Of a DNA stretch of 30,054 bases, positions 1 through 30,054 are shown in pieces. The DNA lies in IMG/VR virus record IMGVR_UViG_3300014492_000026, positions 1 through 30,054 of that record, one strand, 5' to 3'. How positions within the stretch are numbered: the first letter of the stretch is position 1; every line of letters starts with the position of its first letter. Under the pieces are notes generated by a model that saw only the letters and a list, made by a program, of their open reading frames with translations, ran no database searches and was not told the origin of the DNA. The translations under genes were made by a program, and so were the position numbers. The DNA is from a virus.

Positions 1-180
1 ATTGATGGGGATTGGGGGCGGCGGTGGGGACGGTGCTTGCTGGACCGTACCAGCATCATCGGGGCGTCGGATTAGCCCCTCTCTCGCCAGTACTCTGAAC
101 GCGCGCACTATCGCGCGCATGAAGGTGTCCTCGAGTGATTTGAAATCATCTTCGCTAAGTAACTTCATGTCTATTTGCAT
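1..180 (-). CDS. Hypothetical protein, N-terminal part (runs off left edge)
   Basis: The first 60 codons of a minus-strand gene are present and open to the window edge. The ATG at 180 is preceded by AGAGGGG at a suitable distance, which supports the start. The protein begins MQIDMKLLSEDDFKSLEDTF, has a charged helical N-terminus (about residues 1-40), then turns Pro-rich (six Pro among residues 50-58). I recognise no family. It would be the last visible gene of the leftward arm, downstream of the terminator at 263-298, so it probably has its own promoter in the 185-260 gap, although I see no clear one. Confidence 0.6.
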   Translation of the reverse strand, partial: MQIDMKLLSEDDFKSLEDTFMRAIVRAFRVLAREGLIRRPDDAGTVQQAPSPPPPPIPIN

Positions 181-262
181 AGATGGCCCCTCTGATCATC
201 ATCATTATTGTATACCACGAGGGCGAGTTGCCATCGCTTAATGATGATGTATCTTACATAGA

Positions 263-298
263 AAAGCCGGCAAGGTGTGTTACACCACTGCCGGCTTT
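263..298 (-). terminator. Rho-independent terminator after the repeat-protein gene
   Basis: A perfect 10-bp stem (AAAGCCGGCA at 263-272 with TGCCGGCTTT at 289-298) encloses a second 5-bp stem (GGTGT/ACACC). Read leftward it ends in a short U run. It lies 20 bp past the stop of the minus-strand gene ending at 318. Confidence 0.7.
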
Positions 299-317
299 AA
301 TAAGTAGTTGTGTCAGA

Positions 318-1103
318 TTAGTTCTTCCAGTGGCCTGCTTCCTTCACCGCGTTGATAGTTGATGTCACCCAGTAGCGGGCAGTTCTGGCCGTTGACTGGT
401 TCATCTCAAAACCCTCGCCCGAGAGGTAAGTAATCATTTCCTCGAACGTGGCTTTGGGATCGTCGATCAAGAAAGAGCGAAGCGCGCCGATTGCCGAGTC
501 ACTCGACGGTTGAGCAGGCGCGACTTGCTTTCGTGCCGGTGCAGCCGGTGCAGCTCTCGCTGTCGCTTTGGCCGGTGCGGCCGGTGTAGCTCTCGCTGTA
601 GTTTTGGCCGGTGCGGCCGGTGCAGCTCTCGCTGTAGTTTTGGCCGGTGCAGCTTTGGCCGGTGCGGCCGGTGTAGCTCTCGCTGTAGTTTTGGCTCTCG
701 CTGTAGCTTTCGGTGCTTCCTCCGGGTCTTCCTCCGGGTCTTCATCCAGTATTTCATCATCCGGTTCCGGTTCCGGATCAGGCTTGGCGACAGCGGGGCG
801 TCGCTTACCTTTTGCTGGGGGCGCCGGGTCCGGCTCGACTCCATCAAGCGGCAACGCAGCTTTTTCGGCTGCGACCAGCTCCAGGCTGTCGTTGTACCAG
901 GTTTGGGCTTCGTCACTCAGGACGTCCCATGCTTCACTCGGTATCTCGCCGACCGCTTTGTGTATGCGGGCGAGGTAATCGTTCGCAGACTCGTCAGGCT
1001 CCCGATCAGGAAACTCAGTATGCTCCTGCACTGACGCCAGCAGCTCGTCATGGAGCGTGCTGATATCCTCCGGCTCTGGTGCCGGTGCGGCTTTTCTGGC
1101 CAT
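318..1103 (-). CDS. Ala/Pro/Lys-rich tandem-repeat protein, histone H1/AlgP-like composition
   Basis: 261 aa from ATG 1103; an upstream in-frame ATG at 1136 exists, but AAGGA sits 8 nt before 1103. Three parts are visible. An acidic N-terminal region of about 95 residues is followed by a Pro/Asp/Glu stretch (PDPEPEPDDE) and then by about 60 residues of tandem units of the type KTTARAxPAAPA. A non-repetitive C-terminal domain of about 60 residues ends GHWKN. The basic repeats resemble histone H1-like or AlgP-like tails that bind nucleic acid. The C-terminal domain (SDSAIGALRSFL..., STARTARYWVTST) looks like a compact helical fold, possibly winged-helix. DNA or RNA binding is inference. A promoter lies at 1156-1183 and a terminator at 263-298, so it looks monocistronic. 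Confidence 0.75.
   Translation of the reverse strand: MARKAAPAPEPEDISTLHDELLASVQEHTEFPDREPDESANDYLARIHKAVGEIPSEAWDVLSDEAQTWYNDSLELVAAEKAALPLDGVEPDPAPPAKGKRRPAVAKPDPEPEPDDEILDEDPEEDPEEAPKATARAKTTARATPAAPAKAAPAKTTARAAPAAPAKTTARATPAAPAKATARAAPAAPARKQVAPAQPSSDSAIGALRSFLIDDPKATFEEMITYLSGEGFEMNQSTARTARYWVTSTINAVKEAGHWKN
541..712 (-). repeat. Coding tandem repeats, about 33-36 bp
   Basis: Repeated plus-strand phrases such as gtagctctcgctgtagtttt and ggccggtgcggccggtg alternate across this stretch. On the minus strand they encode TTARAxPAAPAK units. Units differ by A/T (Ala/Thr) changes and one is shortened, as expected from slippage or unequal crossing-over. Confidence 0.8.
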
Positions 1104-1155
1104 TGATGCGATCCTTGTTGTTGCCCCCATAAGCACTATTGCCTGGGCAACGGGA

Positions 1156-1183
1156 TATATACATCGATTGCAACAGGTCGCAA
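1156..1183 (-). promoter_or_regulatory. Candidate sigma70 promoter for the repeat-protein gene
   Basis: Read leftward: TTGCGA (1183-1178), 16-nt spacer, TATATA (1161-1156), preceded by TG. It lies 50 bp upstream of the ATG at 1103. Confidence 0.5.
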
Positions 1184-1190
1184 GAGGGAT

Positions 1191-1922
1191 TTAATCACCT
1201 CCCACGATTTCTTTGATCGCGCTGATGATATCCTCATTGGTCCGGATATTACACCAGCGCATTAAAGCGTTATTTACCTTCGTTCGGGTTGCTGGGGCGG
1301 ACAGCACGGAACTGTCACTCCCCCCGATCAGATAGCTCACAACCTCTTGAGGGGCCTCCAGCAGGCGAGCCAGCACACATTGGACAGCATTGGTAGATTC
1401 CTGGATAGCACAGTTCAGTACTCCGTCAGGATACTGTACATCCGATGCTTCAAGTTCCCTCGACCGCCGCCAGCCAGACTCGTTTTGATAAGGTGTTGGC
1501 GTAAGGTTACTTAACAGGTCCTCGACATGAGTATCGCTCTCGATTGATCTCATTGCCTCATCATTCCATTGCAGTCTGATCCAACGGTAGTAAATCGACT
1601 GCTTGAACAGGGCCATGAACCATGCATGGTTGTTAACCACACCGTAACCTTCCTTAGCGTTTTGTTCAGAGTTATTGATGTATCGATCAACGCATTTTGC
1701 ATACACCAACGCACATTCAGATATAGCATCATCCCGAGTAGGACATACATGGCGGACACGCCAGTACTGTTTGCGCACCCAATGACGCGCGTAGTTCTCA
1801 TATGGACCAGTCCATTGAGGTCGCCATTTGATTTGCTTTCGTGGTTGCCCCCCTCCCTTAGTAACGATGATCGTGCGGCGGGGTTGCCCTCCCCCAATGC
1901 ATTTACGTCGTTGATTTCCCAT
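1191..1922 (-). CDS. Hypothetical protein with weak sigma-factor region-2 resemblance
   Basis: 243 aa from ATG 1922. This start is preferred over ATG 1943 because GGGAG precedes it by a good spacing and no Shine-Dalgarno precedes 1943. The N-terminus is basic and Gly/Gln-rich (KCIGGGQPRRTIIV, a GGGQPRK motif twice). Residues about 48-80 (YENYARHWVRKQYWRV, then DDAISECALVYAKCVDRY) resemble the core-binding helices of sigma-70 region 2, followed by helical segments such as NHAWFMALFKQSIYYRWI. A recognisable region 4 helix-turn-helix is not obvious, although the C-terminal APATRTKVNNALMRW could be one. A phage sigma-like or RNA-polymerase-binding factor is possible, but the match is weak. A near-perfect promoter lies immediately upstream. 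Confidence 0.65.
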   Translation of the reverse strand: MGNQRRKCIGGGQPRRTIIVTKGGGQPRKQIKWRPQWTGPYENYARHWVRKQYWRVRHVCPTRDDAISECALVYAKCVDRYINNSEQNAKEGYGVVNNHAWFMALFKQSIYYRWIRLQWNDEAMRSIESDTHVEDLLSNLTPTPYQNESGWRRSRELEASDVQYPDGVLNCAIQESTNAVQCVLARLLEAPQEVVSYLIGGSDSSVLSAPATRTKVNNALMRWCNIRTNEDIISAIKEIVGGD

Positions 1923-1954
1923 GATTTTCTCCCACTTTCCCATCGGAAAATAAA

Positions 1955-1983
1955 AGTATATATACCATTTTCCCGCATGTCAA
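1955..1983 (-). promoter_or_regulatory. Near-consensus sigma70 promoter
   Basis: Read leftward: TTGACA (1983-1978), exactly 17 nt, then TATACT (1960-1955), with TGGTATA overlapping the end of the spacer. The predicted transcript starts about 26 nt upstream of ATG 1922. Confidence 0.7.
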
Positions 1984-2002
1984 TGGGAGGATTTTTTGGT
2001 AC

Positions 2003-2932
2003 CTAACGGACCCATTCCCTTAAAACATTGAATGGAGCTTCGCCGGCATCTTTGTAGCCTTTCGGCAGTCTGCGTTTGATTATTTCTCTATCACGCAACA
2101 AACTACGAAGAAGAGTAACTACTCGTCTGTTACTATTCAGTGATGCGTCATTATCTAGTGCTACTATTACTCTACTAACTTCATTACAGAGGTCCATTAT
2201 GCGTTGTCTCTTAGGATCATTTATAGCCTTGCCAAGTAAGGCTATAGCTGAAACATCATCGTGCTCGGTTGCATCTACTATCTTAAGTGCATCCATAGGA
2301 CCTTCAACTATCACCATAGTACTACGTGGGCCGCGCGGGAGATAAATCATACCATCGCCAGACTCCTTACTCATTCTGTACTTAGGTTCAAGTGTGTCAG
2401 AAATATCCCTCCCGGTCCATGCTTCGACTGCATGTTGTTCAGGCAGTGGGAATAATAAACGCCATGCCCACTCGCCTCTCAAGGCGTATCTTAGATCGTA
2501 ACGCCGGATGGTATCATAAGCGTTGTCGAACCCCCGACGGTGCTTGAGGTAATCGACCATCCTGGAGTTGTCTGACGCCGCGCTAAACTTGTTCCACTCA
2601 GCTGTAATCAATACGCGTTGCTTCTCAGCCTGCGTAGAGCTTGCAGTACGGCGGCTTCCTGCCAATACACAACTGTTACGAAGTACGATTGCATGATCTC
2701 GACTGATACCCATTTCGGTTAACAGTCTGATTATGCTGGTGCCCGCGTGTCTGTCGTCTCTTAGACAATAGTAGGCTTCTTTTTCTTCGGACACCTTGAG
2801 ATGTCCGCTGTAGTCACTCGATCCACAGAACGGGCAGTTAATTGTTATGTTGTTACGGGATGTGTTCTTACCTCGATCGCGCCACTGCACATCAATAGTA
2901 TCAAACAGCTGCCGTACGTCAATAATAGCCAC
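2003..2932 (-). CDS. DNA primase, zinc-binding plus TOPRIM (phage primase)
   Basis: 309 aa, GTG start at 2932. The N-terminal zinc-binding domain shows CPFC at residues 33-36 and C56/H62 within YYCLRDDRHAG. The TOPRIM domain begins near residue 206 with VIVEGPMDALK (catalytic Glu about 210) and includes the DND triad at 260-262 and a later KDAGE. This order is that of DnaG-type and T7 gp4-like primases, which lay down RNA primers for lagging-strand replication. There is no helicase domain: the protein stops about 45 residues after DND. So a separate helicase, in the host or outside this window, is expected. The start lies 6 bp past the stop of the preceding gene (2939), so it is co-transcribed with it. 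Confidence 0.9.
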   Translation of the reverse strand: MAIIDVRQLFDTIDVQWRDRGKNTSRNNITINCPFCGSSDYSGHLKVSEEKEAYYCLRDDRHAGTSIIRLLTEMGISRDHAIVLRNSCVLAGSRRTASSTQAEKQRVLITAEWNKFSAASDNSRMVDYLKHRRGFDNAYDTIRRYDLRYALRGEWAWRLLFPLPEQHAVEAWTGRDISDTLEPKYRMSKESGDGMIYLPRGPRSTMVIVEGPMDALKIVDATEHDDVSAIALLGKAINDPKRQRIMDLCNEVSRVIVALDNDASLNSNRRVVTLLRSLLRDREIIKRRLPKGYKDAGEAPFNVLREWVR

Positions 2933-2938
2933 AGCAGA

Positions 2939-3622
2939 TCACTCTGGTTCGTGTGGCATGTATTGTCTGGCAAGTTTATATAAATGTTCAAGATCACGGA
3001 CAGCATCCTTACCATCTTTATTCGCTAATTCCAGTAGCAAAGGCAATCCGGACAGCATAGCATAATCAACCTCCTGATAAGTCGCGGGCCTTCCTCTTGC
3101 AAACCATTCAACAGATGACGGTTCGCTCATGCGGAATAAAACACCTCTATCTACTTCAGGTCGCCACACTTTATAGGCTGATACTGTCCACAAACAGACC
3201 ACGCCTGGGTTGCGTTTAATGCCAATGCCGGCTTGTACAGCCCCATCAGGCATTCCTTCTACTACCCGTTCTCTTTTAGGATCACTGAGAAATGGACATG
3301 CTTGAGCACTGTATCGCCCACATTCCAGGTGCGATGGCGGCTCTGATGATGTACGAGTGATAATACACATAGGACCTACTACGAAAGTCATGTATCTACC
3401 TAGTGGTTTGCCACACACCCAACACTGTTTTTTAGTGACACACTTTGCTAAGTATTCGGTGTTCATGACCCGAAACTCAGGGCGTCCATTGACCAAATCG
3501 ACAAATTTAGGGGTAGGGTACCCTCGGCTATCGACTGGCAAGTAGCTGATACGCACCGGAGTTTTTATTGCTGCCAGTCGTGCAATGACTGGGTTATTAT
3601 TGCTGTCGGACTCGTTGCTCAT
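2939..3622 (-). CDS. Conserved phage protein with Cys-rich putative zinc site
   Basis: 227 aa from ATG 3622, which overlaps the stop of the upstream gene as ATGA; a longer frame from 3697 is possible but would overlap more. The central part carries CWVCGKPLGRYMTFVVGPMC, then HLECGRYSAQACPFL: five Cys and a His that could bind zinc. This pattern recurs in hypothetical proteins of unrelated phages, and I know of no assigned function. It lies directly upstream of the primase with a 6-bp gap, so a role alongside replication is plausible but unproven. Confidence 0.8.
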   Translation of the reverse strand: MSNESDSNNNPVIARLAAIKTPVRISYLPVDSRGYPTPKFVDLVNGRPEFRVMNTEYLAKCVTKKQCWVCGKPLGRYMTFVVGPMCIITRTSSEPPSHLECGRYSAQACPFLSDPKRERVVEGMPDGAVQAGIGIKRNPGVVCLWTVSAYKVWRPEVDRGVLFRMSEPSSVEWFARGRPATYQEVDYAMLSGLPLLLELANKDGKDAVRDLEHLYKLARQYMPHEPE

Positions 3623-3819
3623 TTTCGGTGCCCCAGTTGATGTACCAGATTGCGGATAGTGGCGGCAGCATCGCGCATGTAGATCGCAAACATCCAACTA
3701 GTATGCATGGATGCGTAACTCTCCATGGCTTCGGCCAGCTTAAGCGGTGGCATCACAGGTAATGGTGATGTTGTAGTTTCCGGAAACAGAGTATGGTTTG
3801 GTATCTGCCGACGCTCCAT
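3619..3819 (-). CDS. Small hypothetical protein
   Basis: 66 aa, ATG 3819. It ends in an ATGA overlap with the next gene at 3622, the usual sign of translational coupling. The protein is Pro-rich at first (TSPLPVMPPLKL), then an amphipathic helix through YMRDAAATIRNLVHQL. No family recognised. Confidence 0.65.
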   Translation of the reverse strand: MERRQIPNHTLFPETTTSPLPVMPPLKLAEAMESYASMHTSWMFAIYMRDAAATIRNLVHQLGHRK

Positions 3820-3829
3820 AACACGATCC

Positions 3830-4123
3830 TTAGTGCTTGGTTATTGATCCTGTGTTATCTATTAGACTACTGGAGTCGTATCCCGATATGAACATCACTC
3901 GCGCTGCGTCTATGACCTCTTGTAAATCACATCCGGCTAATGTCGAAAAATCTATAGCAAGACGTGCCATAGATATTGCATTGTTGGTTACACATGATTG
4001 GCAGTCACATCGAGTAGTGACCTGTACGCAGTGATCGGTACCTTCTTTACCACTGCTAATCAATATCGCAGTTTCTCCTATGTGGCCTTTTGTGAGTACG
4101 GGAAACTTTAGTTTGTTCGGCAT
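3830..4123 (-). CDS. Small Cys-containing hypothetical protein
   Basis: 97 aa, ATG 4123, with GAAGGG about 9 nt upstream. Residues 38-44 read CDCQSC, with another Cys at about 32 and at 65, so a metal or redox site is possible. The remainder (AISMARLAIDFSTL, DLQEVIDAARVMF) is helical. It sits between the methyltransferase gene (13 bp) and the gene at 3819 (10 bp), so it is one operon with them. Function unknown. Confidence 0.7.
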   Translation of the reverse strand: MPNKLKFPVLTKGHIGETAILISSGKEGTDHCVQVTTRCDCQSCVTNNAISMARLAIDFSTLAGCDLQEVIDAARVMFISGYDSSSLIDNTGSITKH

Positions 4124-4136
4124 ATCATGAATCCCT

Positions 4137-5423
4137 TCAGACTGTTTTGCGTGGTTGCTTCTTGATAATTAACTCAGTAACTTGCACCTCATGCTGAGTT
4201 AATCGGTTTTTGATAGACTTAGCATAAGTCGCATTAAGCTCACACATGATACTGTTGCGGGCGCGTAGTCCAGCTGCTAGAGCAGTAGTACCATGCCCAC
4301 CGAACGGATCAAGCACGATACACGGTACAGGATCGCCAGCGTTGCATTTGCAACTAGGAGCCCATCCTGTCTGAGGACCTTTTCGTCTATCATTTTTGAT
4401 AGCTGGAGACGACCGCTCTATTACCCTTATCCACGGATCACCGCACTGAGCACAGCACCCACGCTCGCTAGTACCAGCAAGCAGACATAATGTCGGTAGT
4501 GCTTGGGGAAATACTGCTTGATGATCTCCTAGATAAGGCTCGAGTGGAATTTCCCATACATCCCGACGATTGGCCCCTTTTAATTCTTCGTATCGTCGCA
4601 TGCTTTGCCCGCGCTTACCGGCAAGTGGCCCCTTAGTGAAATCAGATGGAACTGTTACTTTACCTGTGTACCACCCAGGTTTTACTTCATCACGGATTGA
4701 TTCCTGATCGTAGTAGTATATTTGGGATTTAGTAAGATGAAACACATACTCATGAGCACATGTAGTGCGATCAGTAACACTATCTGGCGCCGGCCTAGGC
4801 TTAGCCCAAATGTTGTCTTGTCGTACCCACCATCCATCTTCTTGCAATGCTATAGCAAGACGGAACGGTACTAAGTGTTTATCTTTTGGCTTAAACACAA
4901 AAGACGGCTTTTCGTGATTCTCTAACACGCGGCGTTTCGGTTTCGCTGAGGTGCTAGTCGCAAATGAATCACCAATGTTTAGCCATAGCGTACCATCGTC
5001 CCTCAAAACACGACGCACTTCACGCATGACACCGACCATAACCTTTACGTAAGTATCTACAGTATTCTCAGCGCCAATCTGGCGATCATCGCAGGTCGCA
5101 CCACACCTAGGACAGACTCCAACGGCTTTTATCTTGTAGATGTGTTCATTGGCTATATGGGGTGCAGTGGTAGCGACAAGTGGAGGTACCCCGATCTGCA
5201 TCCGCTTACTGATGACGTGGTCGCATGATGGGTCGCCTCCTTCCCAAGTACCAGTTTCGTAGTCCCTAAGTTTGAAATAAGGTGGCGATGTTATGACACA
5301 GTGCACAGACTTATCTGGTAACCGCTGCAAAGTTTCCCGTACGTCACCTTCTAGTATAGCACAAGAACCACTCCACTCCATAAAGCCGCGCTTACGCAGC
5401 GGAGGAAACACAAGCCTATTCAT
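4137..5423 (-). CDS. DNA methyltransferase, N4-cytosine/N6-adenine type (TSPPY)
   Basis: 428 aa, ATG 5423. Motif IV is TSPPY at residues 45-49 and the SAM-binding motif I is DPFGGHGT at 372-379. This order (IV before I) is that of beta-class amino-methyltransferases. TSPPY is most often seen in N4-cytosine enzymes. Two insertions contain Cys pairs (CPRCGATC and CCAQC...CKCNAG) and probably bind zinc; such insertions are common in phage and prophage enzymes. No restriction endonuclease gene is next to it, so it is an orphan enzyme, likely protecting phage DNA from host restriction or marking it. A second methyltransferase of another type lies at 20158. Confidence 0.9.
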   Translation of the reverse strand: MNRLVFPPLRKRGFMEWSGSCAILEGDVRETLQRLPDKSVHCVITSPPYFKLRDYETGTWEGGDPSCDHVISKRMQIGVPPLVATTAPHIANEHIYKIKAVGVCPRCGATCDDRQIGAENTVDTYVKVMVGVMREVRRVLRDDGTLWLNIGDSFATSTSAKPKRRVLENHEKPSFVFKPKDKHLVPFRLAIALQEDGWWVRQDNIWAKPRPAPDSVTDRTTCAHEYVFHLTKSQIYYYDQESIRDEVKPGWYTGKVTVPSDFTKGPLAGKRGQSMRRYEELKGANRRDVWEIPLEPYLGDHQAVFPQALPTLCLLAGTSERGCCAQCGDPWIRVIERSSPAIKNDRRKGPQTGWAPSCKCNAGDPVPCIVLDPFGGHGTTALAAGLRARNSIMCELNATYAKSIKNRLTQHEVQVTELIIKKQPRKTV

Positions 5424-5468
5424 TCTGTTTTGCCCTTAGATTGCCAATTGGAAAGTGATCCATGTCAC

Positions 5469-5507
5469 GTTATATACCCCCACCGGCACACGGCTATGTA
5501 CCGGTGG
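5469..5507 (-). promoter_or_regulatory. Hairpin plus TATATA element upstream of the methyltransferase
   Basis: CCACCGG (5480-5486) and CCGGTGG (5501-5507) form a 7-bp stem directly upstream (leftward sense) of GGTATATAAC (5478-5469). The -10-like box has no good -35, and the stem occupies that position, so this could be an operator-controlled promoter or a weak attenuator of the gene ending at 5514. Confidence 0.35.
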
Positions 5508-5513
5508 TGGTTT

Positions 5514-6011
5514 TTAAGCTGCTTGGGCAATACGGACAACCCGGTTTAGCAGCTTAGAGGCATGGTAACCAGGGAGCGCCCGGTTTATCACAGTAGGCAC
5601 CATACTGATACTATCTAGTAAGGTGCGTGGTGCGAGTGGCCGGCTACGCTGATCCAGATAATCACACATACAATTAAACACCAGTCTAAGCACGGCTTGG
5701 TGCTCAATGCGCGTCAGATCAGCCCCACACCCACTACGAATGAAGTTGTCCATAGCCGCCAAAGCGTCTCGGCACCGCTTAATACCATACGATGTAGCGA
5801 AGACGTTAAGTGGTGGGATGTTGGAGACGCCACGACCTTTTAGCACCTGCACGATCACAGCCCAGCTTATTGTCTCATCTGCGCTGAAATCATGAGTAGT
5901 CGTGGCTCGCGGTTTATCAAACCGCATGCTTAGTAGCATGTAGAGATTACGAAGCTCGCCGTCATCCATACGGTTGATCAGCGCATCGCGAACTGTTAGT
6001 CGTATAGCCAT
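5514..6011 (-). CDS. Hypothetical phage protein
   Basis: 165 aa, ATG 6011. It overlaps the preceding helix-turn-helix gene by 16 bp. The protein is helical throughout with a conserved-looking C-terminal half (LDSISMVPTVINRALPGYHA). Cys residues at about 113 and 133-137 do not form a recognisable finger. No family assigned. Its position in one operon after a DNA-binding protein suggests an early role. Confidence 0.7.
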   Translation of the reverse strand: MAIRLTVRDALINRMDDGELRNLYMLLSMRFDKPRATTTHDFSADETISWAVIVQVLKGRGVSNIPPLNVFATSYGIKRCRDALAAMDNFIRSGCGADLTRIEHQAVLRLVFNCMCDYLDQRSRPLAPRTLLDSISMVPTVINRALPGYHASKLLNRVVRIAQAA

Positions 6012-6295
6012 CTGTGCACCAAATCGGGTCTGTACTGGTTAAGCCAATTCACCAAAGCTACCTCATCAAACCGTACTCTAGTAGTCTTGCCGTACCGAGC
6101 GACATTGGCCGTGAGCGGCTTGCGCTGCGGAGAGCCATCACGCCAGATCAACAGTGATCTACGCGTTATGCTCAACCGGCGGATGACTTCGGCGGTGGTG
6201 ACGGTTGCGCCAAGGCGGCGTTGACGGCTCGGACGCGATGCTTCTTTAACTGGGTAGGGCATCGCATTGATCTGATTAGTATTTACGTGTGACAT
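5996..6295 (-). CDS. MerR/excisionase-type helix-turn-helix protein
   Basis: 99 aa from ATG 6295; the alternative ATG 6313 leaves a leader of only about 10 nt from the promoter, and GAGGA precedes 6295 by 11 nt. The central segment VTTAEVIRRLSITRRSLLIW is a helix-turn-helix, followed by a basic wing (KTTRVRFDEVALVNWL). This arrangement is typical of MerR-like or excisionase-like small DNA-binding proteins (HTH_17 type). It may regulate early transcription. It is the first gene after the promoter at 6329-6357. Confidence 0.75.
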   Translation of the reverse strand: MSHVNTNQINAMPYPVKEASRPSRQRRLGATVTTAEVIRRLSITRRSLLIWRDGSPQRKPLTANVARYGKTTRVRFDEVALVNWLNQYRPDLVHRWLYD

Positions 6296-6328
6296 TTTAG
6301 TAAAGGTCCTCATTTTGTTCTATTAGGA

Positions 6329-6357
6329 GGTATATATACATCAGACTTGCCTGGACA
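6329..6357 (-). promoter_or_regulatory. Candidate promoter for the helix-turn-helix operon
   Basis: Read leftward: TGTCCA (6357-6352), 17 nt, TATACC (6334-6329) inside the longer run TGTATATATACC. Confidence 0.45.
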
Positions 6358-6396
6358 CTCCATAGGCAAGTGGTAACATTTTCGTGATCGGGCACC

Positions 6397-6684
6397 CTAC
6401 AGCCAAATCTCGACTATAGGATGTGGGTCGTTTATCTGCTTATCTATCCGAAACAGCCCGTGCGGAAGTAGATTACGAACACTGTTGATAGTGCTTGCTA
6501 ATATTACTATGTCGCACTTTCTGTAGTTTCCTTTGTTATCATGAGTCCATGGACGAGCCGCGTAATATTGAGGATAATCTGACGGGTGATCGTACACCAC
6601 CCATAGCATCAGTTTATTAGCCGCAGTCGCAGAGTTGTGGTACTCCTGCGCCTCTTGCTGTCGCTGAATGATGATATCACCCAT
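6397..6684 (-). CDS. Small hypothetical protein
   Basis: 95 aa, ATG 6684 directly abutting the stop (6685-6687) of the upstream gene. Visible elements are a Gln-rich N-terminus (QRQQEAQEYHN) and a beta-like core (LMLWVVYDHPSDYP, CDIVILASTINSVRNLL). Unknown function. It shares an operon with the gene at 6942. Confidence 0.65.
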   Translation of the reverse strand: MGDIIIQRQQEAQEYHNSATAANKLMLWVVYDHPSDYPQYYAARPWTHDNKGNYRKCDIVILASTINSVRNLLPHGLFRIDKQINDPHPIVEIWL

Positions 6685-6942
6685 TTATGTTAGATCCTTT
6701 TTAGCAATCCACTTCTGAACCTCACGCGCCACACGTAGGTATTCTGCGGAGGGGCGTTTATCAGTTTCTTGCCCAGGTCGGTAATTACGCCAGATATCAT
6801 CACGAAGACGCTTCGGTAACATAAACCAGTGTTCCTTACATCCCCACATGGCCGGCGGTACTTGCTGGCCGCACTTAGGCCAGTGGCAGGTGTGATTACC
6901 TGTCGTGGTCTGTTGCTTGACGTACTCAGCCTTGTTAACCAT
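6685..6942 (-). CDS. Small putative zinc-binding phage protein
   Basis: 85 aa, ATG 6942. Residues about 18-40 read TCHWPKCGQQVPPAMWGCKE followed by HWF: C-x4-C-x9-C-x2-H, a compact zinc site, then LPKRLRDDIWRNYRPGQE. This short Cys/His protein recurs in many proteobacterial phages without known function. The gene begins only about 10 nt after the predicted transcription start at 6960-6987, so its leader is very short and its Shine-Dalgarno weak. Confidence 0.8.
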   Translation of the reverse strand: MVNKAEYVKQQTTTGNHTCHWPKCGQQVPPAMWGCKEHWFMLPKRLRDDIWRNYRPGQETDKRPSAEYLRVAREVQKWIAKKDLT

Positions 6943-6959
6943 AACTTGCGGCTCTACCT

Positions 6960-6987
6960 ATTATATACATTACAACCTTATTACTAA
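6960..6987 (-). promoter_or_regulatory. Candidate sigma70 promoter
   Basis: Read leftward: TTAGTA (6987-6982), 16 nt, consensus TATAAT (6965-6960), preceded by TGTA. It overlaps the last codon of the gene ending at 6984. Confidence 0.55.
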
Positions 6988-7142
6988 GCAGTAGTTAAGT
7001 ACCGCCAAATGACACGGGCGTTTAAGCCTTTGTCATTAGCGCATCGAACTATCTCCACCCATGTCTGATCTTCTGGCACAGCTAGTTTCCATAGATGATA
7101 CTGGCCACCGGAGTCATACCAATGGATGTCAAAGCTATTCAC
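6984..7142 (-). CDS. Small hypothetical protein, GTG start
   Basis: 52 aa from GTG 7142. An in-frame ATG at 7166 lies at or before the transcription start predicted from 7169-7196, while GAGGAG sits 8 nt before the GTG, so the GTG is preferred. The protein is acidic and aromatic (FDIHWYDSGGQYHLWKLAVP) with a helical end (LNARVIWRYL). No family. Confidence 0.6.
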   Translation of the reverse strand: MNSFDIHWYDSGGQYHLWKLAVPEDQTWVEIVRCANDKGLNARVIWRYLTTA

Positions 7143-7168
7143 TGATCTTTCTCCTCGCCACGTCACTT

Positions 7169-7196
7169 TTTATATACCGATCAGTGAGTCATGCAA
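7169..7196 (-). promoter_or_regulatory. Candidate sigma70 promoter
   Basis: Read leftward: TTGCAT (7196-7191), 16 nt, TATAAA (7174-7169). It lies inside the end of the upstream DUF2493-like gene and serves the gene starting at 7142. Confidence 0.55.
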
Positions 7197-7694
7197 GGCT
7201 GAGCAATGTAAAGCTTCCCTTCGTTTTCTTGATTTGTTAGATTGACATAACCTGCACCGTGTTTCTGTCCGTAAGCGTCCCTTATGAGGATATTGGATTT
7301 GGTAGAGATACCGAACATGATGATCACAGTTCATGGTATGTCTCAGAGGCACACCAAATCTATTAGCGAGCTCGACCAGCTTTGTTGTACTGTGTGTGGG
7401 GTCTGGAGTGATTATAACCAGATCGGCCATAGTTACTCGCAATAACTGACTGTTTCGTACACGCCGCGCGTCTTTATCATATGTCGCCCAGTCTGGAGTG
7501 TGTACAGAAGTAGCTACATTATGGCGATTAGCCCATTTATCAGCTATCGCGTCGGTACCTGCCTCTCCTCCATGTACTAAGAGTGTGATCGGTCTTTTGC
7601 CATGCGTGAGGTCTAACATAGAGAACAGCCGCGTTGAGTTGTCAAACAGCAACCCGCCGCATACCAGCACAACATATTCGTTTGACTCAACCAT
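7170..7694 (-). CDS. DUF2493/YspA-type SLOG protein with C-terminal Cys motif
   Basis: 174 aa, ATG 7694. Residues about 8-115 match the DUF2493 (cpYpsA-related SLOG) pattern: VLVCGGLLFDNSTRLFSMLD, then LLVHGGEAGTDAIADKWA, a DW motif and RNSQLLRV. SLOG domains have a Rossmann-like fold and bind nucleotide-type ligands; many act as sensors or nucleotide hydrolases. An extra C-terminal 50 residues contains CDHH and CRLCQSNKSRKRREALHC, a possible zinc site not usual in the family. Its phage role is unknown; nucleotide sensing or counter-defence is inference only. Confidence 0.85.
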   Translation of the reverse strand: MVESNEYVVLVCGGLLFDNSTRLFSMLDLTHGKRPITLLVHGGEAGTDAIADKWANRHNVATSVHTPDWATYDKDARRVRNSQLLRVTMADLVIITPDPTHSTTKLVELANRFGVPLRHTMNCDHHVRYLYQIQYPHKGRLRTETRCRLCQSNKSRKRREALHCSALHDSLIGI

Positions 7695-7788
7695 TGTGTA
7701 TTATCCTTACTTAGCATCAACTAAGAAGCCGGATGATGGATCATCGCCGCAAGTTTCACGTCGGTGTTGGGGACACTGTTGAAGTTCA

Positions 7789-8169
7789 TCAGTTGCTCTC
7801 CTCCCAAATCTCAACGCCATGGTTAAACCCTTCCTGCCAGCGGTCGGCATCCATACCGGGAGGAAACGGGTTATCGCCCATGCCATCGTTCGCGGCGGCG
7901 TTGCAGTAAGCTAAGCCTACTGCAACGCCGAGAGCATACGCGCCATCGACATCAGGGTACTTTGTCATTGCTGTCTTGAACGCATCCAATGCCGCCCTAC
8001 TGCCGTCGCTGTCATGGCAACACATTATATGGTTTTGCGCGATATTGCGCCACCGTTCGGCCGCTTCAACAAGCGTCCGAAGTCTTACGCCCTTACTGAA
8101 CCGGATCGGCCCGCAAATCACTTCACATGGCAGCGGTGTGTCCATCGGATCGTTAACACGTTTGCGCAT
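7789..8169 (-). CDS. Hypothetical protein
   Basis: 126 aa, ATG 8169, preceded by an ideal GGAGGTGAT. The protein contains ICGPIRFSKGVRL, a helix WRNIAQNHIMCCHDSDGS, and ends DADRWQEGFNHGVEIW, a pattern resembling the ribosome-modulation-type WxxGxxxG tail of small phage proteins. No function assigned. The 93-bp gap before the next gene downstream holds nothing I can identify. Confidence 0.75.
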   Translation of the reverse strand: MRKRVNDPMDTPLPCEVICGPIRFSKGVRLRTLVEAAERWRNIAQNHIMCCHDSDGSRAALDAFKTAMTKYPDVDGAYALGVAVGLAYCNAAANDGMGDNPFPPGMDADRWQEGFNHGVEIWEESN

Positions 8170-8324
8170 TTTATCACCTCCTTACTATAAGCTTCAGCAT
8201 CTGTCACACTCATGAACGTCTGCACCGTCGCGCCAGGGTGGCTCTCCATCAGCAACGCGACGCGCTCCGGGCTTGGCGTGACCGGAGCACAAGCGATGTG
8301 CCAGCAGACCAGGTAGATTATCAC
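8118..8324 (-). CDS. Small hypothetical protein overlapping its neighbour
   Basis: 68 aa from GTG 8324, which overlaps the preceding stop as GTGA. It overlaps the next gene (ATG 8169) by 52 bp. The N-terminus MIIYLVCWHIACAPVTPSPE is hydrophobic, followed by an ordinary soluble-looking stretch (VQTFMSVTDAEAYSKEVI). The strong Shine-Dalgarno of the next gene lies inside its codons for KEVI. The GTGA junction is the best argument that it is real. Confidence 0.5.
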   Translation of the reverse strand: MIIYLVCWHIACAPVTPSPERVALLMESHPGATVQTFMSVTDAEAYSKEVIKCANVLTIRWTHRCHVK

Positions 8325-8608
8325 GGTACCGCGTCCCCCTCCACAGCAGCTGGAGGATCATCCTTCTGGCGTTCGACAGCAGCACCGAGCGGTCGCAGAG
8401 CGATATTGATATTCATCAGAGCGACGCCGTTGATCTCCAAAAGGTATCCCTGGTCGCGTTTATCAGGGTGGCCCGTCTTTTTCATCGAAGCATATCGGGC
8501 CATAAGGGAACGGCGCTGTTTGAGCAAGCCGTCCCGCCATGCCAACAGCGTGTTCAGGTAGTATGCCCGCGTCCGGGTGGTTTGAATCTGTGCATGATCG
8601 TGTTTCAT
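8321..8608 (-). CDS. Hypothetical protein, helical
   Basis: 95 aa, ATG 8608, overlapping the upstream stop as ATGA. It looks helical and possibly coiled-coil (YYLNTLLAWRDGLLKQRRSL), then ends acidic (DDPPAAVEGDAVP). No family. It belongs to the coupled series 9934 to 7789. Confidence 0.65.
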   Translation of the reverse strand: MKHDHAQIQTTRTRAYYLNTLLAWRDGLLKQRRSLMARYASMKKTGHPDKRDQGYLLEINGVALMNINIALRPLGAAVERQKDDPPAAVEGDAVP

Positions 8609-9249
8609 AGCAACACCCCTTCGTTGTCAGACACACCTGCTCCAATCGGCGTGTCTCCCCGTCCTTCCGCCGCTGCGTCGTCGATATCAGCGTCGTCCAT
8701 CCCGAGTTCCAGCAGACACGCTTTGGCTTCCGCCAGAGCCCTGCCGCCGTCTCCGATATTGCCCCAATACGGGTGCATCGGTTCTAAGCGAGTGCGTGAT
8801 GACTTCAGCGACCGCAGCACGTGATAGCAGCGCCTGAGTGCATTTTGGCAGTGGCGCATAGAGTCGCCGTCTGCATCGTCGGATAGCGCATCGTTCACTG
8901 CAATGAAGCGGGCATGTGACCGTTCCCTCATCTGCCTCCATTGCAAGGAGAACTGTCTGAGTTCCTCATCCGACCACGCTGATGGACGGCGCACCACGAA
9001 ATAGTTCGTCTGGGCGCGACGGCCGGGGTCGAGGCCGCGATCAAGGTGCAACTTGCCGATGTAGTGTTGCAGCTCGCGGCAGGATATCTCCAGGGAGCTG
9101 TCAACGCCCATCAACAATACATCGTCCGGTTTCTGAACCGAAAGGCTGTTGGCGATGCCGGACGCCCTGTCGAGAAGGGGCGCGGCAGCCTGGATCAGAT
9201 CAAGCAGCAGAGTCAGTTGGTCGTCTCGGGTTGGGGTTTCCTCGCTCAC
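8605..9249 (-). CDS. Hypothetical helical protein, GTG start
   Basis: 214 aa from GTG 9249. A longer in-frame ATG at 9429 would overlap the upstream gene by more than 170 bp, whereas GAGGAG lies 7 nt before the GTG, overlapping the upstream stop. The protein is all-helical in appearance: QLTLLLDLIQAAAPLLDRAS, CRELQHYIGKLHLDRGL, FSLQWRQMRERSHARFIAVN, ending in an acidic tail (DDADIDDAAAEGRGD). Function unknown. Confidence 0.65.
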   Translation of the reverse strand: MSEETPTRDDQLTLLLDLIQAAAPLLDRASGIANSLSVQKPDDVLLMGVDSSLEISCRELQHYIGKLHLDRGLDPGRRAQTNYFVVRRPSAWSDEELRQFSLQWRQMRERSHARFIAVNDALSDDADGDSMRHCQNALRRCYHVLRSLKSSRTRLEPMHPYWGNIGDGGRALAEAKACLLELGMDDADIDDAAAEGRGDTPIGAGVSDNEGVLL

Positions 9250-9253
9250 TTTC

Positions 9254-9532
9254 TTACTCCTCGTTGGGGGGTGTCGGAATATGCATAGCGCACAAGGGAG
9301 CAGCGACGGAACCGCTGATTGCCTCCATAATACTTTCATATCGCTTACCACCTCGCCAGATGCCATGCCGACTCTTGATCCGGCCATTGACGAATGCAGT
9401 GAGGTCGTGGATGCTGGTAGACGTGTCACCTTGGACCATCACTAGTGCATCCGCGAGCGAGTCAAAGTCGTATCGCCAGTTGTCGTATGCATGCGCGGCG
9501 CTTACGCGATAGACGACATGATCACTGGCCAT
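9254..9532 (-). CDS. Hypothetical protein
   Basis: 92 aa, ATG 9532, overlapping the upstream gene by 11 bp. The sequence VVYRVSAAHAYDNWRYDFDS suggests a beta-rich start. The end, PTPPNEE, provides the Shine-Dalgarno GAGGAG of the next gene. No family recognised. Confidence 0.6.
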   Translation of the reverse strand: MASDHVVYRVSAAHAYDNWRYDFDSLADALVMVQGDTSTSIHDLTAFVNGRIKSRHGIWRGGKRYESIMEAISGSVAAPLCAMHIPTPPNEE

Positions 9533-9716
9533 AGGGGATCACCGGGCCGATGTAATGCTCACGCAATTTCCGCACGATCTCAACACAGGCATTCCAGAGT
9601 TCGCGATCTGGAACGTCCAGAACAAATTGGTCCGGGCAATAGACGGGAAACCCGTGATTGGTCAGGATTTGCGCCACTATTTTCGCAGCTTCGGCATCAT
9701 CCAGCATTACCATCAT
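9522..9716 (-). CDS. Small hypothetical protein
   Basis: 64 aa, ATG 9716 overlapping the preceding stop as ATGA; a second in-frame ATG at 9707 has AGGA at 8 nt. An N-terminal acidic helix (LDDAEAAKIVAQILTNHGF) is followed by VYCPDQFVLDVPDRE and a helix (LWNACVEIVRKL). Function unknown. Confidence 0.6.
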   Translation of the reverse strand: MMVMLDDAEAAKIVAQILTNHGFPVYCPDQFVLDVPDRELWNACVEIVRKLREHYIGPVIPYGQ

Positions 9717-9934
9717 CCTATCATTCTTTTGCTAAGAAACATTGCATAATCTATTGCGGCTCTGATGTCCGGAAACATAGGACCTATTGAGTGGAAGCTG
9801 TCAACGCGAAAGCGCTTACTTTCACCTTCCATGTCTACTAAGTATTCAATAGTGACTCCAGTACGACTGGTCATTGCTACCTGAGCAAGCCAATTGATTC
9901 TTTCTTCATCTGTATAGTGATTTATGTGGGGCAT
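9713..9934 (-). CDS. Small hypothetical protein, first gene of the leftward series
   Basis: 73 aa from ATG 9934 (or 9937): GGAGG occupies 9940-9944. The frame extends to 10051, but that part lies upstream of the promoter at 9957-9986. The protein begins MPHINHYTDEERINWLAQVA and carries a beta-like middle (VTIEYLVDMEGESKRFRVDS). Four successive junctions downstream are 4-bp or short overlaps, so this promoter probably drives genes down to 7789. Confidence 0.65.
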   Translation of the reverse strand: MPHINHYTDEERINWLAQVAMTSRTGVTIEYLVDMEGESKRFRVDSFHSIGPMFPDIRAAIDYAMFLSKRMIG

Positions 9935-9956
9935 CATAACCTCCGCGATACTTACC

Positions 9957-9986
9957 ATAATAGTGTATATACCAATCGCGCGTAAA
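9957..9986 (-). promoter_or_regulatory. Candidate promoter of the 9934-7789 operon
   Basis: Read leftward: TTTACG (9986-9981), 18 nt, TATTAT (9962-9957). The spacer contains TTGGTATATACAC, so an extended -10 (TGGTATATA) is the alternative. Confidence 0.45.
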
Positions 9987-10054
9987 TCACGACCTAAGTG
10001 ATAGCACGATGCCGATACATAGTATCGCGCGCACAGAACTCTGGCATACAACTT

Positions 10055-10711
10055 CTGTAGGGATATTCCTATCCAGTGGTAGTAGTACAGTCCGCTTTGC
10101 GGGATGACGCGGATGCTTAGCTACGGCTTCGCTTCGCTTGCCTACTAAGCATCCACATCATCTTATCCACATAATTTTTTAGTAATCTTGTGAAAGGCTC
10201 GCATGGCCTGAAAGGCCATGTCCGATCAATATGTATCAAGCGAGGGCGATAGCCCGAAGCGTAGATGCATATTGATCGCATAGACTACTGGTTACGATTA
10301 TAAGGTGATATCCAGTGGATAAGCATACCTTTCCCGGACTAAGGGAAAAATACGATCTATAGGTAACTAAAACCCTATGGAGCATACTGCAATCGAGGCT
10401 TTCACCGGGCGGGGTCTCTCCTAGTCGCCCGTCGTTATTGCATATAATATGGAATACGCTACCTCGGCCTTCATCATCATGATAAGTGACAGTTCGCGCC
10501 AGAGACTATTGCAGCAATCCTGGCGCTGTCCCGGCTGTGGTTTATCACAGAGCCGGCCTGCTGATCGAGTGCTTTTTGCCCATTACGGACGCAGCTCTAC
10601 CCTATCAGCTTGTAATCTGCATAAGCACTGTGTCGGGCGGGCACGAGTGCCGGCTTTGTTTACCGGAGTTTTCCTCGTGCGAAGCGATATGGCCAACATA
10701 ATGTGCCTGCA
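10055..10711 (-). ncRNA. Candidate large structured non-coding RNA
   Basis: No minus-strand frame of useful length crosses this stretch, yet it is packed with short inverted repeats. They include 10111-10120/10145-10154 (10 bp), 10202-10209/10213-10220 (8 bp, GAA loop), 10224-10233/10268-10277 (10 bp, enclosing GGGC-GATA-GCCC), 10330-10335/10343-10348, 10388-10393/10437-10442 (enclosing 10406-10411/10426-10431), 10496-10502/10520-10526 (7 bp, extended by GACA/TGTC) and 10531-10536/10551-10556. A near-consensus promoter at 10718-10746 points into it, giving a transcript of about 650 nt. Phages carry large ornate RNAs such as GOLLD and ROOL; I cannot match this one to either. No U-run terminator was found at the left end. 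Strand is inferred from the promoter. Confidence 0.45.
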
Positions 10712-10717
10712 TCATGG

Positions 10718-10746
10718 TATATACCGGGCGGGAAATTTTTTGTCAA
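10718..10746 (-). promoter_or_regulatory. Strong leftward sigma70 promoter
   Basis: Read leftward: TTGACA (10746-10741), exactly 17 nt, TATATA (10723-10718) in the palindrome GGTATATACC. With 1955-1983 it is the best promoter match in the window. There is no downstream coding frame, so it probably makes the structured RNA. Confidence 0.65.
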
Positions 10747-10770
10747 CCCCCCAAAAAAAAACGGTTGACA
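10741..10770 (+). promoter_or_regulatory. Inverted repeat between divergent promoters, putative operator
   Basis: TGTCAACC (10741-10748) and GGTTGACA (10763-10770) form a perfect 8-bp inverted repeat with a 14-nt spacer containing nine A. Each arm contains a TTGACA -35 box facing outward, so a protein bound here would affect both promoters. Confidence 0.5.
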
Positions 10771-10796
10771 TGGCGCCAGGGCCATGCAATTATACA
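10765..10796 (+). promoter_or_regulatory. Rightward promoter of a short RNA unit (weak spacing)
   Basis: TTGACA (10765-10770) is followed by TTATAC or TATACA at 10790-10796, a spacer of 19-20 nt, longer than ideal. The spacer holds the dyad ATGGC...GCCAT (10770-10774/10781-10785). Transcription would reach the terminator at 10844-10885 and give an RNA of roughly 85 nt. Confidence 0.35.
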
Positions 10797-10843
10797 TTGG
10801 CTAGTGGCCTGAAATGTGTGCTTGCAGCCTGTTTCGGGAACCT

Positions 10844-10885
10844 GACCGTCTGCTAAGCATTACGATTAGCAGACGGTCTTTTTTT
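10844..10885 (+). terminator. Strong rho-independent terminator
   Basis: GACCGTCTGCTAA (10844-10856) pairs perfectly with TTAGCAGACGGTC (10866-10878) over 13 bp, with a 9-nt loop and seven T after it. No credible protein gene precedes it, so it probably ends a small RNA. Confidence 0.9.
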
Positions 10886-10909
10886 GTCCTGGTCAGCTTT
10901 GACCTGATC

Positions 10910-10957
10910 GACATGGCGCTAGCCATACTGCCAGTCGTACTGCCAGTCGTACTGGCA
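10910..10957 (+). repeat. Dyad plus 12-bp tandem repeats upstream of the late promoter
   Basis: GACATGGCGC at 10910-10919 repeats 10767-10776 exactly, and both copies continue into a GCCAT arm. Then ACTGCCAGTCGT occurs twice head to tail (10927-10938, 10939-10950). The second copy forms the palindrome TGCCAGT-CGT-ACTGGCA (10941-10957). The layout suggests repeated binding sites for one regulator. Confidence 0.6.
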
Positions 10958-11016
10958 TTTAATCATGAACGTATTGTGAACAACTAGAGAACAAATTGGG
11001 ATCAAGCCCACCAGGC

Positions 11017-11047
11017 TTGACGCGCGGCAACTACCACGCCATATATA
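11017..11047 (+). promoter_or_regulatory. Candidate late-operon promoter
   Basis: TTGACG (11017-11022), 17 nt, CATATA (11040-11045), with TATATA overlapping at 11042-11047 (spacer 19). It gives a leader of about 110 nt before the NusG-like gene. Confidence 0.5.
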
Positions 11048-11086
11048 CTGCCCAGATCATACGACCGTGGCAGGCGCTCCGATCTC

Positions 11087-11110
11087 GGTAGTCGCAATGC
11101 GGTAGCCGTG
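11087..11110 (+). promoter_or_regulatory. ops-like element in the leader of the NusG/RfaH-like gene
   Basis: GCGGTAGC at 11099-11106 followed by CGTG resembles the E. coli ops core GGCGGTAGCGTG with one extra C. A second GGTAG lies at 11087-11091, recalling the paired GGTAG units of JUMPstart leaders. The location, between a promoter and a NusG-family gene, is where RfaH-type recruitment would act. Function is inference. Confidence 0.4.
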
Positions 11111-11164
11111 GGAACAACTCAGTGGCTTCGTACTCCATCAGTCTTTGCTTAAAGTAACACGAAG

Positions 11165-11647
11165 ATGGCACGCCTCTGGTATGTCGTGCATACTTACGGA
11201 GGCAAGGAGTTCGACGCTAATATCAATATATTACGACAAGGATTTGACGTAGTAGTTCCTGTTGAGCTAAGGCTGATAAAGCGGCAACGTCCGCGGTACA
11301 AACCACTTTTCCAGAACTACATCTTCGTTATATTTGATGTATTGGTTGATCCATGGCAGCCGATTATGCACACTTACGGAGTTCGGCGTGTGCTTTGTTA
11401 TGCCCCCGGACGTCCACAAGCGATAGATACCAAGTTTGTAGAATCGCTGATTCAACACAGTATTCCGGTACCTGGCGCAAAGCGCTTAGTAAATATTGGA
11501 TGCACTGCGGTTGTTAAGCGAGGACACTTAGTAAATCGTGAAGGCATATGCAGCTGGCGCGACGGCGATCGTGTTAAGTTGCTGATGCATGTCATGAGTA
11601 ATGAGGTTGAAGTAGAATTTGACATTGCAGATGTGGCGCCGGTATAA
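11165..11647 (+). CDS. NusG/RfaH-like transcription antiterminator
   Basis: 160 aa, ATG 11165. Residues 5-11 (WYVVHTY) and KPLFQNYIFVIFDVL (about 46-60) are the hallmark strands of the NusG N-terminal domain, which binds RNA polymerase. YGVRRVLCYAPGRPQ follows as in NusG/RfaH. The C-terminal 45 residues (VKRGHLVNREGICSW, then VKLLMHVMSNEVEVEFDIAD) have the shape of a KOW domain. This is probably a specialised paralog that lets RNA polymerase read through terminators in the long rightward operon. It is the first gene of that operon, and its leader carries an ops-like sequence. High confidence in the family, moderate in the role. Confidence 0.9.
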   Translation: MARLWYVVHTYGGKEFDANINILRQGFDVVVPVELRLIKRQRPRYKPLFQNYIFVIFDVLVDPWQPIMHTYGVRRVLCYAPGRPQAIDTKFVESLIQHSIPVPGAKRLVNIGCTAVVKRGHLVNREGICSWRDGDRVKLLMHVMSNEVEVEFDIADVAPV

Positions 11648-11683
11648 TACCTCTTGCTGATGCAAAGCGAAAGGTAATATCCC

Positions 11684-11944
11684 ATGACTACCACAGTTCA
11701 CATTTCCATTCCGCATGTGGCGGACGACCGTCGCATCATCGTAGTGGTGCGCCGCAGCACTAGCATATTGTCCGAAGGGACATCGTATGGTGAGGTCGTG
11801 CTCAACACCGACCTTAAATCGTACACTAACCACAGTTACTATGTTTGGGAAGGCTCTGAAATCGTGGTTAGGGAAGTCGCTAGAATGGAGGCCAAAGAAC
11901 CGGATAATCCTGCGAATACGAACGCTGCTGGTTCAGAAGCATGA
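11684..11944 (+). CDS. Small hypothetical protein
   Basis: 86 aa, ATG 11684 with AAAGG upstream. A beta-rich body (VHISIPHVADDRRIIVVVRR, HSYYVWEGSEIVVREV) and a polar, disordered-looking tail (DNPANTNAAGSEA). No family recognised. Confidence 0.7.
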   Translation: MTTTVHISIPHVADDRRIIVVVRRSTSILSEGTSYGEVVLNTDLKSYTNHSYYVWEGSEIVVREVARMEAKEPDNPANTNAAGSEA

Positions 11945-11960
11945 TGATGGTATTTGTCCT

Positions 11961-12164
11961 ATGAGCAACGCAAAGGTTGGGAATACTATCAACGCCTACA
12001 TGGCGGCTCCACTGTTCAACGAGAACGAGCGGGCGTTCAATGTGGCATTGGCAAATGGGATCGCGCAACATGCAGACGTGTTCCTGCCGCAACGCGACGG
12101 GTCACTGCTAGTCAACATACTGAGAGAGGGTGTTGCGCTAGAGGTGGTAGAGGTCACTCAATGA
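11961..12164 (+). CDS. Nucleoside 2-deoxyribosyltransferase-like, N-terminal half only
   Basis: 67 aa, ATG 11961. The sequence NAYMAAPLFNENERAFNVAL followed by HADVFLPQRDG matches the first half of nucleoside 2-deoxyribosyltransferases (normally about 140-160 aa), which exchange bases between deoxynucleosides. The second half, which carries the catalytic Glu and most substrate contacts, is absent. The frame closes at TGA 12164 in an ATGA overlap with the next gene. It is either a degraded gene or a minimal domain with another use; catalytic activity is unlikely. The Shine-Dalgarno is weak. Confidence 0.75.
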   Translation: MSNAKVGNTINAYMAAPLFNENERAFNVALANGIAQHADVFLPQRDGSLLVNILREGVALEVVEVTQ

Positions 12165-12514
12165 TCGGCTTTCTAAAGTTAGCATTATTCGGATCACAGC
12201 ACGCACATAAACAGCGGGTGGTGCCTAAGCCGTCTGTTGATTTACCAGAATCAACAGCCGTCACCGACGCTGAGCGGATGGACTACGCTTTGCTTATTAT
12301 TAAAAGGTGTTTACCTAGTCTTGTGGAAGCAGCCGGCGCTATGCGCGCAACATCAGGTATTCCACAAAAAGCGGTCACTGGCTTTATTAGTACAGCGATG
12401 GACTATCTGTCAGATGCTGCGGATATCCTGGAAATGACACTACAAAAACAAAGGTATGGAGAAGACAACAATGTCGATCAATCGCCCTTCTACAAAGGTT
12501 GGGAAGATCACTGA
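12161..12514 (+). CDS. Hypothetical phage protein
   Basis: 117 aa, ATG 12161, overlapping the preceding stop as ATGA. A hydrophobic start (MIGFLKLALFGSQH) is followed by a helical body: ERMDYALLIIKRCLPSLVEA, GFISTAMDYLSDAADILEM. The C-terminal 20 residues overlap the start region of the next gene. Function unknown. Confidence 0.7.
   Translation: MIGFLKLALFGSQHAHKQRVVPKPSVDLPESTAVTDAERMDYALLIIKRCLPSLVEAAGAMRATSGIPQKAVTGFISTAMDYLSDAADILEMTLQKQRYGEDNNVDQSPFYKGWEDH
12437..12478 (+). repeat. 42-bp direct repeat, copy 1 (second copy 12683-12724)
   Basis: The 42 bp from acactacaaaaacaaagg to gtcgat recur without mismatch 246 bp later. Each copy contains a GGAG Shine-Dalgarno, an ATG and the codons for MS, so a whole translation-initiation region has been duplicated. 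Confidence 0.95.
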
Positions 12515-12674
12515 GGTGGTCGAATACGGATGCTATGTGCAGGAAGCGGATGGGACTGCCGTGCTTCGTGAGTTTCTGCCCGGCATGACGGCCAGATACA
12601 CACCAATCGTTGGTGATTATTGGGTGGTGTATCCTGATGGTTATCAGTCTATCATCATTGGCTGCTGTGTTTGA
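12471..12674 (+). CDS. Small phage protein, paralog of the one at 20777
   Basis: 67 aa from ATG 12471, GGAG 9 nt upstream within the 42-bp repeat; ATG 12456 in frame has no Shine-Dalgarno. The core VGKITEVVEYGCYV...VGDYWVVYPDGYQSI matches the 97-aa protein at 20777 (GKVTEVVDSGAYV...VGDYWVID). So this phage carries two members of one small family, beta-rich by appearance. Function unknown; the motif VGDYWV occurs in other phage early or packaging regions. Confidence 0.75.
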   Translation: MSINRPSTKVGKITEVVEYGCYVQEADGTAVLREFLPGMTARYTPIVGDYWVVYPDGYQSIIIGCCV

Positions 12675-12682
12675 GTCTGGTT

Positions 12683-12724
12683 ACACTACAAAAACAAAGG
12701 TATGGAGAAGACAACAATGTCGAT
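12683..12724 (+). repeat. 42-bp direct repeat, copy 2
   Basis: Identical to 12437-12478. It supplies the Shine-Dalgarno and start codon for the 38-aa frame at 12717. Confidence 0.95.
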
Positions 12725-12833
12725 TTGGGAAGGCTATCCTCCTAAGCTTATAGTTCTCGCGCAGGGTATGCGACTTGAAGCGTTGTCAGATGCAGAGCTG
12801 CAGTTGGCCGGCCTGATGCGGATGCCCGTGTGA
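12717..12833 (+). CDS. 38-aa protein using the duplicated start region
   Basis: ATG 12717 to TGA 12833, starting MSIWEGYPPKLIVLAQGMRL and continuing as a helix (EALSDAELQLAGLM). Its start signal is the second copy of the 42-bp repeat. Its stop overlaps the terminase small subunit start (TGATG), which suggests it really is translated and couples to terS. Confidence 0.6.
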   Translation: MSIWEGYPPKLIVLAQGMRLEALSDAELQLAGLMRMPV

Positions 12834-13387
12834 TGGAGCGAAAAGTTTTGCCTGTTGCTGCAAAGCCTAAGCACGCGGGAGGCCTTAATGGACGACCATC
12901 TAAGTATCATCCCGGCATTGACAACACTGTGTATAATCTGCGGTTGCTAGGTGCAAGTGATTTTCGTATCGCCGCAGCTATAAAAGTGAGTGTGGACAAC
13001 TTTACAGCATGGTTGGACAGGTACGAGAGCCTACGTGAGGCTTATGACAATGGGGGGGCTAAGGCTGATGCATTTGTTGCGCGGCAGATGTATCATCGGG
13101 CTGTAGGATACTCTCACACAGCTGAAAAGCTTTGGTACAATCCGAAGACCGATACAGTCAAGCGCGCAACTTATACGGAACACTACGCTCCTGATGTGAA
13201 TGCGGGCTTTAGGTGGTTGGAGTTCAGGCAGCCTGAGATGTGGAAGCCTACTGTGGGATCAGGTGGGTTTGATCCTGCTAGTATCAATGGGCAGCTTCCT
13301 CCTGTAATAGTCATTGAGCCGGTATGGAGCCGGGAACAGGCTATAGCCAACAGAACTATTGAAGGGCATGCGGAGCCTACACCATGA
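12833..13387 (+). CDS. Terminase small subunit
   Basis: 184 aa from ATG 12833 (TGATG overlap with the upstream stop). The pattern GGLNGRPSKYHPG, then an HTH-like YNLRLLGASDFRIAAAIKVS, WLDRYESLREAYDNGG, KADAFVARQMYHRAVGYS and WLEFRQPEMWK is that of terminase small subunits (Terminase_2/DNA-packaging type). These recognise the pac or cos site and hand DNA to the large subunit. Unusually, the large subunit gene is 5 kb downstream rather than adjacent. Confidence 0.85.
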   Translation: MERKVLPVAAKPKHAGGLNGRPSKYHPGIDNTVYNLRLLGASDFRIAAAIKVSVDNFTAWLDRYESLREAYDNGGAKADAFVARQMYHRAVGYSHTAEKLWYNPKTDTVKRATYTEHYAPDVNAGFRWLEFRQPEMWKPTVGSGGFDPASINGQLPPVIVIEPVWSREQAIANRTIEGHAEPTP

Positions 13388-13593
13388 TCAGGACATTTAT
13401 TAAGTGGGTGATGGGTCAATGGTATGCACACAACCGTCACATCGATCTGGCTATCCTTTGGCCTTGTTGTAAGTCAGCAGCGCCGAATTTGGATAATGCT
13501 AGAGCTGCTTTTGCTGTTCACGTGTTCAACGACCCATCATGGTTGGTGTTGGGGCAAGATGAAATTAAGCGGCGGATCAACGAAATATCATGA
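13384..13593 (+). CDS. Small hypothetical protein
   Basis: 69 aa, ATG 13384 overlapping the terS stop as ATGA. Basic start (MIRTFIKWVMGQW), then HNRHIDLAILWPCCKSAA and ARAAFAVHVFNDPSWLVL, a compact pattern seen in small phage proteins. No function. The ATGA junction supports it. Confidence 0.65.
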   Translation: MIRTFIKWVMGQWYAHNRHIDLAILWPCCKSAAPNLDNARAAFAVHVFNDPSWLVLGQDEIKRRINEIS

Positions 13594-13634
13594 TAGCCGA
13601 TCTAGTTGTAACATCCACGAAAGCGAGGCACACA

Positions 13635-14357
13635 ATGCGCCGGCTTGCTTTTCTGATCACGTTGGGTATGGCAGCGGCCGTGCCGGCTTGGGGGCAGTCG
13701 CCACCTATTTCGCGCCTGGGTACTGTCACTGTGCCACTTAACGTCACCACGTCATCAGCCAACGTCGCACTACCGAGCTCGTTGCCTGTGACTACCTATC
13801 CGATTGTGGAAATTTGTAATACTGGATCAGCAGCAGCTTATATAGCTACTGGTGTCGGTTCGGGCACGACTGCGACTACCTCGAATTTGATCATCCCACC
13901 GAACTCGCCACGGTGGCTAAATGTCTTTAGTGCGGGCGGGAACCCAACATATCTTGCAGCGATCACTGCATCTGGAACTACCACCCTCAATATTACGCAA
14001 TCGACAGGGGGAGATACGACAAGCTGTGGGAGTAGTATGGTTGTATCAGGCGTCGTTACGAGCGGTCCAGCTAACCGCACGATTGTTCCTCTCGACATAT
14101 CCAGCGTCACCACAGGCGGCGTGGCGGTCACAGCCCTGAGCGCAGGGCACGCTACGGCGGGCGGCTGGATTATGACAGCGAATACGGCCGGAATTTGTGT
14201 TGATCAAACTACAACGGCCGGGACTGTGACAGGGACTCCTTCAACCACGGGCTGTGTCGCAGGCAATGCACCGTTCTACTTAGTTCCATCATCGCATGCA
14301 GTTAGTGTGAACTCGTCCGCGTCAAGCGTGTCATTCGGTGGAGAGGGATTGCAGTAA
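13635..14357 (+). CDS. Exported protein with Sec signal peptide
   Basis: 240 aa from ATG 13635 (GAGG at 6 nt); the frame opens at 13590 but that adds a non-signal leader. Residues 1-21 (MRRLAFLITLGMAAAVPAWG, then Q) are a classical signal peptide with an AWG/Q-type cleavage site. The mature part is Thr/Ser/Gly/Val-rich and beta-like (GTVTVPLNVTTSSANVALPS), with Cys in VEICNTG, TTSCGSS, GICVDQT and TTGCVAG. It could be a secreted or envelope-surface protein or a virion decoration protein. An export signal is unusual for a tail or capsid component. No family assigned with confidence. Confidence 0.7.
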   Translation: MRRLAFLITLGMAAAVPAWGQSPPISRLGTVTVPLNVTTSSANVALPSSLPVTTYPIVEICNTGSAAAYIATGVGSGTTATTSNLIIPPNSPRWLNVFSAGGNPTYLAAITASGTTTLNITQSTGGDTTSCGSSMVVSGVVTSGPANRTIVPLDISSVTTGGVAVTALSAGHATAGGWIMTANTAGICVDQTTTAGTVTGTPSTTGCVAGNAPFYLVPSSHAVSVNSSASSVSFGGEGLQ

Positions 14358-14806
14358 TGAAGCGCTTTCTCGTAGCCCTTATATGGGTATTTTTGGTATT
14401 TGGAAACGCGTGGGGGCAACCTGCGCCGACTTACGGGCCGGGAGGTGGTTCTGGTTGCACAGCAAATTGCACCATTTCCGGCAACCTGACGTTGGGGGGA
14501 GCACTTAGTCCACACGTCCGCGTCATCAGCGCCGGTTCATCTGATACCGCGTTAACGACCGACTACGGTATCAACTGGAATTCGTCATCCGGCGCACCAA
14601 AATCCGAAACGCTACCAGCGTGCAATTCCACCTCGACGCAGCAACTCGTAGTTTCGGACGAATACGGTGACTCTTGGGCTAACCCGATCACGGTGACGCC
14701 TCTGTCTGGCACGATCAACGGGCAATCGTATTACCCACTGAGCGCGGCGGGCGGTGCGTCATGGACGATCGGCTGTGATGGTGTCTCAAACTGGGTGTTC
14801 CGCTGA
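14357..14806 (+). CDS. Second exported protein with signal peptide
   Basis: 149 aa, ATG 14357 overlapping the preceding stop (TAATG). Residues 1-21 (MKRFLVALIWVFLVFGNAWG, then Q) form a signal peptide with the same AWGQ end as its neighbour. The mature part is Gly/Ser/Thr-rich (YGPGGGSGCTANCTISGNLT) and ends in a beta-type domain (SWTIGCDGVSNWVFR), reminiscent of C-terminal modules of phage fibre-like proteins. Same operon as 13635 and 14806. Confidence 0.65.
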   Translation: MKRFLVALIWVFLVFGNAWGQPAPTYGPGGGSGCTANCTISGNLTLGGALSPHVRVISAGSSDTALTTDYGINWNSSSGAPKSETLPACNSTSTQQLVVSDEYGDSWANPITVTPLSGTINGQSYYPLSAAGGASWTIGCDGVSNWVFR

Positions 14807-16887
14807 TGTCCCACCTATCCCGCCGCCGTGTGCTTCTCAGCACCGCCTCCGCCCTCACGTTTGGAGCGCTGATCGCTCGGGGCACACACGCTGCCATCCC
14901 GATCTCAGCGGCGCGCGGGGCTGGGTGGCGCATCCAGTGTTTTGGAGACTCGATTTCATCGACGTCGCAGGGAACCTATTCTCCGTCTAACGTCAGCCTG
15001 AGCAATATTCCGGCGTGGACTGCATCAACGGTTGTTCCGGCCGGCTATCAGGTGCAGAGTGCCGGGCTGATATTTTACACGAGTGCAGGGGGCACAACCG
15101 GGAGTGTAGCGCCAACGCCGAGCATCCTTAATGATGGCGGCGTGACCTGGGTTTACAATATCGCGATATCGTCGAAACCGCTCACTGGATATTTGACATG
15201 GGCTGAAATCTACAGTGGTGGCCTGCTGAATTGGGACATGACGACCGGATACGGCGGCGTCGGCTATGCCACATTGAAATGCGTCGTTAACGGCTGGGGC
15301 GTGAGCGGAGGCGCTGGATATCTGTCCAGCGATACACCGGCGTTCACGAATGGCGGAACCGGAACAATAACGGTCGGGGCCGGAGGGACAATAACCGCTG
15401 TCAACATCCTGTCCCCTGGATTTGGGGGTGCCGTCTGCACCATAAACACTTCGACGGGCAGTGGTGCCAGTATTTTTTGCACACAGGGCGGGACTGGCAC
15501 CCTTGGTTGTCCTGGCAACTCAACGACGCAAATGCGTATCAGGCTGGCGGATGCGATCGCGTGTCCAGTCGATATCATGGTGGTGTTGGGTGGCACAAAT
15601 GACGTGGATGGAGGCACGCCAGCGTCCACAACCATAGCGAACCTGCAATACATGGTAGAGCGACTGATGGACGCGGGGAAGCGTGTTGTTCTTATGACAG
15701 TCCCCCCGAACAACGTCATGACGACGCTACAATCAGCTACGTGCTCGCAGATTAACCAATGGATCAGGGCCTACTGCCGTGGTGAGACGTGGGCCAATCC
15801 GTCTGGATACCGAGCCATTGCGTTGGCCGATCCGGCCGGATTTTGGGAAGACGGCACCAACCAAACTAAGTTCTATCCAGTCGGGGGCGCGGGTGGAACA
15901 TCTGGGGCGGTCACCTTTGATGGGTTGCATCCAAGCCCGACCGGAGCCGAGTTCATGGGATATTGCGTCTGGCAGGCCGCGCAGCAATGGCTTTCTCTGC
16001 CCCCGGTAAGACAAGACTCGATATACTCGGCGCTCGACGGTTATGATCCTCTCTATAATCCGAGCGGGAATTTGTTGGAGGGCTTGCCCTGGCAGGCCAG
16101 CACGGTCTATGCGCCCGGCTCAATCTGCGCCAACGGCGGCGGCAATACCTACTACTGTAAATCGGTCACCGGAAACGCGCAGTCCGCGGCGTCAGGCGGT
16201 CCGACCGGCACGGGTGGCAACATCACAGACGGCAATGTCGTCTGGTCCTACACCAATCACGTCTCTGGTATTTCGAATTTTTCCAGTGGCACATCGGGCA
16301 CGCAGAATGCGGCCACCGGCATTGTTTACTCCGGTAGCCTCGCCACCGGATATACGATTGGCCGCACGTCTGGGTCGGCATCTGGCACCGTGGCGTGCTC
16401 GATCGAAAATCCGTGGTCCGATGGCCAAACTGGTCAGCGACAGGCCCTCACGTTTACCCTGGGCAGCGGCACAGCAAGCGAGGCATGGTATCTGATCCTA
16501 AGCAACCTGCCAAACGCATCATGGGGATTCACGTCGGCAGACCTAGGCGTAACGCCATTTTATATTGAGTGTGAGATGGTGGTCAGCGGAATTGCGAATT
16601 GTTGCGGCCCGTTGTTGCGAATGTTGGGTGATCGGTGCCAGATGCTGGCTGGCGCTACAGCATCTGGCGCTGGTTTTCATATCCTACCTAGCACGGGCGT
16701 GCAAATTGCAGCCTATCCGAACAACGGGATCATCAAGCTGCGCTCGCAGCCGATGGTGCTGCATTCGCTTAATACCTACATCCTGCCGCGCCTGGATTTT
16801 TACTTTGACGCCAGCGGCAGCGTCGGGTCGGCAACGCTGACGGTCAAGCTCAACCAGATCGCGATGCGCCGGTATGGTGTGGATTGA
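14806..16887 (+). CDS. Secreted SGNH/GDSL-type hydrolase with twin-arginine signal
   Basis: 693 aa, ATG 14806 (TGATG overlap). Residues 5-30 (SRRRVLLSTASALTFGALIA...) look like a Tat signal. SGNH blocks are present: GDS at 47-49 (catalytic Ser), GGTND at 262-266 (block III), and DGLH at 372-375 (catalytic Asp/His). Such enzymes remove acetyl or other acyl groups from polysaccharides. Two copies of a Trp/Tyr/Gly-rich module (about 71-120 and 429-484, each ending VTW or VVW) resemble carbohydrate-binding decorations. The last 200 residues are beta-rich. A capsule- or cell-surface-modifying esterase is likely; whether it is on the virion or exported by the host is open. Local GC looks higher than in the flanking genes. 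Confidence 0.85.
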   Translation: MSHLSRRRVLLSTASALTFGALIARGTHAAIPISAARGAGWRIQCFGDSISSTSQGTYSPSNVSLSNIPAWTASTVVPAGYQVQSAGLIFYTSAGGTTGSVAPTPSILNDGGVTWVYNIAISSKPLTGYLTWAEIYSGGLLNWDMTTGYGGVGYATLKCVVNGWGVSGGAGYLSSDTPAFTNGGTGTITVGAGGTITAVNILSPGFGGAVCTINTSTGSGASIFCTQGGTGTLGCPGNSTTQMRIRLADAIACPVDIMVVLGGTNDVDGGTPASTTIANLQYMVERLMDAGKRVVLMTVPPNNVMTTLQSATCSQINQWIRAYCRGETWANPSGYRAIALADPAGFWEDGTNQTKFYPVGGAGGTSGAVTFDGLHPSPTGAEFMGYCVWQAAQQWLSLPPVRQDSIYSALDGYDPLYNPSGNLLEGLPWQASTVYAPGSICANGGGNTYYCKSVTGNAQSAASGGPTGTGGNITDGNVVWSYTNHVSGISNFSSGTSGTQNAATGIVYSGSLATGYTIGRTSGSASGTVACSIENPWSDGQTGQRQALTFTLGSGTASEAWYLILSNLPNASWGFTSADLGVTPFYIECEMVVSGIANCCGPLLRMLGDRCQMLAGATASGAGFHILPSTGVQIAAYPNNGIIKLRSQPMVLHSLNTYILPRLDFYFDASGSVGSATLTVKLNQIAMRRYGVD

Positions 16888-17113
16888 GAACTCGGCCCCC
16901 TGGATCGGAAGGAAGGCGTATCGACGGCGGCATCGGGGTTGCAGAGGCTGTGGAGCGTGCCATAGCGCGCGTCCCATATCTCGGCGGTGCCGCGCAGGTC
17001 GAACACGTATGCACCACCTGAAACGGCCGGGCGTAGCGAGCGCCCGAACCGTCTACGCCAACACCGAACAAAGACCCGCGACCGACACCCCCTTGTAACG
17101 GGTCAACGCCGCC

Positions 17114-17284
17114 ATGGAGCAAAATAAAGCGTCAACACCGCGTCAAAATGAAGACGGGGAGCAATATATTGAAACAAATCGAAGGTCAGCAAGGCGCGAG
17201 AGATTGGACGAACAAATCAAAGAGGCAATGCGCCAGATCGCCCAGGAGGAAGTGGGGCGCGCGATCGAGTATGGACCGATATGA
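17114..17284 (+). CDS. Small charged helical protein
   Basis: 56 aa, ATG 17114 to TGA 17284. The sequence is polar and charged with a likely coiled coil (RRSARRERLDEQIKEAMRQI) and ends GRAIEYGPI. No good Shine-Dalgarno. The 226 bp before it (16888-17113) hold no convincing plus-strand gene. Unknown function. Confidence 0.45.
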   Translation: MEQNKASTPRQNEDGEQYIETNRRSARRERLDEQIKEAMRQIAQEEVGRAIEYGPI

Positions 17285-17321
17285 CTGATTCGTCTCCGGC
17301 TTTAATAAGAGGACTGGGAAT

Positions 17322-17564
17322 ATGAGTGGGGACAACAAAAGACCTAAGTACAGCGGTAACGCTATCGATGATACTCGGGCCGGTCCGTTGGACGACATCA
17401 CCATCTGCTATCACGCGGCCAAGCCGAACTGGTGCAAGCTGAAGGGCCTGGACATCAGGGCGGTCCATCCATCCGAGGGCGGCGGCTTCATGATCAGGCG
17501 AGATCAGGCCGAAGCGATCATCGCGTTGCTGCAACTTCCTGGGGTCAACGAACATGGCAACTGA
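17322..17564 (+). CDS. Small protein with PKYSGNAIDDT N-terminus (copy 1)
   Basis: 80 aa, ATG 17322, AGAGGA upstream. Residues 8-18 are PKYSGNAIDDT, encoded by a 34-bp stretch repeated in the next gene. The rest (ITICYHAAKPNWCKLKGLDI, MIRRDQAEAIIALLQL) is unlike the neighbour. Unknown function. It overlaps the next gene by 11 bp. Confidence 0.65.
   Translation: MSGDNKRPKYSGNAIDDTRAGPLDDITICYHAAKPNWCKLKGLDIRAVHPSEGGGFMIRRDQAEAIIALLQLPGVNEHGN
17342..17375 (+). repeat. 34-bp direct repeat, copy 1 (second copy 17571-17604)
   Basis: The 34 bp beginning acctaagtacagcggtaacg are identical in both places, and both are read in the same frame as PKYSGNAIDDT near the N-terminus of two adjacent genes. 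Confidence 0.95.
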
Positions 17565-17967
17565 CAAAATACCTAAGTACAGCGGTAACGCTATCGATGA
17601 TACTTTAATCGTGGTCACTGTATATCAGTCGATTGAGAACGGCCTTCGGAGTAGTACTGTTAATTTTAGTTGTTCGGAATGGATGCGTTTTCGATATCCT
17701 GGCTTTATGGTTGAGTTGATCATTAATAAGGAGTTGTCCGGTTTGGGAATCAATATTGACACACCACTACTTGATAATGATCCAAAGCTCACTTATATCC
17801 TGCGCGAGATATCAGCACTGCGGCGCTTCGGCAGTCTGACGGATGATGGTAAGGCTACGCTGCGTACACTCGAAACTATGTTGGAACGTGTGTGCCAGCT
17901 TCGATATGTGTCGCATTCTGATAAACCGGACGAGCTGGTACCTATTACTGAATCTGGATCGAAATGA
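17554..17967 (+). CDS. Hypothetical protein with PKYSGNAIDDT N-terminus (copy 2)
   Basis: 137 aa, ATG 17554. After MATDKI the same PKYSGNAIDDT as its neighbour, then an unrelated body: VVTVYQSIENGLRSSTVNFS, a beta-like MRFRYPGFMVELIIN, and a helical end (LRTLETMLERVCQLRYV). Function unknown. It ends in an ATGA overlap with the broken frame at 17964. Confidence 0.7.
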   Translation: MATDKIPKYSGNAIDDTLIVVTVYQSIENGLRSSTVNFSCSEWMRFRYPGFMVELIINKELSGLGINIDTPLLDNDPKLTYILREISALRRFGSLTDDGKATLRTLETMLERVCQLRYVSHSDKPDELVPITESGSK

Positions 17968-18131
17968 TCACTCGTCGTGGATTGATTGGCAGCATGCTCG
18001 TGGCACCGGCAATCATACGCCAGGGCGTATGATTGCCGCTTGGGGTGTTTGGCCCGACCCGTACCGTGCTGCCTTCCGGCTGGCCTGCTGATCTGGTGGA
18101 TGCTGACGGATTTATTACCATCATCTGGTAG
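17964..18131 (+). pseudogene. Broken small gene with twin-arginine-like start
   Basis: ATG 17964 overlaps the previous stop (ATGA) and encodes MITRRGLIGSMLVAPAIIRQ before TGA at 18030. The same frame then stays open for 32 codons (LPLGVFGPTRTVLPSGWPAD..., ending at TAG 18131) with coding-like composition. TRRG plus a hydrophobic AP-ending segment resembles short twin-arginine proteins seen in phage genomes. The stop lies in the right arm of a 14-bp perfect hairpin, which may mark the event that broke it. Alternatively only the 22-aa peptide is made. Confidence 0.45.
18007..18038 (+). other. Perfect 14-bp hairpin inside the broken gene
   Basis: CGGCAATCATACGC (18007-18020) and GCGTATGATTGCCG (18025-18038) pair without mismatch around a CAGG loop. 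No T run follows, so it is not a standard terminator. It could be an RNA signal or the trace of an inverted duplication. Confidence 0.8.
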
Positions 18132-18191
18132 TGAGTTCATCTTTAAGGGATTGCAGAAGAACATTCAGGAGATCAGATCGCTGGAAGGCGT
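18125..18191 (+). repeat. 67-bp duplicated fragment of terL (66/67 identical)
   Basis: These bases match 18776-18842 inside the terminase large subunit gene with one silent difference (TTC versus TTT). The fragment would encode GSEFIFKGLQKNIQEIRSLE plus GV. It lies 340 bp upstream of terL, outside any credible gene. Confidence 0.95.
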
Positions 18192-18237
18192 GATCTATGT
18201 TTCTCTCTAAGAGGAAACAATAAATAAGAGGAATACC

Positions 18238-18441
18238 ATGCTAGACTTAAGTCGCTTAGCAGTTAGGCTGGTTTGGGATGAGCTTATAGACCAGATCGAC
18301 CCAACCATCATGACTATCTGCCATGCCACTGATCTGTGGCCTAAGACTATTAGGGATGTGCTTCTCGATCTGGAGGCTGAAGGGGTAATAACCAGGAGCT
18401 TTAAGTGCCGTCAGCAATTTCCTGTCTGGCGCGTCGCTTAA
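18238..18441 (+). CDS. Small winged-helix-like protein
   Basis: 67 aa, ATG 18238 with GAGG at 7 nt. The pattern WDELIDQIDPTIMTICHATD, then KTIRDVLLDLEAEGVITRSF and a closing beta pair (QFPVWRV) fits a minimal winged helix. DNA binding is inferred. It lies just upstream of terL and could be a packaging-linked or regulatory protein. Confidence 0.6.
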   Translation: MLDLSRLAVRLVWDELIDQIDPTIMTICHATDLWPKTIRDVLLDLEAEGVITRSFKCRQQFPVWRVA

Positions 18442-18465
18442 GTACCGTTTTTCATAAGCTGTTTA

Positions 18466-19764
18466 ATGTCGGCCGCCCAGACCGTCGGAGTAGAGTTTCC
18501 GCGCATCAATGCTCAGCTTCCTGGGTCGTTGCTGTTTCTGCTTCAACCAAAGCGGTACAAAGTTCTATACGGTGGCCGCGGTGGAATGAAGTCTTGGTCA
18601 ATGGCACGCGCCTTGACTATTCAAGCGCATCATACTAAGCAGCTTATCCTTTGCACGCGCGAGTTCCAGAATAGTATCGCTGATTCAGTACATCGCGTAA
18701 TCCGACGCCAGATCACTCTCTTAGGGATTAATCAGTGGTTTGAAGTTGAGAAAGCGAGTATCCGATCGCGGGTTACTGGTAGTGAGTTTATCTTTAAGGG
18801 ATTGCAGAAGAACATTCAGGAGATCAGATCGCTGGAAGGCGTAACTCGCACTTGGGTTGAGGAAGCGCAATCGACTTCAGAGGACAGCTGGATATACTTA
18901 GAACCGACAGTGCTTCGCGAACCTGGCGCGGAACTTTGGGCGAGCTTTAATCCGGTTGATTCGACAGACCCAACTTATCAGAGATTTATTGTTAAGCCGC
19001 CAGGACCTGATCGTGCGACTATTCTGAAAGTGGGATGGCAGGACAACTTTTGGTTCCCGCCCGAGCTTGAAGAACTTAGGAGGCACGCACTTAGAACTGA
19101 TCCGGAGCGGTACGATTGGGTATGGGAAGGGTTCTGTCGCAAAGTTAGTGAAGCGGCGGTTTTTCGCAATCGCTTCACTGTTGAAGGCTTTGAAGAGCCG
19201 GAAGTTGTAGATCGCTACTATTACGGCGCCGACTGGGGCTTTGCGAATGACCCGAGTGTATTGATTCGTTCTTACATACACAACGACACGCTATTCATTA
19301 CACATGAAGCGTATGCGGTGGGTGTGGAGATTGATGACTTGCCTGCATTATTTGCGGGTGGCAGAGCGATAAAGACCGGTATCGAATATCCTGGCGTGCC
19401 GGGTGCGAAAGACTGGCCTATTAAAGCTGACAGCTCGCGGCCTGAGACAATCAGTTATATAGCGCGTCGCGGCTTTGCTATATCTGCGGCAGAGAAGTGG
19501 CCGGGATCAGTTGAGGATGGGATTCAGCACCTTAAAGGCTTCAAGCAGATTGTGATCCATGAGCGCTGTGTGAATACTGCTCAGGAGTTTCGCTTGTATA
19601 GTTACAAGGTCGATCCTAGGACGCTGAACCCGGAAACTGGCCTTCCTGTTGTACTACCTAAACTTGAAGACAGGAACAATCACTCAATTGATGCCGCGCG
19701 ATATGCCTTAGATGGTTATATCCAGAAGCGGGGCGGAGTCGGAATATGGGCGAAGCTGATTTGA
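18466..19764 (+). CDS. Terminase large subunit
   Basis: 432 aa, ATG 18466. Walker A is GGRGGMKS at residues 36-43, Walker B with catalytic Glu is TWVEEA at 129-134, and the C-terminal RNase-H-like nuclease shows D256 (YYGADWGF), D322 (KADSSRPE) and D409 (NNHSIDAARYAL). This is the PBSX/Terminase_3 type of packaging ATPase-nuclease, which translocates and cuts phage DNA at the portal. Length is normal. The start is preceded only by a weak Shine-Dalgarno. A 67-bp piece of this gene (18776-18842) is duplicated upstream. Confidence 0.95.
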   Translation: MSAAQTVGVEFPRINAQLPGSLLFLLQPKRYKVLYGGRGGMKSWSMARALTIQAHHTKQLILCTREFQNSIADSVHRVIRRQITLLGINQWFEVEKASIRSRVTGSEFIFKGLQKNIQEIRSLEGVTRTWVEEAQSTSEDSWIYLEPTVLREPGAELWASFNPVDSTDPTYQRFIVKPPGPDRATILKVGWQDNFWFPPELEELRRHALRTDPERYDWVWEGFCRKVSEAAVFRNRFTVEGFEEPEVVDRYYYGADWGFANDPSVLIRSYIHNDTLFITHEAYAVGVEIDDLPALFAGGRAIKTGIEYPGVPGAKDWPIKADSSRPETISYIARRGFAISAAEKWPGSVEDGIQHLKGFKQIVIHERCVNTAQEFRLYSYKVDPRTLNPETGLPVVLPKLEDRNNHSIDAARYALDGYIQKRGGVGIWAKLI

Positions 19765-19770
19765 TCGTGT

Positions 19771-19783
19771 GGTATATACACTA
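19771..19783 (+). promoter_or_regulatory. Extended -10 type promoter candidate after terL
   Basis: GTGTGGTATATACAC carries the TGGTATATA form found upstream of several leftward genes, but no matching -35. It lies just past the terL stop. Confidence 0.3.
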
Positions 19784-19790
19784 TTGCTGG

Positions 19791-19873
19791 TTTGCATAAG
19801 ACAAGGATGCCTCATATGCCTGACCCGAAGTTACTTTTGCATAAGACAAGGATGCCTCATATGCCTGACCCGA
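19791..19873 (+). repeat. 38-bp tandem repeat with start signals (offset 45)
   Basis: tttgcataagacaaggatgc... through gacccga (19791-19828) recurs exactly at 19836-19873. Each copy contains AAGG and ATG codons. The 45-bp offset keeps the frame, so MPHMPDP is encoded twice. Confidence 0.95.
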
Positions 19874-20130
19874 CAAAAGGCACACCTAGTATTTATTTGG
19901 TGCCTGCGCCTACTGTACCGAGATTACACGCTAAGTTGCTTGATGGCACATCAAAGCAGTACGGTGAATTAAAAGTCGGTGATCGTTTTACAGTACACGA
20001 ACATGATGGGACTTTGGTACCTGACCCGACTCCTGGGGTGGAGTGGTATAGGCTAGAGGAACCACCTGAACTATTTGATGGTAATCACTGGGGAATCACC
20101 GTTACAGGATGGGGGAAGTGTGATGGATAA
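19816..20130 (+). CDS. Small phage protein with duplicated N-terminus
   Basis: 104 aa from ATG 19816, or 89 aa from ATG 19861: the repeated start region offers the same Shine-Dalgarno (AAGG, 9 nt) at both. The body is MPDPTKGTPSIYLVPAPTVP, KVGDRFTVHEHDGTLV, then WYRLEEPPELFDGNHWGITV. It is beta-rich and could be an OB-like small domain, but I recognise no family. Confidence 0.65.
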   Translation: MPDPKLLLHKTRMPHMPDPTKGTPSIYLVPAPTVPRLHAKLLDGTSKQYGELKVGDRFTVHEHDGTLVPDPTPGVEWYRLEEPPELFDGNHWGITVTGWGKCDG

Positions 20131-20157
20131 GCGCGCTGATAGCGGAGAACTGGTTTA

Positions 20158-20784
20158 ATGCAAAATACTAGTCACGCAGTGATGTCGCAACGGCATGAGC
20201 CTGCGGACAGCGCTGATGACTTCCCAACACCACCCTGGGCAACCCGCGCACTGCTTCCATTTATTAATACGTACCCACTTACTCTGCTGAGTAACAGCAA
20301 CTGTCTGGAGCCTGCGGCGGGCCGAGGCTATATGTCTCGAACGTTGGCGGAAGCGTTTAGGGAAGTGGTAGCGACTGATCGATACGATTACGGTGACTGT
20401 GACGTGGGTCGTGGTGATTTTCTCTATCACCAGTGGCGCAATAGATCATTTGATTGGGTGATTACCAATCCGCCATTCAAGTCGGCTAAGGAGTTTGTGA
20501 TTAAAGCTCTGCCGATTGCGTGTGATGGTGTGGCAATGCTGACGCGTACTGCATTTTTAGAGAGTGTAGGGCGGTACGAGCAACTATTCAGTGTACATCA
20601 GCCAACTAGTGTGCTGCAGTTCGTGGAGCGCGTACCGATGGTTAGAGGGCGACTTGATCGATCTGTATCTACTGCAACAAGTTATGCGTGGATCGTGTGG
20701 GATAAGCGTGCACCTCCTGAGACTAGACTGATCTGGATACCACCTTGTCGGAAACTTCTGGAAAGGGACGACGACTATGAGTAA
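20158..20784 (+). CDS. DNA N6-adenine-type methyltransferase (NPPF)
   Basis: 208 aa, ATG 20158; ATG 20182 (MSQRHEPADSADDFPTPPWA) is an alternative with a more family-like start. SAM-binding motif I is EPAAGRG at 51-57, the following acidic strand ends ATDRYDYGD, and motif IV is NPPF at 104-107 in DWVITNPPF. The order I-IV and the NPPF motif indicate an adenine-N6 (or glutamine-like) class I methyltransferase, here as a short orphan enzyme. It is separate from the TSPPY enzyme at 4137, so the phage carries two modifying activities, probably against host restriction. Confidence 0.85.
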   Translation: MQNTSHAVMSQRHEPADSADDFPTPPWATRALLPFINTYPLTLLSNSNCLEPAAGRGYMSRTLAEAFREVVATDRYDYGDCDVGRGDFLYHQWRNRSFDWVITNPPFKSAKEFVIKALPIACDGVAMLTRTAFLESVGRYEQLFSVHQPTSVLQFVERVPMVRGRLDRSVSTATSYAWIVWDKRAPPETRLIWIPPCRKLLERDDDYE

Positions 20785-21070
20785 TGATGTTGTTACAGCG
20801 GGCGAACCGACAGAAGGGATGGCTTGTTGGAAGCTGGAGGCTAAATCATCAGCTGATGGTTATGTGTTCGCTGGTAAAGTTACTGAGGTTGTTGATAGTG
20901 GGGCATATGTTGCTAACACGGACGGTAATTCTGTGTTGCGGCTATATGAGCGAAGCATGACTGGTCCATATCCACCTGCCGTTGGTGATTACTGGGTGAT
21001 TGATCACTTATCCAGATATCAGTGGATATTGTCACGCGATGATTTTGAATCTTCATACAAACCACTGTGA
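20777..21070 (+). CDS. Small phage protein, paralog of 12471
   Basis: 97 aa, ATG 20777, overlapping the methyltransferase by 8 bp. The core GKVTEVVDSGAYV...VLRLYERSMTGPYPPAVGDYWVI aligns with the 67-aa protein at 12471. It has an extra N-terminus (MSNDVVTAGEPTEGMACWKL) and tail (SRYQWILSRDDFESS). Function unknown. Confidence 0.75.
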   Translation: MSNDVVTAGEPTEGMACWKLEAKSSADGYVFAGKVTEVVDSGAYVANTDGNSVLRLYERSMTGPYPPAVGDYWVIDHLSRYQWILSRDDFESSYKPL

Positions 21071-21300
21071 TCTGGGCGCGTAAAGCGCTTATTATGGGGA
21101 TTACATACATAATTCCCCTTAGTATGATCATCCAGCATTGCGGCTGGCTTGGGATGCGATGATGCCCCGGAGGTTTCCGGGCTGTCGCGGTATGATCGCA
21201 ATGCTCGCTTTCTGTGGCTGGCGAGCATTGCGTCTGAAGGGCGATGGCGCCACTGCCGGGTTCAATAAGTGGTGGTGTAAAGCGTCCTAGGTCTTGTGCC
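21071..21300 (+). other. Non-coding stretch with strong hairpins
   Basis: No gene seen. Stems include CGCAATGCTCGC (21197-21208) with GCGAGCATTGCG (21221-21232), 12 bp perfect; CCCGGA/TCCGGG (21166-21171/21176-21181); ATCATC/GATGAT enclosing CCAGC/GCTGG (21127-21164); and GGGGA/TCCCC (21096-21118). None has a proper T run. Strand is undetermined. Confidence 0.6.
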
Positions 21301-21304
21301 ACTG

Positions 21305-21333
21305 TTGCTTAGTAAAAAAGGCCGAGGTATATA
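21305..21333 (+). promoter_or_regulatory. Candidate promoter facing the second structured region
   Basis: TTGCTT (21305-21310), exactly 17 nt, TATATA (21328-21333). Transcription would start near 21340 and run toward the HU gene at 22067. Confidence 0.5.
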
Positions 21334-21339
21334 TCAAAT

Positions 21340-22040
21340 TACCGGGTGCATGGTAGCGATGTTTTATAATGCGAGAGGTAGACCCCCCTCCTCGTATTAC
21401 TAGACACTATCATTCGTTTACTCAGCTGCGAGGAAACGCGCGGCGCGCTTGGTGATAGGGTAGGAACTGAGATTGTCCCCATGTTCTCAGTGAGGTAGGG
21501 CCTACCGGGTGCGGTGCCTGGTAAAAATCGATCAAGCACCGCGCTTCTCTTAGACGCTGGGAGCCAGACCCTTCCTCTGGCGGTAAATGTACGCATACTC
21601 CTGTGGAGTTAGTAGAATGAAGCTGCGATGTACCACCAGGTCCGTTTTTTTTATGAACAACCACAACTTCGGCGGCGCGATCATCGGCACCTGACCAATC
21701 GTCGGCACCTGACCAATCACGGTCGGGACCAGTCACAGTAATGCGATGCTGTGGTTGGGCAACTCTAACTGATACCCCTCGTAACCACCTACTGGCGCGT
21801 ATACAACAGCAAGGCGTTGCGAGGACGCAGATTGAAAGATAGGCATTGAGGGTTTATTCGCGGGCCCGCCTATCTGGTGTAGTGGTGGAGGAGGTAGCAA
21901 ACCTCCGTAGAAGCCATTACGCTCTTCAAGTATGGGTGTTGGCAGGTATTAATATGCTGTCATAAGCAACCCTGCCGGGCGTGGTGGTGAAGGAGCATTT
22001 GGCTTCAATAAACGCTACCACGCCCAACACCTTTTCTCAA
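21340..22040 (+). ncRNA. Second hairpin-rich candidate RNA or long structured leader
   Basis: Downstream of the promoter at 21305-21333 come stems at 21407-21412/21453-21458, 21459-21464/21501-21506 (enclosing the 7-bp 21466-21472/21485-21491), 21511-21517/21536-21542 (7 bp), 21597-21601/21605-21609, 21838-21844/21868-21874 (7 bp), 21890-21895/21901-21906, 21941-21946/21971-21976 and 21977-21985/22017-22025 (9 bp). No plus-strand gene is visible for 700 bp. It could be an independent RNA or the 5' leader of the HU-like gene. A minus-strand frame at 21422-21736 competes as an explanation for part of it. Confidence 0.4.
21422..21736 (-). CDS. Doubtful minus-strand frame with DWSGAD repeats
   Basis: 104 codons from GTG 21736. 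Codon composition looks coding-like in its first half (DDRAAEVVVVHKKNGPGGTS), and an 18-bp tandem repeat gives DWSGADDWSGADD. The GTG overlaps as GTGA the end of another open stretch (about 21846-21733, beginning MPIFQSASSQRLAVVYAPVG). Both lie opposite to every neighbour and across hairpins, so they may be non-functional remnants. No family recognised. Confidence 0.25.
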   Translation of the reverse strand: MTGPDRDWSGADDWSGADDRAAEVVVVHKKNGPGGTSQLHSTNSTGVCVHLPPEEGSGSQRLREARCLIDFYQAPHPVGPTSLRTWGQSQFLPYHQARRAFPRS

Positions 22041-22066
22041 CAAAACAAAAGTGGAAGGATGCAGTA

Positions 22067-22387
22067 ATGGCAGTTAGAGCGACTGTGAGGAAAGCTCCAC
22101 CCAGAGAACCTCAATTAATCCTGTTGAAGGATATCGTGACGCAGATCAGCGGGCGGCATGGATTTAAGCCGAACGCCATATCAGGGATGGTGGCTGATAT
22201 ATTCACTAGCATAACGACTCACCTTGCTGAAGGTGATAAGGTGCGGATTCCTCAGCTCGGAACTTTTGATGTGCGCAGTCGACCGGCTCGTATGGGGCGC
22301 AACCTGCATACAGGCGAAGCTGTGCAAATCGGCGCCAGCAAACGGATCGCCTTCAAAATGGCGCCCAAGCTCAAGGGTGCTTTGTAG
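22067..22387 (+). CDS. HU/IHF-family DNA-binding protein
   Basis: 106 aa, ATG 22067 with GGAAGGA at 7 nt. After a basic N-terminal extension of about 20 residues (MAVRATVRKAPPREPQLILL), the HU/IHF fold is clear: a helical pair (LKDIVTQISGRHGFKP, MVADIFTSITTHLAEGDKVR), IPQLGTFDVRSRPARMGRNL (the beta arm with the GRN-xxTGE signature) and KRIAFKMAPKLKGAL. It bends DNA and may take part in packaging, replication or condensation. Its leader is unusually long and structured. Confidence 0.9.
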   Translation: MAVRATVRKAPPREPQLILLKDIVTQISGRHGFKPNAISGMVADIFTSITTHLAEGDKVRIPQLGTFDVRSRPARMGRNLHTGEAVQIGASKRIAFKMAPKLKGAL

Positions 22388-22478
22388 ATCAGGCAGCTTA
22401 TACTGCCTGCTGTTGGGATCGTACGCTGCGTAGCGATCAGACAATAACCCGCGCAGCTTAAATAGAAAGATCGTGGTT

Positions 22479-22739
22479 ATGTCTACTGAGCATCAACCTC
22501 AAACGGATGATATTGATGTCATCAAGATGCGTGATGATTCGGCAGTTATTCAATTCGCCGAAGCGATGCGCCTGAAGATGGACATATCGCGGGCGAAAGG
22601 TCGGAATGGATGGCCGACTGTATCCGTGCATGATTTGTGGTTGATGCTGCGTGGTCATGTGGAAAAAGGCGATCCTATTGATGTCGCCAATTTAGCAATG
22701 ATGATCTGGCACAACAGCAAAAAAGGACCATCGACTTGA
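22479..22739 (+). CDS. Hypothetical phage protein
   Basis: 86 aa from ATG 22479 (the frame opens at GTG 22473). An acidic start is followed by MRDDSAVIQFAEAMRLKMDI, then WPTVSVHDLWLMLRGHVEKG and a helical end (DVANLAMMIWHN). It ends in a TTGA overlap with the next gene. No known function. Confidence 0.7.
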   Translation: MSTEHQPQTDDIDVIKMRDDSAVIQFAEAMRLKMDISRAKGRNGWPTVSVHDLWLMLRGHVEKGDPIDVANLAMMIWHNSKKGPST

Positions 22740-23557
22740 ACAACCGGATCGCTTTTGTGCTGGCGGCAACTCAGCACGGATCAATGATTGTCAATCGGCT
22801 TGATGCTCATTTTAAGCAGGACGGCAGTGGAGGATACGGTGTCGGCCTAAGTTTACTGGAGCAAGGGCATTATGAGTGGGGCGAGATCGGGATCGGCGCG
22901 CGTTTGCTGGAAAGCCGACGAGCGCATTTTGGTGATGGTGTGGTGGCTTTCGATTGTGGGGCTAATATTGGTACTCATAGTATCCCATGGGCCATGCTGA
23001 TGCGTGGCTGGGGCAGTGTGGTTGCGATCGAGGCGCAGGAGCGGGTGTTCTACGCGCTGGCAGGTAATATCGCACTTAACAACTGCTTCAATGCTAAGGC
23101 GGTGTGGGGGCTGGTCGGAAGACATAAGGGGGCATTTCGCATGCCTAGATTAGACCATCAGCAGATGGCTAGCTTTGGTAGTGTTGAAGCCTTGATACGT
23201 GAGGACGGCGCTCCGGCGGAAGACGTGGGGCAAGTGGTAAGTGCGTACGGTACAGTGGAGGGGGTAACACTTGATAATATGTGTGGTTATACTCTTGGTA
23301 ACTCAGTCGCTGATCGTGTTGATTTGATCAAGTTGGATATTGAAGGTATGGAACTCGCAGCTTTGCGCGGCGCAAGTGTTATTGTATGTAAGTATCATCC
23401 AGTATTGATAGTTGAGTGGTTGAAGGTCGGCATGGAGCCGTTGGTCGCTATGCTCGATAAATGGGGTTATAAGACCTTTCCATTCGGCATGAATCTGGTT
23501 GCGGTTCATGAGACCGACCCGACGTTGGAGAATTTCTATAAGGGGTTTGTGCCATGA
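22736..23557 (+). CDS. FkbM-family methyltransferase
   Basis: 273 aa, TTG start at 22736 overlapping the upstream stop, AAGGA upstream. SAM-binding motif DCGANIG at 73-79, acidic second strand VVAIEAQE (E99), and the family signature KLDIEGME at 199-206 with the following LAALRGA. FkbM enzymes are O-methyltransferases, many acting on sugars or polyketides. In a phage structural operon the target could be a host surface glycan or a virion component; this is inference. The length is typical. Confidence 0.85.
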   Translation: MNNRIAFVLAATQHGSMIVNRLDAHFKQDGSGGYGVGLSLLEQGHYEWGEIGIGARLLESRRAHFGDGVVAFDCGANIGTHSIPWAMLMRGWGSVVAIEAQERVFYALAGNIALNNCFNAKAVWGLVGRHKGAFRMPRLDHQQMASFGSVEALIREDGAPAEDVGQVVSAYGTVEGVTLDNMCGYTLGNSVADRVDLIKLDIEGMELAALRGASVIVCKYHPVLIVEWLKVGMEPLVAMLDKWGYKTFPFGMNLVAVHETDPTLENFYKGFVP

Positions 23558-23623
23558 GTACTCAGGTAATTGCCGTCGACTAAATCGCACATGATCATAC
23601 TGGGCCTAAACAAGAGCTAAGGT

Positions 23624-23656
23624 CCTAAAGCATCGGATTAAGGCACGGGCTTTAGG
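23624..23656 (+). other. 8-bp hairpin in a short gene-free gap
   Basis: CCTAAAGC (23624-23631) pairs with GCTTTAGG (23649-23656). No T run. A 9-codon frame (23554-23583) overlaps the methyltransferase stop just before it. Confidence 0.5.
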
Positions 23657-23739
23657 GCTGAGGACGGGCACGGGGTGTTACGGTTGCTTATTGCGACTGG
23701 ATGCCCCGTTTCTGTGTTTACGGTAAAGGAGACATCTCA

Positions 23740-23991
23740 GTGTCAGGTTCCTCTAAGTTAGAGCTCCGCGTCGACGAGAGTCAAATCCAGGTGATCCGCG
23801 CAATCGATACTATCAGAAATGATGCGGCTGCTTGCGGTACATCAGATCAGGCCATGCGATCATTCGTGCTTGGGATATCGAAGTACTTGAAGCTTGCAGC
23901 CGGATGCAATGATTGGGATGCAGTTTTGCGTACTGCTAATGCCATGGATACGGACATAGATAAGTTCGTTGATGCTGTCTGTGGTAAATGA
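23740..23991 (+). CDS. Small hypothetical protein, GTG start
   Basis: 83 aa from GTG 23740, with AAGGAG 8 nt upstream; the ATG at 23701 in frame lacks a site. The protein is helical: SKLELRVDESQIQVIRAIDT, MRSFVLGISKYLKLAAGCND, MDTDIDKFVDAVCGK. Unknown function. It lies just upstream of the portal gene. Confidence 0.65.
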   Translation: MSGSSKLELRVDESQIQVIRAIDTIRNDAAACGTSDQAMRSFVLGISKYLKLAAGCNDWDAVLRTANAMDTDIDKFVDAVCGK

Positions 23992-24030
23992 TCACGTCTT
24001 GTTCACTTCGTTAATATAGGACACTTATTA

Positions 24031-26130
24031 GTGAGTGGTACAGTCAAAACGCGAGTTAGGGTACAGGCCGGCAGTAGTCCTGTTACAACTGGTGCCGCTT
24101 TTACTAGTGACACCTTTCAGAATATGGCTGCGTCGCTGGGGTATGGTACTAACAACATTACAAGCGGCAGCTCGTACGGATTCAATCCGCTATCGAGAAA
24201 TCATACCCAGATCGAGTGGATGTACCGCGGCTCTTGGCTGGTGCGTAAGGTAGTGGATTGCCCCGCTGATGATATGACGCGGGAAGGTATTGATATTGAA
24301 TCGGACATGCCACCAGATCAGATCGACGCGATTAATCAATACTGGATGAATAAACAGATTTGGAAGCGGCTTAATTCTGCTTTGAAGTGGGCAAGGCTTT
24401 ACGGTGGCTGCATCTGCGCTATCATGATCCGTGGGCACGACCCGGCCACGCCTCTGCGACCGGAGACTATTTCATTAGGACAATTTCAAGGTATCTTAGT
24501 ATTAGATCGTTGGATGGTCTGGCCACATATTGATGACTCTGTGCTTGATCCAGGTGCTCCTGACTTTATGCAGCCGAAGTATTATACAACAGTTGCTGAT
24601 ACTCGTGGTATTCCTGCTATGCGGATACATCACAGTCGAATATTTCGGTTTGATGGTATCGAGTTGCCTTATTGGCAGCGTATGGCGGAAAACGGATGGG
24701 GGCTTTCTATCCTTGAGCCTATGTGGGATCGGATGATTGCTTTCGATTCAGTGTCGCAAGGCGCGGCGCAGTTGGTTTACAAAGCACATCTGCGTGTGCT
24801 TAAGATACCTGATCTGCGAACACTGATCGCTACTGGTGGGCCGATATACAAAGCAGTATTAGCCCAGGTACAAATGATCCGTATGATGCAGACTAATGAA
24901 GGTCTGACAGTGTTGGATGGGGAGGATGATTTTCAAGCCAACACTTACACCTTCGCCGGATTGGCTGATATGATAATTCAATTTAGCCAACAAATATCCG
25001 GATCGGCTGATATCCCGATGACCCGGTTGTTCGGGCAGTCTCCAGCTGGTATGAACTCTACCGGTGATAGTGATCTACGCAATTACTATGATGGAATTAA
25101 GTCAGGACAGGAGACAACCATCAAATCGCCGGTAACCTTTCTACTGGATATTACGCATCGATCTCGGTTTGGTGTTCCATTGCCTAATGGCTTTAATTTC
25201 TCGTTTAAGCCGCTTTGGCAACTTCAGCAATCCGAGAAGTCGACGATTGCAGGTACGATTGCCGGAGCAACTAGTCAGCTGCTGCAAGATGGTGTCTTTA
25301 CGCCTAAAATTGCAATGAAGGAAGTCCGGCAATGGTCGCGTGTGACAGGATTTGGTTCTAATATTACTGATGAAGATATTGAGGCCGCAGGTCAACAACC
25401 GCCGGCGCCGCCTATGCCGGATATGCCTGGAGCTGATCCGAGCAATTCAGTAAGCGGACATGCTGAGCAATCACCCGCACCTTCCCCCAAACCTCCCACA
25501 ACTCCACAGCAGATGCCTGCTGGCGCAAGTGCTAAGCCTATGAATGGTACCTCGGTACCGGCTCCTGCCGATGATGATGTTGTAGGGCCTGATGATGATC
25601 CTCTTACTTTAGCACGCATCAACTTTGCGAGAGGTCTAAGTAGTATCATCAACCTCCCTGAGGTCGGTACTAGGGTACATATCGGTGATTCCAGTGTCGG
25701 ACGTTCCTTAGTGAATATTGGTGGTGTTCCGGTGGTGATTGAAACTCACAAGGGCGAGCGTCGATTGGGATATGGCTGGTCGGTGAATATGCCGGCGGAC
25801 TACGGCTATATTATGGGGACTAATTCAGCTGAAGGACCTAGAGAGCAGACTGATGCTTTCGTTGGTCCGAATCTGAAAAGTGATAAAGTCTGGGTGATTG
25901 AGCAAGTTGAGCCGGATGGAAAGCGCTTTGATGAATACAAGGTGATGCTAGGGTTTGATACGCGGGTTGACGCTCTTAGTACTTACGCCGCAGCGTTTTC
26001 GGATGGGCGCGGGCGTGATCGGATTGGCAAATTGCGTGAAATGGATATCAATGCTTTGTTAAGTTGGATAGGGCGTTGGCGGTACGGTACTGATCCTGTA
26101 GTTACATCAGAAGCGCATGGGAGTGCGTGA
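24031..26130 (+). CDS. DUF1073-type portal protein fused to pyrophosphatase-like domain
   Basis: 699 aa, GTG start at 24031 with AGGA upstream. Residues about 40-455 match the DUF1073 portal family (YRGSWLVRKVVDCPADDMTR, GRLYGGC-type loop, RLFGQSPAGMNSTGDSDLRN, YYDGIKSGQE). The portal is the ring through which DNA enters the head. After a Pro-rich linker (about 460-530), residues about 568-680 carry a domain like the phage InPase type: WSVNMPADYGYIMGT, TDAFVGPN, DKVWVIEQVEPDGKRFDEYK, MLGFDTRVDAL, YAAAFSDGRG. The fusion makes the protein about 200 residues longer than a plain portal. Relatives of the N-terminal region have been linked with anti-CBASS proteins by name, but no phosphoesterase motif is seen here. 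Confidence 0.9.
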   Translation: MSGTVKTRVRVQAGSSPVTTGAAFTSDTFQNMAASLGYGTNNITSGSSYGFNPLSRNHTQIEWMYRGSWLVRKVVDCPADDMTREGIDIESDMPPDQIDAINQYWMNKQIWKRLNSALKWARLYGGCICAIMIRGHDPATPLRPETISLGQFQGILVLDRWMVWPHIDDSVLDPGAPDFMQPKYYTTVADTRGIPAMRIHHSRIFRFDGIELPYWQRMAENGWGLSILEPMWDRMIAFDSVSQGAAQLVYKAHLRVLKIPDLRTLIATGGPIYKAVLAQVQMIRMMQTNEGLTVLDGEDDFQANTYTFAGLADMIIQFSQQISGSADIPMTRLFGQSPAGMNSTGDSDLRNYYDGIKSGQETTIKSPVTFLLDITHRSRFGVPLPNGFNFSFKPLWQLQQSEKSTIAGTIAGATSQLLQDGVFTPKIAMKEVRQWSRVTGFGSNITDEDIEAAGQQPPAPPMPDMPGADPSNSVSGHAEQSPAPSPKPPTTPQQMPAGASAKPMNGTSVPAPADDDVVGPDDDPLTLARINFARGLSSIINLPEVGTRVHIGDSSVGRSLVNIGGVPVVIETHKGERRLGYGWSVNMPADYGYIMGTNSAEGPREQTDAFVGPNLKSDKVWVIEQVEPDGKRFDEYKVMLGFDTRVDALSTYAAAFSDGRGRDRIGKLREMDINALLSWIGRWRYGTDPVVTSEAHGSA

Positions 26131-26483
26131 TGGAAGGCTTTATCATTTTTGATGTAAGGTTTTATGAGATCAATGTGGACGGCTTTCGAGTGATCCACAC
26201 ATCTAATGTAGGTGATTACGTTGTCAAAGACGAACCTCCGCAATTACCGGCGTACTTCGGGCTCAAATGTCCTCGTGGGCACGGTGAGTGTAACTACTTA
26301 CGAATAAAAGGTGGACCTGCCGATGATGGTAAACACCCTGTGTGGAAATGGAACGGTGATCGTGTTGCTCCTACTATAACACCATCGATCAATTGTCTGG
26401 CGCATAAACCGGATGATCCATCAGTAAAGTATGCAGGATGTGGGTGGCACGGGTATATTACTAATGGACATACGGTCGGGTGA
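26130..26483 (+). CDS. DUF6527-like small zinc protein
   Basis: 117 aa from ATG 26130 (TGATG overlap with the portal stop). Cys/His pattern: LKCPRGHGECNYLRI, then W-K-W, PTITPSINCLAHKP and YAGCGWHGYITNGHTV. This is the pattern of DUF6527 proteins (C-x-C/H..., PT-PSI, C-xx-H-xx-I-xx-G), which likely bind zinc. Relatives occur in phages and, elsewhere, next to ubiquitin-like systems. No such partner is seen here, so its role is unknown. Confidence 0.7.
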   Translation: MEGFIIFDVRFYEINVDGFRVIHTSNVGDYVVKDEPPQLPAYFGLKCPRGHGECNYLRIKGGPADDGKHPVWKWNGDRVAPTITPSINCLAHKPDDPSVKYAGCGWHGYITNGHTVG

Positions 26484-26509
26484 TCGTTTGATCTATTAGG
26501 GAGTGTGGT

Positions 26510-26692
26510 ATGCCTAAGAAGGGTGCGGAGATAATTGATGTTGATGTTGATCTGATCCACCAAACTGAAAAGGCGTGGTTGGTGTCGCCGGACGGCAGGC
26601 ATAAAGTCTGGATACCTAAATCATTAGGTCAATATGATAATGGTGTCCTGACGTTGCCGACGTCCTATGCGATTGATAAAGGGCTGGTGTGA
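26510..26692 (+). CDS. Small hypothetical protein
   Basis: 60 aa, ATG 26510, GGGAG at 6 nt. A beta-rich sequence: AEIIDVDVDLIHQTEKAWLV, DGRHKVWIPKSLGQY. The TEKAWLV...VWIPKS pattern recurs in small phage proteins, without known function. Its stop overlaps the 17-codon frame at 26692. Confidence 0.65.
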   Translation: MPKKGAEIIDVDVDLIHQTEKAWLVSPDGRHKVWIPKSLGQYDNGVLTLPTSYAIDKGLV

Positions 26693-26745
26693 TGTTTAAT
26701 CTGCGAGCTTTGTTAATACCATTGTGTGGCTTGATAGTACAATGA
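26692..26745 (+). CDS. Possible 17-aa hydrophobic peptide bridging two genes
   Basis: ATG 26692 overlaps the preceding stop (TGATG), and its TGA overlaps the next ATG (ATGA at 26742). It encodes MFNLRALLIPLCGLIVQ, hydrophobic enough to sit in a membrane. Short length means chance cannot be excluded. Confidence 0.3.
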   Translation: MFNLRALLIPLCGLIVQ

Positions 26746-27065
26746 TTCGCAAGTTCAAAGGCTCGCCGGGCAAGCGATACTACTTAGTCAATTGCGGCAA
26801 GAGCAGAGCTGAGATAGGCAAGCCATCGGTTGGTCGGGTTGGTATTATCGAAGGCATACCGAATCCAGCTAGTCCTTATGATCCCAGCAAGGACATCAAA
26901 ACTGGCAAACCGATTGCCATTGGTGATAATTACGCAGGTAGTCTTTTTTGGGCAGCTGTACTAGCCGCTGATATAGTCTGGACAGAGCGTGGGTACAGGC
27001 GATACTTTGAGTACAGTCCATCAATGGCAGAACGAATCCGTGCGCCAATCAGCACCGATGGCTGA
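26742..27065 (+). CDS. Hypothetical protein
   Basis: 107 aa from ATG 26742 (a GTG at 26724 is in frame). Basic N-terminus (MIRKFKGSPGKRYYLVNCGK), then GRVGIIEGIPNPASPYDPSK and a helical segment (SLFWAAVLAADIVWTERGYR). No family recognised. Translation probably couples to the short frame before it. Confidence 0.6.
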   Translation: MIRKFKGSPGKRYYLVNCGKSRAEIGKPSVGRVGIIEGIPNPASPYDPSKDIKTGKPIAIGDNYAGSLFWAAVLAADIVWTERGYRRYFEYSPSMAERIRAPISTDG

Positions 27066-27107
27066 ATGGAATAATGCGTATAACCCCACAACGAAAGGAT
27101 GCGTGCC

Positions 27108-27263
27108 GTGAACCTAATCATCATCGTCGTTATTGTGCTTTTGCTGTTCGGTGGCTTCGGAGGCTATTACGGCCACGTCAACGGCTGGGGGCCGGGCTAC
27201 TACGGCGGTGGTGGTATCGGCCTGCTGGTGCTGATCGTGATTCTGTTCCTGCTGTTCCGGTAG
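27108..27263 (+). CDS. Small two-helix membrane protein, DUF3309-like
   Basis: 51 aa, GTG 27108 with AAAGGA at 8 nt. Hydrophobic N-terminal segment (LIIIVVIVLLLFGG), a Gly/Tyr-rich turn (YYGHVNGWGPGYYGGGG), and a second hydrophobic segment (IGLLVLIVILFLLFR). The plan matches DUF3309-type small membrane proteins. It is the last gene before the terminator. Confidence 0.75.
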   Translation: MNLIIIVVIVLLLFGGFGGYYGHVNGWGPGYYGGGGIGLLVLIVILFLLFR

Positions 27264-27460
27264 CTTGCGCTGTATCTGGTTACAGCCGAGATTATCACTT
27301 ACACCTTTTGCCTATGCCTGATCGATAGATCGGCAGAAACAGAGCGGGTCATAAAATAAGCAGCTCTGGTTTAGGCTAATCAATCCACGTAGGAGGTTCT
27401 GCGTGGGTCCGGGCCGGGTCGGAGGTTATCCGGCTTGTTGTTTCCTCCCACTTAAACTTG

Positions 27461-27500
27461 CCCCACCGTTTTCGCCCCTTTCTGACGGTGGGGATTTTTT
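27461..27500 (+). terminator. Strong rho-independent terminator
   Basis: CCCCACCG (27461-27468) pairs with CGGTGGGG (27486-27493), followed by ATTTTTT. The 197 bp between the preceding stop and this stem hold no gene I can see. It would end the transcript from the left unless antitermination acts. Confidence 0.9.
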
Positions 27501-27530
27501 AATTGGTGTGGTTTTAGGAGTGTGAATGTC

Positions 27531-27686
27531 ATGTTGGCTTCTATGCTATCCCTTCTAGTGCTGTTTCTGCTGACCTGGTTTTCGGTGATGCCGCAACCAT
27601 TTAAGATGGTATGCTTCGTTATTGAAGCTGTTATTCTGGCGCTTTACATCATACCGATAAGCGGCGGTTTGCGTCCGATCTTGTGA
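27531..27686 (+). CDS. Small membrane protein with two hydrophobic segments
   Basis: 51 aa from ATG 27531 (AGGAG 10 nt upstream). Segments SMLSLLVLFLLTWFSV and MVCFVIEAVILALYIIP are long enough to span a membrane. It lies directly after the terminator, so it would need readthrough or its own promoter. A holin-like role is conceivable but unsupported. Confidence 0.6.
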   Translation: MLASMLSLLVLFLLTWFSVMPQPFKMVCFVIEAVILALYIIPISGGLRPIL

Positions 27687-27702
27687 TGTGTGAGGCTGTA
27701 CT

Positions 27703-28434
27703 GTGTACACGCTGACAATCGACATCAACTATAATGATGCTCCGCCTAAATTCAACGAGGGGGATCATCCTCGTGGTCAGCCTAAGAATAAGGGCGAGTT
27801 TGTATCGAAAGGATCAGGTGTATCCACGGCTCCGGTATCTGGACCTGCATCAATTTCTGCGCTGCGAGCGAATCATAAGTACCTGTATCAGGAGTACTTA
27901 TCATCAGGACCTGCTGATCGTCCGGCGGCTTTGCAGAAAATGCTGCATGCGTACAACAAACTGAAAGCAGCAAAGCAGGTTAACGCTGCTAAGCCAGCAT
28001 TAACTAAACAGGCGCCTGTTGCATCAACAAAGCAAGTACCGACTAAACAAGTCCCATTGCCGTCTGGCAGTCCTGAGCCTAACTTAATAAATAGCTTACA
28101 GAAAGCGGTCCCGTCGCTGGTACATACAAAGATTAGTGGGGATAAAAACAACAGCGATGTATCGTGGGTACTGGCGAGTAATAAGTTAGCGTACGGTACT
28201 CCGCAAACTACTCCAGGTACTCCGGATGTTACTGGTATCGCGGTTAAGCTGTTCAAGTCCGAACGCGTTGCTGCTGTGTATGAAATCACCAGCAATAAAA
28301 AAGGAGCGGGTGGTAAGATAGTGGATGCTATGATGAAGTCAATGCCTGATTACAAGTTTGCTGTACATGTTGATTTGTCGGGCGGCTTTTGGGACCACAT
28401 GAAGAACAAATACCCTGATCGGTTTGTTGAGTGA
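27703..28434 (+). CDS. Phage protein with FNE-HPRGQ motif, possible acetyltransferase-like end
   Basis: 243 aa, GTG 27703. Residues 17-33 read FNEGDHPRGQPKNKGEF, a motif shared with the last gene of the window and close to the HPR...GKF segments in phage head-associated proteins. A Lys/Pro/Ala-rich linker follows (TKQVPTKQVPLPSGS). The C-terminal 90 residues (VSWVLASNKLAYGT, IAVKLFKSERVAAVYEITSN, KKGAGGKIVDAMMKS, GGFWDHMKNKYPDRF) have a GNAT-like layout with a GxGG loop, but this is not certain. It overlaps the head morphogenesis gene (TGATG). Confidence 0.7.
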   Translation: MYTLTIDINYNDAPPKFNEGDHPRGQPKNKGEFVSKGSGVSTAPVSGPASISALRANHKYLYQEYLSSGPADRPAALQKMLHAYNKLKAAKQVNAAKPALTKQAPVASTKQVPTKQVPLPSGSPEPNLINSLQKAVPSLVHTKISGDKNNSDVSWVLASNKLAYGTPQTTPGTPDVTGIAVKLFKSERVAAVYEITSNKKGAGGKIVDAMMKSMPDYKFAVHVDLSGGFWDHMKNKYPDRFVE

Positions 28435-29312
28435 TGATTCTGTCATACCAAGAAACTAGAGACGCTTATCGAGAGACGCAGCAGGAGCGTGCTGCTTTTG
28501 CTAAGATACGCAATGCCGAATATTACTATTCTGCTCAATTGCGCAAGATCGCCATGCACATTGATGCGCTGGTCAAGGGGATGATGCCGGCAACCCCGGC
28601 CATGCTGGACGAGCTGCAGCGGATACTTGAGCGGTACGGTGATATTCTGCGGCCTTGGGCCAGATCGACGGCTGCTCGTATGCTCGCAGATGTTCAGCGC
28701 CGGGATGGGAACGCCTGGGTGCGGTATGGTAACCTAATGGGTATGTCACTAAGGCGTGAAATCACAGAGACGCCTTTCGGTGATAGGCTGCAACAGCTTA
28801 TGGACTCGCAGGTTGATCTTATTACATCACTGCCGCGCGACGCCGCGCTTAGGGTGCATCAGATAGTAACCGGTAACTTATATTCTGGGGCACGGCCGGA
28901 TCAACTAGTACAGCATATCTTGCAGACCGGTGAAGTAACTAAAGCCAGAGCGATGCTTATTGCACGCACGGAGACCGGACGAGTTGCTTCATCAGTAACC
29001 CAAATCAGAGCTGAATATATCGGGTCTCCAGGTTATATCTGGCGTAGTGCCAACGACTACCTAGTGCGTCCGGAGATTGGTACGCCTAACTTTGCTAAGT
29101 TGAATACTTTGGCGATGGGCAGTCATCGTAAGCTAAATGGTACTTATCAGCTGTGGAGTGCGCCGCCTATTGCCGGTACACGTGGGGAACGGGCTCACGC
29201 GGGGGCTATATACAACTGTCGTTGCTGGCCAGAACCTATACTGCCTGGGGACGAACCTAGTAAGTACGCGCCAGCATGGGCTAAGGAGTGGTTGTCGACG
29301 AACGCTGCTTAA
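28434..29312 (+). CDS. Head morphogenesis protein, SPP1 gp7/Mu gpF type
   Basis: 292 aa from ATG 28434 (TGATG overlap). The helical N-terminal two-thirds is followed by the family core: LIARTETGRVASSVTQIRAE, a later SHRKLNGTYQLWSAPPIAGT and the closing Cys/His motif AHAGAIYNCRCWPEPI. These minor head proteins associate with the portal and scaffold. Position soon after the portal gene agrees. Length is in the usual range. Confidence 0.9.
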   Translation: MILSYQETRDAYRETQQERAAFAKIRNAEYYYSAQLRKIAMHIDALVKGMMPATPAMLDELQRILERYGDILRPWARSTAARMLADVQRRDGNAWVRYGNLMGMSLRREITETPFGDRLQQLMDSQVDLITSLPRDAALRVHQIVTGNLYSGARPDQLVQHILQTGEVTKARAMLIARTETGRVASSVTQIRAEYIGSPGYIWRSANDYLVRPEIGTPNFAKLNTLAMGSHRKLNGTYQLWSAPPIAGTRGERAHAGAIYNCRCWPEPILPGDEPSKYAPAWAKEWLSTNAA

Positions 29313-29347
29313 TATAAGGAGTGTTTTATGTCTTGGGCATCTATATT

Positions 29348-29743
29348 ATGACCGACTCGTTGACTGGCGATCAGATCAGCCAGCTGATCGACCGGCGGGT
29401 GGCCGACGCTGAGAGACTGTTCGGCGTGCGGATGGACAACTACGAAAAGGCGCTGGTTTTGCAGGCGGTCGAATACGAGCGGCGCCTAAACCACCTGAAT
29501 GGGGAGCATGCGACTTTAACAGGCATGCGTGATGCCTTTGTCTTGCGTGAGGTGTACAACAAAGACCTTGAACGCCTCTACACCGAGCGCAACGACGCCC
29601 AGAAGATAGCCGAGGAACAGCGCTCGCAATCCGAATCGTACAAAATTACTGCACAGCGCAACGCCATGGGCGCGACGATGGGGATGGTGCTCGCCGTAGT
29701 CGGCTGGGGGATTACCCTGTTATTTCACTTTGTGCATAATTAG
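29348..29743 (+). CDS. Coiled-coil protein with C-terminal membrane segment
   Basis: 131 aa from ATG 29348. A 7-codon frame (29328-29351) with AAGGAG precedes and overlaps it as ATGA. A long charged helical part (DRRVADAERLFGVRMDNYEK, YNKDLERLYTERNDAQKIAE) is followed by a hydrophobic end (GATMGMVLAVVGWGITLLFH). This plan resembles small phage membrane proteins such as holin- or spanin-like ones, without specific evidence. Confidence 0.65.
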   Translation: MTDSLTGDQISQLIDRRVADAERLFGVRMDNYEKALVLQAVEYERRLNHLNGEHATLTGMRDAFVLREVYNKDLERLYTERNDAQKIAEEQRSQSESYKITAQRNAMGATMGMVLAVVGWGITLLFHFVHN

Positions 29744-29781
29744 TCGTGACAGGTTAACCTTCTATAAAGGTACTTAATGCA

Positions 29782-30054
29782 ATGACGCGGATTCGTATCA
29801 GGTACCTGGACTCTGAGAGCTTCAACGAGGCTTTACATCCTCGTGGGCAGCTACATAACGCTGGACAGTTCGCGCGTGTGGCCGGCGGTAAACACGCTGG
29901 TAGGATACTGTTTGGGAAAGGACGACGCTATGCCAGACCAACAGAACCAACAGAACCAAGAGGGCCAAGAGGACCAGCTGAAGCTTCCACCACCATTACT
30001 AAGCGACGAGGTGATGATCCAGCGGCTGCTGAAAGATTATCCGAAACTCACCCG
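29782..30054 (+). CDS. FNE-HPRGQ motif protein, partial (runs off right edge)
   Basis: The first 91 codons from ATG 29782. Residues 14-30 read FNEALHPRGQLHNAGQF, matching the motif at the N-terminus of the protein at 27703. A basic segment follows (GRILFGKGRRYARP), then repeats PTEPTEPRGPRGP. The frame stays open at the edge, but from 29930 a second frame is also open and looks at least as coding-like. Confidence 0.6.
   Translation, partial: MTRIRIRYLDSESFNEALHPRGQLHNAGQFARVAGGKHAGRILFGKGRRYARPTEPTEPRGPRGPAEASTTITKRRGDDPAAAERLSETHP
29930..30054 (+). CDS. Alternative overlapping frame, partial
   Basis: ATG 29930 has AAAGGA 8 nt upstream and opens MPDQQNQQNQEGQEDQLKLP, continuing PPLLSDEVMIQRLLKDYPKL to the window edge. 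The Gln-rich start and amphipathic end look like a genuine N-terminus. It runs inside the 29782 frame over 125 bp, so the first gene may end soon beyond the edge. Confidence 0.55.
   Translation, partial: MPDQQNQQNQEGQEDQLKLPPPLLSDEVMIQRLLKDYPKLT

Follow-up and report, generated by a model that had tools for sequence, protein, structure and literature searches.

The virus record examined here, referred to as the window (30,054 bases), belongs to a tailed phage, as indicated by the genes for terminase, portal and Mu F-like proteins on its right arm. Judging from IMG contig numbers, it probably comes from peat or soil. Clear genes lie on the minus strand to the left of ~9.9 kb and on the plus strand to the right of 11.165 kb, and the left arm includes a primase-like Toprim gene within the window. 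A further contig (G001), near-identical to positions 1-9018 of the window (99.96%), adds 19.4 kb to this left arm, with nearly all proteins on the minus strand. It encodes RNR, RecA, gp32-like, DnaB-type helicase, SbcCD-like and 875-aa DNA-polymerase-like proteins, and its left-arm extension also contains tRNA-His and tRNA-Cys. The segment under study sits between this leftward replication arm, an operon that continues for at least 19 kb past the window, and a rightward arm made up of an RfaH/NusG-like gene and structural genes (Table 1). The ATG of the first leftward gene (9937/9934, minus strand) is preceded by GGAGG, and no homologue of its product was found in the IMG/VR scan. Cumulative GC skew is lowest at 9-11 kb; divergent genes alone could also produce such a minimum, so the skew is confounded as a sign of an origin. 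Near-identical contigs end at 9018 or begin at 12144 or later and none of them spans the segment, so even single changes within it are unreadable. Since near-identical contigs from other samples skip the interval 9018-12144, it may vary between phages or resist assembly.

Table 1. Features of the divergent region and of the first gene on each side (window coordinates)
Feature	Position	Strand	Evidence or remark
First gene of the leftward arm, 74 aa, function unassigned	9713..9937	-	open reading frame
Untranslated segment left of the leftward promoter-like site, ~770 nt to the first gene	9938..10711	-	end points inferred
Hairpin A, 18-19 pairs, loop holds GCGAAGCGAAGC	10103..10162	-	-37.1 kcal/mol, z -9.2
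AT-rich stretch, 25% GC over 40 nt	10155..10196	either	among the three lowest-GC places in the window
Perfect DnaA box TTATCCACA	10163..10171	+	sole perfect box in the window; between hairpins A and B
Hairpin B, 8 bp, loop of 3 (GAA)	10202..10220	either	inverted repeat and folding
Hairpin C, 15-16 pairs	10223..10278	either	slightly better fold on plus
DnaA-like box TTATCCACT, 8/9, opposite orientation	10314..10322	-	sequence match
7-bp GCGCCAG/CTGGCGC hairpin	10496..10526	-	z -2.4 for 10490-10565
Hairpin close to the putative leader's 5' end, outer stem GCACGAG (7 bp)	10641..10680	-	z -3.1 (10640-10690)
Leftward promoter-like site TTGACA-N17-TATATA	10718..10746	-	10/12 match
Rightward promoter-like site TTGACA-N17-AATTAT, TG before the second hexamer	10765..10793	+	back to back with the leftward site
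Intrinsic terminator, 13-bp stem, loop of 9, then 7 T	10844..10886	+	between the rightward promoter-like site and the RfaH-like gene
RfaH/NusG-like elongation factor, first gene of the rightward arm	11165..11647	+	Pfam NusG 1.2e-14

The best NCBIfam model for the product of the first rightward gene is RfaH (4.4e-17), with a score of 62.5 bits that lies below the cut-off of 144.5. The same holds for all four RfaH-like proteins tested, which were closest to RfaH and fell under its curated cut-off. RfaH/NusG-like proteins were also found in the phage contigs L004, L006, L039 and L022-L037, and three of these contigs (L004, L006 and L039) have the gene immediately upstream of those for terminase.

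Coding preference is absent from all frames on both strands of 9938-11164, which bears out an earlier claim, made in a sequence-only reading of this DNA, that ~650 bp here hold no minus-strand frame. Two plus-strand frames of 135 and 71 aa were considered as hidden proteins and rejected, their scores being at background level. Compared with shuffled sequence, the segment as a whole folds well on either strand (z -7.2 on minus, -5.4 on plus). This excess comes almost entirely from three hairpins packed into 180 nt, where it is equal on both strands (10101-10280, z -7.0 on minus and -7.2 on plus), and the folding of the remaining 437 nt (10281-10717) shows a mild preference for the minus strand (z -3.0 against -1.5). 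The sequence-only reading had counted eleven inverted repeats over 650 bp; the listed stems do exist, but they do not exceed chance uniformly, being strong in 10101-10280 and weaker in the rest. Genome-wide, inverted repeats of at least 9 bp are frequent (21 vs ~8 in shuffles).

Two of the stems proposed earlier turned out to be longer than described. The 10-bp stem at 10111-10154 extends to 18 pairs over the full length of hairpin A, and that at 10224-10277 (hairpin C) has 11 exact base pairs, or 15 positions with one mismatch. The 8-bp stem with its three-base loop (hairpin B) and the 7-bp GCGCCAG stem were both found as proposed. Hairpins B and C jointly reach z -5.7, and the nested stems at 10386-10445 reach z -1.4, with 20 of 200 shuffles folding equally well. 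Hints of strand conflict with one another: two G-U pairs of hairpin A form only in the minus reading, while hairpin C closes its mismatch on plus. The loop of hairpin A (10127-10136) is complementary to that of hairpin C (10255-10264); a kissing contact could be drawn between them, but complementarity of such length is expected by chance, and the contact was not retained. Loop A also contains GCGAAGC mini-hairpins, which we take to resemble elements reported for single-strand phage origins; a literature search gave no direct support for this likeness. In the loop of hairpin C (10237-10262) lies GCGAGGGCGATAGCCCGA, which a pattern scan found again in seven otherwise dissimilar viral contigs. 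Some of these share longer flanks (e.g. GAAGCGTAGCGAGGGCGATAGCCCGA), and the element reads as a dispersed palindromic motif. The scan was of no use for tracing relatives of the segment, as the seven contigs mostly have the loop motif alone in common.

The leftward promoter-like site had been described as near-perfect. It is present and aimed into the segment, but it matches at 10 of 12 positions, its second hexamer lacking the final T, and the window holds five sites of at least 10/12 where 5.3 are expected from shuffles. The site is supported more by its surroundings than by its match score. A second TTGACA site, facing right, lies back to back with it at a distance of 18 bp. This rightward site was absent from the sequence-only reading, as were the terminator at 10844-10886 and the AT-rich DnaA box. 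Stronger sigma70-like sites were observed elsewhere, one of 12/12 at the 3' end of the gene for the RfaH-like protein (11619-11648, plus) and one of 11/12 in the left arm (1983-1955, minus). The terminator escaped the terminator scan because the loop limit of the scan was 8 and its own loop is 9. It would yield an ~87-nt RNA unless read through, and is a possible attenuator. On the other side, no leftward intrinsic terminator was found between the segment and the ribosome-binding site of the first leftward gene, so the simplest predicted transcript is an untranslated leader of ~770 nt.

Several features of the segment recall DnaA-dependent origins. The DnaA boxes are one perfect and one 8/9 match, the perfect box has an AT-rich candidate unwinding element of 25% GC over 40 nt beside it, the GC-skew minimum falls here, and replication genes adjoin. 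A DnaA box lay within such an AT-rich 40-mer in 4 of 1500 shuffles (0.27%), a test that, like the others of origin features, was picked after inspection of the sequence. In contrast to DnaA-dependent origins, the segment has only two boxes, with no iterons and no repeat array. DnaA is often dispensed with by phages that encode a polymerase and a helicase of their own. A further point against an origin comes from a phage with related terminase and RfaH-like genes (G003, 112.8 kb), in which leftward and rightward genes are separated by only ~125 bp, without such a segment. Elsewhere that genome showed no structured gap of similar size, and no perfect DnaA box was found in the parts of it that were checked.

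Taken together, the leading reading, which we hold tentatively and as somewhat short of probable, is that the region controls both divergent arms and probably includes a replication origin activated by transcription. Two back-to-back promoters would drive the leftward replication arm and the rightward arm, and the leftward transcript would first cross ~770 nt of untranslated sequence. Near the far end of this leader, the three strong hairpins flank the AT-rich DnaA box. This part would act as the replication origin, which host DnaA would open with the help of leftward transcription. The hairpins may serve as single-strand priming or binding structures; they fold strongly on either strand, also when treated as DNA, which fits an element acting at the DNA level. 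If this is correct, the phage carries its own replication genes and yet starts replication at a DnaA box within a transcribed, hairpin-rich leader.

The alternatives are not fully exclusive of this reading, as a leader that contains an origin is still a leader. It is doubtful that the region acts as a long cis-acting RNA, in which folding of the ~770-nt leftward leader would regulate the replication operon at the level of elongation or of translation. Such a leader could, for example, load the RfaH-like protein of the phage itself or another elongation factor, and the rightward leader with its terminator would be the matching switch for the rightward arm. The RfaH-like gene is adjacent and recurs upstream of terminase in related contigs, a strong terminator stands between the rightward promoter-like site and this gene, and the 5' two thirds of the putative leader fold better on minus than on plus. 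As in RfaH/ops control, an RfaH-like gene here neighbours long operons with long untranslated leaders. The ops core octamer is also present on minus at 10456 (GGTAGCGT), and GCGGTAGC occurs on plus at 11099. However, with one mismatch allowed, no copy of the complete ops consensus occurs in the segment, and matches with two mismatches are about as numerous as expected by chance (10, with 8.6 expected). The case differs from RfaH/ops control in this respect and in that the protein scores under the RfaH model cut-off. Moreover, no conserved leader was found among the relatives, and no leftward terminator was found on which an antiterminator could act.

The sequence-only reading had proposed a large ornate RNA. 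What remains of that proposal is a non-coding segment that is structured beyond chance and has a promoter-like site pointing into it; most of its structure sits in 180 nt and is equally strong there on both strands, and the rest folds somewhat better on minus. The large phage RNAs described so far include GOLLD and ROOL (PMC12286853), and the segment resembles them in being phage-encoded, non-coding, several hundred nt long and rich in stems. It differs in that its structure is packed into 180 nt, that the tRNAs are ~10 kb distant here and not adjacent, and that it has no covariance-model match. An Rfam covariance search of the segment gave no match at the gathering score or at E<=5, which confirms the earlier statement that it matches neither GOLLD nor ROOL. 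A parallel may be seen in ICP1, where RNA-seq revealed a highly expressed, unclassified transcript of ~800 nt in a 1-kb ORF-less space (PMC7567579). Both lie in ORF-less phage space of ~1 kb with no adjoining tRNA and belong to no known family, but the ICP1 transcript was detected by RNA-seq whereas the segment is known from DNA. As the ICP1 RNA exists outside GOLLD and ROOL, a further kind of large phage RNA is not implausible.

A stand-alone large structured RNA of this kind, which would start at the leftward promoter and be cut free by processing, is on balance unlikely for the segment. Its size, its non-coding status, the total folding on minus and the two minus-only G-U pairs of hairpin A agree with such an RNA, as do the ICP1 precedent and a structured non-coding segment of 670 nt in a related phage (L004). 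The concentration of structure in 180 nt, the same on both strands, the better fold of hairpin C on plus, and the lack of a terminator and of an Rfam match argue against it. In addition, no homologue was found in the data searched, and hence no covariation. A DNA similarity search among phages and plasmids gave nothing meaningful. IMG/VR scans with the RfaH-like, terminase, methylase, Toprim and first leftward proteins returned only near-identical contigs and distant phages, genome scans by the RfaH-like protein and by terminase alignment gave nothing useful, and no diverged homologue of the segment was found among the phages, plasmids and IMG/VR scans. At present the segment thus appears as a single, sequence-unique region. 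If it does encode an RNA, this would join the small number of very large RNAs known from phages.

Ordinary intergenic DNA, in which three hairpins without joint function (e.g. small palindromic elements) lie beside a normal promoter, is quite unlikely, because a non-coding gap of ~1.2 kb is costly for a phage genome and a position between divergent arms together with an AT-rich box is unlikely to be random, even though much of the remaining segment folds near background, long inverted repeats are common in this genome and the loop motif of hairpin C recurs in dissimilar contigs as a dispersed palindromic element would.

Besides the 112.8-kb phage, related terminase and RfaH-like genes are found in L004 and L039. 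In L039, small genes lie upstream of the RfaH-like gene. The 670-nt segment in L004 (259-928) contains several strong hairpins next to one another (plus-strand z -4.3), has no Rfam match and represents another possible large phage RNA. Homology between the two segments was considered on the basis of a shared 10-mer, CTGGATAGGA, at both 3' ends and rejected, as local alignment was no better than that of shuffles. At the level reached, the segment appears not to be conserved within its phage group. It is improbable, though it may be entertained, that the two are cousins, analogous in structure but unrelated in sequence, and that the segment stands for a hitherto undescribed class of large structured RNAs (~650-770 nt), unrelated to GOLLD and ROOL and placed between the arms of RfaH-encoding phages.

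Further along L004, a Ro60/TROVE gene was observed at 2042-3691 (TROVE 7e-23, vWA_Ro60 4e-41). It is preceded by YrlA-like RNAs (RF02553) at 1909-1969 (E 3e-6) and 1533-1600 (E 0.05), both below the curated score, and 1533-3691 as a whole reads as a phage-borne Rsr/Y-RNA module. Within the window, Ala/Thr/Pro-rich internal repeats were seen at 527-695, inside the leftward protein at 318-1136. Near-exact short duplications occur at 12437-12478 and 12683-12724, at 17335-17375 and 17564-17604, and at 19791-19828 and 19836-19873. Another such pair, 18125-18191 and 18776-18842, is a 67-bp part of the terminase gene copied upstream of terminase.
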